Assembly (NCBI RefSeq): GCF_029945965.1
Contig: NZ_JAQSDO010000020.1
Location: forward strand, 124,001-188,000
Source: Thermomonas sp.
Lineage (GTDB): Bacteria > Pseudomonadota > Gammaproteobacteria > Xanthomonadales > Xanthomonadaceae
Length of the DNA stretch: 64,000 bases
Direction: 5' to 3'
Below the pieces are notes generated by a model that saw only the letters and a list, made by a program, of their open reading frames with translations, was not told the DNA's origin and made no database searches. Position numbers and translations under genes: made by a program. Of the stretch, positions 1 through 64,000 are shown piece by piece (positions within the stretch are counted from its first letter, which is position 1; each line of letters begins with the position of its first letter).

Positions 1-29
1 ACGCAGCGGGCGGCTGGGCGACAACGAGG

Positions 30-649
30 ATGGCGGCTCACTGGAACAGAAGAAACGTGAAGGCTATTTCTGATCATCCGTATCTGTCCCAACGCGTCGC
101 GCTGCTGACCCAGCATGGCAAGCAGCAGGTGATTGCGCCTGCACTGCATGCGGCGGTCGGCTGCAAGGTCGAGCGGGTCGCCGGCATCGACACCGATCTG
201 CTTGGCACGTTCGCACGGCAATGGCGCTTTCCCGGCCACCGCATGGTGGTGCGCCCGGCCTGTGATGGCGATTCGCGTATCCGCAAGGGCATCGCATCCT
301 GGGAACAGCTTGAACGGCATTTCCGCTGGGCCCGGCAAACATCGACCAATGGACAGGTGTTCATCGAAACCGACATGCGCGCCGATGCCAATCCCTCGCG
401 CATGAACGTCATTCGCAGCGCAGCGATCGAACCTGGCCAGCGCCTCGCATGCAGTGTCCCTGCTGTGAGGTTCCGGGCTTCTGGCGCGTTCGGATTGTGC
501 CCGGACTGCCCCGTGGACTATGCGGTGAAGCCACGCGGGACGCCGTCGCAGAGATACTGGCGTGCGTGCAGTGCGACCACCATTGCGAGCGTGAACGCAC
601 CGACGTGCGTGTCGCGGATCCGGCTCACTGTGACTTCTGTAATCCCTGA
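30..649 (+). pseudogene. Decayed DUF6671-family gene (internal deletion plus frameshift)
   Basis: Two reading frames together spell one DUF6671-like protein. The first frame runs from 30 (or GTG 57, MKAISDHPYLSQ) through VALLTQHGKQQVIAP and ANPSRMNVIRSAA. The C-terminal zinc-ribbon-like part (CPCCEVPGFW ... CVQCDH ... CDFCNP, stop at 647-649) is in another frame, entered at about 440-450. From my memory of the family, a middle block of roughly 90 residues normally lies between GTFAR and the FPGHRMVVRP segment; here the two are directly joined. One frameshift and one large internal deletion make a working product unlikely. The family's function is unknown. The exact 5' end is uncertain because it is near the window edge. 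Confidence 0.7.
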
Positions 650-696
650 CTGCTCGCTTTTGTCGCCACTGGCGCCCGCTCTTCTAGAATGCGCGG

Positions 697-1698
697 ATGA
701 CATTGATCGATCCTGCTGCCCTGCGCCTGTCCGTTGCCCCGATGATGGATTGGACTGATACCCATTGCAGGGTCTTCCATCGGCTGCTGGCGCCGCATGC
801 ACGTCTGTACACCGAGATGGTGCATGCCAATGCTGTAATCCACGGCGACCGTTCGCGCTTGCTGGCCATGGATCCGACTGAGCATCCGGTGGCGTTGCAA
901 CTTGGCGGTAGCGATCCGGCGTTGCTCGCACAAGCCGCGCGGATTGGCGCCGAGGCCGGCTTCGACGAGATCAATCTCAATTGCGGCTGCCCGTCCGACC
1001 GCGTCCAGGCGGGTCGTTTCGGTGCCTGCCTGATGCGCGAACCGGCGCTGGTGGCCGAGGGCGTGGCGGCGATGATAGCGGCGTGCAATGTACCCGTGAC
1101 CGTGAAGTGTCGGCTGGGCGTGGATGACGACCACGACTGGAACCACTTCCTGGCCTTCATCGACACCATTGCCGATGCCGGCTGCCGGCTGTTCGTGGTG
1201 CATGCGCGCAATGCCTGGCTCAAGGGTCTCAGCCCGAAGGAAAACCGCGAAGTGCCGCCGCTGCGCTACGACTGGGCCTACCGGCTCAAGCACGAGCGGC
1301 CGCAGTTGCAGGTGATCGTCAATGGCGGGATTGCCGATGCCGCCGAAGCGCGCGCGCATTTGTCACACATGGATGGCGCGATGCTGGGCCGCGCCGCCTA
1401 CCACGATCCGTATTTGCTGCATCGGCTCGACGTCGAATGGTTCGGTGCCGAGCTTCGCAGCCGCGGCGATCTGTTGCGCGCCATGCAGCCCTATGTCGAA
1501 GCGCAGCTCGCGCGTGGTGGTCTGCTGAAACATATCGTCCGCCACGTACTCGGCCTGTTCGCCAGCCAGCCCGGCGGTCGTGCGTTCCGCCAGATCCTCA
1601 GCGAAGGCGCGCACAAGACCGGCGCCGACTGGTCACTGGTCGAACGCGCACTCTCACTGACGCATTCCAACAAGCAAGCCATCGAGCACGCCGCATGA
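697..1698 (+). CDS. dusA: tRNA-dihydrouridine(20/20a) synthase DusA
   Basis: FMN- and NADPH-dependent enzyme that reduces uridine 20/20a in the tRNA D-loop. The 333-residue length fits DusA. The N-terminal FMN-binding stretch SVAPMMDWTD (about residues 12-21) and the active-site segment NLNCGCPS, with the proton-donating Cys at position 98, are intact. HARNAWLKGLSP and the C-terminal helical domain are those of DusA rather than DusB or DusC. The start ATG at 697 leaves the TIM barrel complete. The stop overlaps the next start as ATGA (1695-1698), so translation is probably coupled to the downstream hydrolase. Confidence 0.95.
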   Translation: MTLIDPAALRLSVAPMMDWTDTHCRVFHRLLAPHARLYTEMVHANAVIHGDRSRLLAMDPTEHPVALQLGGSDPALLAQAARIGAEAGFDEINLNCGCPSDRVQAGRFGACLMREPALVAEGVAAMIAACNVPVTVKCRLGVDDDHDWNHFLAFIDTIADAGCRLFVVHARNAWLKGLSPKENREVPPLRYDWAYRLKHERPQLQVIVNGGIADAAEARAHLSHMDGAMLGRAAYHDPYLLHRLDVEWFGAELRSRGDLLRAMQPYVEAQLARGGLLKHIVRHVLGLFASQPGGRAFRQILSEGAHKTGADWSLVERALSLTHSNKQAIEHAA

Positions 1699-2606
1699 TT
1701 ACCCGCGACATCGAATCCTTTCTCGCGTTTACACGCACTGCAGCACCTGATTTCGGCCCAGCCACCGCGCGCGCCGCGTTCCTGGTCGCGCCCGACGGCT
1801 TCCGCTTGGCCGAGCAGTCCGCACAGGACAATGTCTATATGGCCGATGCCGCCGCATTCGATGCCGGTCGCGCATCGATGCAGCATCGCGACCTGCAACG
1901 CGCGTTGTCGGCGGCCTTGCCGACGGTATGTTTCGCCGGCGATCCGGAGACGCCCGATGCGTTGTTCCCGAACAACGTGTTCGGTACAGCTGCGGGGCGT
2001 TACGTCGTGGGGCGCATGCGTCATCCGGTGCGCCAACATGAAGCGACGCGCGCCGATATCCGCCAGTTCTTCGGCGACGTGCTGGGCTACCGCGAAGTCG
2101 ATCTTTCGACACAGGCGAATGTCTGCGAACTGACCGGCGCGTTGGTGATTGACCGCGCACGCGGATTGGGCTTCTGCGGGCTGTCGGAACGCTGCGACGA
2201 ACAAGGCGCACGCCTGATGCATGAGGCCTTCGGCTTGCGCGCGACCCTGATGTTCGACCTGGCCGTCGGCGAATACCACACCAATGTCGTGTTGGCGGTG
2301 CTGGCCGGGCGTGCGGCGGTGATCTGTCCAGATGGCTTTGCGGATCTGGCCGTGGTCGAGGCGATCACGTCGCTGTATGCGCCGCATGCGATTGTCTGCG
2401 CGCCCGGCGAACATGCGGCTTTCGTTGGCAACTGTATTGCGCTTGGCCAGGACAAGGTCTGGATGAGCGCGGCGGCGGATGCTGCCTTGCAGTCTGCCCA
2501 TCGCCAGCAACTGGCCGATGCCGGTTTCGAGGTGGCCGCGGTCGAACTGGATGCGATCGAAGCCGCTGGCGGTTCGCTGCGCTGCTGCATCGGTGAGTTG
2601 TTTTGA
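1695..2606 (+). CDS. Arginine deiminase-related amidinohydrolase (CtlX/DDAH-like)
   Basis: A 303-residue member of the amidinotransferase/arginine-deiminase superfamily, close to the citrulline-utilisation hydrolase (CtlX) branch. Visible motifs are LFPNNVF (about 90-96), CELTGALVIDR (carries the acidic residue), EYHTNVVL (catalytic His) and the C-terminal GGSLRCCIGE with nucleophile Cys297. Such enzymes act on guanidino or ureido groups of arginine derivatives; the exact substrate cannot be told here. The ATG at 1695 is chosen because it overlaps the dusA stop by 4 nt and begins just before the conserved domain. A second Cys directly follows the predicted nucleophile. Confidence 0.8.
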   Translation: MITRDIESFLAFTRTAAPDFGPATARAAFLVAPDGFRLAEQSAQDNVYMADAAAFDAGRASMQHRDLQRALSAALPTVCFAGDPETPDALFPNNVFGTAAGRYVVGRMRHPVRQHEATRADIRQFFGDVLGYREVDLSTQANVCELTGALVIDRARGLGFCGLSERCDEQGARLMHEAFGLRATLMFDLAVGEYHTNVVLAVLAGRAAVICPDGFADLAVVEAITSLYAPHAIVCAPGEHAAFVGNCIALGQDKVWMSAAADAALQSAHRQQLADAGFEVAAVELDAIEAAGGSLRCCIGELF

Positions 2607-2726
2607 GCTTTGTCACGTTTTCACGATGTCACTGAACCGCGCGGTATCCTGTTCAGGAAACTTCAGGGCCGATTCACCGGCTGTCGCCAGAATGGCTGTT
2701 CCTGCACCAGAAGCTGGAAGTCGCAC

Positions 2727-3137
2727 ATGTCCCGCTGCCAATTGCCATCGCTGAAACTGCTGACCATCGCCATCTGGGCGATGCTTCCAGTGCTGACTGC
2801 GTTTGCCGGGCCGCAATCGGCGTCGCAGCAGGACAGCCGTCAGGATCGAGGTCGATCACGCGACAACACCAGCCTGTCCGATGCGGTACGCCGGATCGAG
2901 CGCGACACGCGTGGTGAAGTGCTGTCGGCCGAACGCGTCCAATACGACGGTCGCGACATGCACCGTGTCAAGGTGGTTGATGACGAGGGCCGCGTGCGCG
3001 TCTTCATGCAGGATCCGAACCGACGCAACGACAACAACGCTGACCCAAATCGAGCAGGTTCCAATCGAAACGACGGTCAGGACGATAGCCATGGTTCACG
3101 GGGCCGCCCGCGGCCTACACGCGATAACGACGACTGA
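2727..3137 (+). CDS. Secreted PepSY-like protein upstream of PhoPQ
   Basis: 136 residues. The ATG at 2727 gives a classical signal peptide (LKLLTIAIWAMLPVLTAFA, about 9-27). An earlier in-frame ATG at 2610 would bury that peptide, so it is rejected. The mature part contains a PepSY-like unit, SDAVRRIERDTRGEVLSAER followed by DMHRVKVVDDEGRVRVF, and ends in a disordered Asn/Asp/Arg-rich tail. Small PepSY proteins often sit beside two-component systems, and here phoP begins 70 bp downstream. A role in tuning the sensor from the periplasm is inference. Confidence 0.75.
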   Translation: MSRCQLPSLKLLTIAIWAMLPVLTAFAGPQSASQQDSRQDRGRSRDNTSLSDAVRRIERDTRGEVLSAERVQYDGRDMHRVKVVDDEGRVRVFMQDPNRRNDNNADPNRAGSNRNDGQDDSHGSRGRPRPTRDNDD

Positions 3138-3207
3138 TCCCGGCATCCTGTGCAGGTGCATGGCACGTCCATGTTCCCGTCCACCCATTTATTGGTAAGG
3201 AGTTTCC

Positions 3208-3891
3208 ATGCGTATCCTGCTCGTCGAAGACGAAGCCCCGTTGCGCGAGACCTTGGCCGCGCGCCTGAAGCGCGAAGGATATGCGGTGGATGCCGCGCAA
3301 GATGGTGAGGAAGGCCTGTACATGGGCCGTGAGGTGCCGTTCGACGTGGGCATTATCGATCTTGGCCTGCCGAAGATGTCGGGCATGGAACTGATCAAGG
3401 CATTGCGCGACGAAGGCAAGAAATTCCCGGTGCTGATCCTAACCGCGCGTTCCAGCTGGCAGGACAAGGTCGACGGCCTCAAACAGGGTGCTGACGATTA
3501 TCTGGTCAAGCCGTTCCATGTCGAGGAATTGCTGGCACGTGTCAATGCGCTGGTGCGCCGCGCTGCAGGCTGGAGCAAGCCGACGCTGGAATGCGGGCCG
3601 GTGATGCTGGATCTGGCCGCGCAGACGGTAAGCGTCGACGGGGCCAATGTGGACCTGACCAGCTACGAGTACAAGGTGCTCGAATACCTGATGATGCATG
3701 CCGGCGAACTGGTCTCCAAAGCGGACCTGACCGAGCACATCTACCAGCAGGACTTCGACCGCGACTCAAACGTGCTCGAAGTATTCATCGGTCGCCTGCG
3801 CAAGAAGCTCGACCCGGAAGGCGCACTGAAGCCGATCGAGACCGTGCGTGGCCGTGGCTACAGGTTCGCGATCCCGCGCACCGGCGAGTGA
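3208..3891 (+). CDS. phoP: OmpR/PhoP-family response regulator
   Basis: 227 residues. The receiver domain has acidic pocket E7/D8, phospho-acceptor Asp51 (GIIDLGLPK) and Lys101 (LVKPF). A winged-helix DNA-binding domain follows (about 128-222, with NVLEVFIGRLRKKL and VRGRGYRF). A strong Shine-Dalgarno (AAGGAG) lies 6 nt before the ATG. It matches xanthomonad PhoP in character, but the signal sensed (for example Mg2+ or cationic peptides) is inferred from the family. It is co-oriented with the histidine kinase 31 bp downstream and probably co-transcribed with it. Confidence 0.92.
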   Translation: MRILLVEDEAPLRETLAARLKREGYAVDAAQDGEEGLYMGREVPFDVGIIDLGLPKMSGMELIKALRDEGKKFPVLILTARSSWQDKVDGLKQGADDYLVKPFHVEELLARVNALVRRAAGWSKPTLECGPVMLDLAAQTVSVDGANVDLTSYEYKVLEYLMMHAGELVSKADLTEHIYQQDFDRDSNVLEVFIGRLRKKLDPEGALKPIETVRGRGYRFAIPRTGE

Positions 3892-3922
3892 TATCGCATC
3901 CAGCTGACGGCGGATAACGCCC

Positions 3923-5380
3923 GTGGATGCGCCTGCCAAGCCAACCAGCGATCCCGCAAGCGGCGACGCCACCCGGCGTCGCCGCTTGCGCATCGTACAG
4001 CCGCGTTCCCTGCAGGCTCGCCAGCTGCTCGCAGCCAGTCTGGGCCTGGTGGCCTTCCTCGCGCTCGCCGGCTATGCGCTTGATCGCTCGTTTCTGAGTA
4101 CCGCTCAGAGCGGCATGCGCGAGCGCCTGCACAGCTACGCGCTGGCCTATGCCAACAGCGATTTCGCCCGCGATGGTAGCCTCGTACCGCCCTTCGAACT
4201 GCCCGACCCGCGCTTCAAGCGTCCGGGCAGCGGCCTGTACGCGCAGATCGTGTTGCCGTCGGGTCGCTGGGAATCCGATTCGGCACAGGGGCCGCGGCTG
4301 CCAGTCGGACCAATGCTCAAAGCGCGCCAGCAGGCCTTCGAAGGACCTCTGCCGATTACCCAGATCAATGGCCAGGCGGGCGAGGTTTACCGTTATGGCT
4401 ACGGGCTGATCTGGAGCGGCAACGACCAGCAGGGTCGTGAATTCCCCTACACGGTGTACATCCTGGAGGACACCACTGCGCTCGGCCGGCAGGTCGCTGC
4501 GTTTCGTTCTGCCTTGTGGTTGAATCTGGGCGGGGCAGGATTGGTATTGCTGTTGCTGCAGATGGTCGTATTGCGCTGGAGCCTGCGCCCGTTGCATGCG
4601 GTGATCGGCGAACTCAAGCGTGTGCAGCTCGGTGCTGCGTCGGGGATGAGCGAGGCGCACCCGCGCGAACTGGAACCGCTGACCCGCAGCATCAATGCCT
4701 TCATCGACAGCGAGCGCGAGAATCTGGATCGCCAGCGCAACACCCTGGCAGATCTTGCGCATAGCCTGAAGACACCGTTGGCGGTGCTGCGCACGCGTAT
4801 GGATAGCGAAGCGGGCGAAGGCGAGTTACGCGAGGAAGTTGACACTCAATTGCGGCGCATGAACGATCTGGTGACCTACCAGTTATCGCGTGCCGCGCGT
4901 TCGGGACACCAGCTGTTCGCCGCGCCGATCGAGATCGAGCCGCTGGCCGAGCAGATCGTGACCGGCCTGGAAAAGGTCTACGCGGCCAAGCGTGTGTTGT
5001 GCGAATTCGAGATCGCGCCGCAGGTGCGCTTCCATGGCGAAACCGGCGACCTGCAGGAGTTGCTCGGCAACCTGCTGGAAAACGCGTTCAAGTGGGCAGG
5101 CGCGCGCGTGCTGCTGACTGTGACCGAGGGCGTGGATGCACCGGGCCGCCGGCCAGGGCTATCAATCATCGTCGAGGACGATGGTGTGGGCATTGCCGAA
5201 GACCGCATCGCGCATGTCCTGCAGCGCGGGGTGCGCGGCGACGAACGTGTGCAGGGGCATGGGATCGGCCTGGCGATCGTTCAGGACATCGTGCGCAGCT
5301 ATCGCGGCGAATTGCAGGTCAGGCGTTCGCAAGAGCTGGGCGGTGCGCGTTTCGAGGTCACCTTGCCACCGGGGGTCTAA
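3923..5380 (+). CDS. phoQ: PhoQ-type sensor histidine kinase
   Basis: 485 residues from a GTG start; no in-frame ATG precedes the first membrane segment. Order: cytoplasmic Arg-rich N-terminus, TM1 (about 35-53), periplasmic sensor domain (about 54-192), TM2 (about 197-217), a HAMP-like linker, dimerisation/phosphoacceptor helix DLAHSLKTPLAVL with His280, and an ATPase domain with N-box Asn387 (NLLENAFKW), EDDGVGI (about 418-424) and GHGIGLAIV (about 445-453). The phosphoacceptor motif DLAHSLKTP is the PhoQ type. It phosphorylates the neighbouring regulator. Confidence 0.92.
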   Translation: MDAPAKPTSDPASGDATRRRRLRIVQPRSLQARQLLAASLGLVAFLALAGYALDRSFLSTAQSGMRERLHSYALAYANSDFARDGSLVPPFELPDPRFKRPGSGLYAQIVLPSGRWESDSAQGPRLPVGPMLKARQQAFEGPLPITQINGQAGEVYRYGYGLIWSGNDQQGREFPYTVYILEDTTALGRQVAAFRSALWLNLGGAGLVLLLLQMVVLRWSLRPLHAVIGELKRVQLGAASGMSEAHPRELEPLTRSINAFIDSERENLDRQRNTLADLAHSLKTPLAVLRTRMDSEAGEGELREEVDTQLRRMNDLVTYQLSRAARSGHQLFAAPIEIEPLAEQIVTGLEKVYAAKRVLCEFEIAPQVRFHGETGDLQELLGNLLENAFKWAGARVLLTVTEGVDAPGRRPGLSIIVEDDGVGIAEDRIAHVLQRGVRGDERVQGHGIGLAIVQDIVRSYRGELQVRRSQELGGARFEVTLPPGV

Positions 5381-5474
5381 ACCTACCGGGGGACTAGCCT
5401 GATTGAGCACGCCTGATTGCGTGCTGGCCCGGTCGAATATGACCTGATTCAATTCGCAAGGTGTTGCGACTTGC

Positions 5475-5768
5475 TTAGCGGAACATACCCGGTAGGAAGC
5501 TGTGCCAGCGCGGTGCGGCGGCACGAGTGCCGCTGCTACGCGGTGCACCCACGGTCTTGGCCTTCTCGGTGCGACGCACCGGGGCGACCGTGGTGGTGGC
5601 CGGGTCGGTATCACCAAGCTCATTCCGATCATTGCTGGCAGCGGTACTGTCCGGGCAACTGGTGCTGCCATCGGCGCTCAGGTGTTGGGATTCCACGGCA
5701 GAGGCAGTGGCGTATCCGCAAGCGAACAGGAGGGCGATGCTCAACAGGAGCGGGCTGCTACGGCGCAT
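5475..5768 (-). CDS. Small secreted protein of unknown function
   Basis: 97 residues. The ATG at 5768 gives a signal peptide (MRRSSPLLLSIALLFACGYA), preceded by a GGTGA Shine-Dalgarno-like sequence. An ATG at 5825 would add 19 residues before it. The mature part is low-complexity, Thr/Ser-rich, and ends in the compact motif PRWHSFLPGMFR. I associate that ending with a xanthomonad family of unknown function, from memory and not checked. The gene is divergent from the fatty-acid-kinase gene. A function cannot be assigned. Confidence 0.55.
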   Translation of the reverse strand: MRRSSPLLLSIALLFACGYATASAVESQHLSADGSTSCPDSTAASNDRNELGDTDPATTTVAPVRRTEKAKTVGAPRSSGTRAAAPRWHSFLPGMFR

Positions 5769-5917
5769 GAGGTTCACCACGAAATGAAGGGCGCGAACTT
5801 GAAGGGTGCGGGTGCACGTTCCCATCCTCCACTATAGCGTGGATGCGGGCGGGAGGCGAAAACCCGCATTGCTGCATCGCAGCAGGCTTTGCGCACGTCT
5901 GCATTGCAGACTGGGGC

Positions 5918-7744
5918 ATGAGCATCGCGCAAGCAGAAATGTTGTCAGCAACACCCGACCTCACCGCGGCCACCCTGCGTCGTGCCCTGATCGCGGGTGC
6001 GCAGCGGGTGATGGCGTCGCGCGACGAATTGAACCGGATCAATGTGTTCCCGGTCGCCGACGGCGACACTGGCAGCAATCTCGCTGCGACCCTGGGCAGC
6101 GTGCTGCAGGGTACGCTGAGCCGGCGCAGCCGCCACATCGGGCAATTGCTGGTGGGGATCGGCAACGACGCCATCGACGGCGCACGTGGCAATTCCGGCG
6201 CGATCATGGCGCAGTTCCTGTTTGGCCTGGCCGAACACGCGCGCAATGCGCCGGTCCTCGATGCGCGCGCGCTGGCCGCTGCCGTGCGCGGGGGTGCGGA
6301 TAGCGCGCGCGCCGCGCTGGCCCACCCGGTCGAAGGAACGATCGTCAGTGTCATCAGTGCGTTCGCCGATGCGTTGGATGAGGCAGCACGCCAGCAACCG
6401 GAAAGCCCACGTCGCGGGTTTGCCCAGGCGTTGCAGCGCGCCCGCCGTGCGCTGGCGGACACGCCGAAGCAGATGGCCTTGCTGCAGAAGGCAGGCGTGG
6501 TGGATGCCGGTGCAAAGGGTTTCGTCGACTGGCTGGAAGGCATCGCCGAATTCGTCGAAGGCGGCCCGCGCGCCGTGCGCATGCAGGGCGCGGTGCCGCA
6601 TGCAGCGAACGATGCAGTCGAATTGCAGGCGCATGTGCACGAGGACATCGATCCGGCGCGCCGCTACTGCACCGAATGCCTGCTGCTGGGCCAAGGCATG
6701 GATCGCGAGCAACTGCAGGCCGCGCTGGGGGAACTCGACATTGATTCGCTGGTGGTGGCCGGCGGCGCCAGCCGGATTCGCGTGCATGGCCACGTGGGCT
6801 CGCCGCAGCTGTTGTTCGATGCCTGTGCGGCGCACGGCCGGGTCGAGTCGATGAAGGCCGACGACATGCTCATGCAGCAACGCAGCGTTGAATCGCCGCA
6901 TCGGGTTGCAGTGGTCACCGACAGCGCCTCCGACCTGCCGCAGGAGCTGGCCGAGCGCTATGGGATCCACGTAGTGTCGGCGCGGGTCAGCCTGGATGGT
7001 CGCGACTACCTGGATCGACTCGGGCTTACCGCTGGCGAGTTCTACCGGCGCATGGCCACGTCGCGGCAATTGCCCATCACCAGCCAGCCACCGTCCGGGG
7101 ACTACCGCCGGATCTTCGAGCACGTGCTCGGCCACCAGGACTCGGCGGTATACGTGGGCCTGTCTCGGCCGTTGTCGGGTACGTTGCAATCCGCCGAAGC
7201 CGGCGCACGCGGGCTGACGAAACCGCTGGTCGTGTTCGATAGCGGCCATGCCACGACCGGGCAAGCGTTGCTGGCGTGGCGTGCGGGCGAAATGGCCGCT
7301 GCCGGCGCGGATGCGGCGACGATTGAGACCGAACTGATTCGACTGCGCCCGTTGACCATGACCTGGGCGATGGCACGTGACATCTCGCATGCGGTGCGTG
7401 GTGGGCGCATTCCGCGCTGGGCAGGTCCCGCCATGCGCTGGAGCGGACTGACCCCGATCGCCGCAGTCAGTCCGGATGGCTTGCTCAAGTTGGTAGGTGG
7501 CCTGTTCGCGCGCCGGAAAGCGGCCGATGCCTTCGCCCATTACCTAACCAAGCGCGTGCCGAAGGTGGCTGGCTGGCGGCTGATCGTCGGCCATGCCGAT
7601 GCATTGGCGGATGGCGAGCGCCTGTTTGCAGCCCTGCACGAACGCCTGCCGGTGGTTGCTGGCCATCTGGTGGAAGTCGGGCCGGCGATTGGCACGCATG
7701 CAGGGCCGGGGACATTGGTGGTGGGCCTGCAGCCAGCGCCCTGA
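5918..7744 (+). CDS. Fused DAK2 (FakA-like) and DegV (FakB-like) protein
   Basis: 608 residues from ATG 5918; ATG 5939 is also possible, while ATG 5843 adds an unlikely Cys-rich tail. The N-terminal DhaL/DAK2 kinase domain carries NRINVFPVADGDTGSN and GARGNSGAIMAQFL, with the nucleotide/Mg-binding aspartates. The middle part (ARRYCTECLLLG ... SLVVAGGASRIRVHGH) resembles the FakA central domain. The C-terminal part is a full DegV/EDD domain (VAVVTDSASDLP, ITSQPPSGDY, LSRPLSGT), the fatty-acid-binding FakB fold. In Firmicutes, FakA and FakB are separate and together make acyl-phosphate. plsY, which uses acyl-phosphate, follows at 7812. Fatty-acid kinase activity of this fusion is inference. Confidence 0.85.
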   Translation: MSIAQAEMLSATPDLTAATLRRALIAGAQRVMASRDELNRINVFPVADGDTGSNLAATLGSVLQGTLSRRSRHIGQLLVGIGNDAIDGARGNSGAIMAQFLFGLAEHARNAPVLDARALAAAVRGGADSARAALAHPVEGTIVSVISAFADALDEAARQQPESPRRGFAQALQRARRALADTPKQMALLQKAGVVDAGAKGFVDWLEGIAEFVEGGPRAVRMQGAVPHAANDAVELQAHVHEDIDPARRYCTECLLLGQGMDREQLQAALGELDIDSLVVAGGASRIRVHGHVGSPQLLFDACAAHGRVESMKADDMLMQQRSVESPHRVAVVTDSASDLPQELAERYGIHVVSARVSLDGRDYLDRLGLTAGEFYRRMATSRQLPITSQPPSGDYRRIFEHVLGHQDSAVYVGLSRPLSGTLQSAEAGARGLTKPLVVFDSGHATTGQALLAWRAGEMAAAGADAATIETELIRLRPLTMTWAMARDISHAVRGGRIPRWAGPAMRWSGLTPIAAVSPDGLLKLVGGLFARRKAADAFAHYLTKRVPKVAGWRLIVGHADALADGERLFAALHERLPVVAGHLVEVGPAIGTHAGPGTLVVGLQPAP

Positions 7745-7811
7745 GCACACCCGGTGAAAGCACGCGATGCATGCCGCGGCTCATTTTTCGCTGGCCGTCT
7801 ATGATTCGGAC

Positions 7812-8474
7812 ATGACTGCTTCGTTGCCACCGCTTGTTCTCACCACAGTGCTGCTGCTGGTCGCTTACCTGCTTGGGTCGGTGTCGGGCAGCCTGGTGCT
7901 GGGCCGCATGCGTGGCGTGGACATCCGCATGCTGGGTAGTGGCAATGCCGGCGGCACCAATGCAATGCGCACCCAGGGCTGGAAGTTCGCGCTCGGCGTG
8001 GCGCTGATCGATGTCGGCAAGGGCATGCTGGCGACGTGGTTCGCGCAGCGCTGGGCACCACTCGGCGCGCCATTGAGCGTTACCACGCATGGCTACCTGG
8101 CCGCTGGGCTAGCCGTGGTCGGGCATGTGTGGCCACTCTGGCACGGCTTCCGCGGCGGCAAGGGCGCAGCAACCCTGATCGGTGGCCTGCTGGTGTTGTG
8201 GCCATGGTCGCTCCCGCTGCTGTTGCTGGTATGGGGCAGCGTATTGGTCACGACCGGCTATGTCGGCCTGTCGACCGTGCTTGCGATGGCGAGCCTGCCG
8301 CTTTGGGCTTGGTGGAGTGATGCCGGGCCGAACCGGATGTGGTTCGCCATTGCTGCCGCACTGTTTATCGCATTCACCCATCGCAGCAACTTGCAGCGGT
8401 TGCGCAATGGCAGTGAATCCCGGTTTGCGCGGGCGCGCCTGTTGTATCGCCTGCATCGCCGCGATCAGCAGTGA
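7812..8474 (+). CDS. plsY: Glycerol-3-phosphate acyltransferase PlsY
   Basis: Inner-membrane enzyme that transfers the acyl group of acyl-phosphate to glycerol-3-phosphate, the first step of phospholipid synthesis. The 220 residues contain the three PlsY signature loops: GSGNAGGTN (about 37-45), GHVWPLWHGFRGGKGAAT and THRSNLQRL near the C-terminus, with hydrophobic segments between. The ATG at 7812 is chosen because the upstream in-frame ATG (7767) adds a non-conserved leader. Its position 67 bp after the FakA/FakB-like fusion links it to an acyl-phosphate source. Confidence 0.93.
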   Translation: MTASLPPLVLTTVLLLVAYLLGSVSGSLVLGRMRGVDIRMLGSGNAGGTNAMRTQGWKFALGVALIDVGKGMLATWFAQRWAPLGAPLSVTTHGYLAAGLAVVGHVWPLWHGFRGGKGAATLIGGLLVLWPWSLPLLLLVWGSVLVTTGYVGLSTVLAMASLPLWAWWSDAGPNRMWFAIAAALFIAFTHRSNLQRLRNGSESRFARARLLYRLHRRDQQ

Positions 8475-8481
8475 GCGCGGC

Positions 8482-9483
8482 ATGAGCGATCACGCGCACC
8501 CACACGAGCGTCTGCTGTTGCAGCGCCTGGCAGATGGCACGGTCAGCGGCGACCTGCTGGCGCGCGAGGCCGGGCTAACCCGCGCCGCGGTCTGGAAGCG
8601 CATCGAAAGCCTGCGCGAAGCCGGCATTCCGATTATTGCGGTGTCGGGGCGTGGCTATCGACTCGAACAGCCGCTCGATCTGCTGGATGCCGATGCGATC
8701 CGCACGGCATTGCCGAACACCATCGCGCCGCAACTGGCATCGCTTGAGATCGGCTGGTCGCTGGATTCCACCAACAGCGAATTGCTGCGCCGTGAGTTGC
8801 CGGCGCGCGGCTGCGCGGTCCTGCTGGCCGAACGCCAGACCGGCGGCCGCGGACGGCGTGGGCGCAGTTGGGCCTCGCCGCTTGCGGCGCATGTCTACCT
8901 GTCGATCGGTCGCCGTTTCGAAGGCGGGCTGGCGCGGCTGGGCGGACTCAGCCTGGTCGCCGGCATTGCCGCCTGTGAAGCGCTGCGCGAACTCGGCCAT
9001 GCCGATGTCGGATTGAAATGGCCGAATGACCTGGTGGTGGCCGATGGTCGCGGCCTGCGCAAGCTGGGCGGGCTGCTGGTGGAAGGCGGCGGCGAACATG
9101 CCGGCGCCGCACGGGCGGTGATCGGCCTGGGCGTGAACGTGCACATGCCGGCGGGAGTCGCGGTTGAGATCGACCAACCATGGATCGACATCGCCGCGCT
9201 ATCGGATTCATCGCCGCCATCGCGCAATGTCGTGGTGGCGCGATTGCTGAAGCATCTGCTGCCGGCGCTGGCCCATTTCGATGCCGAAGGCCTGGCCGGA
9301 TTCCTGCCGCGCTTCGCGGCGCTGGATGCGCTTGCCGGGCGCGATGTGCAGATATACGAGGGCACTCAAGTCTGGTCGGCCACGTCACTCGGCATCGCAG
9401 CCGATGGCGCGCTGCGCGTACGTGATAGCGATGGCCGCGAGCGCCAGGTGCATGCGGCCGACGTGAGCTTGCGCGCCGCATGA
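8482..9483 (+). CDS. birA: Biotin operon repressor / biotin-protein ligase BirA
   Basis: 333 residues. An N-terminal winged helix (about 8-60; LAREAGLTRAAVWKRIESLR) indicates the bifunctional repressor-ligase form. The ligase domain shows ERQTGGRGRRGRSWASP (biotinyl-5'-AMP loop), KWPNDLVV and GLGVNVH, followed by an SH3-like C-terminal domain. It joins biotin to the carrier subunit of acetyl-CoA carboxylase. The ATG at 8482 is used; reading further upstream only overlaps plsY. The stop overlaps coaX as ATGA (9480-9483), the common birA-coaX pairing. Confidence 0.95.
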   Translation: MSDHAHPHERLLLQRLADGTVSGDLLAREAGLTRAAVWKRIESLREAGIPIIAVSGRGYRLEQPLDLLDADAIRTALPNTIAPQLASLEIGWSLDSTNSELLRRELPARGCAVLLAERQTGGRGRRGRSWASPLAAHVYLSIGRRFEGGLARLGGLSLVAGIAACEALRELGHADVGLKWPNDLVVADGRGLRKLGGLLVEGGGEHAGAARAVIGLGVNVHMPAGVAVEIDQPWIDIAALSDSSPPSRNVVVARLLKHLLPALAHFDAEGLAGFLPRFAALDALAGRDVQIYEGTQVWSATSLGIAADGALRVRDSDGRERQVHAADVSLRAA

Positions 9484-10208
9484 ACGCGATGAAGACCTTC
9501 TTGTTTGATCTCGGCAACACCCGGCTGAAATTTGCCGAACTCGGCGTCGATAGCCGCCCGGGCGAGACCATCGCCACCGCACATGACGATGGCCAGGCAT
9601 GGCTGGACGACCTGCCGTGCGGCAACGTGGCTTGCATTGCAAGCGTGGCATCGCCTTCGCGTCACGTGGCTTTGCTGGATGCATTGGCCACGCGCTTCAC
9701 CCGCCTGCATGTGGTGCGCACGCAGCCAATACTGGGCTGCTTGCGGATTGCGTATCCGAATCCGCAGCATCTCGGCGTGGATCGGTTCCTGGTCTTGTTG
9801 GCAGCCGTCGATGTCGGCCCGGCGCTGCTGGTCGGTGTTGGCACCGCGCTGACCTGTGATTTGCTCGACGGTGATGGCCTGCATCGTGGCGGGCGCATCG
9901 CACCATCGCCGATGGTGATGCGCCAGGCCCTGCATGCGCGTGCGCCGGTGCTGCCGGAATGTGGTGGCCGCTACACCGAATTCGCCGACGATACCGACCA
10001 CGCGCTGGCTTCGGGTTGCGAAGGCGCGGCGCTGGCGCTGGTCGAGCGCAGCCTGGCGGAAGCGCAGCGCCTGCTCGGCGTGCGTCCCATGCTGTGGCTG
10101 CACGGCGGTGGCGCAGATGCGTTGCGCACGCGCCTGCCGACGCACGAGTGGGTGCCCGATGCGGTCCTGCGCGGACTGGCGTGCTGGCATACCCACTGCA
10201 TCGCATAA
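9480..10208 (+). CDS. coaX: Type III pantothenate kinase CoaX
   Basis: First step of coenzyme A synthesis, ATP-dependent phosphorylation of pantothenate. The 242 residues show the ASKHA-type phosphate loop FDLGNTRLKF (about 8-17), the pantothenate-binding segment LGVDRFLVLL and the catalytic region GVGTALTCDLL followed by GGRIAPS. The Thr-to-Ala change in the usual GTAxT motif is mild. Translation is coupled to birA by a 4-nt overlap. Confidence 0.93.
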   Translation: MNAMKTFLFDLGNTRLKFAELGVDSRPGETIATAHDDGQAWLDDLPCGNVACIASVASPSRHVALLDALATRFTRLHVVRTQPILGCLRIAYPNPQHLGVDRFLVLLAAVDVGPALLVGVGTALTCDLLDGDGLHRGGRIAPSPMVMRQALHARAPVLPECGGRYTEFADDTDHALASGCEGAALALVERSLAEAQRLLGVRPMLWLHGGGADALRTRLPTHEWVPDAVLRGLACWHTHCIA

Positions 10209-10217
10209 ACTCGACAG

Positions 10218-10925
10218 ATGATCCTGCGCGCCGCCATCGTGTTCCTGTTCGTGCTCAACCTGGGCGTTGCCGCCTGGTGGCTGAGTAGTGCCGGCCTGCG
10301 TGCGGCCACTTCCGCGCCGGTGGTCGATAGCAGCCAGCCGGGATTGCGCCTGGTCAACGAGCCGGTTGCGCCGCCTGTCCATGCTTCTTCGCCCGCGCCT
10401 GCAGCCATGCCTGCCGCTATATCCACGACCGCCGCTGAAAAGCCCGCGGCGCCACCTGTTCCCGTTGCCGCAACGGCGCTGTGCCTCAGCTTTGGTCCGT
10501 TCGCCGATGCCGCCGCACGCGATGCGGCGCGTCCCAAGCTGCAATTGCTGGCGCAAAAGCTTGTCGCGCGTGATTCCCAGGCCCGGTCGACGCGTGGCTG
10601 GCGAGTCTATATGCCGGCGCTGGTGACGCGCGAAGCGGCCCAGGCGCTGGTGGACAAGATCAAGGCCGCCGGTATCAACGACTGGTACATCATCGCCAAC
10701 GGCAGCGAAGCCAACAGCATTGCGCTGGGCCGTTATGGCAGCCAGGAAAGCGCACGCAGGCGCCAGGCGCAACTGACCAGCAAGGGCTTCACTGCACGCG
10801 CAGAACCACTCGGCGACACCCCGCCGCAGTGGTGGCTGGATGCGCGTTTTGCGCCGGATGCCAGCCACGCAACACTGGCCGCGATCGCGTCCTCCAAGCC
10901 CCTTGACTGCGCTCGACTGCCCTGA
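10218..10925 (+). CDS. SPOR-domain membrane protein
   Basis: 235 residues. One N-terminal transmembrane helix (about 5-25, AAIVFLFVLNLGVAAWWL), then an Ala/Pro-rich linker and a C-terminal SPOR-like repeat pair (about 90-205; GWRVYMPALVTREAAQALVDK and RYGSQESARRRQAQLTSKGF). SPOR domains bind denuded septal peptidoglycan, so a periplasmic role near the division site is expected. It begins 9 bp after coaX and probably belongs to the same transcript. The precise role is unknown. Confidence 0.85.
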   Translation: MILRAAIVFLFVLNLGVAAWWLSSAGLRAATSAPVVDSSQPGLRLVNEPVAPPVHASSPAPAAMPAAISTTAAEKPAAPPVPVAATALCLSFGPFADAAARDAARPKLQLLAQKLVARDSQARSTRGWRVYMPALVTREAAQALVDKIKAAGINDWYIIANGSEANSIALGRYGSQESARRRQAQLTSKGFTARAEPLGDTPPQWWLDARFAPDASHATLAAIASSKPLDCARLP

Positions 10926-10952
10926 ATCGCGGCAAGCATCTGCGCGGCAGGC

Positions 10953-10958
10953 TAAAAT
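10953..10958 (+). promoter_or_regulatory. Candidate -10 element of tRNA-Thr
   Basis: TAAAAT lies 10 nt before the mature tRNA 5' end. No clear -35 box is seen about 17 nt further upstream, so this is only a candidate. Confidence 0.35.
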
Positions 10959-10967
10959 CACCGCCGC

Positions 10968-11043
10968 GCCGCTTTAGCTCAGCAGGTAGAGCAACCGCCT
11001 TGTAAGCGGTAGGTCATCCGTTCGATTCGGATAAGCGGCACCA
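10968..11043 (+). tRNA. tRNA-Thr (anticodon TGT)
   Basis: A complete 76-nt cloverleaf with encoded CCA. The acceptor stem GCCGCTT pairs with AAGCGGC (11033-11039), discriminator A is at 11040 and CCA at 11041-11043. The anticodon stem ACCGC/GCGGT encloses loop CTTGTAA with anticodon TGT, and TTCGATT forms the T-loop. The last 14 nt (11030-11043) are repeated at 30,363-30,376 and are the integration site of the island. Confidence 0.97.
11030..11043 (+). repeat. attL (14-bp core in tRNA-Thr 3' end)
   Basis: GATAAGCGGCACCA, identical to 30,363-30,376 and in the same orientation. Its place at a tRNA 3' end next to an integrase is typical of tyrosine-recombinase integration. Confidence 0.88.
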
Positions 11044-11088
11044 CATTCGAGTTTCAGACTGTCTCACCCCGTCTCGTAAACCCCACGG

Positions 11089-11109
11089 AACCCGCCTAGA
11101 TGGCGGGTT
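11089..11109 (+). terminator. Stem-loop after tRNA-Thr
   Basis: AACCCGCC and GGCGGGTT form a perfect 8-bp stem around TAGAT, followed by TCGTGTTTC. A likely factor-independent terminator for the tRNA transcript, though the U tract is interrupted. Confidence 0.5.
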
Positions 11110-11147
11110 TCGTGTTTCAGGCCGTCCCATCCCGACCCATTGCATCC

Positions 11148-11186
11148 GGGGGCATCAAGGGGCATATTTGGGGGCACAGGGGCACT
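11148..11186 (+). repeat. Cluster of GGGGCAT/GGGGCAC repeats (possible integrase arm sites)
   Basis: Four head-to-tail G-rich units (GGGGGCAT, GGGGCAT, GGGGGCAC, GGGGCAC) lie between attL and the integrase. The 19-mer GGGGCATATTTGGGGGCAC (11,159-11,177) recurs with two mismatches, in the same orientation, at 30,281-30,299 beside attR. Placement at both ends suggests arm-type binding sites for the integrase; this is inference. Confidence 0.5.
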
Positions 11187-11215
11187 TCTGCTCCTTTTCA
11201 GAAGGAGATGCCCCC

Positions 11216-12478
11216 ATGGTGGCGAGCGTTGGCAGTCTGACTGCGGTTGCGATCCGCAACGCCAAGCCAGGTGAGAAGCCCAAGCGTCTGTTCGATGGCG
11301 CCGGCATGTACTTGGAGGTCATGCCGAACGGTTCGCGCTACTGGCGGTTGAAGTACCGCTACGCCGGCAAGGAGAAGCGCCTGGCTCTAGGCGTGTTCCC
11401 GGAAGTGACCTTGGCCGACGCGCGCGGGCTCCGTGACAGTGCCCGTGAAGTGTTGCGCGCGGGACTGGATCCCGGGGCTGAGAAGAAGGCGACCAAGGTG
11501 CGCGCCGTGCTCAATGCGGCCACCACCTTCGAAGCCATTGCCCTTGAGTGGCTGGAGACCCAGCGCGCGAAGCTGGCCGCATCCACCTTCGAGAAGGCTC
11601 AATGGATGTTGGTCGACAACGTGTTCCCGTGGATGGGGGCATTGCCCATCGCCAAGATCGAGGCTCCCGAGGTGCTGGCTACCTTGCGGCGGATCGAGTC
11701 CCGGGGCGCGAACGAGACCGCTCACCGAACCCGGGAACGAATCGCCCAGGTGTTCCGGTATGCCATCGCCACCGGCCGAGCCAAGCACAACCCCGTCGGT
11801 GACCTGCGTGGTGCCCTGTCGCCCGTTGTCCGTACCTCGCGCGCTGCGATCACGGATCCAGCCAAGGTCGGTGACCTGCTGCGCGCGATCGACGGATACA
11901 CCGGCCAATTCGTCACCTGCTGTGCGCTCAGGCTGGCGCCGCTGCTGTTTGTTCGTCCCGGCGAGCTCCGGAAGATGGAATGGGCGGAACTTGACCTAGA
12001 CGCAGCCGAGTGGCGCATCCCGGCCGCCAAGATGAAGATGCGTGAAGAGCACATCGTGCCGCTGGCGCCTCAGGCCGTGGCCATCCTTCGCGACCTGGAA
12101 CCGCTTACCGGTCCCGATCCTCGCCGGCCCACCCGACTCGCCCGCTACGCCTTCCCCAGCCTCCGTAGCGGCACCGAGCCCATGAGCGAGAACACGGTCA
12201 ATGCAGCCCTGCGCCGCTTGGGCTTCGACAAGGTGACGATGACTGGGCACGGTTTCCGCGCGCTGGCCTCGACCAGATTGAACGAGTTGGGATGGGCTCC
12301 GGATGTCATCGAGCGCCAGCTCGCCCATGCAGAGCGCAATTCGGTTCGCGCGGCCTACAACCGAGCCCAGTACATGAAGGAGCGCCGGCAAATGATGGGC
12401 GCCTGGGCGGACTACCTGTACATGCTGAAATCTGACACCAACAAGGTGATTCCGATTCGGCGCAAAGCATCCGGCTAA
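11216..12478 (+). CDS. int: P4-family tyrosine recombinase/integrase
   Basis: 420 residues. The ATG at 11,216 is chosen because GAAGGAG lies 8 nt upstream; an in-frame ATG at 11,168 lacks such a site. The N-terminal arm-binding domain of P4 integrases (about 5-90, LFDGAGMYLEVMPNGSRYWR) is followed by a core-binding domain (about 100-200) and a catalytic domain with Arg247 (RPGELRKMEW), HGFR (His345, Arg348), His371 and Tyr381 (AAYNRAQY). All catalytic residues are present, so the enzyme looks active. It sits directly beside tRNA-Thr and should catalyse integration and excision of the island. Confidence 0.95.
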   Translation: MVASVGSLTAVAIRNAKPGEKPKRLFDGAGMYLEVMPNGSRYWRLKYRYAGKEKRLALGVFPEVTLADARGLRDSAREVLRAGLDPGAEKKATKVRAVLNAATTFEAIALEWLETQRAKLAASTFEKAQWMLVDNVFPWMGALPIAKIEAPEVLATLRRIESRGANETAHRTRERIAQVFRYAIATGRAKHNPVGDLRGALSPVVRTSRAAITDPAKVGDLLRAIDGYTGQFVTCCALRLAPLLFVRPGELRKMEWAELDLDAAEWRIPAAKMKMREEHIVPLAPQAVAILRDLEPLTGPDPRRPTRLARYAFPSLRSGTEPMSENTVNAALRRLGFDKVTMTGHGFRALASTRLNELGWAPDVIERQLAHAERNSVRAAYNRAQYMKERRQMMGAWADYLYMLKSDTNKVIPIRRKASG

Positions 12479-12494
12479 GCCGGTAAAGCGGCGG

Positions 12495-12519
12495 TGCCGG
12501 GTGTCATCACCACCCGGCA
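12495..12519 (+). terminator. Stem-loop after the integrase gene
   Basis: TGCCGGGTG and CACCCGGCA form a perfect 9-bp stem with a 7-nt loop, 17 bp after the integrase stop. There is no U tract, so termination is only possible. Confidence 0.4.
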
Positions 12520-12569
12520 GCGCCTTCCAATCACGTCTGTTAGGAGACGATCATGGCAAGTGAAATGGT

Positions 12570-12944
12570 ATGGCTTTCGGTGACCACGGCTTGGAACTGA
12601 CGCCAAGTGAGGATGTAGTCGAGATCGCGTGCGTTCCTGACACGGGCGGCTACGTGGTGCCGGCCTTCGTTCGCTGGATGGCAGAACGTGGCGGTCACAT
12701 GCCGACCCGCTTACGCCGAATCAGGCGACCTGGTACACGGTTGAACCCCACCGCGTTCGCATACGTCGAGTTCGATTGCACGCAGTACGTGTGTTACTGG
12801 CTGGATAGCGGCCCAGTCTATGGAGACACGTGCAGTTGCTACGTGCGCAACGCCAAGGAGGCCGGCGACTCGTTGTTTGATGAGTTGACTGCCAAAGGGC
12901 GCGCCCGCATTGCTGCAGCGGTGGAGGTCAACCATGGCGACTGA
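12570..12944 (+). CDS. Hypothetical island protein
   Basis: 124 residues with no recognised domain and five Cys, some close together (CTQYVCYW, CSCYV). The best Shine-Dalgarno in the area (AGGAG at 12,542) serves the ATG at 12,553, which reads only MASEMVWLSVTTAWN before a stop; the long frame starts at 12,570 in a different phase. Either 12,553 encodes a short leader peptide, or a one-base indel separated the true start from the gene. The next gene overlaps its 3' end by 11 nt. Confidence 0.5.
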   Translation: MAFGDHGLELTPSEDVVEIACVPDTGGYVVPAFVRWMAERGGHMPTRLRRIRRPGTRLNPTAFAYVEFDCTQYVCYWLDSGPVYGDTCSCYVRNAKEAGDSLFDELTAKGRARIAAAVEVNHGD

Positions 12945-13173
12945 AAATGTAGCATTGAAGCAAGCAACAATTGATATCGGGCGCATCTCTGCCCTGCTGG
13001 ATGGTGTTCAGTGCATCGTCGATGGCTTCATCGAGTTCAGAGACATTACAGTGGCACGTCAGGCCTTTGTGGCTTCAACCACCATTGGCCAAGCATCCTC
13101 GGAACTATCGGAGATCGCACGTAAGCTCAACTTACAAGCGCGCGTCTCGGCGAGTGAAGAGGTGCAGGCATGA
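12934..13173 (+). CDS. Small hypothetical island protein
   Basis: 79 residues. The ATG at 12,934 has a strong upstream GGAGGT and overlaps the previous gene. It is predicted largely helical, with a Val/Ala/Ser-rich C-terminal half and no recognised domain. The stop overlaps the following start as ATGA (13,170-13,173), so the three small genes 12,570-13,367 look like one translationally coupled unit. Confidence 0.55.
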   Translation: MATENVALKQATIDIGRISALLDGVQCIVDGFIEFRDITVARQAFVASTTIGQASSELSEIARKLNLQARVSASEEVQA

Positions 13174-13367
13174 GTGCGGAACTAGATGATCAGGCCGTAG
13201 TCTCGTTGGATGCCTACCGAAGCACGCGTGCCTACATTGATCGCGAGCGGGCCACGCTGGACCAAGTCACGCTCGATCTCTATTGCGCGCTGCGTACCTG
13301 CTACTTGGTCATGTCCGACAGTCGCAGGAAGCTATGGCTGCCACCTCTGCAAATGCCTTTGCTCTAG
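13170..13367 (+). CDS. Small hypothetical island protein
   Basis: 65 residues beginning MSAELDDQAVVSLDAYR; helical in character with no recognised domain. It is coupled to the previous gene by a 4-nt overlap. In many islands such small genes near the integrase are regulators or anti-restriction factors, but nothing in this sequence shows that. Confidence 0.5.
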   Translation: MSAELDDQAVVSLDAYRSTRAYIDRERATLDQVTLDLYCALRTCYLVMSDSRRKLWLPPLQMPLL

Positions 13368-13378
13368 ACATCTGTCCC

Positions 13379-13409
13379 AGGTTTCCATGCAGGTTTCCAT
13401 TGGAAACCT
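13379..13409 (+). repeat. AGGTTTCCA direct and inverted repeats
   Basis: AGGTTTCCATGC (13,379) is followed by AGGTTTCCATTGGAAACCT (13,391-13,409), whose 8-bp arms are perfectly inverted around ATT. The A-run comes after the hairpin on the + strand, so it is not a + strand terminator. It lies in the 155-bp gap before the next gene and may be an operator. Confidence 0.4.
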
Positions 13410-13522
13410 AAAAAAGGCCACAGAACGAATTGGTGTTTCATCCGCGCCTAGGCTGATCCCCGAAAAGCCGTCCACCCTGGCGGTCTGGCGCGGGCCTTCT
13501 CACAGGGGCGCGAGGGTGCGTG

Positions 13523-14182
13523 ATGAGAGAGCTCTACAGATACTCGGAGGCATTACGAATTTACTTTGATGGTGACAGTGAATCGCTCCGCCAAGCGATT
13601 GAGTTTCGCGGCTTATGCCCGTTGGTAAGGTTCACTGGGCGTGGGATGTTGTTAGAAGATTCAGAGGGTGTGCCGCAAAAGGGGCGTACAAAATATGTGC
13701 GCTGGTTTGGCATAACCGCCGTCGACGCGACGCATGCTCTAGACGGCTATTTCTTTGTTAGCGGCGAAATTGCTTTGGGACTGATCAGGGATCAAGGCTT
13801 GTGGGAATCAGAAATCGTGTTGTACATCGACCCTGTTCGCGACGTTTGGAGTGGCTTTTACTGCAGGATTGAGAAAGACTTGATAACCAGCGATTTATGG
13901 TTCCTCGCGGCTGACCTAGACGCCGCTTCGCGCATGAAAGTGACGGATGAACCCGCAAAGCCAGCAAGGATTCGTGCCGACCGGGAAGAGAACTTGTTGC
14001 GCGTTATCGCCGGCTTGTGGGCGCTATCTGGCTTGCCTGCGGAACACAACACAACCGCCGACAAGCTTTCAGCATTGTTCGACTCTTGGGGATGGGACAG
14101 GCCTGCGAAGTCGAGCATGGCTGACACCATCCTGAGACACGCGGCAAAATTGTCCGGGGCAGTCATCCGAACTTCGGATTGA
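13523..14182 (+). CDS. Hypothetical island protein
   Basis: 219 residues from ATG 13,523 (GTG 13,520 is also in frame). No family is recognised. The first 140 residues alternate strands and helices (YVRWFGITAVDATHALDGYF, WESEIVLYIDP). The last 60 look like a helical, DNA-binding-sized domain (IAGLWALSGLPAEHNTTADK). Base composition is AT-richer than the core genome, consistent with transfer. A perfect 11-bp inverted repeat spans its stop codon. Confidence 0.6.
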   Translation: MRELYRYSEALRIYFDGDSESLRQAIEFRGLCPLVRFTGRGMLLEDSEGVPQKGRTKYVRWFGITAVDATHALDGYFFVSGEIALGLIRDQGLWESEIVLYIDPVRDVWSGFYCRIEKDLITSDLWFLAADLDAASRMKVTDEPAKPARIRADREENLLRVIAGLWALSGLPAEHNTTADKLSALFDSWGWDRPAKSSMADTILRHAAKLSGAVIRTSD

Positions 14183-14269
14183 TCCATCCGAAGTTCCGAC
14201 ACGGCATAGGCGCGGATCGCCAGCATAACTAGCAGTCCCGGAATGGTTCCGGGCATTGCAAGGAATGCC
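14169..14269 (+). promoter_or_regulatory. Three consecutive perfect hairpins before the AlpA gene
   Basis: Hairpin 1: GAACTTCGGAT/ATCCGAAGTTC (14,169-14,196) around the upstream stop codon. Hairpin 2: CCCGGAA/TTCCGGG (14,237-14,253). Hairpin 3: GGCATT/AATGCC (14,252-14,269), whose loop GCAAGG contains most of the Shine-Dalgarno for ATG 14,273. Hairpins 2 and 3 share two bases and are mutually exclusive at their edges. This could be a structured leader controlling alpA. Confidence 0.5.
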
Positions 14270-14272
14270 ACG

Positions 14273-14539
14273 ATGTCCCAAGCAACGAAACAAGCACCGA
14301 TGCTGGCCGATGCCACAAGCGGCGATTCGCTACACCTGCAAAGCCTGCGCCTGCTGCGCCTGCCCGAAGTGAAGGCCCGCACGGGCTATTCACGGAGCGA
14401 GGTTTACCGCCGTATCGCTGCGGGTGACTTCCCGGCCCCGGTCAAGCTAGGCGAACGTGCAAGCGCATGGCCAGAGCATGAAATCAACGCATGGTGCCAA
14501 GCCCGCATTGCCGCTCGCGATGCAAAGGCGGCGACATGA
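14273..14539 (+). CDS. alpA: AlpA-family transcriptional regulator / excisionase-like protein
   Basis: 88 residues with a single MerR-like HTH: LRLPEVKARTGYSRSEVYRRI then FPAPVKLGERASAWPEHEINAWCQ (about 28-80). AlpA-type proteins regulate integrase expression or act as directionality factors in P4-like elements. The ATG at 14,273 follows AAGGA at a 9-nt spacing. Its stop overlaps the next start as ATGA. Its presence with a P4 integrase supports an element that can excise. Confidence 0.85.
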   Translation: MSQATKQAPMLADATSGDSLHLQSLRLLRLPEVKARTGYSRSEVYRRIAAGDFPAPVKLGERASAWPEHEINAWCQARIAARDAKAAT

Positions 14540-15204
14540 CCTGGCCCAATGAAAACGTCCTGACCCCGGCAAGTTTGGCGACCGACGGGAATCAGGACGA
14601 GGGAGCAAAGGCACAAGGCCTGTGCGAGGTGAAGGATAGCTCGCATGGATGCGTCCCGCTATACCTGGCCGTGGCTGCAATGGATGGTGCACGCGAACAT
14701 CTAGACAGCTATGCATTGGCAACTGATGAACCCGCCTGTTGCGTAGTGGCTGCTGCTGACTTCCTGGATGCCGCGCGTGAGGTCATGACCCGGCCCCGTG
14801 ATTGCCCGCGCTGGGATGGCTGTAGTTCGCCTGTATGCCCGTTGGCGGTCGACGGGCGCAGGTGCGGCCACATAGATGGCGAGCGCGTTTGCGGCCTTCT
14901 GTCGGAACTGGTGAAAGATGGCGGGGAATCCCGCCTAAGGGGGGTGATACCTGCCGCGCTGGTGGATACCTTGATAGAGACAGCGCCAAAGGTGGCGGCA
15001 AGGCTGTACCGCATCCGCAGGGTGCTTGAACGTGCATCCCGTAGTAGCTCTTGCATGGCAGCAGGGCAAAGGCTGTCGCGTTGTGCAGGGGGTGCTAACG
15101 AGGATGCCGAGCCTGCTGCTACCAATGCACCGGCACGGCATGGATGCCCAATAGGACTGTCCGTTCCTGAGCTACATGACCGCATGGCAATGGCGAGGGC
15201 ATGA
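14536..15204 (+). CDS. Cys-cluster protein of the island replication-like module
   Basis: 222 residues. The central region has a Cys pattern CPRWDGCSSPVCPL ... RRCGHIDGERVC (about 96-127) that could bind zinc. The flanks are of lower complexity and the C-terminus is Ala/Arg-rich. I recall similar CxxxxxCxxPxCP proteins just upstream of replication or regulatory genes in proteobacterial islands, but assign no function. It is coupled to alpA by a 4-nt overlap, and the following gene starts 2 nt after its stop. Confidence 0.6.
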   Translation: MTWPNENVLTPASLATDGNQDEGAKAQGLCEVKDSSHGCVPLYLAVAAMDGAREHLDSYALATDEPACCVVAAADFLDAAREVMTRPRDCPRWDGCSSPVCPLAVDGRRCGHIDGERVCGLLSELVKDGGESRLRGVIPAALVDTLIETAPKVAARLYRIRRVLERASRSSSCMAAGQRLSRCAGGANEDAEPAATNAPARHGCPIGLSVPELHDRMAMARA

Positions 15205-15205
15205 C

Positions 15206-15715
15206 ATGGCCCGGACGCGAGTAAAAACATTAGGCCGCAAGGATTCGGGCACGTTCCTGAAAATCCCGACTGTCGTCATTGATTCCCCGAATTTCCGCGC
15301 ACTGTCGGCAAAGGCAAAGGCCCTGATTCTGGACATGGGAGCCGGGTACAACGGCCACAACAATGGCGACATCGCTGCGCCATATTCATGGATGAAGGAA
15401 CGCGGGTGGCGGAGTAAAGACACCTTGCACCGGGCGCTATCGGAACTGCGATGGCGGGGGATGATCGAACAGACCCGGCAAGGCGGATTGGTAGGCGCAA
15501 GCTTGTACGCGTTCACTTGGCTGGCAATTGACCAATGCAAAGGCAAGCTGGACGTTTCGCCAACCCGAGTCGCTTCAGGAAAGTGGAACCGTGAACCGGA
15601 CGCATTGGTAGCCAGAATAAAAATTGCCACCCCGACTATCGGGGCAAGCTACCCCGACCATCGGGCCAGTAGTGGTGAAAATATAGCCACGCTACCCCGA
15701 CCACCGGGTCCATAA
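15206..15715 (+). CDS. Winged-helix-like protein, candidate replication or partition factor
   Basis: 169 residues. The conserved-looking core (about 22-115: FLKIPTVVIDSPNFRALSAK, MKERGWRSKDTLHRALSELR, GMIEQTRQGG) resembles the winged-helix replication or regulatory proteins found in phage-like islands. The C-terminal tail (PTIGASYPDHRAS) is encoded within the repeat array at 15,630-15,752. The ATG at 15,206 is used. Initiator function is inferred from the adjacent iteron-like repeats only. Confidence 0.6.
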   Translation: MARTRVKTLGRKDSGTFLKIPTVVIDSPNFRALSAKAKALILDMGAGYNGHNNGDIAAPYSWMKERGWRSKDTLHRALSELRWRGMIEQTRQGGLVGASLYAFTWLAIDQCKGKLDVSPTRVASGKWNREPDALVARIKIATPTIGASYPDHRASSGENIATLPRPPGP

Positions 15716-15752
15716 GCCTAAAAACAGGGCCGTTACTGCCCCGACCATCGGG
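15630..15752 (+). repeat. Iteron-like array, four copies of CCCCGACYAYCGGG
   Basis: Copies start at 15,630, 15,652, 15,695 and 15,739, so spacings are 22, 43 and 44 bp, near multiples of two helical turns. Each copy is itself nearly palindromic (CCCGA and TCGGG arms). The first three lie inside the 3' end of the upstream gene and the fourth lies beyond its stop. Phased repeats next to a DNA-binding protein gene suggest an origin or an operator. Confidence 0.65.
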
Positions 15753-16492
15753 CACCTTTAAGACTCTACCAAGCGTTGCAGGGGAATCAGGGGCAGCTAG
15801 TGGGTGTGCCAACCCCTGCTGTGAGGCGTCAAAGATCATCGCTGGTTTGCGGCTTGCTTGGCATCGCAGTTCTTGTAGTCCAAGAGCAAAGCGCGCGACT
15901 TAGACACTCGCTGCGAATTTTCTGAAACAGAGGAAATTAGGAATGAGACATCCAACTGCCAATCAAAGCCAGCGCGCGCGACGCAACAGTTTTGCAGCTA
16001 AGCGCGCGCGGGGCTGGTGATCTGTAGCGTGCACAGCAGGCTTGCCGGCGATGGTCGCCTCAAGCTGTGAGGCCTCTATTAGGCTGCAGATCGAGAGATG
16101 TCGAAATTAAGCACCCGCATCCAGCATGTGACATCTGACAAGAGGCTGTCATCTGAAGCTAGGTGTGAGCTACTGGGTGGGTTATATGCGACTCGAGACA
16201 AGCTGGCGCAGCGGACAACCGAGCGTGCCAAGAAGCGGAAATAAGCCTGATTGCAGCTCAACAAAACTTCACAAAACTTCACATTTCGCAACATTTCTGA
16301 GGTGATCCAATTGACTAGCATCGAGGGTTGTTGGCCTGTTGAGAGCACCTCAATGCATCACTCATAGTCAAAAATGGAAATTAACAATTCCGAACAATTC
16401 TGAACATTTTTGGCGCCTTCGACACCGCTCAGACCCACGAGAAGTGCGCTTCAGCCAGTGCTAGGCTTCGTACAAGGGATCGGGAGTGCCTC
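15753..16492. other. Non-coding, AT-richer stretch with short repeats
   Basis: About 740 bp without a convincing gene. It holds tandem ACAAAACTTC copies (16,261-16,280), ACATTTCGCAACATTT (16,281-16,296) and an AACAATTC series (16,383-16,411). A short minus-strand frame at 16,079-16,348 has no recognisable domain or clear start signal. Together with the array at 15,630-15,752 it could be an origin region. Confidence 0.5.
16281..16296 (+). repeat. ACATTTCGCAACATTT repeat, upstream copy
   Basis: This 16-mer is identical to 17,418-17,433. The two copies flank the lipoprotein gene in the same orientation, each preceded by an A/C-rich run. Confidence 0.6.
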
Positions 16493-17359
16493 ATGTTGCG
16501 GATGGTCTTCGTAGTCATTTGCCTTGCATTGCTTACAGCTTGTAGTGAGCGGGCGGTGACGGCACCCGTTGAGGCTGCTGTTCAACCTGCAGCAACGACA
16601 GAGGCGCCACATCACAAGCCAGAGCATCCATCGATCGATATGCCTATTAACAGAACGCCGGAGCCTGTGAGGCAGACGCTTCTAATTGAGGCGATCAACA
16701 AAGTGGCTCGGGAATACAAGGCGGACTGGATGCTGCAGCCCAATGAAGGCAGCTCATACCTGATTCAACAGATCGAGTCGATCCAGGCTCAGGGCAACCC
16801 TGACCTGACCTCCTACGAGCTTGTGAAGCAGGCATTCCAGAACACCCGGGAGGACTTCCTCAACCGTGCCGAGGTCGCTCGGACCAGTGCAGAGATCCTT
16901 TACCGTGGACAGGTCGAGTCGGCGCGCAATCGTGAAATCAGCCGCACGCTGCGCCAGCAAGAGCTCTCGACTCAAAGACAGCAGGCTGCGCAACAAGCGC
17001 TGTACCAAGCAGAATTGCAGGCGCAAGCACAGGCTGAGACGAGTTATGCCAATGCGGCCAGCGCGAGGCAATACGCGCAGCAGCAATATCAGAGCCAGGT
17101 ACAGCAGCCGAGTGCAGCTAACCCCAGCCGATTCGATCCTGACAACGTCGGTTGGGATCCTCGGAAGGGTTACACCTCATTGCGATCTGGATCCAGAAAG
17201 AGATCCAGTAACGATGCAACCGTTCGGACACAGACGGGCCCGCAACGCTTCCAGGATCAATACGGGAACTGGTACGAACAACCACCCGGGTCAGGCTTCG
17301 CCCGGGATGAAAAGACAGGAAAGCAGTGCTTCATCAATGGGGCGTTCGTTCAATGCTAG
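16493..17359 (+). CDS. Putative lipoprotein with coiled-coil, island cargo
   Basis: 288 residues. A signal peptide with lipobox LLTAC (Cys17) predicts an outer- or inner-membrane lipoprotein. A helical, Gln/Ala-rich stretch (about 125-205) is likely coiled-coil. The C-terminal part contains FQDQYGNWYEQPPGSGFARD and ends in a Cys pair region (KQCFINGAFVQC). GGGAG lies 7 nt before the ATG. No family recognised. Direct repeats flank the gene, so it may be a separate cargo unit. Confidence 0.65.
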   Translation: MLRMVFVVICLALLTACSERAVTAPVEAAVQPAATTEAPHHKPEHPSIDMPINRTPEPVRQTLLIEAINKVAREYKADWMLQPNEGSSYLIQQIESIQAQGNPDLTSYELVKQAFQNTREDFLNRAEVARTSAEILYRGQVESARNREISRTLRQQELSTQRQQAAQQALYQAELQAQAQAETSYANAASARQYAQQQYQSQVQQPSAANPSRFDPDNVGWDPRKGYTSLRSGSRKRSSNDATVRTQTGPQRFQDQYGNWYEQPPGSGFARDEKTGKQCFINGAFVQC

Positions 17360-17417
17360 AAGGTGCGAGACCCGTCACCCAAAGCCCATGAAAGCTGGGA
17401 AAAACTAACAAAACACA

Positions 17418-17433
17418 ACATTTCGCAACATTT
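17418..17433 (+). repeat. ACATTTCGCAACATTT repeat, downstream copy
   Basis: Exact copy of 16,281-16,296, followed by TTGG as in the related sequence near 16,410. Confidence 0.6.
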
Positions 17434-17540
17434 TTGGCTGCCCAAAGCCTAACAGTCAGGGTGAGCGGCTAGCGCGATGGGATGGATCCGGTACAACGAA
17501 ACCGTTGGCCTCAGAGATACAATGGGCTCAAGGAGAAGCG

Positions 17541-17739
17541 CATGACATCCTCGATTCCGAGTACCAAGCCGGCAGAGTCAGCGACGCCGAATACAAGGCT
17601 GTCCGTGGCCGAGTGGACGAAGCTGCACCCGCAGACATACCCGGAAATGCCGCCCGAGATGGACTGGCGGGAGAAAGCAAGACTGGACATGGAGTGGGTG
17701 TTGAGCCATCCCGCACTGGACCGCCGGCCTATCTGGTAA
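17541..17739 (+). CDS. Small hypothetical protein
   Basis: 65 residues (MTSSIPSTKPAESATPNT ... WVLSHPALDRRPIW) with AAGGAG about 8 nt before the ATG. The Trp/Pro-rich body (WTKLHPQTYPEMPPEMDW) looks protein-like but is not recognised. An overlapping frame (17,505-17,840) also has a helix-like stretch, so the choice of frame is uncertain. Confidence 0.4.
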
Positions 17740-17822
17740 GTCCCGAAACCCCGCCCACCGGCGAGGTTTGCTGTTCGGTATGGCTGCAAAGGGTGCCTTT
17801 AGCGAGCTCCTGCAATGTGCTG

Positions 17823-19127
17823 CTACTGGACCCGCAATAACTCACTCCACCTTGTCGTGTAAGCCGGCGACAGCGCTTTCAACCTAGGGCGCCACTGCGC
17901 GTCTTTGCCGCCCCTTCGTGGTTCACCTGGCCGCGCGCCGCCCACCCGCCAGCCTGTGGTGCCAACCCCCACGGTGCCGCGCCCGTACTTGGCGTTGATC
18001 TTGTCCATGACGTCCATGCCACGCTCCCGCCGAGAGTCCGGGGCGAAGAACATATCGGCATGACGTTGCTCGCTGCGGACCAAGTCCGTCAGGCCGATGC
18101 CACCACGCTTGAATCGCTGGTCGGGACGCATCATCGACTTGGCCAAGAACCGCACTGCCTGCAGCACTTCGCCGGTGTCCCGCGTCGGGAAAGGCAAGGG
18201 CACCGCGCGCGATACATGGAAGCCGTCACCCTTGTGCGGATTGCCATCGAGCCACACCCAAAGAGCGCCAGCGGCTAGGTCCCTTCCGCGCATCTTTTCG
18301 CAGGCCACGGTTGCGAAGGTGACGAGCGCGTCGAGAGGATCGGCGACATCACGGCCAAACATGCGTGAGACGACGATCTGTTTGCGGTCAGGCTCTTCCA
18401 GCTCCAAGTCGCCACATGGGATGCCACGCAACTCCTGCTGAGTGCGTGCCAGAACCACGCCATAGCGGGCACGAACGCTATCGGTGGGCAGAGACGCAAG
18501 GTCGGCCGCGGTCTGGACGCCTTCCTGGGCCAGGCGCTCCGTGTAGCGTCTTCCGACGCCCCAGACATCCTCGACTGGCAACTGATGGATGTTCTCTGGC
18601 GTCGCGTGGAATACGGCGAGGCGTCCAGCTTTGGCCGCGCGCTTGGATTGAGTCTTCGCCAACTTGTTGCCGGCCTTGGCCAGCGTGCGAGTCGCGCCAA
18701 GTCCCACGCAGCAGGGAATGCCGACCCACTGCAATATCCGCTCGCGCGCTTCCAGACAGATGGCTACGGGATCCTTCATTCCCTCGACATCGACGAAGTT
18801 CTCATCAATCGAGTAGACCTCCACCCTGGGGAACAGGTCCCGCAAAATACTGACGATCCTCGCCGACAAGTCGCCGTAGAGGGCGAAGTTGGCTGAGCGT
18901 ACTTGGACCTGTTTGCGGATGGCGTCGGGCACTTGGAAAATTGGAGTGCCAATCTTCAATCCGAGAGCTTTGGCTTCGGGTGATAGAGCAATGCAGCAGC
19001 CGTCGCCGTTTCCCAGCACGACGGTGGGCTTACCGTGCAGTCTGGGATCGAACATGCGCTCACAGGACACGTAGAACGTGTTGCCGTCGATCAAACCGAA
19101 ACGAGGCGGCTCCTGCACGATGCTCAT
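17823..19127 (-). CDS. umuC: Y-family DNA polymerase V subunit UmuC
   Basis: 434 residues. The palm motifs [19 protein letters not shown] (metal-binding Asp, about 10-28) and [10 protein letters not shown] (second catalytic acidic pair), helix-hairpin-helix [15 protein letters not shown] and the little-finger domain are all present. The C-terminal extension ([18 protein letters not shown], with a DUF4113-like end) is typical of UmuC. It performs error-prone bypass of damaged DNA with UmuD'. Its start overlaps the umuD stop by 4 nt. Confidence 0.95.
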
Positions 19128-19594
19128 AGGTGGAAGTGAACGTTGCTCCGGACCACTCCCCAGACATCCAGCTCGATGTCCTCGGGAACAATGATCGGTG
19201 GGAACCCGGCACTGGATGCCAGCACGATGCGGTTGCCCCGCACGTACAGCTTCTTGCACACGAACCCGCCCTCCCACAACACCACGACGGTATGGCCAGG
19301 GCGTGGATTGATCGAGCGATCGACGATCAGCAGGTCGCCGTCCTGGATGCCATAGTCGACCATTGAACCGCCACAGTCGGCCTGCACTAGGAAGGTGGCC
19401 GCCGGGTTTTTGATGAGTTTCTCGTTGAGGTCGAGCCGATCGTCTTCGCGAAAGAAGTCCTCCGCGGGCGATGGGAAGCCGCACGCGGCCTGCATGGCCA
19501 GCACGGGCAACGAGCGTTGAGTGAACGTCGACACCGGTCCCAACAGGGTTGGTGGGGGAGGTAGTGGGCGGCTGGAAACGGGGATGACATGCAT
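19124..19594 (-). CDS. umuD: UmuD-type S24 autopeptidase, SOS polymerase subunit
   Basis: 156 residues. The Cys38-Gly39 cleavage site ([12 protein letters not shown]), catalytic Ser77 ([10 protein letters not shown]) and Lys114 (FVCKKL) have the same Ser-Lys spacing as E. coli UmuD. RecA-stimulated self-cleavage should give UmuD', the partner of UmuC. The N-terminal region before the cleavage site is Pro-rich and somewhat longer than in E. coli. AGGA precedes the ATG by about 8 nt. The pair is transcribed leftward, away from the methyltransferase gene. Confidence 0.93.
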
Positions 19595-19675
19595 GACGAG
19601 CGATCCTGATAGGCGCGCGACTCACACACTGAGACACGGGGTGAAGAGGCTACGCTTGGCTCAGTCGCCTCGCTA

Positions 19676-19691
19676 TTAGTAATTCCCTGAA
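19676..19691 (-). promoter_or_regulatory. Candidate degenerate LexA box upstream of umuDC
   Basis: Read on the minus strand, TTCAGGGAATTACTAA keeps the TACTAA half of the xanthomonad-type LexA site (about TTAG-N6-TACTAA) but only TT of the other half. It lies about 80 bp before umuD. The overlapping CCCTGAACAGGG (19,685-19,696) is an alternative symmetric site. Low certainty. Confidence 0.3.
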
Positions 19692-19814
19692 CAGGGACGC
19701 AGGCAAGGTTCCACGCGCCGATGGCTTTTTGTTCCACAGCAGGCCCGTGTGACAATCGGATGCCAACTTGACTGATCCATTCGGGTCGCGACATGAGCCG
19801 GAAGCCGCCCTTGC

Positions 19815-22556
19815 ATGAATGCTGTAGAGATTGAACAGGCACTGTCCGACCTAGCCGAACTGGAGTTCGCTGGAGCGGAGTTCCCATTCCAGTTCCTCGC
19901 CGCCTTCGGCAACAAAGCCACGACCATCGCGCGGCTACGCAAGGGCGACAGCAACACCTCCGACCTGCCGGGTGGCGTGCTGCAGCGCAACCACATCCAC
20001 ATCGTTGTGGCCGAACCCGGCAAGGTCAGCCAAACGCTCACCGCCCTGAAGGCAAGTCCGAAGACCGCCCAGGCCAAAGCCAAGTTCATCCTGGCCACGG
20101 ATGGGACGACGCTGGAAGCGGAAGAACTGGCCACGGGCGATGCCATCGCGTGCGACTACCCGCAGTTCCCCGACCACTTCGGCTTTTTCCTGCCGCTGGC
20201 CGGCATCTCCACTATCAAGGAGATCAAGGACAACCCCATCGATGTCCGGGCCACTGGTCGCCTGAACAAGTTGTACATCGAGTTGCTGCGTGAGAACCCG
20301 GTGTGGTCCAAGGTCGAACGCCGTCCGGACATGAACCACTTCATGGCCCGCCTGGTGTTCTGCTTCTTCGCCGAGGACACCGACATCTTCCCTGGCACCA
20401 GCCTGTTCACCACCACCGTGGACCAGATGAGCGAGCGAGACGGCTCCAACGTCCACGAGGTGTTGGGAACCATCTTCCGCGCCATGAACACCAAGGCGGA
20501 AGATCGGGCAGCAGCCGGGATTCCACGCTGGGCGACCGAGTTCCCCTACGTCAACGGCGGACTGTTCTCCGGCAGCACCTCAGTGCCGAAGTTCATCCGC
20601 ACAGCCAGGTCCTACCTGTACCAGGCAGGACAGCTCAACTGGAGGGAAATCAATCCCGACATCTTCGGGTCGATGATCCAGGCAGTGGCTGACGATGAAG
20701 AGCGCGGCGAGTTGGGCATGCACTACACCAGCGTGCCGAATATCTTGAAGGTGCTGAACCCGTTGTTCCTGGATGACCTGCGTGTGCAATTGGAAGCAGC
20801 GGGCGACAACAAGATTAAACTGTTGAACCTGCGCAAGCGGATGGCACACATCCGCGTGTTTGATCCGGCGTGCGGCTCAGGCAACTTCCTCGTCATCGCC
20901 TACAAGCAGATGCGGGAGATCGAATCCCAGATCAATCGCCTTCGATGCGAGGCCAACCTTGCATCCGAAATTCCGATCAACAACTTTCGGGGGATCGAGC
21001 TGCGCGATTTCCCCGCAGAAATTGCGCGCTTGGCGTTGATAATTGCGGAGTTCCAGTGCGATGTGCTGTATCGCGGCCAGCGAGAAGCCCTCAACGACGT
21101 ATTGCCGCTGGACAGCGAGAACTGGATCACGTGTGGTAACGCCCTGCGTCTGGACTGGTTGGCGATATGTCCGCCAACAGGAACGGGTGTGAAGCTAGTA
21201 GGCGATGACTTGTTCAACACGCCACTGGACCAGTCTGAAATCGACTTCGAGAACGAGGGTGGAGAAACCTATATCTGTGGAAATCCGCCATATCTAGGAG
21301 CAAAGAAGAAAAGCAAACAACAATCAGATGACATGTCGGCTGTTGGTCTTGGCGATTGTCAGCTACTCGATTATGTGGCCGCATTTATTGTCAAAGGGCT
21401 TGACGTAATACATGCGACGAACACATCAATGGCATTTGTATCGACCAGTTCCATAAGTCAAGGCGAGCAGGTTTCACTACTGTGGCCTCGGATCTTTGCT
21501 AAGGCGGCAATATCCTTCGCTTATCGACCATTCAAGTGGTCAAACTCTGCCTCAAAAAATGCAGGTGTTTTCTGCACAATAATTGGCTTAGTTACAAACG
21601 AAAGCAAGAGCAAAAGACTATTTGATGGAGAAGTGGTAACGCAGTGCGAGAGTATTTCTCCCTATCTTATTCCAGGGCCAAAAATTTACTGCGAACCAAG
21701 TGATGCCCCGATTTCGCCTCTTTCGCAGATGAAGATGGGCAGCAATAGTGTGGACGGGAAGAGACTGGTTCTTGAATCTCAAACGGCAGAAGACATTGTC
21801 TCAAAGTACCCTAAGGCGTCCCAGTTCATTCGGATGTATGGAGGAACGAAAGAGTTGGTCTCTGGAGTGCCACGGCGCTGCCTCTGGATCAGTAATGAAG
21901 ACGTTGATTTGGCCAAAAGTATTCCGCCAATTAGAAAGGCCATCGATGACTGCCATGCCTATCGACTTGGCGCGGGGCGGGACGCACGCAAGGCAGCGAC
22001 TCGCCCGCATGCTTTTTGCTACTCGACTTATGAAGAGCGAGACTTCATCCAAGTTGGAAACACCATTGGCAGTGCTCTTGCATACGTTCCGGCGGATATC
22101 AAGCGCTATGGATACGTATCAAATCACAATGCATTTGTTGTGTACGGTGCGCCGCTACTCGAGTTCGCGATAGTCGTTTCATCCACACACAAAATTTGGG
22201 CTGAAACGATCGCTGGTCGGCTTGGTGATGGCATTCGGTACGGGAATACCGTCGTATACAACACATTTCCCATTCCACCATTGACCGACCAGAACAAGGC
22301 CGACTTGACTGCTTGCGCCCAGGAAATCCTACTCGCCAGAGAAACCCATTTTCCGGCCACCATTGCCGATCTCTACGATCCAGAAACCATGCCGTCCGAT
22401 CTACGGCGAGCGCACGAGAAGAACGATGAAGTGCTGGAACGCATCTACATCGGCCGTAAGTTCAAGAACGACACCGAGCGGCTAGAAAAGCTGTTCGATC
22501 TCTACACCAAGATGACGGCGGGCCAAGCCAAGCCGAAAAAGGGGAAGGCGAAATGA
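19815..22556 (+). CDS. Large class I DNA methyltransferase (MmeI-like organisation)
   Basis: 913 residues. A long N-terminal helical region (about 1-330) precedes the SAM-binding motif FDPACGSGNF (about 349-358) and catalytic motif IV GNPPYLG (about 489-495), which indicates N6-adenine or N4-cytosine methylation. A target-recognition segment (about 500-820) and a C-terminal helical domain follow. The order resembles MmeI-type (type IIL) enzymes. I cannot see a clear N-terminal PD-(D/E)XK nuclease, so cleavage may come from partners. DNA at 21,260-22,280 is much AT-richer than the rest of the gene. Stop and next start overlap (ATGA, 22,553-22,556). Confidence 0.85.
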   Translation: MNAVEIEQALSDLAELEFAGAEFPFQFLAAFGNKATTIARLRKGDSNTSDLPGGVLQRNHIHIVVAEPGKVSQTLTALKASPKTAQAKAKFILATDGTTLEAEELATGDAIACDYPQFPDHFGFFLPLAGISTIKEIKDNPIDVRATGRLNKLYIELLRENPVWSKVERRPDMNHFMARLVFCFFAEDTDIFPGTSLFTTTVDQMSERDGSNVHEVLGTIFRAMNTKAEDRAAAGIPRWATEFPYVNGGLFSGSTSVPKFIRTARSYLYQAGQLNWREINPDIFGSMIQAVADDEERGELGMHYTSVPNILKVLNPLFLDDLRVQLEAAGDNKIKLLNLRKRMAHIRVFDPACGSGNFLVIAYKQMREIESQINRLRCEANLASEIPINNFRGIELRDFPAEIARLALIIAEFQCDVLYRGQREALNDVLPLDSENWITCGNALRLDWLAICPPTGTGVKLVGDDLFNTPLDQSEIDFENEGGETYICGNPPYLGAKKKSKQQSDDMSAVGLGDCQLLDYVAAFIVKGLDVIHATNTSMAFVSTSSISQGEQVSLLWPRIFAKAAISFAYRPFKWSNSASKNAGVFCTIIGLVTNESKSKRLFDGEVVTQCESISPYLIPGPKIYCEPSDAPISPLSQMKMGSNSVDGKRLVLESQTAEDIVSKYPKASQFIRMYGGTKELVSGVPRRCLWISNEDVDLAKSIPPIRKAIDDCHAYRLGAGRDARKAATRPHAFCYSTYEERDFIQVGNTIGSALAYVPADIKRYGYVSNHNAFVVYGAPLLEFAIVVSSTHKIWAETIAGRLGDGIRYGNTVVYNTFPIPPLTDQNKADLTACAQEILLARETHFPATIADLYDPETMPSDLRRAHEKNDEVLERIYIGRKFKNDTERLEKLFDLYTKMTAGQAKPKKGKAK

Positions 22557-24646
22557 CATCGGATGGCAAGCCGACCGACACGAAGGTAGTTCCATCGGTC
22601 TCTATTGCGACGGCGCGCACAGGCGCCTCGAGCAAGGTCAATGCCCTGGGCATGCGACCCATGCAAGAGCGCGCCTATGCCAAGCGGGGCGAGCAATACC
22701 TGCTAATCAAGTCGCCGCCCGCCTCTGGCAAGTCGCGCGCCTTGATGTTCATTGCGCTGGACAAGCTGCAGAACCAAGGCTTGAAGCAAGCCATTATCGT
22801 GGTGCCTGAGAAATCAATCGGGAGCAGCTTCGCCGACGAAGAATTGACCAAGCACGGATTCTGGGCGGACTGGAAGGTTCAGCCGCAATGGAACCTGTGC
22901 AATGCACCGGGCGATGATGAGGTCAAAGTCGACAAGAGCAAAGTGCGGGCCGTTGGTCGCTTCCTGGAAGGTGAAGACAAGGTCTTGGTCTGCACGCACG
23001 CCACGTTCCGCTTCGCAGTCGAGGAATACGGCATCGCAGCATTCAATGATCGCTTGATTGCAGTCGATGAGTTCCACCATGTCAGCAGCAATCCGGACAA
23101 CGTGCTGGGCAGCCAGCTCACGCAACTGATCGCTGCCGGCAAGACCCACCTTGTGGCCATGACCGGCTCCTACTTTCGTGGCGATGCTGCCGCTGTTCTG
23201 GCGCCACACGACGAAAACCGCTTTGAGACGGTGACGTACACCTACTACGAGCAGTTGAACGGCTACACCTACCTGAAATCGCTGGAAATTGGCTACTTCT
23301 TCTACACAGGCCGCTATCTGGATGCGATCACCAAGGTCCTGGACCCGGCACTAAAAACCATCGTCCACATCCCGAACGTCAACTCGCGTGAGAGCCTGCA
23401 GGACAAGTACAAGGAAGTCGAAGAGGTCATGGAGGCACTGGGCACCTGGAAAGGTGTCGATGCCGCCACAGGTTTCCACCTGATTGAGCGTGCCGATGGC
23501 TCCCTCCTGAAGGTGGCTGATCTGGTGGACGACAGCGACGCGACCAAACGCGCCAAAGTGCTGAACTCCCTCAAAGATCCGGCGCAGAAACACAACCGCG
23601 ACCACGTGGACATCATCATCGCGCTCGGTATGGCCAAAGAAGGGTTCGATTGGATCTGGTGCGAACACGCACTGACCATCGGCTACCGCAGCAGCCTGAC
23701 CGAAATCGTACAGATCATTGGCCGGGCCACCCGCGATGCACCGGGCAAAGAGCGTTCGAGGTTTACGAATCTGATAGCGGAGCCGGCTGCAGGAGAAGCG
23801 GAAGTCGTGGCCGCCGTAAACGACACGTTGAAGGCGATTGCTGCAAGCCTGTTGATGGAACAAGTATTGGCGCCGCGCTTCGAGTTCACACCAAAGAACC
23901 AAGGCAAGTTGGACGGGTTTGAGTACGAGGGCGGCTACAACGAAGGCGGCACCAATCTCGGTGTCAACGCGGCAACCGGACAGGTCCATGTCGAGATTGG
24001 CGGGTTGGCCATGCCGGATACGCAGGAAGCCAAGCGGATCTGCAAGGAAGACCTCAACGAGGTCATCACCGCATTCGTCCAGGACAAGACCGCGCTGGAG
24101 CAAGGCCTGTTCAACGATCACACCCTGCCGGAGGAGCTGACCCAGGTCCAGATGGGCAAGATCGTGCGAGATCGCTATCCGGAGTTGAGCGAATCCGACC
24201 AAGAAGCTATCCGCCAACACGCCGTCGCTGCCCTCAACATCACCCAGCAGGCCAAGCAGGCCTTGGCGGTCGCTGAGGAAAAAGGCGAGTACAGCAATAC
24301 TTCACTCATCGACGGCGTGCGCAAATTCATCAATGTCCGCGATCTGGACATCGACCTGATCGACCGGATTAATCCGTTCGATGCGGCCTACTCGGTTCTG
24401 GCAAAAGCGATGGACGAGAAGGTGTTGCGCCAAGTGCAGGCCAGTATTTCGGCCAAGCGGGTGAATATTTCGAAAGAAGATGCGCGTGAACTTGCGAAGC
24501 GCGCACTTGAGTTCAAGACGGAAAAGGGCCGCTTGCCAGATATCAACTCGGCGGATGCTTGGGAGAAGCGAATGGCTGAAGGCGTGGCAGCATTGGCCAA
24601 GTACCGTGCCGACGAAAAGGCCAAAGAGGCCAGCGTCAATGGCTGA
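22553..24646 (+). CDS. SF2 DEAD/DEAH-type helicase of the methyltransferase operon
   Basis: 697 residues. Walker A SPPASGKSRA (Lys60), Walker B AVDEFHH (Asp172-Glu173), motif III-like MTGSYF and motif VI QIIGRATRDAPGK (about 387-399) define an ATP-dependent SF2 translocase related to restriction-type helicases. The C-terminal 300 residues are helical and not recognised. It overlaps both neighbours (4 nt upstream, 8 nt downstream), so its product is made in step with the methyltransferase and GIY-YIG protein. It could supply DNA translocation for a restriction-like complex. Confidence 0.88.
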   Translation: MTSDGKPTDTKVVPSVSIATARTGASSKVNALGMRPMQERAYAKRGEQYLLIKSPPASGKSRALMFIALDKLQNQGLKQAIIVVPEKSIGSSFADEELTKHGFWADWKVQPQWNLCNAPGDDEVKVDKSKVRAVGRFLEGEDKVLVCTHATFRFAVEEYGIAAFNDRLIAVDEFHHVSSNPDNVLGSQLTQLIAAGKTHLVAMTGSYFRGDAAAVLAPHDENRFETVTYTYYEQLNGYTYLKSLEIGYFFYTGRYLDAITKVLDPALKTIVHIPNVNSRESLQDKYKEVEEVMEALGTWKGVDAATGFHLIERADGSLLKVADLVDDSDATKRAKVLNSLKDPAQKHNRDHVDIIIALGMAKEGFDWIWCEHALTIGYRSSLTEIVQIIGRATRDAPGKERSRFTNLIAEPAAGEAEVVAAVNDTLKAIAASLLMEQVLAPRFEFTPKNQGKLDGFEYEGGYNEGGTNLGVNAATGQVHVEIGGLAMPDTQEAKRICKEDLNEVITAFVQDKTALEQGLFNDHTLPEELTQVQMGKIVRDRYPELSESDQEAIRQHAVAALNITQQAKQALAVAEEKGEYSNTSLIDGVRKFINVRDLDIDLIDRINPFDAAYSVLAKAMDEKVLRQVQASISAKRVNISKEDARELAKRALEFKTEKGRLPDINSADAWEKRMAEGVAALAKYRADEKAKEASVNG

Positions 24647-25829
24647 CACAGATGACGACGATCTGCTGGCAGCACTGGGGGTCGAAGCTGCACCCAGCAA
24701 GGCCAGCAGTCACACGGCGCTGCAGGAGCGGCTGATTGCCGGCTTCGAGGACATCCTGCGTTTCGTGGACGCCAATGGGCGGGCACCGCAACACGGTGAA
24801 GACCTCGATATCTTCGAGCGGCTTTATGCCGTTCGCTTGGATCGATTGAAAGGAATGCCTGAAGCGCGAGAGTTGTTGGCCAGCATGGACATGGCAGGAT
24901 TGCTCAACGGAGCGATTCCTGCTTCGACTATCCGGGTGGACGAGCTAGACGACGAGGCTCTGCTGGCTGAGTTGGGAGCCGAAGCACCCGCCGGCGAAGA
25001 TGACATTACCCAATTGCGCCACGTCGCGACCTATGCAGACCGCAAGGCCGCCGAGGAAATTGCGAACCGCGCGCGGTGCCTGGACTTCGATACGTTCCAG
25101 CCGAAGTTCGAGGGTGTGGAGAATGATCTCAGTTCCGGACTGCGCAAGACTTTGCGATTCGGACGTGACGCCAGTGTGCTTCAAGGCAACTTCTTCATCC
25201 TTGGCGGTCAGATGGCTTACGTCGCCGAGGTGGGCGAAACCATCCGGGCGCCGAATGGAGAAGCGGACGCCCGCATGCGAGTTGTCTACTCCAACGGGAC
25301 GGAGAGCAACCTCCTGCAGCGATCGTTGCAACGGGCGCTCTATAAGGACGTGACGGGCCGGCGCATCACCGATGTCAGCAATGGTCCGCTGTTCGGCGAC
25401 ACCATGGAGCCAGACGACATCGAAAGCGGGACCATCTACGTCCTGCAAAGCCAGTCAGACCATCCCTACGTGGCGGAACATCGCGAGTTGATCCACAAGA
25501 TCGGCGTCACAGGCATGAAGGTGGAAACCCGGATTGCTGGTGCGAAAGACGACGCAACGTACCTGCTCGCGGGTGTGACTATCGTGGCCACCTACAAGCT
25601 CGCGCACATCAACCGAACCAAGCTGGAAAATTTGTTCCACAAGATTTTCGCTCCCGCGCAACTCGACCTAACAATCGAGGATCGGTTCGGAAAACCTGTA
25701 AAGCCGCGAGAGTGGTTCTTGGTCCCGCTGCAAGTCATTGACGAGGCTGTAGAGCGCATGCGTGATGGTTCAGTTACGAAGTACGTCTACGATCCGAAAT
25801 CTGCGCGGCTGGTGCCGGCCAAGGCATGA
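24639..25829 (+). CDS. GIY-YIG-like (MUG113/T5orf172-type) nuclease protein
   Basis: 396 residues from ATG 24,639, which overlaps the helicase by 8 nt. The N-terminal half is acidic and helical. The C-terminal half carries TIYVLQSQSDHPYV and KIGVTG (about 265-292), then ALKLAH-like and ENLFH segments, matching the GIY-YIG variant in MUG113/T5orf172 proteins, where Y-V and K-I-G replace GIY and YIG. The final residues (REWFLVPLQVIDEAVERM) fit the end of that domain. It is the likely DNA-cleaving part of the three-gene operon; cleavage is inferred, not shown. Confidence 0.8.
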   Translation: MADTDDDDLLAALGVEAAPSKASSHTALQERLIAGFEDILRFVDANGRAPQHGEDLDIFERLYAVRLDRLKGMPEARELLASMDMAGLLNGAIPASTIRVDELDDEALLAELGAEAPAGEDDITQLRHVATYADRKAAEEIANRARCLDFDTFQPKFEGVENDLSSGLRKTLRFGRDASVLQGNFFILGGQMAYVAEVGETIRAPNGEADARMRVVYSNGTESNLLQRSLQRALYKDVTGRRITDVSNGPLFGDTMEPDDIESGTIYVLQSQSDHPYVAEHRELIHKIGVTGMKVETRIAGAKDDATYLLAGVTIVATYKLAHINRTKLENLFHKIFAPAQLDLTIEDRFGKPVKPREWFLVPLQVIDEAVERMRDGSVTKYVYDPKSARLVPAKA

Positions 25830-26331
25830 CCTGAGTGCTACTCCGCTGAATGTTGGACGTCCTACGACGGCTAGATAAAAACGTTAGACGCCGACATTGC
25901 AATGAGATCGGATCATGCTCGCCGTCATCCGCCTGGTAACACCATGAAGGTGGCCGGGGGATTGAAGCCCTACTCAGCGCACGCGAACACGAACTCGGAT
26001 GTTTCTGCCTCTCCTGCTATTTGCAGGCTAAGCCTTCACCCGCGATTAGTTGCTGTCAGACACACCCCTCGCGTAGTTGTCGAGCTAAAACTAGTGAATG
26101 GCATGTGAGAAATTAATTGGCGTGGCGACACATGCGGTTCGGCCAACGGATGTCCTGTTTAATGATGTAGTGGCGTGAAAGAACGAGAGCCCAGTAATCC
26201 CTCGATCTGCTGCATCTCATGAGGTAAGAGCGCACCGGCACAGATGGTTTAGTTTCTTAACTCTGGTACGCATGCCCAGCCGCAGGATCACTGGCGTGCG
26301 ACGATCGGGGTCTACAACGCAGGGGAATGGC
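25830..26331. other. Intergenic stretch without a recognised gene
   Basis: About 500 bp between the GIY-YIG gene and the beta-family gene. No tRNA, terminator or clear reading frame with a ribosome site is seen. A frame at 25,902-26,108 is short and has no domain. Confidence 0.5.
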
Positions 26332-27369
26332 ATGGCAGGTCCGAAGTACTACCCGATATTAAAGTGGAAAAAGGGAGAGCAAGACGCAGTTCGTTACCTG
26401 GATACCGCTGACCAAGCTGTGATGCTGCCTGTCTTAGAGGTTCTAGCTAAGCCAGGTGCAGACTTGCGGTCCGCGTTAGGAGCCCAGCTCGAGCGCGCAC
26501 ATGGCGATTTCTTTCCATTCGGCATCGATGGCCGAAATGTCTGGCAGGCAGGATCGGTTTTCAATCCACTTCTCAGGCTGTGTGCCGGCCTGCAGAAGGA
26601 CGGCTACCTTGCCTATCCGGTCATTAATGTGCCTGATCTGTTCGCTAACTTGGGGAACTTGGCCGCACTAAAGGAATTTTCGATCGTCATCCTGCGGCTG
26701 CGCTTGCAATTGCTCACGCTAGTCCAAGCAGTGAAGGTGATCAAAGACGTACGCAAGGCAGTTGGTCGCAAGGTTCAGGTTCACGTAATTTATGACTTTG
26801 GGCCGATTGGCGATGCCCCCGAGCCGTGGTTGCGCGGATTCGTCGAGCCGTTCGTCAGGGACACCTTGGCCGGAGGGGACGCAAGCTTTGTCTCCATGGC
26901 TGGTGGTTCGTTCCCATTGACCCTTACAGGTATTCCCGTCGGTGCCCAAAACAAATTGCGGCGCAAGGAGTGGCACGTCTGGCAGGACTTGCGATTACAG
27001 CTTGGCTGCGCCGACGTGCGATTTGGGGACTTCACCGTAACCAATCCCGAGCCACTGGAGATAGCGGATCCGGCGGCCATGAACCCTTCCGCCGCCATCC
27101 GCTACGCACTAGATGGTGAGTGGTGGCTTTTGAGGGGCAAAGGGGTCAAAACGGCGGGGGCTGGAGGGTTTGGCCAATACAACACGCTATGTAAGCTGCT
27201 GGTCGCCAGTCCTCAATATGCAGGGGCGCCTTTCAGCTATGGCGATGGGCGTTACAGTTTTCACGCGCAGCCAAGTCAAACCAAGACTGGCAATCTCACG
27301 ACATGGCGGCGAGACGCCGCAAATCATCATCTCGTTCAGACGGCGCGGCGATTGAATGTGCTGATTTGA
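26332..27369 (+). CDS. Beta family protein (T4 beta-like / sce7725-like)
   Basis: 345 residues from ATG 26,332, preceded by AGGGGA. It starts with the family hallmark GPKYYPILKWKKGEQDAVRYL, followed by LPVLEV, alternating helix and strand (VHVIYDFGPIG, FVSMAGGSFPLTL) as in a TIM-like barrel, and ends TTWRRDAANHHLVQTARRLN. Beta-family proteins often occur next to sce7726-type nuclease genes in mobile regions; their biochemical function is unknown. Its 3' end overlaps the 3' end of the convergent sce7726-like gene by 74 bp. Confidence 0.85.
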   Translation: MAGPKYYPILKWKKGEQDAVRYLDTADQAVMLPVLEVLAKPGADLRSALGAQLERAHGDFFPFGIDGRNVWQAGSVFNPLLRLCAGLQKDGYLAYPVINVPDLFANLGNLAALKEFSIVILRLRLQLLTLVQAVKVIKDVRKAVGRKVQVHVIYDFGPIGDAPEPWLRGFVEPFVRDTLAGGDASFVSMAGGSFPLTLTGIPVGAQNKLRRKEWHVWQDLRLQLGCADVRFGDFTVTNPEPLEIADPAAMNPSAAIRYALDGEWWLLRGKGVKTAGAGGFGQYNTLCKLLVASPQYAGAPFSYGDGRYSFHAQPSQTKTGNLTTWRRDAANHHLVQTARRLNVLI

Positions 27370-27964
27370 AGCGAAGAAGGTCGCGCTCACGCAGGGATGT
27401 GCGGGAACGCAGTACCTCGATTACCCATTTCTTGAGCGTCGCCAGTTCGGTGAGGTCGGCCAACTGGCGGTAGAGTTTGGCCCGATTTGCCGAGCTGGCC
27501 ACCTTGGCGCCGAGATTGTCCCGAAGAATGACAGCGGCCTCGTCGCGCCAAAGGAGGGCGGCGATGCTTTCAAGCTCCTGCCGCGGATTGAAGTCGGGAG
27601 GGCGCACTTGTGTCAGGCTCACTTCACCGGAGTCTGTGCGCTCGGCCTGGAGGATGCCCCACCAAGGTGCCAGCAGGAGCGACACCTGAGGAACGAACGC
27701 TGCGGTAGTAACGATGGTCAACTCATCGAACACGCGATGGTAGGCGTGCATCTGATGAGCTAGGCGATCGAGCGTATCGAAATCGCTTTTAATCTCGAAC
27801 CCACACAGCGAGCTACCAAGCTGAGCGACGTCCACACGGGCCGTGCCGTTCTCGATTCCCATCTCCTCCACTAGGAGATCACCCGCGGCGAGCCGAGGCG
27901 TAAACCATGTGGCGAGAGCTTGGCGAAGCTCCTGCTCGGTGACGCGGTGGCGGACGAAACTCAT
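27296..27964 (-). CDS. sce7726-family protein, PD-(D/E)XK nuclease-like
   Basis: 222 residues. After a helical start, ENGTARVDVAQLGSSLCGFE followed by IKSDFDTL holds Asp45 and Glu57-x-Lys59, a PD-(D/E)XK-type active-site layout, with QMHAYHRVFDELTIVTT behind it. The ATG is 38 bp from the divergent XRE gene and has no Shine-Dalgarno; CATAAT lies 7 nt before the ATG, which suggests a leaderless mRNA. It is probably a nuclease effector acting with the beta protein, but this is inferred from gene association. Confidence 0.8.
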   Translation of the reverse strand: MSFVRHRVTEQELRQALATWFTPRLAAGDLLVEEMGIENGTARVDVAQLGSSLCGFEIKSDFDTLDRLAHQMHAYHRVFDELTIVTTAAFVPQVSLLLAPWWGILQAERTDSGEVSLTQVRPPDFNPRQELESIAALLWRDEAAVILRDNLGAKVASSANRAKLYRQLADLTELATLKKWVIEVLRSRTSLRERDLLRFKSAHSIAAPSERDDDLRRLAAMS

Positions 27965-27971
27965 GCTGGCG

Positions 27972-28008
27972 ATTATGCCACGCTTTATGCCATAATGCCA
28001 TTATGCCG
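27972..28008. promoter_or_regulatory. Palindromic operator with divergent leaderless promoters
   Basis: TTATGCCATAA and CATAATGCCATTATG are overlapping near-perfect palindromes, and TTATGCC occurs three times. CATAAT -10-like boxes face both ways: at 27,991-27,996 toward the XRE gene (6 nt before ATG) and on the minus strand at 27,972-27,977 toward the sce7726 gene (7 nt before ATG). The layout suggests that the XRE protein binds here and controls both genes. Confidence 0.6.
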
Positions 28009-28389
28009 AGAGGAAAACAGCCCATAGATCCCCGAATATTGGACGCGATTCCGCGCATCAAAGCCCATATGTTGGCGCATGGGCACACTCAGCCTGACGT
28101 AGAAAGGTTGACTGGGCAGCCGCAAAGCCAGATAAGCCGCTTGTTGGCCGGCAAGCGGACTCGTGTGACCGACCCGGTGCGTGAGATATGCAAATATGCA
28201 AATATAGACCTTGAAGCGGTATTGCCCATATCTGCTCACGAGCGACGCCTTTCTTACGCCGTTGGACAAGTCATAATGGACAACCCGTGCGGCGCGGCGG
28301 TCTTGGCCAGAGTCATCGAGGCCTTGGCACCCACTCTGGCGCTACTACGCGACCCGCCGGCGATGCGTGCCGATAAGGAGCACCCATGA
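28003..28389 (+). CDS. XRE-family transcriptional regulator
   Basis: 128 residues. The HTH_3 domain (about 18-70) has HTQPDVERLTGQPQSQISRL and LAGKRTRVTDPVREICKYAN, followed by a helical tail. The start codon lies inside the TTATGCC repeat without a Shine-Dalgarno, fitting a leaderless transcript as in restriction-modification controller genes. It overlaps the ImmA-like gene (ATGA, 28,386-28,389). It probably represses its own promoter and the divergent nuclease gene. Confidence 0.88.
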   Translation: MPRGKQPIDPRILDAIPRIKAHMLAHGHTQPDVERLTGQPQSQISRLLAGKRTRVTDPVREICKYANIDLEAVLPISAHERRLSYAVGQVIMDNPCGAAVLARVIEALAPTLALLRDPPAMRADKEHP

Positions 28390-29411
28390 ACGTTCTCCCA
28401 TACCGTGATCTGATGGCGACGATGCGTGGGATCGGCCTAAACAAAAGGCAGGTCGGAGCCCTGTTGCCCGAATGGTGGGAAGACACGACGGCCTCAACGA
28501 CGGCCGGCGCGTGGGAGTTCGTGCTAATGATGAGCCGGCGCCTCGGATTGGATGCAGTGCTCCTGGCTCAGGGTCAGGTTCATTCCTTGGGCGAGGTTTC
28601 CGAGCCGCGATTCAAGCACACCGCCCGAGTGACCGCAGAAGACCTTCAAGCGGCCAGCCGTATTGCAGGCGCCTTGGCCAAGGCGGTGGTGGCTGCCATG
28701 CCGAACCCGACGCCTGTGCCGCTGCTGTCAGCCCAGGAGGTGCGCGACAAGATTCTCGCCAATCGCAACGGCCGGGTCGACTTCGACAGCCTCCTCGACT
28801 TTGCCTGGGAATGCGGGATCCCCGTGATTCCTCTCCCCAACCTTCCGCCTGGCGTCAAGAAAATGGACGCGGTGGCGATGAAGGTTGAGTCGCGGCCCGC
28901 GATCGTGATTGCACGCAAGAACGACTCCAAGGCCTGGCTAAGCTTCATATTGGCCCACGAGTTGGGACATATCCTGCTCGGCCACGTACCGGACAACGGC
29001 TCGATAGTGGAGGGGTCTATCAAAGATACGTCCGACTTCGAAGCCGAATCTCAACTCGACCAGCAAGAGCGCGAAGCCAATGCTTTTGCGCACAGCGTTT
29101 TGGGTGGGCGCGATCTCGAGCAGGTCGTGAGCAGTTGGGGTACCCGGGCGACGATGATGGAGCTCGTGGACAAGGCACTGGAGGGCGGGCCGCGGCTAAG
29201 AACAGCGCCGGGCCACCTAATTCTGCGTTACGCCTTCACTTCACGGCGATGGGCGGATGCCAATCTGGCCTTGCGGTTCTTGGCCGATGACGTGGATGCC
29301 CAGGCGACTCTGGTGGATCGGTTGGCTAAACAAATTGACACCGGAGCAATTGCCGGCGATCTACAGGAGTTTGTCGAACAGATCACTGGGGTGGCTGCTC
29401 GAGCGGCCTGA
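28386..29411 (+). CDS. ImmA/IrrE-family metallopeptidase
   Basis: 341 residues. The first 75 residues are HTH-like or helical. The peptidase domain carries ILAHELGHILLGH (His191, Glu192, His195) and the downstream QEREANAFA glutamate (about 230), a complete zincin site. ImmA-like proteases cut XRE repressors to induce mobile elements, as with ImmR in ICEBs1. The XRE gene immediately upstream is the natural substrate candidate. The stop and the next start share one base (TGATG). Confidence 0.9.
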   Translation: MNVLPYRDLMATMRGIGLNKRQVGALLPEWWEDTTASTTAGAWEFVLMMSRRLGLDAVLLAQGQVHSLGEVSEPRFKHTARVTAEDLQAASRIAGALAKAVVAAMPNPTPVPLLSAQEVRDKILANRNGRVDFDSLLDFAWECGIPVIPLPNLPPGVKKMDAVAMKVESRPAIVIARKNDSKAWLSFILAHELGHILLGHVPDNGSIVEGSIKDTSDFEAESQLDQQEREANAFAHSVLGGRDLEQVVSSWGTRATMMELVDKALEGGPRLRTAPGHLILRYAFTSRRWADANLALRFLADDVDAQATLVDRLAKQIDTGAIAGDLQEFVEQITGVAARAA

Positions 29412-30043
29412 TGCACACGGTGGTTCTTTTGGTCGACAACGATGTGCTGCTCAGCGCAGCCCATTGGGGTCTATTGGATATGGTGCCCACCCTCGTCGGG
29501 GCCACTTGGGCGGAGGTGGCTGTCTTAGCATCGTTGCCCCCGCGGGCAAGGAAAGCCGACCCGAAATTGTTTAAGGACCCGGCGGTGGCTGCAACGCTAG
29601 TTCCGTATTTGGCGCAATGCACTCCAATGCCCGACCCGGATGTCAGTCTGATCGCCAGGCTGCAGGGGCGTCCTGACATCGACGTAGGAGAACAGGTGCT
29701 GTTCGCCGCCACTGGCGGTGCGGCCGAAGCTTTCGTTCTGACGGGCGACAAACGGGCCATTCGCGCACTCGCGCTCCTGCATGCCGAGGGAGTGATCCCC
29801 GAACTCACCGGGCGGGTCTTGTGTATGGAGCATTTGCTTTGGCACGCTCTCTCTGTCCTAGGTCCGGACGAGTTGTTGCGCCGGGTTCGGAAATATCCAG
29901 ATCGAGACATGGCAACGCTCGCGATAGTGGGGCGAACCGAGGCAAAGTCGCAGCCGCAAATCGAAGAGGGTCTTACGTCCTACCTAATGAATCTGAACCA
30001 AGCGTCGCCTCACTTGATGGCTCGCGGCCATGGATTGGATTGA
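29411..30043 (+). CDS. PIN-like domain protein
   Basis: 210 residues. VVLLVDNDVLL (Asp9, Asp11), DIDVGEQVLFA (Asp91, Glu94) and FVLTGDKRAIRAL (Asp113) fit the spaced acidic residues of PIN-fold ribonucleases. About 90 helical residues follow. It is coupled to the ImmA-like peptidase gene, so it is likely released or controlled together with it. A toxin or effector role is plausible; RNA cleavage is not shown. Confidence 0.65.
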   Translation: MHTVVLLVDNDVLLSAAHWGLLDMVPTLVGATWAEVAVLASLPPRARKADPKLFKDPAVAATLVPYLAQCTPMPDPDVSLIARLQGRPDIDVGEQVLFAATGGAAEAFVLTGDKRAIRALALLHAEGVIPELTGRVLCMEHLLWHALSVLGPDELLRRVRKYPDRDMATLAIVGRTEAKSQPQIEEGLTSYLMNLNQASPHLMARGHGLD

Positions 30044-30280
30044 CTGGCGTGACCTAGACTTTACGTCGCATTCACGACGATTCCGCTCTAGGCTAGGGAT
30101 TACTGCTTGAAACTACTGACCGCAACGTCGACTCTTGCGGTAAGTGACGGCTCAACTTGTAGGTCGCAATGACCGAAGAAAGTAAGAAGCCACTGACTCT
30201 TTGAGCGGGCACTACCTCGCGATACACTTCGACCAAGGTAGTTGTCGTCCGTCATTGAGGCACCCAGCGAAGCCGCGCCG

Positions 30281-30299
30281 GGGGCATAAATGGGGGCAC
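30281..30299 (+). repeat. Right-end copy of the G-rich 19-mer
   Basis: GGGGCATAAATGGGGGCAC differs at two positions from 11,159-11,177 and has the same orientation. Candidate integrase arm site about 65 bp from attR. Confidence 0.5.
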
Positions 30300-30362
30300 T
30301 AACGCTAATATCCGCTTGCCAGTGCCAGGTAAAACAGCCGCTTAGGCTGACTATTCGGTGCT

Positions 30363-30376
30363 GATAAGCGGCACCA
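30363..30376 (+). repeat. attR (14-bp core repeat)
   Basis: GATAAGCGGCACCA, identical to the end of tRNA-Thr at 11,030-11,043. It marks the right border of the island. Confidence 0.88.
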
Positions 30377-30421
30377 ATCGTCGCGGCACGTCTGCTCGCA
30401 CCCACCCACGAGGACGACCCC

Positions 30422-31345
30422 ATGAGCCACAGCTATCCACCTGTATCCGTGTTCGGCGTGCCCACCGACATAGGCGCATCGCGTCGCGGCGCTTCGATGG
30501 GGCCAGAGTCATTGCGCGTGGCCGGCTTGGTCGAAGCGATCTGCAAGCGTGGCGTGGATGCCCGCGATCTGGGTGATCTTCCCGGGCCGCGCAATCCGGT
30601 CAGTCCGCCGGTGGATGGATACCGCCACCTGGTCGAAGTGGTCGCGTGGAACCAGGCCGTGTTCGATGCCAGCACGCGCGAGCTGCAGGCCGGCCGCATG
30701 CCGATCCTGCTCGGTGGCGACCATTGCCTGGGGATCGGTTCAATCGCCGCGGTAGCCGCGCATTGCCGCACCCAGGGCAAGAAGCTGCGCGTGTTGTGGT
30801 TGGATGCGCACGCCGATTTCAACACCCGCGACATCACCCCCTCGGGCAATATCCATGGCATGCCGGTGGCCTGCCTGTGCGGTCTGGGGCCGAAACAGTT
30901 GACAACCATGGGCGGCGCGGCGCCCGCCCTGCGACCGGACCAGCTTCGCCTGATCGGCATCCGCTCGGTGGACCGCGGCGAAAAGCGGCTGGTGCAGGAG
31001 CATGGCCTGGACATCTACGACATGCGTTACATCGACGAAGTCGGCATGCGCCGGGTGATGGAGGAAGCGCTGGACGGCGTGGATGCAGACACCCATTTGC
31101 ATGTCAGTTTCGACGTCGACATGCTGGATCCCTCGATCGCACCTGGCACTGGCACGCGCGTGCCGGGCGGCGTGAATTACCGCGAAGCCCAGCTGATCAT
31201 GGAAATGGTGGCCGACACCGGGCGCATGGCCTCGCTGGATATCGTCGAGGTCAATCCGGCGCTGGATCGGCGCAACGCCACCGCCAAACTGACCGTGGAC
31301 CTGGTCGAGAGCCTGTTCGGCAAGTCGACCTTGATGCGCGATTGA
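30422..31345 (+). CDS. rocF: Arginase
   Basis: 307 residues; hydrolyses arginine to ornithine and urea with a Mn2+ pair. The metal-binding motifs GGDHCLGIGS, WLDAHADFNT and SFDVDMLDPSIAPGTGT are complete, with HGMPVACL and VEVNPALD in place. The ATG is 45 bp beyond attR, so before the island inserted, this gene lay directly behind tRNA-Thr. Its present promoter must lie in the island's right end or in those 45 bp. The substrate could come from cyanophycin breakdown (cphB and iadA at about 60-62 kb). Confidence 0.95.
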   Translation: MSHSYPPVSVFGVPTDIGASRRGASMGPESLRVAGLVEAICKRGVDARDLGDLPGPRNPVSPPVDGYRHLVEVVAWNQAVFDASTRELQAGRMPILLGGDHCLGIGSIAAVAAHCRTQGKKLRVLWLDAHADFNTRDITPSGNIHGMPVACLCGLGPKQLTTMGGAAPALRPDQLRLIGIRSVDRGEKRLVQEHGLDIYDMRYIDEVGMRRVMEEALDGVDADTHLHVSFDVDMLDPSIAPGTGTRVPGGVNYREAQLIMEMVADTGRMASLDIVEVNPALDRRNATAKLTVDLVESLFGKSTLMRD

Positions 31346-31491
31346 TACTTGATTTCCACGCTTCGGTTCATCCGCGGTTGTGCCACTTGGCGGCGATTGC
31401 ACACTGGCTTCACAGTCGGGTGCGCTTTCATGCACGCACGCGCTGACCATCCGGTTGCGCTTTGATCATCCCCGATCATCAGGAGATCCCT

Positions 31492-31644
31492 ATGAAGCGT
31501 TTGTTTGCCCTGTTGGTGTTGGCTTCGTTCTCGACATTCGCGTTGACCGCTTGTAACACCATGGCCGGCGCCGGCAAGGACGTGCAGAAGGTCGGCGAGA
31601 AGGTTGAGCAGAAGGCGGAAGACTGCAAGGACGCCAAGTGCTGA
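31492..31644 (+). CDS. ecnA: Entericidin A/B-family lipoprotein
   Basis: 50 residues. A signal peptide with lipobox ALTAC (Cys21) is followed by a short amphipathic helix (GKDVQKVGEKVEQKAEDC). AGGAG precedes the ATG by 7 nt. Entericidins are small envelope lipoproteins with stress-linked or bacteriolytic roles in E. coli; only one copy is here, so an antidote/toxin pair is not supported. A strong terminator follows at 31,708. Confidence 0.88.
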   Translation: MKRLFALLVLASFSTFALTACNTMAGAGKDVQKVGEKVEQKAEDCKDAKC

Positions 31645-31707
31645 TCGAAGTTTCGATCAGTTAGCGCCTGCCAAGCGATCAAGGAAGGCAACAACGCAAG
31701 GATGCCC

Positions 31708-31740
31708 GACGGGCCAGGGAAACCTGGCCCGTCTTATTTG
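31708..31740 (+). terminator. Rho-independent terminator after ecnA
   Basis: GACGGGCCAGG and CCTGGCCCGTC form a perfect 11-bp stem with a GAAA loop, followed by TTATTTG. Confidence 0.85.
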
Positions 31741-31775
31741 TGCTGGCCATTCGCGCATCTGCGCCGCATTTGCGT

Positions 31776-32603
31776 TTAGCGCCATCCGCGTGGTGGATCG
31801 GCGACGAAACCGTTCGGGAACGCGCGTGGACCGCTTTGCACATAGGGCGGATACGGGCGCGGCAGCACGCCGATCGCCACCAGGTGGTCGGCATCGTCAT
31901 AGCGCAGCTGGCTGACCTGTTGCGGGCTGCGGCTGGCGCGGACGAATTCGGTCTGCCCGACCGGCGCCCATTCGCGTTCACCATGGCCGGTGCCCAGTTG
32001 TTGCGGCATCGCTTCCGCCTGGGACATCGCACGGTCGGCTGACGCAGCCGGCGCGGCAGCCTTGCCTGAAGCCTCTTGGCGCGCACGGTTCGATGCGATG
32101 GGTGGGGCCGTAGGCGCGTAGTACGGCTGCACGTGGCGCTCCTTGAACACCGCGATGCCGATCACCCCGACATCGTCCGGGCGCCCGGTGCGCGCCGCAT
32201 AACTGTCAGGCAGGTCGGTGAACAGGAACTGGGCGACATCGTCCAGTGACTTGCGCCAGCCGGCGATCTCCGCGGTTTCCCATGGATCCAGCACATAGCC
32301 GCCCTGCGAGGCCGAAGCGGTCTGGCCGCTGACCGCGTTGACGCCATCGACCGACAGCACCACCAGCACGCGTTCGCCGGTGGTATTGATCAGGCGCACC
32401 GAATAACGATGGCCCGGTACGCCGGCGACCCAGTCCTGGCCGCGCTGGCCGTGCTGGCCGTATTCCGGCAGGACCTGGCCGGTATCGCGGTCGATGATGT
32501 CAAGGCCGACCAGGTCTCGGGCGGATAGCGGCGAACAGGCCGCTGCGGACGTCAGGGCAAGAGCCAGGACGAGCGGTAAGTGGAGCGATGGGCGACGGAT
32601 CAT
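31776..32603 (-). CDS. Secreted protein of unknown function
   Basis: 275 residues from ATG 32,603, which has GGAG 8 nt upstream; a longer in-frame start at 32,669 lacks one. The signal peptide is MIRRPSLHLPLVLALALTSA. The mature part begins with a beta-rich domain (YSVRLINTTGERVLVVLSVD, DPWETAEIAGWRKSL, DDVAQFLFTDLPDSYAARTG) that I recall as a widespread unnamed family in Xanthomonadaceae and Burkholderiales. The C-terminal half is low-complexity and ends in Pro-rich PRPYPPYVQ. No enzyme motif is seen. Confidence 0.75.
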   Translation of the reverse strand: MIRRPSLHLPLVLALALTSAAACSPLSARDLVGLDIIDRDTGQVLPEYGQHGQRGQDWVAGVPGHRYSVRLINTTGERVLVVLSVDGVNAVSGQTASASQGGYVLDPWETAEIAGWRKSLDDVAQFLFTDLPDSYAARTGRPDDVGVIGIAVFKERHVQPYYAPTAPPIASNRARQEASGKAAAPAASADRAMSQAEAMPQQLGTGHGEREWAPVGQTEFVRASRSPQQVSQLRYDDADHLVAIGVLPRPYPPYVQSGPRAFPNGFVADPPRGWR

Positions 32604-32734
32604 GGCGGTCTCCAGGAGAGATTGGCGCGCGCAAGGCGCAGTTGGTGTGCATGGATGCAAACGCCCCACGCGTGCGGATGGGGTTGATGGCCGCGGCGGT
32701 TAAACTGTGCGCCGCATCGACAGCACTGAATTCC

Positions 32735-34072
32735 ATGAGCAAGACCCGCGTCCTGACCGGCATCACCACCTCCGGCACCCCGCACCTCGGCAATTACGTC
32801 GGCGCGATCCGCCCGGCCATCGCCGCCTCGCGCACGCCCGGCGTGGAGAGCTTCTACTTCCTCGCCGACTACCACTCGCTGGTGAAGATCAGCGAGCCGG
32901 CGCGGGTGCAGCGCAGCACGCTGGAGATCGCCGCCGCGTGGCTGGCCTGTGGCCTGGACCCGCAATCGGTGTGGTTCTACCGGCAGTCCGACATCCCGGA
33001 AATTTCTGAACTGACATGGCTGCTGACCTGCGTCGCCGGCAAGGGCCTGCTCAACCGCGCGCATGCCTACAAGGCGTCAGTGGACCGCAACCGCGCCGAA
33101 GGCGAGGACGACGATGCCGGTATCAGCGCCGGCCTGTTCATGTACCCGGTGCTGATGGCCGCCGACATTCTGCTGTTCAATGCGCACAAGGTGCCGGTCG
33201 GTCGCGACCAGGTGCAGCACATCGAAATGGCGCGCGATTTCGGCCAGCGCTTCAATCATCTGTACGGCCAGCCTTCATCAAGGGAATTCTTCACCTTGCC
33301 GGAGGCCGCGATCGAGGAACAGGTCGCGACCTTGCCGGGACTCGATGGCCGCAAGATGAGCAAGAGCTACGACAACACCATTCCGATGTTCGCGCCGCGC
33401 GCGGAACTGAAAAAGCTCATCGCCGGCATCCTCACTGATTCGCGTGCGCCCGGCGAAGCCAAGGACACCGAAGGCTCGGCGTTGTTCCAGATCTACCAGG
33501 CATTTGCCACCTTGGAAGAGACCGCCGCGATGCGCCAGGCCTATGCCGACGGCATTGGCTGGGGTGATGCCAAACAAAAACTATTCGAGCGCATCGATGC
33601 CGAAGTGTCACCGCTGCGCGAGCAGTACGAAGCGCTGATCGCCAAGCCTGCCGACATCGAGGCGATCCTGCGCGATGGCGCGCAGCGCCTGCGCACGGCG
33701 CATGCAACACCCAGCATGCAGGCCTTGCGGGACGCGGTCGGGCTACGTGACCTGTCCAATGCAGGCGATGCAGGAACGCAGGCATCTGCGAAGAAAGCCG
33801 ACACGGCCCTGGTACCGACCTTCAAGCAATATCGCGATGCCGATGGCAAGTTCTACTTCAAGCTGATGCTTGGCGAGCGCGTGCTGCTGCAAAGCGCCGG
33901 CTTCGCCTCGCCGCGTGATGCCGGCGAGCGCATCGCCGCGATCAAACAGGGCACGCTGGACAGCGACCAGCTCGACTTCAGCCTGGGTGATGACGTGAGT
34001 TCCGATGACGTCAACGCTGCGCTGGCCGCGTTCGTCGCCGCGCAGCTGGAAGGTGAGGCCGACAAGTCGTGA
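32735..34072 (+). CDS. trpS: Tryptophanyl-tRNA synthetase with C-terminal extension
   Basis: 445 residues, about 110 longer than the usual TrpS. Class I motifs are TPHLGNYVG (HIGH-like, about 14-22) and GRKMSKS (KMSKS). The ATG at 32,735 starts directly before the Rossmann fold (SKTRVLTGITTSG). The added C-terminus (about 358-445) contains FKQYRDADGKFYFKL and LLQSAGFASPRDAGERI, which resembles a DUF1508/YegP-like unit. The enzyme charges tRNA-Trp. Confidence 0.95.
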   Translation: MSKTRVLTGITTSGTPHLGNYVGAIRPAIAASRTPGVESFYFLADYHSLVKISEPARVQRSTLEIAAAWLACGLDPQSVWFYRQSDIPEISELTWLLTCVAGKGLLNRAHAYKASVDRNRAEGEDDDAGISAGLFMYPVLMAADILLFNAHKVPVGRDQVQHIEMARDFGQRFNHLYGQPSSREFFTLPEAAIEEQVATLPGLDGRKMSKSYDNTIPMFAPRAELKKLIAGILTDSRAPGEAKDTEGSALFQIYQAFATLEETAAMRQAYADGIGWGDAKQKLFERIDAEVSPLREQYEALIAKPADIEAILRDGAQRLRTAHATPSMQALRDAVGLRDLSNAGDAGTQASAKKADTALVPTFKQYRDADGKFYFKLMLGERVLLQSAGFASPRDAGERIAAIKQGTLDSDQLDFSLGDDVSSDDVNAALAAFVAAQLEGEADKS

Positions 34073-34122
34073 ACCTGTCGGCCTGACCGAAACCGCATGC
34101 CAGCTTTTATGGAGTCTGTCTC

Positions 34123-34159
34123 GGCGGGCTTGTGTCTCGGCGGCCTGAGCCCGCCCTAC
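34123..34159 (-). repeat. GTAG-type REP element
   Basis: On the minus strand GTAGGGCGGGCT starts the element; the stem GGCGGGCT/AGCCCGCC encloses 17 nt. It lies between trpS and the E2 gene. The GTAG head and stem are the hallmark of REPs known from Stenotrophomonas and Xanthomonas. Confidence 0.6.
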
Positions 34160-34171
34160 AGCCGTCCTGCC

Positions 34172-35548
34172 TCAATTCGATTGTGCCATGTCGTCCAGCA
34201 GCGCAGCCAGGAAGCGCGCCGCCTCGCCACCCGTGCAGGCGCGATGGTCGAAGGTCAGCGAGATCGGCATGCGCCGATGCACTTCGATCCCGCCCATCAC
34301 CGCGACCACGTCGTGCGACAACTTGCCTGCACCAATAATAGCCACAGTCGGCGGCACGACGATTGGTGTCGCGTAGCGTCCGGCGAACATGCCGAAGTTC
34401 GACAGCGAGATCGTGTAGCCGGACAGTTCCGAGGTCGCGATTGAACGGTCCTCGACCTGCACGCGCAAACGCTTGATCGCCGCGCGCACGCCGACGGCGT
34501 CGAGCATGTCGGCATTGCGCAGGGCGGGCACGAACAGTCCATCGTCGGTGTCGACGGCAATACCGATGTCGACATGCGGATGCAGGGTACGGCTCAGGTT
34601 GGGCCCATCGAACCAGGCATTGAGCGCGGGCACTGCCTTGCATGCGGCGACAATCGAACGCACCAGTCGGGCAGTGATGTCCTGGCGGCCGCTCCACGCG
34701 TGCAGGTCGGCATCGTCGACAAGCGTCGTGGGTACCACCTGCGCGTGTGCATCGGCCATGACCCGCGCCATGTTGCGGCGTACGCCCTTGAGTTGTTCGG
34801 GCTGGCCGGTCGCGACTGCACCCGGCGGCTGGGTGCGCATCGGCTTGCCGGATTGCGACAGCGTGGACCTCTCTCTTCCCCCGCTTGCGGGGGAAGGTGC
34901 CCGAAGGGCGGATGGGGGAGGCGTGCCCTCACCCCCAGCCCCTCTCCCGCTCGCGGGAGAGGGGAGCAAGAGCGAACCATCAGCGGCTGCCCGCTTGACG
35001 TCAGCCATGCTGACCGTGCCATCGGTGCCGCTGGGCGACACGCGGGCGATATCGACGCCGAGCTTGCGTGCTGTTGCGCGGACGGCCGGCATCGCCTTGA
35101 CCCCACCAGATGCGATCGCGGCCTGGGCCATCACCGCAGTACCGACCTGCATCGCGCCGACTACCGTGCCGGCGTCGTCGGCTGCTTCCGCTTTGGCGGC
35201 GGGTTCGGGCTTGGTCGGTGCGGCAGGTACGGGGGCAGGTTCTTCCTCATGCGCGGAGCCGTGGCTGTGGCCGGTGTCCTGGCCTTCGGCACGCTGCGGC
35301 ATCGACGCATCCAGCTCGAACTCGGCCAGCATGTGTCCGGTGATCACGATGTCACCTGCGTCACCGGCCAGCTTGAGCACTTTGCCGGAGACCGGCGAGG
35401 GCACGTCGACTACGGCCTTGGCGGTCTCCATCGAGACCAGGTTGTCGTCCAGCTTGATGGTGTCGCCGACCTTGACGTACCACTCGACGATGGTCGCATC
35501 CGGCAGGCCTTCACCGAGGTCGGGCAGCTTGAATTGTTTGTTCGCCAT
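34172..35548 (-). CDS. bkdB: Branched-chain alpha-keto acid dehydrogenase E2 (lipoamide acyltransferase)
   Basis: 458 residues. The lipoyl domain (1-78) has Lys44 in VSMETAKAVVD. An Ala/Pro linker is followed by a peripheral-subunit-binding domain (about 153-188, AVRATARKLGVDIARVSPSG) and a catalytic domain (about 245-458) with FDHRACTGGEAARF, His435. The Asp of the usual HxxxD motif is Thr here. Residues about 193-230 (SPASGRGAGGEG, SPASGGRERS) are encoded by a hairpin-rich repeat in the linker. It transfers the acyl group from E1 to CoA. It is downstream of the E1 genes in one operon. Confidence 0.9.
   Translation of the reverse strand: MANKQFKLPDLGEGLPDATIVEWYVKVGDTIKLDDNLVSMETAKAVVDVPSPVSGKVLKLAGDAGDIVITGHMLAEFELDASMPQRAEGQDTGHSHGSAHEEEPAPVPAAPTKPEPAAKAEAADDAGTVVGAMQVGTAVMAQAAIASGGVKAMPAVRATARKLGVDIARVSPSGTDGTVSMADVKRAAADGSLLLPSPASGRGAGGEGTPPPSALRAPSPASGGRERSTLSQSGKPMRTQPPGAVATGQPEQLKGVRRNMARVMADAHAQVVPTTLVDDADLHAWSGRQDITARLVRSIVAACKAVPALNAWFDGPNLSRTLHPHVDIGIAVDTDDGLFVPALRNADMLDAVGVRAAIKRLRVQVEDRSIATSELSGYTISLSNFGMFAGRYATPIVVPPTVAIIGAGKLSHDVVAVMGGIEVHRRMPISLTFDHRACTGGEAARFLAALLDDMAQSN
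34859..34972 (-). repeat. Hairpin-rich repeat inserted in frame in the E2 gene
   Basis: Two G/C-rich hairpins (TTCCCCCGC ... GGGGGAA at about 34,875-34,894 and CCCCTCTCCCGC ... GGGAGAGGGG at about 34,939-34,964) encode the low-complexity linker residues 193-230. This type of twin hairpin is normally intergenic in xanthomonads. Confidence 0.6.
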
Positions 35549-35606
35549 GTTGGTTTTGTCCGTTGGGCCTTGGCCCGTCGTTGAAATGTCGTGGTATCCG
35601 AAGGCA

Positions 35607-35624
35607 GGCCTGGGTCCGCCCTAC
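35607..35624 (-). repeat. GTAG-type REP end overlapping the E1-beta stop codon
   Basis: GTAGGGCGGACCCAGGCC on the minus strand. Its GTAG supplies the TAG stop (35,621-35,623) of the E1-beta gene. Related in sequence to the element at 34,123. Confidence 0.5.
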
Positions 35625-36610
35625 GAATGTGCCGTGGCGCGCTTGGCCGCGGCGACGATCTTGTCGACGCTGGGCAGGTATTTCATTTCCAGGCGGAACA
35701 GCGGGATGTGGGTGTCGTAGCCGGTCACACGCTCGACCGGCGCAACCAGGTCGAACATGCATTCCTCGGCGCAGCGCGCGGCGATCTCGGCGCCGAAGCC
35801 CGCGGTCTTGGCGGCCTCGTGCACGATCACGCAGCGCCCCGTCTTGGCGATGGATTCGGCAATGGTGGCGAAGTCCAGCGGCGTCAGCGTGGCGACATCG
35901 ATCACTTCGGCGCTGATGCCATCCTTCGCCAGTGCCTCGGCGGCTTCCAGGGTTTCCTTGACCTGCGCGCCCCAGGTGACCAGGGTGATGTCGCTGCCGT
36001 CGCGCAGCACGAAGCAGACATCCAGCGGCAGCGCCTCGCCGTCATCTGGCACCAGTTCCTTGTACTGGCGATAGATGCGCTTGGGCTCCATGTAGATCAC
36101 CGGATCCGGGTCGCGGATCGCAGCCAGCAACAAGCCATAGGCGCGTGCCGGTGACGACGGCATCACCACGCGTAATCCAGGTACGTTGGTGAAGATGGAT
36201 TCGTTGGCTTCGGAATGGTGTTCCGGCGCGCGGATGCCGCCGCCCCACGGCACTCGCAGCACCATCGGGCAACTCAGGCGGCCGCGGGTGCGGTAGCGCA
36301 TGCGTGCCGCGTGGCAGACGATGAAGTCGACCATCGGATACATGAAGCCATCGAACTGCGCTTCGGCGACCGGGCGCATGCCTTGCGAGGCCATGCCAAC
36401 GGTCAGCCCGGCAATGGTGGTTTCGTCCAGCGGTGTGTCGAGGATGCGCTCGGTGCCGAAGGTGGCGGACAGACCGGCGGTGGCGCGGAACACGCCGCCA
36501 TTGATGCCGACGTCCTCGCCCAGCACTACGACGCTGTCGTCGTTGCGCAGCTCATAAGCCAGGGCTTGGGTGATCGCTTCGATCAATGCGATAGGTTTGG
36601 CGTCGCTCAT
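35621..36610 (-). CDS. bkdA2: Branched-chain alpha-keto acid dehydrogenase E1 beta
   Basis: 329 residues with a transketolase pyrimidine-binding domain (VVVLGEDVG, DTPLDETTIAG, AEAQFDGFMYP, PWGGGIRAPEHHSE) and a C-terminal transketolase domain (DITLVTWGAQV, VIDVATLTPLD). With E1 alpha it decarboxylates branched-chain 2-oxo acids. Its ATG overlaps the E1 alpha stop by 4 nt. The stop codon lies within a REP end, hinting that the 3' end was trimmed or altered by the repeat. A pyruvate-type function is not fully excluded. Confidence 0.92.
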   Translation of the reverse strand: MSDAKPIALIEAITQALAYELRNDDSVVVLGEDVGINGGVFRATAGLSATFGTERILDTPLDETTIAGLTVGMASQGMRPVAEAQFDGFMYPMVDFIVCHAARMRYRTRGRLSCPMVLRVPWGGGIRAPEHHSEANESIFTNVPGLRVVMPSSPARAYGLLLAAIRDPDPVIYMEPKRIYRQYKELVPDDGEALPLDVCFVLRDGSDITLVTWGAQVKETLEAAEALAKDGISAEVIDVATLTPLDFATIAESIAKTGRCVIVHEAAKTAGFGAEIAARCAEECMFDLVAPVERVTGYDTHIPLFRLEMKYLPSVDKIVAAAKRATAHS

Positions 36611-37680
36611 GGGCGCTTCTCCAGTGCAATTGCGGCCGCGCGTTGCGCATGCAGCTCTTCAGGCAACTCGGCATAAAGAAAATCGAACATCGCCTCCACT
36701 GGCTGCACCGGGCATTCCAGGTAGGCGTTGATCTCGACGTCGATCAATTTTCCGCATTCCTCGATCCACGCCTTTTCCTGTGCCTCGTCCCACAGTTTCT
36801 GGTCGGTCAGGAATTTGCGCAGGCGCAGGAACGGTTCTTTCAACCAGGCATCCTTCACTTCCTGCTCGCCGCGATAACGGCGGGCGTCGTCGGCGGTGGT
36901 GTGGTCATGCAGGCGATAGGTCATGAATTCGATCACGCTGCCGCCTTCGCCGCTACGTGCGCGTTCATGGGCACGACGCATTGCCTCGAGCACCGCCACC
37001 AGGTCGTTGCCGTCCACTTGCAGGCAGTGCAGGCCGCCGGCGATACCCTTTTGCGCGAGCGTCTGCGCGCCGGTTTGCGACGCGCGCGGAACCGAGATGG
37101 CCCAGCCGTTGTTGATCACGCACAGCACCAGCGGCAGCGAATACGCGCCCGCCGAATTGAGCGCGGCATAGAAATCCGTCTTCGACGAGCCGCCATCACC
37201 GCAGGTTGCCACCGCGACCCGGTCCTGCTTGCGCAGCTTGAAGCTGAGCGCGGCGCCAGCGGCCATCAGGCATTGGGTGGAAATCGGCACGCACCAGGGA
37301 TAGTCGTTGCGCGGTCCTTCGAAATCGTTGCCACGTTCGTCGCCGCCCCAGTACATCAGCACTTCGCGTGGCTTCACCCCGCGCATGAACTGCGCGCCGT
37401 ATTCGCGATAACTGGGCGCGAACACGTCTTCAGGTTTCATCGATGCGCCGATACCGACATGGGTCGCCTCGTGGCCCAGGCAGGCCGCGTAGGTACCGAG
37501 CTTGCCGGTGCGCTGCAGGGCAATCGCCTTGGTGTCGAAGGTGCGCACGTAGAGCATCTGCTTGAACAGCGGGAGCAATGCTTCGGCATTGGGTACCGCG
37601 GGCGGCAGCGGGCCGGACAGGCTGCCATCAGGTTTCAGGTATTGCAGGTATTCGATTTCGAACGTGGCGGCGACGGTCAT
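36607..37680 (-). CDS. bkdA1: Branched-chain alpha-keto acid dehydrogenase E1 alpha
   Basis: 357 residues from ATG 37,680; an ATG at 37,692 adds only MPLP. The thiamine-pyrophosphate motif [15 protein letters not shown] ... VINNGWAIS, phosphorylation-loop-like [16 protein letters not shown] and N-terminal [20 protein letters not shown] fit the E1 alpha of 2-oxo-isovalerate dehydrogenase. It leads the leftward operon E1 alpha, E1 beta, E2. Branched acyl-CoA from this complex primes iso-fatty acid synthesis, which is characteristic of xanthomonads. Confidence 0.92.
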
Positions 37681-37766
37681 TGGCAATGGCATCCGCGGCG
37701 GAAACGCTCATGATACCGGAGCCTGCGCTCGGGCCATTGCGCGGCGCGGCATGCCAAACTTGCGAA

Positions 37767-38654
37767 ATGAGCATCGAAAAGAACCAGCGCGACCTGGAAG
37801 CCAGCATCCATACCGATCTTGCCGGACGGCTAAGTTACGGCGGCTACCTGCAACTGGACCGGCTGCTGTCGGCGCAGCATCCGCTGTCGAATCCGCCGCA
37901 CCACGACGAGATGCTGTTCATCATCCAGCACCAGACCAGCGAGTTATGGCTGAAGCTGTTGATCCATGAACTGAGCGCCGCCACCGAGCACCTGCGCCAT
38001 GATCGCGCCTGGCAGTTCGGCAAGGTTGCCGCCCGTTGCAAGCGGGTGCTGGATCAATTGACCGCGCAGTGGTCGGTGCTGGAGACGCTGACGCCTTCCG
38101 AATACATGGAGTTCCGGGACATCCTGGGGCCATCGTCCGGGTTCCAGTCGCTGCAATATCGCACCGTCGAATTCCTGATGGGCAACAAGAACGCGGCGAT
38201 GCTGAAGGTGTTCGCGCATGACGTGTACGGCCATGCAGCACTTGAGTCGGTGCTGAACGCGCCTAGCCTGTACGACGAATTCCTGCGCTACCTCGCGCGC
38301 TGGGGCCACGACATCCCGGCAGTCCACCTGGAGCGCGACTGGTCGCAGCCGCATGTGATGGACCAGGGGCTGCTGCCGGTGTTCGAACGCATTTACGAGG
38401 ATACGGACCGTTACTCGCGCGAGTACGCGCTGTGCGAGGACCTGGTGGACCTGGAAACCCAGTTCCAGCTGTGGCGCTTCCGGCATATGCGCACGGTGAT
38501 GCGGATCATAGGGTTCAAGCGAGGAACTGGTGGCTCCAGTGGCGTGGCCTTCCTGAGCAAGGCGCTGGAGCTGACCTTCTTCCCTGAATTGTTCGAAGTG
38601 CGCACCGTTGTCGGGCCTGGAAAGGGCTATGGCGCGGACGCGGACACGCGCTGA
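37767..38654 (+). CDS. kynA: Tryptophan 2,3-dioxygenase
   Basis: 295 residues; a heme enzyme that opens the indole ring of tryptophan to N-formylkynurenine. [72 protein letters not shown] (proximal His and ammonium-binding Thr) are all conserved. The ATG at 37,767 matches the family start; longer in-frame options overlap the divergent E1 alpha gene. kynB or kynU are not in the window. Confidence 0.95.
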
Positions 38655-38768
38655 GCTACACGTACTGCGCTGCAGCGCAGCATATTTCGGCAGCCTTCCA
38701 AGGTTTGACGCTGCGATACAGGGTCGGTCATTCTTGGCCGGTTGACCTCCGTCCAACCGGGAAACGCG

Positions 38769-40337
38769 ATGACCTCGACCAATGTCCCCAATGCCGTGGA
38801 GCCAGCTGGCCCATCGGTGGATTCACCCGTGAACGGCAACCCGCCGGACTTCCCACAGCTGATGGGGCATCCGCGTCCGTTGTGGATGCTGTTCATGTCG
38901 GAATTCTGGGAACGCTTCGCGTTCTACGGCATCCGCTGGGCAATGGTGCTGTACATCGTCGCCCAGTTCCACGGCGGCGACGCCTCCGGCGAAAAGCCCG
39001 CAAGTGAGCTCTACGGCGCCTACCTGGCGTTGGTGTATGCCGGTGCGATCTTCGGTGGCTTCATCGCCGACAAATTGATCGGACACCAGCGTTCGATCCT
39101 GCTTGGCGCGGTCATCATGGCTTCCGGCCTGTTCTTGCTGGCGATGCCGTCGGAGTCGATGTTCAAGCTGGGCCTGGCCACGGTCATCGTCGGTAACGGC
39201 CTGTTCAAGCCGATCATCTCGACCCTGGTCGGCAAGCTCTACGCGCAAAGCGACGACCGTCGTGATTCCGGCTTCACCATCTTCTACATGGGTATCAACA
39301 TGGGCGCACTGATCGCCCCGCTGATCACCCAGTACCTGGCCAAGAAGATCTTCGGCATCGAAGACATGCCGGCCTACAAGATCGTTTTCATCGCTGCCGG
39401 CATCGGCATGCTGCTGAGCTTGGTGTGGTTCTGGTTCGGCCGTCGCCAGCTCAAGGGGCTCGGCCAGCATGCCGAGCACCAGGCTGGCATGCGCAATGTC
39501 TCGCTGGTGTTGCTGGGTGGCGTGCTGATCGGCGTGCCGGTGTTCTATACGCTGCTGACCATCGATGCCACGGTCCTGCAATACATCCTGATGGCGTTGT
39601 TCGTGATTCCGGCGGTGATGCTGTTCCGCGAGGGCGTGCGCGAAGGCAGCGTGCAACGCGACAAAGTAATGGCGATGCTGACCATCTTCGTGTTCAACGT
39701 GCTGTTCTGGATGTTCTTCGAGCAGGCGGGCAGTTCGTTCAACTTCCTGGCCGAGAAGATCGTCAATCGCGACATCGGCATGGTGGGTATGTTCAACGCA
39801 CTCGCGGGCACCAACGATTTCCCGGTGTCCTGGTTCCAGTCGGTGAACTCGGTGGCGATTATTCTTTTCGCGCCGATCCTGGCTTGGCTGTGGGTCAGGA
39901 TGGGCAAGAACAACCCGACCATCCCGCGCAAGTTCGGCCTGGGCCTGATCTTCAATGGCCTGGCCTTCCTGCTGCTGATGGTCGCGCTCAAGGGCATGGT
40001 CGACGATGCCGGCAAGATCCCGTTCTGGACCCTGATCATGGTCTACGTGATCCAGTCGGTCGGCGAGCTGTGCCTGTCGCCGATTGGTCTTTCGATGACC
40101 ACCAAGCTGGCCCCGGCCAAGTTGACCGGTTTCGCGATGGGCTGCTGGTTCCTGTCGATTGCGATCGGCAACAACCTGGCCGGTATTTTCGCTGGCAAGG
40201 TTAGCGGCGAAGGCGGCATGACGGTGGAATCGGCGCATGCCGGTTACACCTTCGGCTTCTACGCGCTGGTCGGTGCAGGCGTGCTGCTGTTCCTGATCGC
40301 GCCGCTGATCCAGCGCTGGATGCATGGCGTGAAATAA
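38769..40337 (+). CDS. POT/PTR-family proton-dependent peptide transporter
   Basis: 522 residues with about 12-14 membrane segments. The signature EFWERFAFYGIRWAMVLYI (ExxERFxYY type) is near residue 45-60, followed by GAIFGGFIADKLIGHQRSIL and later a NFLAEKIVNRDIG loop. It imports di- and tripeptides with protons across the inner membrane. The ATG at 38,769 is used over 38,742 because it keeps the short hydrophilic N-terminus. A strong terminator follows. Confidence 0.92.
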   Translation: MTSTNVPNAVEPAGPSVDSPVNGNPPDFPQLMGHPRPLWMLFMSEFWERFAFYGIRWAMVLYIVAQFHGGDASGEKPASELYGAYLALVYAGAIFGGFIADKLIGHQRSILLGAVIMASGLFLLAMPSESMFKLGLATVIVGNGLFKPIISTLVGKLYAQSDDRRDSGFTIFYMGINMGALIAPLITQYLAKKIFGIEDMPAYKIVFIAAGIGMLLSLVWFWFGRRQLKGLGQHAEHQAGMRNVSLVLLGGVLIGVPVFYTLLTIDATVLQYILMALFVIPAVMLFREGVREGSVQRDKVMAMLTIFVFNVLFWMFFEQAGSSFNFLAEKIVNRDIGMVGMFNALAGTNDFPVSWFQSVNSVAIILFAPILAWLWVRMGKNNPTIPRKFGLGLIFNGLAFLLLMVALKGMVDDAGKIPFWTLIMVYVIQSVGELCLSPIGLSMTTKLAPAKLTGFAMGCWFLSIAIGNNLAGIFAGKVSGEGGMTVESAHAGYTFGFYALVGAGVLLFLIAPLIQRWMHGVK

Positions 40338-40358
40338 CGCCCGATCCGCTTCGCGCAA

Positions 40359-40388
40359 CAAAAACGGCAGCTTCGGCTGCCGTTTTTG
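40359..40388 (+). terminator. Bidirectional rho-independent terminator
   Basis: AAAACGGCAGC, TTCG loop, GCTGCCGTTTTT. A-run before and T-run after allow it to end both the transporter transcript and the convergent marR-like gene. Confidence 0.9.
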
Positions 40389-40406
40389 TTGGGGCATGCA
40401 TTCGCT

Positions 40407-40886
40407 TCAGTCCTGCGTGGCGTCATGTTCCGATGCGAACTGCTCGGCGTGGAGTTCCAGCTCATCCAGTCGGTCGAGCAGGCGGAACAGCAGGTCACGT
40501 TCCTCGTCGGGCATGCCGCCGAGCACATGCTTCTCGAAGGCCAGCGCCAGCAGTGCGACCTGGTCGTACACCACGTAACCGGCGTCGGACAAGCGCAGCA
40601 CCGAGCGCCTGCGGTCGTTGTCGTCGAACTCGCGCAGCAGGCGGCCCGCCGCGATCAGGCTGGCCACCGCACGGCTGACCGCGACCTTGTCCATCGCGGT
40701 GCGCTGTGCGACCTGGTTGGCGGACAGGCCGCCCTTGCGGCCGAGTACGGCCATCACCCGCCATTCGGTCACGCCCAGCCCGAACCGCTGCGAGTACTCG
40801 CGGGCGATCGCGCTGCTGATCCGGTTGGATAACACGCTCAACCGGTAGGGCAGGAAATGCTTCAGGTCCAGCTGGATAGGCCGCAT
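40407..40886 (-). CDS. MarR-family transcriptional regulator
   Basis: 159 residues with a winged-helix core: YRLSVLSNRISSAIAREY, LGVTEWRVMAVLG, GGLSANQVAQRTAMDKVAVS and the wing DDNDRRRSVLRLSDAG. It is divergent from hppD with 113 bp between, and an inverted repeat lies in that gap. By position it likely represses the tyrosine/homogentisate genes, with an aromatic intermediate as ligand. This is inferred. Confidence 0.9.
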   Translation of the reverse strand: MRPIQLDLKHFLPYRLSVLSNRISSAIAREYSQRFGLGVTEWRVMAVLGRKGGLSANQVAQRTAMDKVAVSRAVASLIAAGRLLREFDDNDRRRSVLRLSDAGYVVYDQVALLALAFEKHVLGGMPDEERDLLFRLLDRLDELELHAEQFASEHDATQD

Positions 40887-40933
40887 GGTCGGTTCCCCGG
40901 GGTGTTCGTGTGCTGCATCGCGGCTTGAAATGG

Positions 40934-40971
40934 TTGCATGTGAAACTATAGACTCTGAGGTTCACGTGCAA
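40934..40971. promoter_or_regulatory. Inverted repeat, candidate MarR operator upstream of hppD
   Basis: TTGCATGTGAA and TTCACGTGCAA match in 10 of 11 positions as inverted arms around 16 nt that contain TATAGA. A further half-site CACATGCA lies at 40,977. Placed in the divergent promoter region. Confidence 0.55.
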
Positions 40972-40999
40972 GTCGCCACATGCACTTACAGGAACCACC

Positions 41000-42091
41000 A
41001 TGAGCGCTCAACCCAATCTTGGCATGCAGGTCACCACCTTCGAGAACCCGATGGGGATCGATGGCTTCGAGTTCGTCGAATTCGCCGCACCGGCAGGTGA
41101 GGCCGGGTTCATGCATGACTACTTCCGCAACATGGGCTTCACCGCGGTGCTGCGCCACAAGTCGCGCGCGATAACCGTGTATCGCCAGGGCGGGGTCAAT
41201 TTCCTGCTCAACGAAGACCCGGATTCGTTCGCTGCGGATTTCGCCGCGGCGCATGGCCCTTGCGCCTGCGGTTTCGCGATCCGTTTCCGCAAGCCGGCTG
41301 ACGAAGTCTGCGCCATGGTCATCGGCAACGGCGGTGAAGCGATCGAGCACAAGCCTGAATCGAAAGCCGTCGATGCGCCGGTGGTCAAGGGTATCGGCGA
41401 TTGCATGCTGTACCTGGTCGACCGCTATGGCGACAACGGTTCGATGTATGAGGACTACCTGCCGATCGAAGGCGCGGACCAGGATCCGGTCGGCTTCGGG
41501 CTGACCTTCATCGACCACCTGACCCACAACCTGTACTTCGGCAACATGCAGAAGTGGTCGGACTATTACGAAAAGCTGTTCAACTTCCGCGAGATCCGCT
41601 ACTTCGACATCAAGGGCGCCAAGACCGGGCTGGTGTCCAAGGCGATGACCGCACCGGACGGCATCGTGCGCATCCCGTTGAATGAATCCAACGATCCGAA
41701 ATCGCAGATCAACGAATACCTCGACGCCTACAAGGGCGAGGGCATCCAGCACATCGCCTGTTTCACCGACGACATCTACGCCACGGTCGAAAAAATGCGC
41801 GAGGCCGGGCTCACGTTCCTGGACACGCCGGAAACGTATTTCGATGTAATCGATCAGCGCGTGCCCAACCATGGCGAAGACGTGGCACGGCTGCGGCGCA
41901 ATTCGATTTTGATCGACGCCGACCTGGAAACCAAGACGCAAAAGCTGTTGCAGATCTTCACCAAGAACGCGTTTGGCCCGATCTTCTTCGAAATCATCCA
42001 GCGCAAGGGCAATGAAGGCTTCGGTGAAGGCAACTTCCAGGCGCTGTTCGAGAGCATCGAACGCGACCAGATGGAACGCGGCGTGCTGTGA
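41000..42091 (+). CDS. hppD: 4-hydroxyphenylpyruvate dioxygenase
   Basis: 363 residues; converts 4-hydroxyphenylpyruvate to homogentisate with Fe(II). The ligands His173 ([14 protein letters not shown]), His251 ([12 protein letters not shown]) and Glu331 ([10 protein letters not shown]) are all present in the two-domain VOC fold. AGGA lies about 8 nt before the ATG. The stop is 2 nt before the hmgA ATG, so the two enzymes of homogentisate formation and cleavage are made together. A MarR-like repressor gene is divergent. Confidence 0.97.
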
Positions 42092-42093
42092 CC

Positions 42094-43395
42094 ATGCAAT
42101 CGAACGGCTATCAGTCCGGCTTCGGCAACGAATTCGCGACCGAAGCGTTGCCCGGCACATTGCCCGTTGGGCGCAACTCGCCCCAACAGGTCGCGCATGG
42201 TTTGTACGCGGAACAGCTGACGGGCACCGCGTTCACTGCGCCGCGCCACCAGAACCGCCGCAGCTGGTTGTATCGGATACGTCCGGCGGCGATGCATGGG
42301 CCGTTCGTGCCGTTCAATCAGCCTGGCTTACACAACGATTTCGGCAGCGGCCCGGTGACCCCGGACCAGTTGCGCTGGGATCCGCTGCCACTGCCGGGTG
42401 CGGATGCATCCGTTGATTTCGTCGATGGGCTGGTGACCATGGCTGGCAATGGCTCGCCTGAGGCGCAGTCCGGCATCGGCGTGCACTTGTACGCAGCCAA
42501 TGCGTCGATGCAGGGGCGCTACTTCTACGATGCCGACGGCGAGCTGCTGATCGTGCCGCAGCAAGGCCGTCTGCATATCGAAACCGAACTCGGTGTGCTC
42601 GACATCGAGCCGCAGGAGATCGCGGTGATCCCGCGTGGCATCCGCTTTCGGGTCGAGCTTCCCGATGGGCCGTCGCGCGGTTATGTCTGTGAGAACTTCG
42701 GCGGATTCCTGCGCCTGCCAGACCTCGGGCCGATTGGCAGCAATGGGCTGGCGAATCCGCGCGATTTCCTGACCCCGAATGCGGCGTTCGAGGATCTCGA
42801 AGGTGACTTCGAACTCATTGCAAAATTCCAGGGACATCTGTGGCGCGCCGACATCGGTCATTCGCCGCTGGACGTGGTCGGCTGGCATGGCAGCCACGTG
42901 CCGTACAAATATGACCTGCGCAGGTTCAATACGATCGGTTCGATCAGCTATGACCATCCAGATCCGTCGATCTTCCTGGTACTGACCTCGCCAACCGACA
43001 CGCCCGGCGTGGGCAACCTTGATTTCGCCATCTTCCCGCCGCGCGTCCTGGCTGCGCAGGACACGTTCCGGCCGCCGTGGTTCCACCGCAACATCGCCAG
43101 CGAGTTCATGGGCTTGATCCATGGTGAATACGATGCCAAGGCTGAGGGGTTCGCACCGGGTGGCTGTTCGCTGCACAACTGCATGACCGGCCACGGCCCA
43201 GATGCGGTTACGTTCGAGAAGGCCAGCCATGCGGACACGTCGAAGCCGGACTATGTGCGTGACACCATGGCGATCATGTTCGAGACCTGCAAAGTCATCC
43301 GGCCAACGGCGCAAGCACTCGATGCCACGAATCGGCAGCGTGATTACCAGGCCTGCTGGGCTGGGCTGCGCAAGCATTTCAACGGCGGCGGCTGA
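42094..43395 (+). CDS. hmgA: Homogentisate 1,2-dioxygenase
   Basis: 433 residues; opens the homogentisate ring to maleylacetoacetate. The start [45 protein letters not shown] and the iron-binding [20 protein letters not shown] plus [10 protein letters not shown] are intact. ATG 42,094 is chosen; GTG 42,088 in the same frame would overlap the hppD stop. Downstream fahA and maiA are not in the window. Loss of this enzyme gives pyomelanin in many bacteria. Confidence 0.97.
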
Positions 43396-43412
43396 GCAGA
43401 CACAAACGCCCG

Positions 43413-45614
43413 CTAGATTGCATCCTGCCGCTGGTTGAAATACTCATCCAGCGGCATCGGCCGGTCGATTGCATAGCCCTGCGCGAAATCAACGCCGAGT
43501 GCAGCCAGCGCGTCGCGCTGGGCGATGGTTTCGGTGTGCTCGGCCACGGTTTTCTTCATCAGCAGGTGCGAGATCTTGGTGATTGAGCGCACGACCTCGG
43601 CGGCCAGCGGTGAGGTGTCCATCTCGCGCACGAAACTGCCGTCGATCTTGAAATAGTCCACGTCCAGTGCGCGCAGGTAGCTGAAGGAACAGAAGCCGGT
43701 GCCGAAGTCGTCCAGCGCGAAACGGCAGCCGAGGCTGCGCATCTCGTCGATGAAGCGCTGCGCGCGGGCGAGGTCGCGCACGGCGCTGGTCTCGGTCACT
43801 TCGAAGCACAGGCGATTGCCGGGGAAGCTGCTGTTGCGCAGGCGCTCGGCGACGAAACCGATGAAGCTTTCGTCGACCATCGCTTCACCGGAAAGGTTGA
43901 TGCTGCAGGTTGCCACCTGCGCCGCTTGCTCGGGGTGTGCTTCCAGCCAGTCCAGCGCGAGCATGACCGCTTCGCGGTCGATGCGCAGGCCCAGGCCGAA
44001 GCGCTCCGCCGCCGGCATGAACTGACTGGGCATCAGCAGGGTGTCCTGGCCTGGCTCCTTGAGCCTGATCAGCAATTCGAAGTGACGGCCCTGCTCCGTG
44101 TTTGCGTGCAATGGTGCGAGGGTCTGGGCATGCAGGAGGAAGTGGTGATGCTCCAGTGCTTCGCGAATCCGCAGCGCCCAGCGCATGCTGGCGGTGCGAT
44201 CCAGCACCTCGCTGGCCAGTCCGCTGGCGAGGAACACCCGGTTGCCACCAAGCTCCTTGGCGGTGAAGCAGGCGGCATCCGCTTTCGAAAGAACTTCCGC
44301 GAATTTTGCCTCGCCGGTGCGGAACGGCACCACGCCAATACTGATGCTGGTGGCCATCGCGTGGCCTTGCCATTCGCAACGATAGTGTTCGACGGCGCGG
44401 GCCAGCGCACCGGCGGCTTCGCGCGCCATGGTCGGGTTGCAATTGCGCAGCAGTACCGCGAATTCGTCGGCGCCCAGGTGTGCCAGCAGGTCGCCTTCGC
44501 GCAGGCTGGATGCGAGTGCGCCGGCGACACCGACGATCATCACGTCGCCGGCCACATGGCTTGAGGTGTCGTTGATCAGGGAAAAGTTGTCCAGGTCCAG
44601 ATAAGCCAGTGCCATCGGTGGTTCGCCCGGATCGCCCAGGATCCGGTTGACCTTGGCTTCGAAGGCGTTGCGGTTCGGCAATCCGGTCAGGCTGTCGATG
44701 TTGGCGTGCGTGGCCAGCCTGCGTGCAGCCAGGCGCTGCTCGTGCACGGTCAAGGTCAGGATGATCGGCAGGATCGCAAGCAGGCACAGGTAGCCGAGCA
44801 GGATAGCGCTGTCGAGCGCCTGCACGGGCGCCTGGAAGCCGGCCAGGCCAAGGCCGGCCAGCATGCCGATCAACAGTTCGCTCAGCAGCACCGCGACCGC
44901 AGTGCGTATCGGTTCGAAGCGCAACGCGCTCCAGACCATGATCGACAACGGCAGGCTGCTCAGGCCCAGCACGAATTGGCCGCCTTGCGAACCGCCCCAG
45001 GCCAGCAACAGAAAGCTGGCGGCGAGGGCCATGTTCCATGCCAGTTTTTCGTTCTCCGTGCCGTAATTCGATGCCCGGTCAATTTTGTCGGCCGGCTTGC
45101 GGAAACCGATCATCAGCAATGCGGGCGCAATACTGACGATGCCGAGCAGGTCGCCCAGCGACCATTTCACCAGCGCGTCGAGTTCCGATGATTCCCGGAT
45201 CAGGCCGGACGCCACCATGCCGCCAACGCCGATGAGCGCGCTGATCAACGCCATCAGCATGCCGCCACGCAGGACCCGGAACGCGAAACGGATGTCCAAG
45301 TGTCCGGGCAATCCCGCGCGTAGGACGAACCAGCCGCCTGCAAGCACGCCCAGGGTATTGCTGAGGATCGAATACGGAATGAATGCGGCTGGCACCGGGC
45401 TGACCGTCATGTGCACCAGGGCCATGGCCACCGGAACAATCCAGATCCAGCGCAAGCCGTAACGGATGACGGCCGCCAGCGCCAGGCCCGATGCGGGCCA
45501 GAACAGGGCCACGGTTCCCGGCATGGCGATGAACTGGCCGGCAAAGGCAGCCAGGCCGAAGTACAGGCCGACCAGTAGCAGCGATCTGGACAGGGTGGCT
45601 GTGATCGCTCGCAT
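43413..45614 (-). CDS. MASE1-GGDEF-EAL cyclic-di-GMP signalling protein
   Basis: 733 residues. An N-terminal MASE1-like membrane sensor of about 8 helices (1-300) precedes the GGDEF domain, whose signature reads LGADEF (second Gly to Ala, about 382-386), probably weakening or abolishing cyclase activity. The EAL domain keeps FELLIRL (EAL to ELL), INLS, FEVTET, DDFGTG, FKIDGSF and AEHTET, so the metal-binding acids and Lys remain and phosphodiesterase activity is likely. It begins 10 bp after the sensor gene upstream and may be in its operon. Confidence 0.9.
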   Translation of the reverse strand: MRAITATLSRSLLLVGLYFGLAAFAGQFIAMPGTVALFWPASGLALAAVIRYGLRWIWIVPVAMALVHMTVSPVPAAFIPYSILSNTLGVLAGGWFVLRAGLPGHLDIRFAFRVLRGGMLMALISALIGVGGMVASGLIRESSELDALVKWSLGDLLGIVSIAPALLMIGFRKPADKIDRASNYGTENEKLAWNMALAASFLLLAWGGSQGGQFVLGLSSLPLSIMVWSALRFEPIRTAVAVLLSELLIGMLAGLGLAGFQAPVQALDSAILLGYLCLLAILPIILTLTVHEQRLAARRLATHANIDSLTGLPNRNAFEAKVNRILGDPGEPPMALAYLDLDNFSLINDTSSHVAGDVMIVGVAGALASSLREGDLLAHLGADEFAVLLRNCNPTMAREAAGALARAVEHYRCEWQGHAMATSISIGVVPFRTGEAKFAEVLSKADAACFTAKELGGNRVFLASGLASEVLDRTASMRWALRIREALEHHHFLLHAQTLAPLHANTEQGRHFELLIRLKEPGQDTLLMPSQFMPAAERFGLGLRIDREAVMLALDWLEAHPEQAAQVATCSINLSGEAMVDESFIGFVAERLRNSSFPGNRLCFEVTETSAVRDLARAQRFIDEMRSLGCRFALDDFGTGFCSFSYLRALDVDYFKIDGSFVREMDTSPLAAEVVRSITKISHLLMKKTVAEHTETIAQRDALAALGVDFAQGYAIDRPMPLDEYFNQRQDAI

Positions 45615-45623
45615 GTCCCGCGT

Positions 45624-48600
45624 TTACACCTCGTGGTCCTTCCGCTCGGATGGATCGGACATGCTGGACCCAACGACGTCCAGCTGGCCTTGGATGATGA
45701 ACCTTGCAACGTTGCTGCGTAGATCATGCAGCATGTTGCCGAGGTCTGCAGATTGCGTCGGCCGCAACAGCGCCCAGCCATGCCCCCGATGTTGCCTGAC
45801 CCAATGCAGCGCAGCCTCCGCCAGTTCCACAGACTGCTCCCAGCCGAAGAGTTGCTGTCCATCGTGTGCCAGCGGGAGCTCGGCCAGGCCAACCGAACAG
45901 TCCAGTGCGACCTGCTGGCCGTCTCCCCTGTCCAACGGTTGGCTGGCGACACTCGCCCGGATGCGTTCGCCCAGGTTGGTCACAGCCAGCCGTGGCGTTG
46001 GCCGGAACACCAGCAGCAGGCAATCGTCCTGCCAACGGGCCAGGTAGTCACCTGCACGCACCAGTCGAACCAGGGTCTGCGCGGCATGTGACAAGGCCAT
46101 GCCATCGACCGTGAATTGGGGGCTCTCAGCGGTGCCAAACGCGTCGCCGAAGCCGATCACGGCGAACACCAGGGCATGGTTGGAATAGGCCCCGCGCGCC
46201 TGCTCACGGTCGTAGTACGCAAGGTCGGCGGGAATCTGGTTGGCCAGGTAGCGGTGGTTGTGCAAGCCGGTCAAGGGGTCGGCCTGGCTGGCATGTTCCA
46301 GTTGGACATTGGCCACGTGCAGCTGCTCGGTGCGTTCATTGACCTGCTGCTCAAGCAGGTTGCGCTGTGCCAGATGCGCGTGGTGCTGCGTCCGGTAGCC
46401 GGCATACAGCACCGTTCCCAGCAACAGCAGGCCCAATATGAGGAATAGCGGTGTTTCCTGGAAGCGTGGCGTGATCCGGAACGGCAGGCGCGCGACCGTG
46501 CGGCCCCATACGCCGGCGTTGTTGGCAGCCTTGACCTGGAACACGTAGTCACCCGATGGCAGGTTGGTGTAGTTGACGCTGCGCGGGGACACCACTTGCA
46601 GGTCGCGCCAATCCGGGTCGTAACCGACCAACTGGTACGACAACGTCACACTGGCCGGGTCCTGGAAGCTGAAGGCGGTGAATTCGAACGCCAGGTCGCG
46701 GGCATCCTCGGGCAGGACCAGTTTTTCGCTTGCGGTCACGTCATGCCAGCGGTCCTGGAATTGCAGGCGTTCGATCACGACATCGGGCGGTACCGGGTTC
46801 TTGACGATAGCGCGGGTATCCAGGGCGACCACGCCATCGCGACTGGGCAGCCACAGCACGTCATGATCAATGAAGCCCTTGGAGTTACCAGCGCCGTTGC
46901 AGCAGAAGCCTTGCTGGCCGCTGCGCCGGTCGCCGCGTTCGTTGAGCACCATTTCGGCATCGACTTTCTTGATCTTGCCCTCACGCAGGCGGGCGAGGTC
47001 TGCGATGGGCAGGCGTTCGACGCCACGAATGCCGGCCAGCCACAAGTAACCTTTCGAGTCTTCCGTGATGTAGAACGCGGCATTTCCCGGCAATCCCTGT
47101 TCGGTGGACAGCTGCTGCCAATGTTCGCCATGCCGTACATAGAGGTTCTCGTCCAGGCTGCCAATCACCCAGTCGCCATTGCTCAGTTCATGGATGGCAG
47201 TCACGTCCAGCCCGGGCGGCAGGCCGGTGGTAAATCCCTGTTGCACCAGACGGTCGTTTTCCAGCAGGTACAGCCCGTCCTGGGTACCGACCAGCAACCT
47301 TCCGTCGGCCAGCTCATTTACCAGGCGGGTGCGCGGGTCGCGCAGGCCCTGCTTGGTGCCGAAGCGATCCAGGTGATCGCCTTGCAGCCGGAACAGGCCT
47401 TCGGTGGTCGAGATCCAGACCGCGCCGGAATGGCTGCGCACGATGCCGTTGATCTGGGCATTGGCCATGGGCTCGAACAGTGCGGGATGTTCGACCTTGC
47501 CATTGCGGTACAGCACCAGCCCGCGGCGGGTGCCGATCCAGATTCGGTCGGCATCGGCAAGCAGGTTGTAGGCATGCGGATGCGGCAGCTCGGTGCCGGT
47601 CAGCACCGATTCGAAATGGCCATCGCGGAGCACGCTCAGGCCATTATTGGTGCCGACCCAGATCGCCCCATCGGGCGCCTTGGCCAAAGACCAGACCAAC
47701 GGCTCGGTTAGCCCCTGGGGCGTGCTGTAACGCTTGGTCCAGCCGTTCCAGAGCCGGGTCAGGCCATTCCACTGGCTGCCGAACCACAGGTTGCCTTCGC
47801 GATCCTCGAACGCGCTGATCACGCTGCGGAAGCCGTTCGGATTCGAATCCGGGATCAGTTCAGACAACGTGCCTTGGTTGAACCGGGCGATGCCGGCATT
47901 GCTGGCGACCCACAAGTTGTGGTCATGGTCTTCCAACAACATGGTGGTCGGTGCGTCTTGCAGTTCGGGTTTGGTGCTGGCTGCCGACCATATGCCCTGG
48001 CCGTAGACATACAGACCCAGGGTCGTGCCGGCCCAGAGCTTGCCCTGGGCTTCGACCAGTGACGTGACCACGGCCTTTTCCAGCCCGGCAGGCAAGGCCA
48101 GGAACTGGTGGTCCTGGCCATTGAAGCGATACACCCCGCCGAGACTGCCGATCCACAAGCCGTCGCTGCGTGGTAACAGCGATTGGGTCATCAACGGGCT
48201 GCCCGGCTGGTGCTGCAACACGCCGTCTTGCAGGGCGTACAGGCCCTGGTTGCTGGCGACCATCAGGCGCCCGTTGATTTCCTTGATGTCGAAGATGTCC
48301 AGCACGCTGGCATCGCCATGGCCGGCTACAGCAATGCTGGAAAACGTGCTGCCATCATGCACCGCCAGACCCTTGTAGGTTCCGATCCATAGCTTGCCGG
48401 TCTTGTCCAGGTACAGGCTGCGGATCAAGATGCCGGGGATGCCGGGAGTGTCTTTCGGGCTATAGGTGACGAAGCGTATGCCATCGAACCGTGCCAGGCC
48501 CGACTGGGTGCCGACCCAGAGATAGCCGCGACGGTCCTGGGTGATCGCCTGCACGCTGATCTGTGGCAGCCCCTGCTGCAACGACCAGGTATTGCGCACG

Positions 48601-48716
48601 TAGTGATAGAAAGACTTGCCGGGATCGAGCGCACGCACAGGCGCTACCACCGTCAGCCAGATCAGCAAGACAGTCAGCAGCAATGGAACGCGCAATACCC
48701 ACCTGTGTTTTTTCAT
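45624..48716 (-). CDS. Propeller-YYY sensor protein with degenerate GGDEF domain
   Basis: 1030 residues. After a signal peptide (about 1-29) come two-component-regulator propeller repeats (WVGTQSGLARFDG, LWIGTYKGLAV, WFGSQWNGLTRLWNG and others) forming a periplasmic double beta-propeller, then a YXYXY domain (LSYQLVGYDPDWRDL, LPSGDYVFQVKAANNAG) to about 745. A transmembrane helix (about 755-775) and coiled coil lead to a GGDEF-like domain (ADPLTGLHNHRYL) whose active site reads RWQDDCLLLVF, not GGDEF. It is likely a receptor or regulator without cyclase activity, perhaps acting on the neighbouring GGDEF-EAL protein. Confidence 0.85.
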   Translation of the reverse strand: MKKHRWVLRVPLLLTVLLIWLTVVAPVRALDPGKSFYHYVRNTWSLQQGLPQISVQAITQDRRGYLWVGTQSGLARFDGIRFVTYSPKDTPGIPGILIRSLYLDKTGKLWIGTYKGLAVHDGSTFSSIAVAGHGDASVLDIFDIKEINGRLMVASNQGLYALQDGVLQHQPGSPLMTQSLLPRSDGLWIGSLGGVYRFNGQDHQFLALPAGLEKAVVTSLVEAQGKLWAGTTLGLYVYGQGIWSAASTKPELQDAPTTMLLEDHDHNLWVASNAGIARFNQGTLSELIPDSNPNGFRSVISAFEDREGNLWFGSQWNGLTRLWNGWTKRYSTPQGLTEPLVWSLAKAPDGAIWVGTNNGLSVLRDGHFESVLTGTELPHPHAYNLLADADRIWIGTRRGLVLYRNGKVEHPALFEPMANAQINGIVRSHSGAVWISTTEGLFRLQGDHLDRFGTKQGLRDPRTRLVNELADGRLLVGTQDGLYLLENDRLVQQGFTTGLPPGLDVTAIHELSNGDWVIGSLDENLYVRHGEHWQQLSTEQGLPGNAAFYITEDSKGYLWLAGIRGVERLPIADLARLREGKIKKVDAEMVLNERGDRRSGQQGFCCNGAGNSKGFIDHDVLWLPSRDGVVALDTRAIVKNPVPPDVVIERLQFQDRWHDVTASEKLVLPEDARDLAFEFTAFSFQDPASVTLSYQLVGYDPDWRDLQVVSPRSVNYTNLPSGDYVFQVKAANNAGVWGRTVARLPFRITPRFQETPLFLILGLLLLGTVLYAGYRTQHHAHLAQRNLLEQQVNERTEQLHVANVQLEHASQADPLTGLHNHRYLANQIPADLAYYDREQARGAYSNHALVFAVIGFGDAFGTAESPQFTVDGMALSHAAQTLVRLVRAGDYLARWQDDCLLLVFRPTPRLAVTNLGERIRASVASQPLDRGDGQQVALDCSVGLAELPLAHDGQQLFGWEQSVELAEAALHWVRQHRGHGWALLRPTQSADLGNMLHDLRSNVARFIIQGQLDVVGSSMSDPSERKDHEV

Positions 48717-48792
48717 GCGCTGCCTGCAGGGATGAGGCTGGGCCAGTCTAGCCTGCCTCTGGCGTTCCCGGCACGCTGGCTATACTCGGCCG

Positions 48793-50022
48793 ATGGCCAA
48801 TGAAGAACCCATCCTCGCGCGCGCCGCGAATGCGCTCACCGATTTCTTCCGGCTGTCGGCAGCCGGCGGCATCCTGCTGATCGCGGCGGCGGTGTTGGCA
48901 TTGCTTTGCGCGAACTCGCCGCTGGAAGAGTTCTACGACGGCTTCCGCGAACTGCCGGTGGCAGTGCAGGTCGGCGACCTCCTGATCGCCAAACCCCTGC
49001 TGTTGTGGATCAACGACGGCCTGATGGCGGTGTTCTTCCTGCTGGTCGCACTGGAGATCAAGCGAGAAGCGCTCAGCGGCCAGCTGTCCAGCCGCGACCA
49101 GTTGATCCTGCCGCTGTTGTGCGCGGTGGCCGGGGTTGCGGTGCCGGCGGCGTTCTTCTGGTGGATCAACCGTGGCGATGCCACCGCGATGCAGGGTTGG
49201 GCGGTGCCGGCCGCCACCGATATCGCATTCGCACTCGGCATCCTGTCGTTGCTGGGATCACGGGTACCGCTCGGGATGAAGTTGCTGCTGTCGACGATTG
49301 CAGTGGTAGATGACTTGGCGGCGATCATCATCATCGCGCTGTTCTACACCAGCGACCTGTCGATGACGGCATTGGGCTGGGCAGGCGCGGCGATTGCCGG
49401 CATGTTCGTGCTCAACCGCCGCAAGGTCACCGCGCTGACGCCTTACCTGCTGCTCGGCGCGGTGGTGTGGGTATGCGTGCTGAAATCGGGTGTGCACGCC
49501 ACTCTGGCAGGCGTCATCACTGGCTTGATGATCCCGCACTACGATCGCAGCGACGAGATCGACGACGCGGTCCAGCATTCGCCGCTGGTGACCCTGGAAA
49601 ATGCGCTGCACCCCTGGGTTGCCTACCTGATCCTGCCGGTGTTCGCATTCGCCAACGCGGGTCTGGCGCTGGGTGACTTCGTGCCGGATGACGTATTGCA
49701 GCCGGTGCCGCTGGGCATCCTGTTCGGCCTGGTGCTGGGAAAACCAATAGGCGTAGTGGGCGCGGCGGTGTTGGCGAAGGCGACCGGCATCGCCCGCTAT
49801 CCGGACGGCATGGATTTCCGTTCGATGCTGGGCCTTGGCCTGTTGTGCGGCGTCGGCTTCACCATGAGTCTTTTCATCGCCTCGCTGGCATTTTCCAACG
49901 ATGGCAACCTGTTCCAGTTCGCGGTGCTCGGCGTGCTGTGCGCCTCCCTGGTGGCCGCGCTTTCCGGCTATCTGTGGCTGCGCGCCACGCTGCCCAAGGA
50001 GGCCGCAAGGGGCGCGGGTTAA
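48793..50022 (+). CDS. nhaA: Na+/H+ antiporter NhaA
   Basis: 409 residues with about 12 membrane helices. The ion-binding pair Asp173-Asp174 (STIAVVDDLAAIII) and Asp143 (AATDIAFALGI) are conserved, with the pH-sensing-loop-like FLLVALEIKREAL. It exports Na+ for protons at alkaline pH. A second antiporter, nhaD, starts 28 bp after its stop. Confidence 0.95.
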   Translation: MANEEPILARAANALTDFFRLSAAGGILLIAAAVLALLCANSPLEEFYDGFRELPVAVQVGDLLIAKPLLLWINDGLMAVFFLLVALEIKREALSGQLSSRDQLILPLLCAVAGVAVPAAFFWWINRGDATAMQGWAVPAATDIAFALGILSLLGSRVPLGMKLLLSTIAVVDDLAAIIIIALFYTSDLSMTALGWAGAAIAGMFVLNRRKVTALTPYLLLGAVVWVCVLKSGVHATLAGVITGLMIPHYDRSDEIDDAVQHSPLVTLENALHPWVAYLILPVFAFANAGLALGDFVPDDVLQPVPLGILFGLVLGKPIGVVGAAVLAKATGIARYPDGMDFRSMLGLGLLCGVGFTMSLFIASLAFSNDGNLFQFAVLGVLCASLVAALSGYLWLRATLPKEAARGAG

Positions 50023-50050
50023 ACTGGGGCTTAGCCGAATAACGGGATCC

Positions 50051-51505
50051 ATGATGCCCAACAACCTGCGTTGGCCGCGCACGCTGGCCTTCCTGCTTTG
50101 CCTTGTCGCCTGCTTGCCGGCGATGGCAGCGTCGCCGGTGGAGTTGCCAGCTGCCATCGATCTCACCACGCATTGGGCGGGTTATGCCGCCATCGCGATC
50201 TTCGCGCTGGCCTATATGTTCGTGATCGCCGAGGAGTTCACCCATCTGCGCAAATCGCAGCCGGTGATGCTGGCCGCGGGCGTGATCTGGGCCTTGCTGG
50301 CCATTGCCGCCGCGGGCATGGGCCAGTCCGACAGCATCCACGAGGCAGTAGGCGACTACCTGCTGGAATACGCTCAACTCCTGTTGTTCCTGCTGGCGGC
50401 GATGACTTACGTCAACGCGATGAGCGAACGTAACCTGTTCGAGGCCTTGCGCATGCGACTGCTGCAGCGCGGCCTGGGTTATCGAAAGCTGTTCTGGACC
50501 ACCGGTGCGCTGGCGTTCTGCCTGTCTCCGGTCATCGACAACCTGACCACCGCGTTGGTGATGTGCGCGGTGGTGCTGGCGGTAGGTCGCGACAGTCCAA
50601 AGTTCGTGATGCTGGCCTGCATCAATATTGTCGTAGCCGCCAATGCCGGCGGCGCGTTCAGTCCGTTCGGCGACATCACCACGCTGATGGTGTGGCAGCG
50701 CGGCATCATTGATTTCTGGGGCTTCTTCCACCTGTTTCTGCCATCGCTGGTGAACTGGTTGGTACCGGCGGGGATCATGCATTTCGCGGTCGTCCGCGGC
50801 ACGCCGCCCGTGCCCCGGGGCGATGTGCGGATCAAGCGCGGCGGTTGGGTGATCGTCGGCCTTTTCGTATTCACTGTGTTCCTGGCAGTGTGCTTCCACA
50901 ACTTCCTTTACCTGCCGCCGTTCATGGGAATGATGACCGGCCTGGCGTTGCTGAAGCTCTATGGCTGGCACCTGACCCGCAAGGCCAATGCGATCCAGGC
51001 CGCCGAATACGAGCGCGTGGGCAGGCCAGGCGACGTAGATGCCTTCGACAGCTACGAGCAGGTCGCGCGCGCCGAATGGGACACGCTGCTGTTCTTCTTC
51101 GGCGTGATCATGTGCGTCGGCGCGCTGGGCTATTGCGGCTACCTGGCGCTGGCCTCGCAATGGTTCTATGGCGACCTCGGGCCAACTACCGCCAACGTGC
51201 TGATAGGCCTGCTGTCGGCGGTGCTCGACAATATCCCGATGATGGTCGCGGTGCTGCAGATGCACCCGCACATGGACGAGGGCCAGTGGCTGCTGGTGAC
51301 CCTGACCGCCGGCGTCGGCGGCAGCCTGCTGTCGATCGGTTCCGCCGCAGGCGTGGCGCTGATGGGCCAGTCCAAGGGTAAATACACGTTCTTCGGCCAC
51401 TTGCGTTGGACCTGGGCGATCGCGCTGGGCTATGCCGCAAGCATTGGCGTGCACCTGCTGATCAATGCGCGCTTCTTCACAGGTGCCGTGACCGCGGCGG
51501 GATGA
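50051..51505 (+). CDS. nhaD: NhaD-type Na+/H+ antiporter
   Basis: 484 residues of the ion transporter (IT) superfamily. A signal-like first segment (LAFLLCLVACLPAMAA) precedes NhaD features: EEFTHLRKSQPV, SPVIDNLTTALVM, NIVVAANAGGAFSPFGDITT and VLDNIPMMVAVL. The start is one of two adjacent ATGs (50,051 and 50,054). NhaD is typical of salt-tolerant and marine proteobacteria. Pairing with nhaA suggests the organism meets Na+ or alkaline stress. Confidence 0.92.
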   Translation: MMPNNLRWPRTLAFLLCLVACLPAMAASPVELPAAIDLTTHWAGYAAIAIFALAYMFVIAEEFTHLRKSQPVMLAAGVIWALLAIAAAGMGQSDSIHEAVGDYLLEYAQLLLFLLAAMTYVNAMSERNLFEALRMRLLQRGLGYRKLFWTTGALAFCLSPVIDNLTTALVMCAVVLAVGRDSPKFVMLACINIVVAANAGGAFSPFGDITTLMVWQRGIIDFWGFFHLFLPSLVNWLVPAGIMHFAVVRGTPPVPRGDVRIKRGGWVIVGLFVFTVFLAVCFHNFLYLPPFMGMMTGLALLKLYGWHLTRKANAIQAAEYERVGRPGDVDAFDSYEQVARAEWDTLLFFFGVIMCVGALGYCGYLALASQWFYGDLGPTTANVLIGLLSAVLDNIPMMVAVLQMHPHMDEGQWLLVTLTAGVGGSLLSIGSAAGVALMGQSKGKYTFFGHLRWTWAIALGYAASIGVHLLINARFFTGAVTAAG

Positions 51506-51526
51506 TGGCTCGATGAGGCCCCTTCA

Positions 51527-52393
51527 ATGAAGACGGCGCTGGTATTCGGTGCGAGCGGGCAGATCGGCACGCCACTGCTCCGGCGCCTTAGCGCAGCCGG
51601 CTGGCAGGTGCTCGCGGTATCGCGCGACGTGCATGCTGATGCACCGGGTCGCCACTGGCTGCGCGGCGACCTCTGTAACGTCGAAGGCCTACCCGATGCA
51701 GTGGATGCGATCTTCAGCTGCGGTCCGCTCGACCAGTTCGCGCGCTGGCATGCCGAAGTATTGATTCGCGCACCGCGGGTGTTGGCGTTCGGTTCGACCA
51801 GCGCCAGCAGCAAGCATGACTCGGGTGATGCCGGTGAACGTGATCTCTCTCTTTGCCTGCTCGATGCCGAGGATTTGCTGTTTTCCACGGCGGAGATACA
51901 CGGTGCCGCAGTCACCATTTTGCGTCCGACGCTGATCTATGGCGCCGGCCGCGACCAGACCCTGACCCGGATCGCAGGCATGGCGAGGCGTTGGGGCAGG
52001 TTCGTGTTGCCGCGTCGCGCCCACGGCCTGCGCCAGCCGGTACATGTGGACGACCTGGCCGATGCCGCGTGGGCGGCCTGCCAGTCCAGCGCCAGCCACG
52101 GCCGCAGCTATGACTTGCCCGGTGGCGAAACTCTTGCCTACCGCGTCATGGTGCAGCGCGTACTGGCTTGTCTGCAGCCAGCGCCGCGTCTGTTGGAATT
52201 GCCGATGCCGTTGTTTCGCGGCGTGCTTGCGGCTGCGCAGTTGCGCGGGATCGCCGTCGACTTCACGCCGGAGGCGCTAGCGCGGATGCGCCAGGACCTG
52301 GTGTTCGATAGCGAACCGGCGCGGCGTGACTTTGCGTATTCCCCGCGCATGTTCAAGCCGGATGCCAGCATGTTTGGCATAACGCGCGACTAG
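51527..52393 (+). CDS. NAD-dependent epimerase/dehydratase-family (SDR) protein
   Basis: 288 residues. The Rossmann motif VFGASGQIGTPLLRRL (about 5-20) binds NAD(P). RPTLIYGAGRDQT and VDDLADAAW follow the extended SDR pattern. A YxxxK catalytic pair is not clear, so it may be an atypical SDR acting as a regulator, reductase or RNA-binding-type protein. It has its own direction, next to a convergent EamA gene; no pathway is suggested. Confidence 0.8.
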   Translation: MKTALVFGASGQIGTPLLRRLSAAGWQVLAVSRDVHADAPGRHWLRGDLCNVEGLPDAVDAIFSCGPLDQFARWHAEVLIRAPRVLAFGSTSASSKHDSGDAGERDLSLCLLDAEDLLFSTAEIHGAAVTILRPTLIYGAGRDQTLTRIAGMARRWGRFVLPRRAHGLRQPVHVDDLADAAWAACQSSASHGRSYDLPGGETLAYRVMVQRVLACLQPAPRLLELPMPLFRGVLAAAQLRGIAVDFTPEALARMRQDLVFDSEPARRDFAYSPRMFKPDASMFGITRD

Positions 52394-52403
52394 GCGCAGG
52401 CAG

Positions 52404-53303
52404 TCAGGCCGGCTCGGCCAGCGTGCGCGGCCTTACCTTCGCGCGCAGTGCAATCACCAGCACGCCGGCCAACACCATCGCGCCGCCAATCAACACGCGC
52501 GGCCCCGGGTGATCGCCCCAAAATGCGACGCCCAGCAGCATCGCGCCTACCGGCACCAGCAGCAACCACGGGGTGATCTGAGCGACTGGATGGCGTTGCA
52601 CCAACCAGTAATACAGGCCGTGCCCGAGCAGTGAAGATGCATACGCAGCGAACGCCGCGCCTAGCCAAGCGACCCAACTTGCTTCGGGCAGATTGGCAAT
52701 GGCACCCGGTTCCAGCCATGCACTGAGCAACAGCAGCGATGGCAGGCTGAACACCGCCATCCAGCCCTGTTGCGAATACACATCCAGCCCGCGCAGGCCT
52801 TTCATCAGGATCGTGCCGACCGCCAGCGCGAACGCGGAGGCCAGCATCGTAGCCAGCGCCACGGGATTACCCAGCACATGCGGATCCAGCCCCAGCACCA
52901 GCACGCCGAGGAAGCTGAGCGCGATCGCGGCGCAGGTGCGCCAGCCGACCTTTTCGCCCAGTAGCCACCAGGCCAGCACGGTGGTCATCGGCACGTAGCT
53001 TTGCAGCACGATGGCCGGCGAGGACAAGTCGCCAGCCAGCTTGAGCGCGGTGAAGCTCAGGCTGAAATGCACAACCCCAATACACAGGCTGACCGCGGCC
53101 AGGCGCGGCCATTGATCCGATGGCGGTTTCTTCATCAGGAACAACAGCGGCAGCAACAGCAGGCCGAAGCGCAGCGCTGTGAACAGCAGCGGCGGGATCT
53201 CGCGCAGGCCCAGTGCCGAGGTCAGGAAATTGATCGCCCATACCGCGACGATCACCAGCACCAGCGCCATGTCGCGCCCGCGTAGTGCAGGCGCGGCGCT
53301 CAT
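52404..53303 (-). CDS. EamA/DMT-family transporter
   Basis: 299 residues with about 10 hydrophobic segments in two EamA repeats (AVWAINFLTSALGLREIPPL ... and VGTILMKGLRGLDVYSQQGW ...). The motif QSYVPMTTVLAWWLLGEK is typical of EamA exporters such as RhaT/EamA, often for amino acids or metabolites. The substrate is unknown. The Mpo1-like gene upstream ends 4 bp before its start. Confidence 0.88.
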   Translation of the reverse strand: MSAAPALRGRDMALVLVIVAVWAINFLTSALGLREIPPLLFTALRFGLLLLPLLFLMKKPPSDQWPRLAAVSLCIGVVHFSLSFTALKLAGDLSSPAIVLQSYVPMTTVLAWWLLGEKVGWRTCAAIALSFLGVLVLGLDPHVLGNPVALATMLASAFALAVGTILMKGLRGLDVYSQQGWMAVFSLPSLLLLSAWLEPGAIANLPEASWVAWLGAAFAAYASSLLGHGLYYWLVQRHPVAQITPWLLLVPVGAMLLGVAFWGDHPGPRVLIGGAMVLAGVLVIALRAKVRPRTLAEPA

Positions 53304-53307
53304 CGAA

Positions 53308-53808
53308 TCACCAGCTCAGGCCAAGCTTGCGATACAGCTTCGACAACACCCACGCCGGGCCAATCAAGAGGTATTTGAGGTCGGTAAAGAAGCTGGGTTT
53401 CTTGCCTTCCAGCAGCTTGCTATGGCCGATGAACTGCGCGATCCACGCCACCACGAACACCGCGAGTGCCGCGCGGAACAGCCCGGTCGTGCCGAGACTG
53501 TCATGCAGCCACCGGGTCAGCCAGGCCATCGCGACGAAGATCGCCAGCATGCCAAAGCCGATCGAGCGCGAGGCCCGGTAATAAAACATCCACGCGAGGA
53601 ACATCGACAGGGCCGCCCACAGGCCGGGGCGGAACCAGCTGCCGGGCACCGGCACGCACCACAGCAGGGCGATCACGCTCCACAGGATCAACGGCACCGC
53701 AACCATGTGAATCGCCTGGTTGCCGCGGTTGCGGTGGTCGGCCGAGTAATGGGCGAACCAGCGGTCAATCGGGCGGTCGATAGTATGTTCGGGCGTGGCA
53801 GTCGACAT
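53308..53808 (-). CDS. Mpo1-like (DUF962) membrane protein
   Basis: 166 residues from ATG 53,808, chosen for the GAGGA located 8 nt upstream; ATG 53,826 adds 6 residues. DUF962 motif HYSADHRNRGNQAIHMVAVP (His residues), ending AQFIGHSKLLEGKKPS, with four hydrophobic helices. Yeast Mpo1 is a 2-hydroxy fatty-acid dioxygenase using Fe(II) held by these His residues; a bacterial role in fatty-acid alpha-oxidation is inferred. Confidence 0.85.
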   Translation of the reverse strand: MSTATPEHTIDRPIDRWFAHYSADHRNRGNQAIHMVAVPLILWSVIALLWCVPVPGSWFRPGLWAALSMFLAWMFYYRASRSIGFGMLAIFVAMAWLTRWLHDSLGTTGLFRAALAVFVVAWIAQFIGHSKLLEGKKPSFFTDLKYLLIGPAWVLSKLYRKLGLSW

Positions 53809-53853
53809 GGCGTGTTCCTCAGTCAAGTCAGTCCAGGGTGTCAGTCCAGCGAG

Positions 53854-54750
53854 TCAGTCCAATGAAAGCCAGGCGAGTTTCGCCAGCGCTTCGGCGTACT
53901 TGGCGCGGGTGCGTTCGATCACGTCGGCAGGCAGGCGCGGGCCGGGCGCGGTCTTGTCCCAGTCGAGTGTCTCAAGATAATCGCGGACAAACTGCTTGTC
54001 GTAGCTCGGCGGGCTGCTGCCGACCTGGTATTGGTCCGCCGGCCACCAGCGCGAGGAATCCGGGGTCAGCATTTCGTCCATCACATACAGGTGGCCCTCG
54101 GCATCGGTGCCGAACTCGAACTTGGTGTCGGCCAGGATGATCCCGCGCTGCGCGGCGTAGTCGCGGGCGAAGGTGTACAGCGCCAGCGTCGCGTCGCGCA
54201 CGGCTTCGGCCATCTCGCGTCCGACCAAGTCGATGGCGGTATCGAAGTCGATGTTTTCGTCGTGGTCGCCGACCGCGGCCTTTGTTGACGGGGTGAAGAT
54301 CGGTTCCGGCAACTGCTGCGCCTGTTGCAAGTCCGCTGGCAGCGTGATGCCGCTGACAGCGCCGCTGCGCTGATAGTCCTTCCAGCCGCTGCCGATGATG
54401 TAACCGCGGGCGATGCATTCCACCGGCACCGGCTTGAGCTTCCTGGTCACCACCGAGCGCTGTGCATACAAGTCGGCATCGACGCCCGCCGGCAACACGC
54501 TGGCGACATCAATCCCGGTCAGGTGGTTGGCGATGATGTGTGCAGTCTTGTCAAACCAGAAATTGCTGATCTGGCAGAGCATCTCGCCTTTGCCCGGGAT
54601 CGCGTCAGGCAGCACCACGTCGAACGCGGACAGGCGGTCGGTCGCGACCATGAGTAGCGTGTCGTTGCCGAGATCGAACACATCGCGGACCTTGCCGCGG
54701 TGGATCAGGTTCAGGCCCGGCAAATCGGACTGGAGCAGGGTGGTGGCCAT
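53854..54750 (-). CDS. purC: SAICAR synthase PurC
   Basis: 298 residues; joins aspartate to CAIR in purine synthesis. [60 protein letters not shown] and [13 protein letters not shown] are the standard SAICAR motifs. The length fits the longer bacterial/eukaryotic-type form rather than the 240-residue E. coli form. It appears to be monocistronic. Confidence 0.96.
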
Positions 54751-54833
54751 GGCGCTTTGTGGCGTGGGAAAGCCGCCAGTTTACGGCGTGCCGCGGTGGC
54801 CGGTCTGTAGACGATCCCTAGTAGAATCGGCGC

Positions 54834-55160
54834 ATGACACGCTGGTATGGAAAATTCTTCGGATTTATCGCGGGCTGGCTGCTGTTGCGGCATCCGGCTG
54901 GCGGCCTACTGGGCTTGTTGATCGGCCATGCCTTCGATGCCGACTGGCTTAGGTCCACCCGCGAGAACCCCTATCGCGTTTTTGGCCTGACCGCCGAGGC
55001 CAGCGATGCCGAAATCGACCTCGCCTATCGCCGGCTGATTTCGCAATACCACCCGGACAAGCTGGCCGGCGCCGCGACTGAATTGCAACGCCAGGCCGAG
55101 GTCAAGGCGCGGGATATCAACACCGCCTACGACCGCATCAAGACCAAACGAAAAGGATGA
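54834..55160 (+). CDS. Membrane-anchored short J-domain protein (DjlA-like)
   Basis: 108 residues. The N-terminus [20 protein letters not shown] ... [11 protein letters not shown] matches the DjlA membrane anchor (Gly-rich TM helix). The C-terminus is a J domain ([33 protein letters not shown]) with the HPD motif that stimulates DnaK. The central TerB domain of DjlA (about 150 residues) is missing, so this is a minimal anchored co-chaperone. rpe follows after 10 bp. Confidence 0.85.
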
Positions 55161-55170
55161 GACGCACAGG

Positions 55171-55848
55171 ATGAGCACGCAAACCACAATCATCGCGCCG
55201 TCGATCCTGTCCGCCAATTTCGCGAAACTCGGCGAGGAAGTGGACAACGTGATCAAAGCGGGCGCGGACTGGGTGCATTTCGATGTGATGGACAACCATT
55301 ACGTGCCAAACCTGACGATTGGTCCCCTGGTGTGCGAAGCCCTGCGCAAGCATGGCGTGACCGCGCCGATCGACGTGCACCTGATGGTCGAGCCAGTGGA
55401 CCGGATCATCCCGGACTTCGCCAAGGCGGGCGCAACGCTCATCAGTTTTCATCCTGAAGCCAGCCGCCATGTGCATCGCAGCGTGCAGTTGATCAAGTCG
55501 CTGGGTTGCCAGGCCGGACTGGTGTTGAACCCGGCCACCCCGGTCGATGTGCTCGACTACATGCTGGACCAGATCGACCACGTGCTGTTGATGTCGGTCA
55601 ATCCCGGGTTCGGCGGGCAGTCGTTCATCGCCTCAACGCTGGACAAGCTGCGCGTGGTGCGTGCGCGCATCGATGCCAGCGGCCGGCCGGTCCGGCTTGA
55701 AGTGGATGGTGGGGTCAAGCCGGACAACATCGGCGAGATCGCCCGTGCGGGTGCAGACACTTTCGTCGCCGGCAGTGCGATTTTCAGCCAGCCGGATTAC
55801 GCCGATGTGATCCGCCGGATGAAGGCGGAAGTCGACGCTGCGCGTTGA
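55171..55848 (+). CDS. rpe: Ribulose-phosphate 3-epimerase
   Basis: 225 residues; interconverts ribulose-5-phosphate and xylulose-5-phosphate. The TIM-barrel motifs [26 protein letters not shown] (catalytic Asp), [20 protein letters not shown] and [11 protein letters not shown] (second Asp) are intact. AGGATG precedes the start. It shares direction and close spacing with the J-domain gene, and the lipid kinase and trpE follow. Confidence 0.96.
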
Positions 55849-55923
55849 CGGTGCACCGGTAGAAGGTGGGCATGACGGCCGCGCCTGTATCGGTTCTTCA
55901 CTGACGCACGCTAGCCTGTGGGC

Positions 55924-56874
55924 ATGGCGACATCGGCACATTGGCGGTTGATCCTCAACGGCAAGTCCGCGGGCGGCGACGAACTGCGCGCAGCGGTTGC
56001 TGCGCTGCGTGGCACTGGGCTGCGGCTGGACGTGCGGGTCACCTGGGAAGCCGGGGATGTCGAACGCCAGGTCGCCGAAGCGATCATCGATGGCGTCGAC
56101 ACGCTTGTCGCGGCCGGTGGGGATGGAACATTGAACGGCGTTGCCTGGGCGCTCGCGCGTCGCGATGAGCCCGCTGATGTCCTGCCTGCATTGGGGCTGG
56201 TGCCGATGGGCACCGCCAACGACTTCGCCGTGGCGGCTCGGATCCCGGTGGGGCCGGGGGCCGCTCTGCAACTGGTCAGGCAGTCACCACCCCACCCAAT
56301 CGATCTGTTGCGCATCCGCGCCGGCGATCACGAGCAATGGGCAGTCAACCTAGCAACGGGCGGCTTCGGGACCGAGGTGACCACCCATACTCGCGAATCG
56401 CTCAAGTCGATGCTGGGTGGATTGGCCTATGTGGTGTCCGGGCTTGGACAGTTGGGCCGGATCGAGCCGCAACATGCACGGATCACCGGGCCCGGCTTCG
56501 AATGGGAGGGCGAATTCATCGCCCTTGGCATCGGTAACGGCCGCCAGGCGGGAGGTGGCCAGGTGCTGTGTCCGGATGCGTGGATCGACGATGGCCTGCT
56601 GGACCTGACTGTCGTGCCGCCGCTGGATGGCGAGCTAGCGGAAACCCTCGGCACCGCCATGTTCGATGGCCGCGCAGCAGCACTCGAGCGCGTCGCGACT
56701 CGTGTGCAACTGCCGTGGCTGGACATCAGCGCGCCGCGTCCGCTGACGCTGAACCTGGACGGCGAACCACTGCAGGCCCTGGCCTTCCGGATCGACTGCG
56801 TGCGCGGGCGGCTGCGCATGCACCTGCCGGCCGATTGCCCGTTGCGCCGGAAGCCGGCTACAGTAGGCGCATGA
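55924..56874 (+). CDS. YegS-like diacylglycerol/lipid kinase
   Basis: 316 residues from ATG 55,924 (GTG 55,918 also in frame). [17 protein letters not shown] is the nucleotide-binding loop and [10 protein letters not shown] the GTAND motif of the DAGK catalytic family. [12 protein letters not shown] and the C-terminal [11 protein letters not shown] domain match YegS. It should phosphorylate a diacylglycerol or phosphatidylglycerol-type lipid; the true substrate is unknown. It sits just upstream of trpE. Confidence 0.88.
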
Positions 56875-56955
56875 ACCCGGCGATTGACTCCGCAAAGCAT
56901 GGTTGGCGATGGTGGCGTGGCCCTGCCGCCCCGATCGCCTGTATGCCCATGAAGG

Positions 56956-58455
56956 ATGCTTCGCTTGATCACGCACGCCCAGTTCGACCAGCACACCGCT
57001 GACGGCCACACCCTGATCCCTGTCGTGCGCGAGGTCCTGTCGGATCTCGACACGCCACTGTCGGTGTACCTGAAACTCGCCGACGGCCCGCATACCTACC
57101 TGTTCGAGTCGGTCGAGGGCGGCGAGCGCTTCGGCCGCTACTCGATCATTGGCTTGCCGGCGCGGCGCGTGTACGAATTCCGCGGGCATATGCTTGCGGT
57201 ACGCGAGCATGGCGAGGTCGTCGAAACTCGCGAGGTTGAAGATCCCCTTGCCGAAGTCGAGAACCTGCGCGCCGCGCACCGCGTGCCGCGCATCGACGGC
57301 CTTCCCGGTTTCAGTGGCGGCCTGGTTGGCTGGTTCGGCTTCGAATGTATCGAGTACATCGAGCCGCGCCTGCGCGCGAATACAAAGCCGGACGAGCTCA
57401 ACACGCCCGACATCCTGCTGATGCTCAGCGACGAGCTGGCAGTGTTCGACAACCTCAAGGGCCGGCTCTACCTGATCGTGCATGCCGACCCACGCCAGCC
57501 ACAGGCTTGGGCGCGCGCCAATCGGCGCCTGGATGCGCTGATCCATCGCCTGCGTAACGGCAGCGCACCGTATCCGGAAACTTTGGTGCCGGCAGCAATC
57601 GATGAATCCGATTTTCGATCCAGCTTCAGCCGCGAGCAGTACCACGACGTGGTGCGCAAGGCACAGGAGTACATCCTTGCCGGCGATATCTTCCAGGTGG
57701 TGCCGTCGCAGCGGCTATCGGTGGCGTTCAACGCGCGCCCGGTCGATGTATACCGCGCACTGCGCGCGCTGAACCCGTCGCCGTACATGTATTTCCTCGA
57801 TACCGGCGCAACCCAGGTGGTCGGTTCTTCGCCAGAGATCCTCGCAAGGTTGCAGCACGATGCCGACGGACGCGGCACCGTGACTGTGCGCCCGATTGCT
57901 GGCACTCGCCCGCGCGGCAAGACTGTCGAGGAAGACCAGGCGCTGGAAGCCGAACTGCTGGCCGACCCGAAGGAACGCGCCGAGCACTTGATGCTGATCG
58001 ACCTCGGCCGCAATGACGTGGGCCGCATCTGCGAACCGGGCAGCGTGCAGGTTGGCGAACAGTTCGGAATCGAACGCTACAGCCACGTCATGCACATCGT
58101 CAGCGAGGTCACCGGCACGCTGAAGAAGGGCCTGAACTATTCAGACGTGCTGCGTGCCACGTTCCCCGCTGGCACCGTCAGTGGCGCGCCGAAGATCCGC
58201 GCGCTTGAAATCATTCGCGAACTGGAACCGGTCAAGCGCAACGTATACTCCGGCGCGGTCGGCTACATCGGCTGGCATGGCGATGCCGATACCGCGATTG
58301 CAATCCGTACTGCAGTCATCCAGGACGGCCGCCTGCACGTGCAGGCCGGCGGCGGCGTGGTCTATGACTCGGACCCGGATGCCGAATGGCAGGAAACCAT
58401 GAACAAGAGCCGCGCGCTGTTCCGCGCGGTGGCCGAAGCGGCGAAGGGTCTTTGA
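56956..58455 (+). CDS. trpE: Anthranilate synthase component I
   Basis: 499 residues; makes anthranilate from chorismate with ammonia from TrpG. The tryptophan-binding motif [17 protein letters not shown] and the chorismate-binding core ([56 protein letters not shown]) are complete. GAAGG abuts ATG 56,956 too closely; TTG 56,965 is 9 nt after it and would give [10 protein letters not shown], which fits the family start. The ATG is given here conservatively. trpG follows one base after the stop. Confidence 0.96.
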
Positions 58456-58456
58456 C

Positions 58457-59035
58457 ATGCTCCTGATGCTGGATAACTACGACAGCTTCACCTTCAACCT
58501 CGTGCAGTACCTGCAGATGCTGGGCGCGGATGTGCGGGTGGAGCGCAATGACGCGCTGACGGTGGACGACGTCGAGAAACTTGCACCCGATCGCATCGTG
58601 ATTTCGCCGGGACCGTGCACGCCGAACGAGGCGGGTATCTCGGTCGAGCTGATCAAGCGGCTGGGTGCGCGCATCCCGATCCTGGGTGTGTGCCTGGGGC
58701 ATCAGGGCATCGGCCAGGCCTATGGTGGCGACGTGATCCGTGCCGGCAAGATCATGCACGGCAAGACCTCGCGCATCCGCCACGAAGGCAAGGGCGTGTT
58801 CGCCGGCTTGCCGGACGGCTACGAAGCCACCCGCTACCACTCGTTGGTCGTGGACAAGACTACGTTGCCCGATTGCCTGGAAGTGACCGCATGGACCGAG
58901 AACGCGGATGGCAGCTTCGAAGAGATAATGGGCCTGCGTCATCGCGAGCATCCGGTACAGGGCGTGCAGTTCCATCCGGAATCGATCCTGACCCAGCATG
59001 GCCATGCGCTGCTGAAGAATTTCCTGGTGTGCTGA
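58457..59035 (+). CDS. trpG: Anthranilate synthase component II (glutamine amidotransferase)
   Basis: 192 residues. Class I amidotransferase with nucleophile Cys79 (LGVCLGHQ) and FHPES His-Glu pair; [15 protein letters not shown] and [12 protein letters not shown] at the N-terminus. It supplies ammonia to TrpE and may also serve aminodeoxychorismate synthase as PabA. A pair of inverted REP elements separates it from trpD. Confidence 0.95.
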
Positions 59036-59039
59036 ACCT

Positions 59040-59108
59040 GTAGGTGCGCCGTTTACGGCGCGTTGGGCATCCCTGAAAAATCCAATCGCGCCGTAAACGG
59101 CGCTCCTA
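59040..59108. repeat. Inverted pair of GTAG-type REP elements between trpG and trpD
   Basis: GTAGGTGCGCCG begins the first; its stem is GCGCCG/CGGCGC with a TTTA loop. The second copy at 59,087-59,103 is its reverse complement over 17 of 17 bases, so the two can pair with each other or fold separately. Lies within the trp operon. Confidence 0.75.
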
Positions 59109-59127
59109 AATGAGAGGATTCATACCC

Positions 59128-60156
59128 ATGAGCCCCCAGGAAGCCCTGCAACGCACGATCGAGCATCGCGAGATCTTCTTCGACGAAATGGTCGAGTTGA
59201 TGCGGCAGATCATGCGTGGCGAAGTCAGCCCGGCGATGACCGCGGCGATCCTGACCGGCTTGCGGGTCAAGAAGGAAACCGTGGACGAGATCGCGGCGGC
59301 AGCCAGCGTGTTGCGTGAGTTCTCGCGGCCGGTCGAAGTTGAGGATCGCACCCATCTGGTCGACATCGTCGGCACCGGTGGCGATGGCGCGCATACCTTC
59401 AATATTTCCACCGCGTCGATGTTCGTGGCGGCGGCGGGAGGGGCGAAGGTTGCCAAGCATGGCAACCGCAGCGTGTCCTCCAAATCCGGCAGCGCCGACG
59501 TGCTGGAAGCGTTGGGCGCGAACATCGAGCTGCAGCCGGAACAGGTCTCGGCCTGCATCGAACAGTGCGGCATCGGCTTCATGTTCGCGCCGGTGCATCA
59601 CCCGGCGATGAAGATGGTGGCGCCGGTGCGCAAGGAAATGGGCGTGCGCACGCTGTTCAACATCCTCGGTCCGCTGACCAATCCGGCTGGCGCCCCGAAC
59701 ATCCTGATGGGCGTATTCCATCCTGACCTGGTCGGCATCCAGGTGCGCGTGCTGCAGGAACTGGGCGCCGAGCGCGCGCTGGTGGTCTGGGGCCGCGACG
59801 GCATGGACGAACTGTCGCTGGGCGCCGGCACCCTGGTCGGTGAACTGCGCGACGGCAAGGTCCGCGAGTACGAACTGCATCCGGAGGATTTCGGCATCCC
59901 GATGGCGCATAGCCGCAACTTGCGAGTGTCCGATCCCAAGCAATCGATGGCGATGCTGTTCGAGGCGCTGGACGACCACGACGGCCTGCCGCGCAAGATC
60001 GTGGCCTACAACGCTGGTGCGGCGCTGTATGTAAGCGGCGTGGCCGACACCATTGGCGAGGGCATCGAACTGGCGCGGAAGACCATCGCCTCCGGCGCGG
60101 CGCGGGCCAAGCTCGACGAATTCGTATTGGCCACTCAAGCACTGGCTGGCGCTTGA
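59128..60156 (+). CDS. trpD: Anthranilate phosphoribosyltransferase
   Basis: 342 residues; adds phosphoribose to anthranilate. [19 protein letters not shown] (PRPP loop), [20 protein letters not shown] and LGPLTNPAG motifs are complete. ATG 59,128 is preceded by GAGAGG; ATG 59,110 is rejected because it lies at the REP edge and adds non-family residues. trpC would be expected next in many relatives, but the peptidase gene follows. Confidence 0.95.
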
Positions 60157-60187
60157 CGCCCTGTCGCGGCCATCGCACGCTGCAAAG

Positions 60188-61363
60188 ATGACCGCAAAAC
60201 CACTACTCCTGCTTCGCAACGCCGACGTGTACTCCCCGGATGCACTTGGCATCCGCCATGTGCTGCTGGGCGGCGGCAAGATCCTGTGGATGGGCGAAGA
60301 CCTGCCGGCCATGCCGGCGGCGCTCGGCGTAGAAGACATCGATCTCGAAGGCGCGCGCCTGATCCCGGGTCTGGTCGATGGCCATGTGCATGTCAGCGGC
60401 GGCGGCGGCGAGGCCGGCTTCGCTACCCGCGTGCCGGCGCCCTTGTTGTCTCGCTATACATCCGCGGGCGTGACCACTGTCATCGGCCTGCTGGGCACCG
60501 ACGATGCATCGCGCGGCACCGCCGAATTGCTGGCGCACATCTATGCGTTGCGCGAGCAGGGCATGAGCGCTTGGGGTTATTGCGGCGGGTATCACGTGCC
60601 GCCGACCACCTTGACCGGCAGCGTGCGCGGCGACATCGCCTTCGCCGAGCCACTCATCGGCATCGGCGAACTGGCGATCAGCGATCACCGCTCCAGCCAG
60701 CCGACGTTGGACGAATTGCTGCGGCTGGCGTCGGAAGCGCATGTGTCCGGCCTGATGACCGGCAAGGCCGGCGTCATCCACCTGCATATCGGCGATGGCG
60801 TACGCGGGCTGGACCTGATCAGGCAGGCATTGGATGGCAGCGAGCTGCCGCCACGGGTGTTCCAGCCGACCCACATCAACCGGCGCAAGGCGCTGTTCGA
60901 AGAAGCCCTCGATCTCGCCAGGCGCGGCTGCCATGTCGACATCACCGCGTTCCCGGTCGAGGAGGGCGAAGACGCCTGGCCCGCGGCCGAGGCGCTGCTC
61001 CGCTACCTGGACAGCGGCGCGCCGCCGGAAAAGGTCAGCATCAGTTCCGATGCCGGCGGTTGCCTGCCCTGTTTCGATGCCGATGGCCGGGTCTGCGGGA
61101 TGGACGTGGGCCATTCCGGCGCCCTACTCGAAACCTTGAGCGAACTGCTGGCGCGCGGCCTGCCGCTGGCGCGTGCACTGCCGGCCTTCACAAGTAACCC
61201 GGCGAACCTGTTGCGGTTGGCTGGCAAGGGGCGAATAGAGATTGGCGCCGATGCCGACTTGGTCGCGCTGGACGTCGAAAGTGCGGTGCATCACGTTTGG
61301 ATGGGCGGCGTTGCCCATGTCGTAGCGGGTGAGCCCGTGCGCCGTGGTATGTTCGAGCGTTAA
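60188..61363 (+). CDS. iadA: Isoaspartyl dipeptidase (beta-aspartyl peptidase)
   Basis: 391 residues of the amidohydrolase family with a binuclear zinc site: PGLVDGHVHVSGGGGEAGF, YHVPPTTLTGSVR, HLHIGDG and SISSDAGG. IGELAISDHRSSQPT is a characteristic IadA motif. It splits beta-Asp-Xaa dipeptides. With cyanophycinase next door, the natural substrate is probably beta-Asp-Arg from cyanophycin. ATG 60,188 is used; 31 bp separate it from trpD. Confidence 0.9.
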   Translation: MTAKPLLLLRNADVYSPDALGIRHVLLGGGKILWMGEDLPAMPAALGVEDIDLEGARLIPGLVDGHVHVSGGGGEAGFATRVPAPLLSRYTSAGVTTVIGLLGTDDASRGTAELLAHIYALREQGMSAWGYCGGYHVPPTTLTGSVRGDIAFAEPLIGIGELAISDHRSSQPTLDELLRLASEAHVSGLMTGKAGVIHLHIGDGVRGLDLIRQALDGSELPPRVFQPTHINRRKALFEEALDLARRGCHVDITAFPVEEGEDAWPAAEALLRYLDSGAPPEKVSISSDAGGCLPCFDADGRVCGMDVGHSGALLETLSELLARGLPLARALPAFTSNPANLLRLAGKGRIEIGADADLVALDVESAVHHVWMGGVAHVVAGEPVRRGMFER

Positions 61364-61392
61364 TCGAAAAATCGGCCCGGAGCCTTTCACGT

Positions 61393-62235
61393 ATGTGTCC
61401 TAGCAGGATCCCCGACGGCGAGCAGCGGGGTTGGATCATTCCCATCGGTGGGGCTGAGGACAAGGAAAGCCGGCGCCGGATCCTCAAGCGATTCGTGGAG
61501 ATCAGCGGTGGGCGTGACGCGCGGATCGCGGTCATCCCCACGGCCAGCAAGTTGGCCGACACCGGCAGCCGCTACGTGGATCTTTTCGACCGACTGGAAG
61601 CAGGCAGCGCCACCAGCCTTGAGATCAACACGCGCGAGGATTGCGAGCGCGACGATGTGCTGCGTACGCTTGAAGACGCGACCGGGGTGTTCTTCACTGG
61701 TGGCAACCAGCTGCGGATTTCCACGATTATCGGCGGCACCAGCGCAGCCAAGGCGATCCGCACCGCCAACGCGCGCGGTGTGCATGTGGCCGGCACCAGT
61801 GCCGGTGCCAGCATCCTGTCGGAACACATGATCGCGTTCGGCAAGGAAGGCAGTTCGCCGCGCGGCGGCAGCGTGCGGCTTGCGCCTGGCCTGGGGCTGA
61901 CCAACCGCTTCATTATCGATCAGCATTTTCGCCAGCGTGATCGCCTCGGCCGGCTGGTCGCCGCGCTTGCCTACAACCCATTCGCGATCGGCATCGGACT
62001 GGACGAGGACACCGCCGCCTTCATCGGCCCGGACAACACCCTGGAAGTCGAGGGTAGCGGCGCGATTACCGTGGTCGATGCCGGCGGCCTCACTTTTTCC
62101 TCGATGGCCGAAGCCCGCCTGACCGAAGGCGTATGCCTGCTCGGCCTGACCGTGCACATCCTGGTCGCGGGGGCTACCTTCAACCTGCACACGCGCCAGG
62201 CCTCGCCGGGCGCACTGCAGGCGGACAAGAGCTGA
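61393..62235 (+). CDS. cphB: Cyanophycinase
   Basis: 280 residues; a serine-type exopeptidase (S51 family) that releases beta-Asp-Arg from cyanophycin. IIPIGGAEDKES, VFFTGGNQLRI, HVAGTSAGASILSEHM (nucleophile Ser136) and IIDQHFRQRDR with FAIGIGLDEDTA are the family motifs. A signal peptide is absent, so it acts in the cytoplasm. It lies between iadA and cphA. Confidence 0.95.
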   Translation: MCPSRIPDGEQRGWIIPIGGAEDKESRRRILKRFVEISGGRDARIAVIPTASKLADTGSRYVDLFDRLEAGSATSLEINTREDCERDDVLRTLEDATGVFFTGGNQLRISTIIGGTSAAKAIRTANARGVHVAGTSAGASILSEHMIAFGKEGSSPRGGSVRLAPGLGLTNRFIIDQHFRQRDRLGRLVAALAYNPFAIGIGLDEDTAAFIGPDNTLEVEGSGAITVVDAGGLTFSSMAEARLTEGVCLLGLTVHILVAGATFNLHTRQASPGALQADKS

Positions 62236-62303
62236 ACACGCACCAGATACATCGCACCGACCAAAGAGATCACGGCAACTTGAAAAATTGAGCGGAGGGC
62301 TCG

Positions 62304-64000
62304 ATGCGCATCCTGAATCGCAATGTCTATGTCGGGCCCTCGCAGTACGCGAAGTTCCCGGTGATCCGCCTGGAACTCGACCTCGCTGAGCTTGAACAGT
62401 GGCCGACCGCAAAACTCGGCACCGGCTTCATCGATGCGCTGGTTGCGGCGTTGCCCGGGCTGGCTGACCACGGCTGCTCGTATCGCGAACCCGGCGGCTT
62501 CATCCGGCGCATGCGTGAGGATGGCGGCACCTGGCTGGGCCACGTGCTTGAACACGCCGCCATCGAACTGCAGAACATCGCCGGTGAGGACGTCAGCTTC
62601 GGCCGCACCCGCAGCATTTCCGACGACCGCCCCGGTGTGTATTCGGTGGTGTACGAATACACCCAGCGCGAGGAAGGCATCGCTGCTGGCGAACTCGCGC
62701 TGAAGCTGCTCGACTCGCTACTACCTGCTGAACTACGCACGGCCACCGACGAGGCATGGGACTGGGCCAGCGAGCGCGACGGTTTCATCCGTTACGCGCA
62801 GCGTCGTGCGCTTGGTCCATCCACCGCGTCGCTTGTACGCGCCGCCGAGGACCGCGGGATTCCGTGGTTGCGGCTGAATCAGCAATCGCTGGTGCAGCTT
62901 GGGCACGGCAAATACCAGCAGCGCATCCAGGCCACGATCACCGGCCGCACGCCGCATATCGCAGTGGAACTCGCCAGCGACAAGGAAGAGACCAACAAGA
63001 TCCTGGGCTCGCTCGGCCTGCCGGTGCCGCGGCAAGTGCTGGTCAACAGCCAGACCGATGCGTTGAAGGCCGCGCGCAAGCTGGCTGGGCCAGTCGTGCT
63101 CAAGCCTTATAACGGCAACCATGGCCGCGGCATCACCATCAATATCACTGGCGAGGACGAGATCCGCGCTGCGTTTGATGCCGCATGCGAGCATTCGCGC
63201 TCGGTGATCGTCGAGACGTTCCAGGTCGGCGACGACCACCGCCTGCTGGTGGTCAATGGCGAACTGATCGCCGCGACCAAGCGCACGCCCGGCCACGTGA
63301 TCGGCGACGGTAAATCAACGGTGACGCAGCTGCTCGATGTAGTGAACAGCGACCCGCGCCGCGGCGTTGGCCACGAAAAGGTGCTGACCCGGATCGAGCT
63401 CGACCGCGAAGCCAACATGATGTTGGAACGCGTCGGCATGACTGCCGAGTCAGTGCCGGCCAAAGGCGACGTCGTCTACCTGCGCTCCACTGCCAACCTG
63501 TCCACCGGCGGCACCGCCACTGACGTCACAGACATCATCCATCCCGACAACCGCGACATGGCGGTACGCGCGGTGCGTGCGATCGGGCTTGACGTGGGCG
63601 GCGTGGATTTCATCACGCCGAATATTGCCGAGAGCTACAAGGCGATCGGCGGCGCGATCTGCGAGGTCAATGCCGCGCCAGGCTTCCGCATGCACATCGC
63701 GCCCAGCGAAGGCACGCCGCGCGATGCGGCGGCGCCCGTGATCGACATGCTGTTCCCGCCGGGCACGCCGTCGCGAGTGCCCATTGCTGCGGTGACCGGC
63801 ACCAATGGCAAGACCACCACCGCGCGCATGCTCGCGCACATCGCCAAGATGGCCGGCTACACGCCAGGCCTGACCACTACTGACGGCGTCTACATCGACG
63901 GCCAGCGAACGGTCGAAGGCGACATGACCGGTCCGGTGTCTGCGCGGATGGTATTGAGCGATCCGCAGATTGATTTGGCCGTGCTGGAAACTGCGCGCGG
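62304..64000 (+). CDS. cphA: Cyanophycin synthetase, 5' part (open at window end)
   Basis: The first 565 residues are visible; the usual length is about 870-900. An N-terminal domain (RILNRNVYVGPSQYAKFPVI) precedes an ATP-grasp region (KEETNKILGSLGLPVPR, GPVVLKPYNGNHGRGITINI, RLLVVNGEL, EVNAAPGFRMH), followed by the Mur ligase-like P-loop GTNGKTTTARM (about 499-509). It polymerises aspartate and arginine into cyanophycin, a cytoplasmic nitrogen store. GGAGG lies 7 nt before the ATG. With cphB and iadA it forms a synthesis-and-breakdown set. Confidence 0.95.
   Translation, partial: MRILNRNVYVGPSQYAKFPVIRLELDLAELEQWPTAKLGTGFIDALVAALPGLADHGCSYREPGGFIRRMREDGGTWLGHVLEHAAIELQNIAGEDVSFGRTRSISDDRPGVYSVVYEYTQREEGIAAGELALKLLDSLLPAELRTATDEAWDWASERDGFIRYAQRRALGPSTASLVRAAEDRGIPWLRLNQQSLVQLGHGKYQQRIQATITGRTPHIAVELASDKEETNKILGSLGLPVPRQVLVNSQTDALKAARKLAGPVVLKPYNGNHGRGITINITGEDEIRAAFDAACEHSRSVIVETFQVGDDHRLLVVNGELIAATKRTPGHVIGDGKSTVTQLLDVVNSDPRRGVGHEKVLTRIELDREANMMLERVGMTAESVPAKGDVVYLRSTANLSTGGTATDVTDIIHPDNRDMAVRAVRAIGLDVGGVDFITPNIAESYKAIGGAICEVNAAPGFRMHIAPSEGTPRDAAAPVIDMLFPPGTPSRVPIAAVTGTNGKTTTARMLAHIAKMAGYTPGLTTTDGVYIDGQRTVEGDMTGPVSARMVLSDPQIDLAVLETAR

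What the first reader, a model, noticed from the sequence alone, without database searches (positions are those of the whole stretch)
19815..25829. Three-gene coupled operon: DNA methyltransferase, SF2 helicase, GIY-YIG protein
The genes overlap (ATGA, then 8 nt), so they should be made in fixed ratio. Methyltransferase plus translocase plus a GIY-YIG-type nuclease is the parts list of a restriction-like defence system, yet it lacks the hsdR/hsdM/hsdS layout and the extra genes of BREX, DISARM or Dnd systems. It sits in a defence-rich island. I know of no named system with this composition, so it is the best candidate here for an undescribed anti-phage system. Functions of single proteins rest on motifs; the joint role is inference.
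Basis: partly seen in the sequence, partly recalled or inferred. Interest (0 to 1): 0.82.

Follow-up and report, generated by a model that had tools for sequence, protein, structure and literature searches.

The report
Three-gene split restriction-modification system
These three overlapping genes look like a complete bacterial DNA-defence system (a DNA-marking enzyme plus a separate motor and DNA cutter) of a kind already described in other bacteria, so it is a good new example rather than an unknown system.

Summary
Three intact + strand genes overlap by 4 nt (ATGA) and 8 nt: an MmeI-family adenine methyltransferase with its own target-recognition domain, an SF2 helicase, and a T5orf172 (GIY-YIG) protein. 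'Undescribed' does not hold: PMC4752239 (Blow 2016) describes this composition as OspHL35III ("several hundred members in REBASE"), and two papers describe Bacillus subtilis dnmA-yeeB-yeeC. PADLOC-DB v2.0.0 recognises only the methyltransferase ("Type IIG"). In my own sample, MmeI-family methyltransferases beside yeeB/yeeC lack the cis nuclease motif D-X9-ExK (0 of 28); those with no yeeB/yeeC in view keep it (27 of 29; 22 of 22 where at least 3 kb downstream is visible). Catalytic residues of full-length helicases (111 of 111) and nucleases (107 of 107) are invariant, window included. Best reading: a split, Type I-like restriction-modification system with the nuclease in trans, on a 19-kb tRNA-Thr island. 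Activity was not tested. Two side results: YeeB's C-terminus and YeeC's N-terminus share a helix-loop-helix module, and 54 of 109 loci carry at least 300 nt, usually extra genes, between methyltransferase and helicase.

The parts
19815..22556 (+). MmeI-family adenine methyltransferase with target-recognition domain (DnmA-like, 913 aa); cis nuclease motif absent
   Evidence: Pfam MmeI_N, MmeI_hel, MmeI_Mtase, MmeI_TRD, MmeI_C; PADLOC REase_MTase_IIG PDLC03598 E 5.8e-257; motifs I and IV present, no D-X9-ExK
21675..22283 (+). target-recognition domain (residues 621-823)
   Evidence: PF20466 183.7 bits
22553..24646 (+). SF2 helicase/translocase (YeeB-like, 697 aa); Walker A, DEFH, motif III and motif VI present
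   Evidence: PF00270 29.5 bits, PF04851 24.9 bits, both over cut-off; motifs invariant in 111 of 111 full-length proteins
24639..25829 (+). GIY-YIG (T5orf172) nuclease subunit (YeeC-like, 396 aa)
   Evidence: PF10544 and PF13455 over cut-off; catalytic-type residues invariant in 107 of 107 full-length proteins
25428..25763 (+). GIY-YIG domain (YeeC residues 264-375)
   Evidence: PF10544 match 264-375; predicted pLDDT mostly over 90 here
22553..22556 (+). 4-nt ATGA overlap methyltransferase/helicase
24639..24646 (+). 8-nt overlap helicase/nuclease (ATGGCTGA)
24473..24622 (+). helix-loop-helix module at the C-terminus of YeeB (residues 641-690), shared with YeeC
   Evidence: hhalign 93.4% against YeeC N-terminus; 200 column shuffles at most 4.6%
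24717..24854 (+). helix-loop-helix module at the N-terminus of YeeC (residues 27-72)
   Evidence: helices 27-46 and 58-72 in the model
11021..11043 (+). left attachment-like repeat, 3' end of tRNA-Thr (island start)
   Evidence: direct repeat D4; tRNA-Thr 10968-11043
30354..30376 (+). right attachment-like repeat (island end); 14 nt exact (GATAAGCGGCACCA), 87% over 23 nt
11168..12478 (+). tyrosine integrase of the island
   Evidence: PF00589, PF22022, PF13356

Best explanation
A split restriction-modification system of the OspHL35III / DnmA-YeeB-YeeC kind. The methyltransferase reads an asymmetric site through its own TRD and marks one adenine (N6) on one strand. It lacks the nuclease motif that MmeI-type lone enzymes carry in cis. 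An unmethylated site is instead handed to a YeeB-YeeC unit: YeeB is the ATP-driven translocase and YeeC the GIY-YIG cutter, possibly held together through the helix-loop-helix module that both carry. Cutting probably follows translocation, as in Type I, Type ISP and Type III enzymes, perhaps only when two unmethylated sites face each other, because one-strand marking alone cannot tell newly copied host DNA from invader DNA. Shown here: the parts, intact catalytic residues, conserved order, and the partition between nuclease motif in cis and yeeB/yeeC in trans. Inferred: base and site methylated, complex formation, translocation, cleavage, and the need for paired sites. The confidence given is for the kind of system; for cleavage after translocation I would say about 0.6.
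For: All five MmeI domains, SF2 helicase and T5orf172 hits. Trio order in every YeeB locus examined whose contig is long enough: 109 of 111 with methyltransferase, 107 of 111 with YeeC, all six misses at contig ends. Cis nuclease motif 0 of 28 with yeeB/yeeC against 27 of 29 without them in view, 22 of 22 with at least 3 kb visible downstream. Invariant residues in full-length proteins: YeeC G264, Y267, K287, G289, R298, E330 in 107 of 107; YeeB GKS, DEFH, QIIGR and TRD in 111 of 111; methyltransferase motif I nearly invariant in 119. Published, passages only: the OspHL35III description; DnmA makes m6A at GACGAG, and the B. subtilis trio was proposed as Type I-like; Vibrio crassostreae deletions of dnmA and yeeB raise sensitivity to some phages, as reported by PMC9973331.
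Against: No activity is shown here. In B. subtilis, deletions gave no phage or transformation phenotype and phages do not avoid the site. The full-length sets were chosen by score and length, which favours intact proteins. Two loci lack both the motif and yeeB/yeeC (L167, L184) but their contigs end 655 and 216 nt downstream, so they decide nothing. The YeeC model found no solved structure at E 0.001 or better, so the GIY-YIG call rests on sequence. On the tree the partition needs only 2 label changes, so the 28 and 27 cases are not independent. YeeB relatives also lie on IMG/VR contigs (23 loci), so carriage is not confined to chromosomes and plasmids.
Confidence: 0.85

Rival explanations
1. 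Orphan methyltransferase plus restriction relic: only the methyltransferase works, as an epigenetic regulator, and YeeB/YeeC are leftovers (the view taken for B. subtilis).
For: B. subtilis deletions of yeeB or yeeC changed neither plaquing nor growth, and phages do not avoid the site; transformation unchanged. Short YeeC pieces, two of them with a stop inside, exist in genomes G131, G232 and G249, and some methyltransferases of trios are frameshifted (L050, L158, L164, L166).
Against: Catalytic residues of helicase and nuclease are invariant in 111 and 107 full-length proteins, window included, though these sets were chosen for length and score. All three window genes are intact. Vibrio deletions change phage sensitivity, as reported in PMC9973331.
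Confidence: 0.09
2. BREX-like exclusion: methylation marks self, but YeeB/YeeC stop phage replication without cutting at or near sites.
For: Same logic of asymmetric one-strand m6A; the methyltransferase has partial similarity to PglX and DrmMI models.
Against: A conserved nuclease-type active site in YeeC; none of the other window proteins scanned (five in 26272-30043, five in 12570-17356) hit a BREX or DISARM model.
Confidence: 0.06

Closest known systems
OspHL35III-type Type IIG-like systems (Blow 2016, PMC4752239, S4 Fig. C legend; passages read)
   Same: MmeI-like methyltransferase/specificity protein without the N-terminal endonuclease motif, separate translocase, separate GIY-YIG endonuclease
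   Different: Nothing in composition that I can see. Its sequence was not at hand, so identity to the window proteins was not measured.
dnmA-yeeB-yeeC of Bacillus subtilis (PMC7261158, PMC9973331; passages read)
   Same: Same three families in the same order, the pattern reported as conserved and defence-associated
   Different: B. subtilis YeeB/YeeC are reported to lack stretches in their C-terminal domains and show no restriction; the window's catalytic residues are present
Type IIL MmeI (PDB 5hr4)
   Same: Methyltransferase and TRD align over most of the protein (E 4.9e-125)
   Different: The 22 MmeI-type lone enzymes with enough downstream sequence keep D-X9-ExK in the N-terminal domain; the window protein does not
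Type I and Type ISP restriction enzymes (PMC3874165, passages read)
   Same: Methyltransferase with recognition plus ATP-driven translocase plus nuclease
   Different: Separate GIY-YIG nuclease instead of a PD-(D/E)XK domain fused to the motor; TRD fused to the methyltransferase, no S subunit

Membership tests
OspHL35III / DnmA-YeeB-YeeC type | MmeI-like methyltransferase/TRD protein lacking the cis PD-ExK motif | tested here: met
OspHL35III / DnmA-YeeB-YeeC type | separate translocase gene with intact ATPase motifs | tested here: met
OspHL35III / DnmA-YeeB-YeeC type | separate GIY-YIG nuclease gene with intact motif | tested here: met
   by sequence; not confirmed by fold search
OspHL35III / DnmA-YeeB-YeeC type | gene order methyltransferase, helicase, GIY-YIG (as reported for B. 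subtilis) | tested here: met
   window; relatives:
OspHL35III / DnmA-YeeB-YeeC type | direct sequence homology to the named OspHL35III or B. subtilis proteins | not tested
   sequences not at hand; B. subtilis rings as a control for MmeI_Mtase at E 1e-60
OspHL35III / DnmA-YeeB-YeeC type | single-strand m6A at an asymmetric site and restriction activity | not testable with these tools
   needs methylome sequencing and plating
Type IIL (MmeI) single-chain enzyme | PD-ExK nuclease in the same chain | tested here: not met
   window has no D-X9-ExK
Type I restriction-modification | separate HsdS and HsdR with fused PD-(D/E)XK | tested here: not met
   no such proteins among those scanned; TRD is inside the methyltransferase
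BREX | PglX over cut-off plus PglZ, BrxC, BrxL or similar | tested here: not met
   best PglX model 26.8 bits against cut-off 500; no BREX genes among the neighbouring proteins scanned
DISARM | DrmA helicase, DrmB (DUF1998), DrmC | tested here: not met
   only partial DrmMI similarity in the methyltransferase; none of the DrmA, DrmB or DrmC models among the hits of the proteins scanned (the list for the methyltransferase shows 25 of 44)
Dnd/Pbe | dnd restriction helicase over cut-off, Dnd genes | tested here: not met
   dnd_restrict_1 15.5 bits against cut-off 600; PbeA E 7.3e-6, partial

The most novel reading that the evidence does not exclude
The YeeB-YeeC pair is a self-contained restriction unit joined by a duplicated helix-loop-helix docking module, and the gap between methyltransferase and YeeB is a recurrent insertion slot for further defence or guard genes (YhcG, RhuM, PDDEXK, Schlafen AlbA, GmrSD_N). 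The locus would then be a platform: one recognition unit with exchangeable backup effectors that act when the main nuclease is blocked.
Probability: 0.25. Interest if true: 0.55.

Novelty: new member of a known kind. Interest (0 to 1): 0.3.

Why it matters
The swap of nuclease in cis for translocase plus nuclease in trans, the intact motifs here against a B. subtilis copy reported inactive, and the shared YeeB/YeeC module make it a tractable case for how a one-strand-marking enzyme could control an ATP-driven cutter.

Tried and rejected
Undescribed system: rejected on PMC4752239. Homing-type nuclease unrelated to the methyltransferase: disfavoured because every one of 107 YeeB loci with downstream sequence has YeeC after YeeB (106 within 100 nt); YeeC had no match in 50,697 phage records at E 1e-5. 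Against a purely bacterial distribution: 23 YeeB loci and 18 methyltransferase loci lie on IMG/VR contigs; I did not check whether those contigs are true phages. YeeB as 'pseudomurein-binding' (annotation on two listed plasmids): PF09373 is below its cut-off (22.8 against 24.9) and falls on residues 637-663, the start of the C-terminal helix-loop-helix. Structure route: the YeeC model is good per domain (pLDDT 85.9, pTM 0.49) but Foldseek gave nothing at E 0.001 or better; of 455 weak matches the 50 shown are led by eIF5A/EF-P-like chains (E 7.4e-3) and none is named GIY-YIG. The YeeB model is poor (pLDDT 67.3) and was used only for helix positions. Promoter scan found no sigma-70-like site in 19500-26300 (0 found, 3.1 expected in shuffles); not informative. 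Slot enrichment: largest ORF of 42 slots against largest ORF within 2.5 kb downstream of YeeC in the same 42 loci (42 of 54 loci with a slot; 9 skipped and 3 without a complete trio in view). PDC-S02 (YhcG) models hit 8 of 42 in the slot and 1 of 42 downstream, but other defence models hit members of both sets and totals are not printed (25 of 142 and 25 of 97 families shown), so no enrichment is claimed. One search read the wrong alignment columns and one search was off by one for E and K; one search has the right columns. Morgan 2009, Makarova 2011 and a DOI tried for the Vibrio phage study were not held; for these I rely on the papers that cite them.
Full report
Check of the observation. 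The three genes are real, intact and on one strand. The junctions are ATGA at 22553-22556 and ATGGCTGA at 24639-24646. Protein 1 matches all five MmeI domains of Pfam, protein 2 matches DEAD and ResIII above cut-off, and protein 3 matches T5orf172 and MUG113 above cut-off. That T5orf172 belongs to the GIY-YIG superfamily is recalled; PMC9973331 and PMC4752239 also call such proteins GIY-YIG.

Is the trio more than chance? YeeC matches 20 of 299 genomes drawn from the same phylum, own genome included; three of the 20 are short pieces. Among the 20 strong MmeI_Mtase places in the same 299 genomes (E 1e-80 or better), 14 have YeeB and YeeC downstream in the same order and 6 show neither, though for two of these 6 (L046, L048) the contig ends within 262 nt. 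A fifteenth trio (L050) has a frameshifted methyltransferase. Over those 80 and 31 further YeeB loci found through the methyltransferase, 109 of 111 have methyltransferase sequence upstream and 107 of 111 have YeeC downstream; all six misses are contigs that end within 561 nt. The 31 were found by their methyltransferase, so only the 80 test that partner fairly (78 of 80). The 80 include Tumebacillus, Cohnella and Fictibacillus (L109, L117, L146; Bacillota by recall). YeeB matches 264 plasmid records, 152 over at least 80% of its length, 118 of the 264 typed conjugative. YeeC had no match in the phage records, but YeeB and the methyltransferase have 23 and 18 loci in IMG/VR contigs.

Nuclease in cis or in trans. 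Methyltransferases came from three overlapping draws of 299, 398 and 369 genomes. From the first draw I used places at E 1e-80 or better plus the frameshifted one; from the other two every place at E 1e-60 or better; weaker matches were not used. Of 65 rows, 8 lack the region and were set aside (7 trio, 1 solo). Of the rest, 0 of 28 next to yeeB/yeeC hold D-X9-ExK, and 27 of 29 with no yeeB/yeeC in view do. Seven of those 29 have under 1.1 kb of contig downstream, so their partners cannot be seen: five with the motif and both exceptions (L167, L184, both from genome G618). With at least 3 kb visible the count is 22 of 22, and with at least 8 kb 19 of 19. Fisher's test on all rows gives 3e-14, but the tree of 54 rows needs only two label changes: 26 rows without yeeB/yeeC form one clade (100/100) and L167 falls among the trio rows. 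So this is one old partition rather than many independent events. The same was said of such enzymes by Morgan 2009 as quoted in PMC7261158 and in PMC4752239.

Is the window copy likely to work? In proteins kept as full length (by score and length, which drops partial and decayed ones), YeeC G264, Y267, K287, G289, R298 and E330 are invariant in 107 of 107 and H334 in 106 of 107; YeeB Walker A GKS, DEFH, MTGS and the QIIGR and TRD of motif VI in 111 of 111; methyltransferase motif I is nearly invariant in 119. The window is one of these rows, so all three active sites look intact. This contrasts with B. subtilis, where PMC9973331 reports missing C-terminal stretches and no phage phenotype.

A module shared by helicase and nuclease. 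The YeeB C-terminus and the YeeC N-terminus align by profile at 91-93% probability; five other pairings of segments gave under 2%. Against 200 column-shuffled controls the best was 4.6%; of 26 windows along YeeB only the two overlapping C-terminal ones hit (93.9 and 93.5%), and none of 35 along the methyltransferase passed 3.9%. Models place a helix-loop-helix at both spots. A docking role is inference. I did not see this described in the passages I read, and did not search for it by name.

Insertion slot. Methyltransferase and YeeB ORFs are 60 nt or less apart in 53 of 109 loci, 193 and 275 nt apart in two, and at least 300 nt apart in 54; YeeB and YeeC are separated by 100 nt or more in only 1 of 107. 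The ATGA overlap of the window occurs in 27 of 109. Of nine slot proteins picked from the larger clusters and scanned, five hit YhcG, Schlafen AlbA_2, RhuM, PDDEXK_4 or GmrSD_N above cut-off, one hit PLDc_2 below cut-off, and three had no Pfam hit.

Setting. The operon lies in a stretch of lower G+C (0.55-0.61 in 12-30 kb, against 0.61-0.67 elsewhere in the window), between tRNA-Thr with an integrase and a repeat of the tRNA 3' end at 30354-30376. Neighbours include beta and cll homologues of the gop-beta-cll set, an HTH plus IrrE-type pair, and a UmuD/UmuC-like pair.

What was known. From passages only: the PMC4752239 S4 Fig. [quoted passage not shown] PMC9973331 reports the conserved dnmA-yeeB-yeeC order, cites defence-island work, and a Vibrio study in which dnmA and yeeB deletion raised sensitivity to some phages. 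PMC7261158 reports m6A at GACGAG by DnmA and a proposed Type I-like system. The one-strand problem and possible head-to-head pairing for MmeI enzymes are argued in PMC3874165. PADLOC-DB v2.0.0 recognises only the methyltransferase, as Type IIG.

Verdict. A new, apparently intact member of a known but little-studied kind. The class assignment is strong; the mechanism in motion is inference.

Noticed in passing
window 11021-30376: A 19.3-kb island: tRNA-Thr, tyrosine integrase, and a copy of the tRNA 3' end (14 nt exact, GATAAGCGGCACCA) at the far side.
   Followed up: partly
window 26272-27964: Homologues of beta (PF14350; PADLOC PD-Lambda-2_C) and cll (PADLOC cll; sce7726 family), tail to tail with overlap; no gop was named among the hits of the proteins scanned.
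   Followed up: no
window 28003-30043: HTH gene, IrrE/M78 peptidase gene (weak RmrA/capP similarity) and a third unnamed gene in a row, toxin-antitoxin-like.
   Followed up: no
window 17823-19594 (-): UmuC-like polymerase and UmuD-like S24 peptidase directly upstream, divergent from the operon.
   Followed up: no
window 16253-17436 and 15627-15753: Two families of short direct repeats (37 nt and 18 nt units) of unknown role inside the island.
   Followed up: no
L007:8613-12095 (same genome, contig C15): A second MmeI-like gene, 1161 aa, matching a different PADLOC Type IIG model (1459 bits).
   Followed up: no
loci L032-L165, between methyltransferase and YeeB: At least 300 nt, usually with extra genes, between methyltransferase and helicase in 54 of 109 loci; YhcG-type nucleases are the largest family seen (8 of 42 scanned).
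   Followed up: partly
plasmid records NZ_CP022422.1 and NZ_CP139705.1: YeeB relatives annotated as pseudomurein-binding repeat proteins, probably a false name caused by the C-terminal helix-loop-helix.
   Followed up: partly
IMG/VR contigs, e.g. L008, L009, L051: YeeB and methyltransferase relatives lie on contigs of a viral collection (23 and 18 loci); whether these are prophages or misassigned host DNA was not checked.
   Followed up: no
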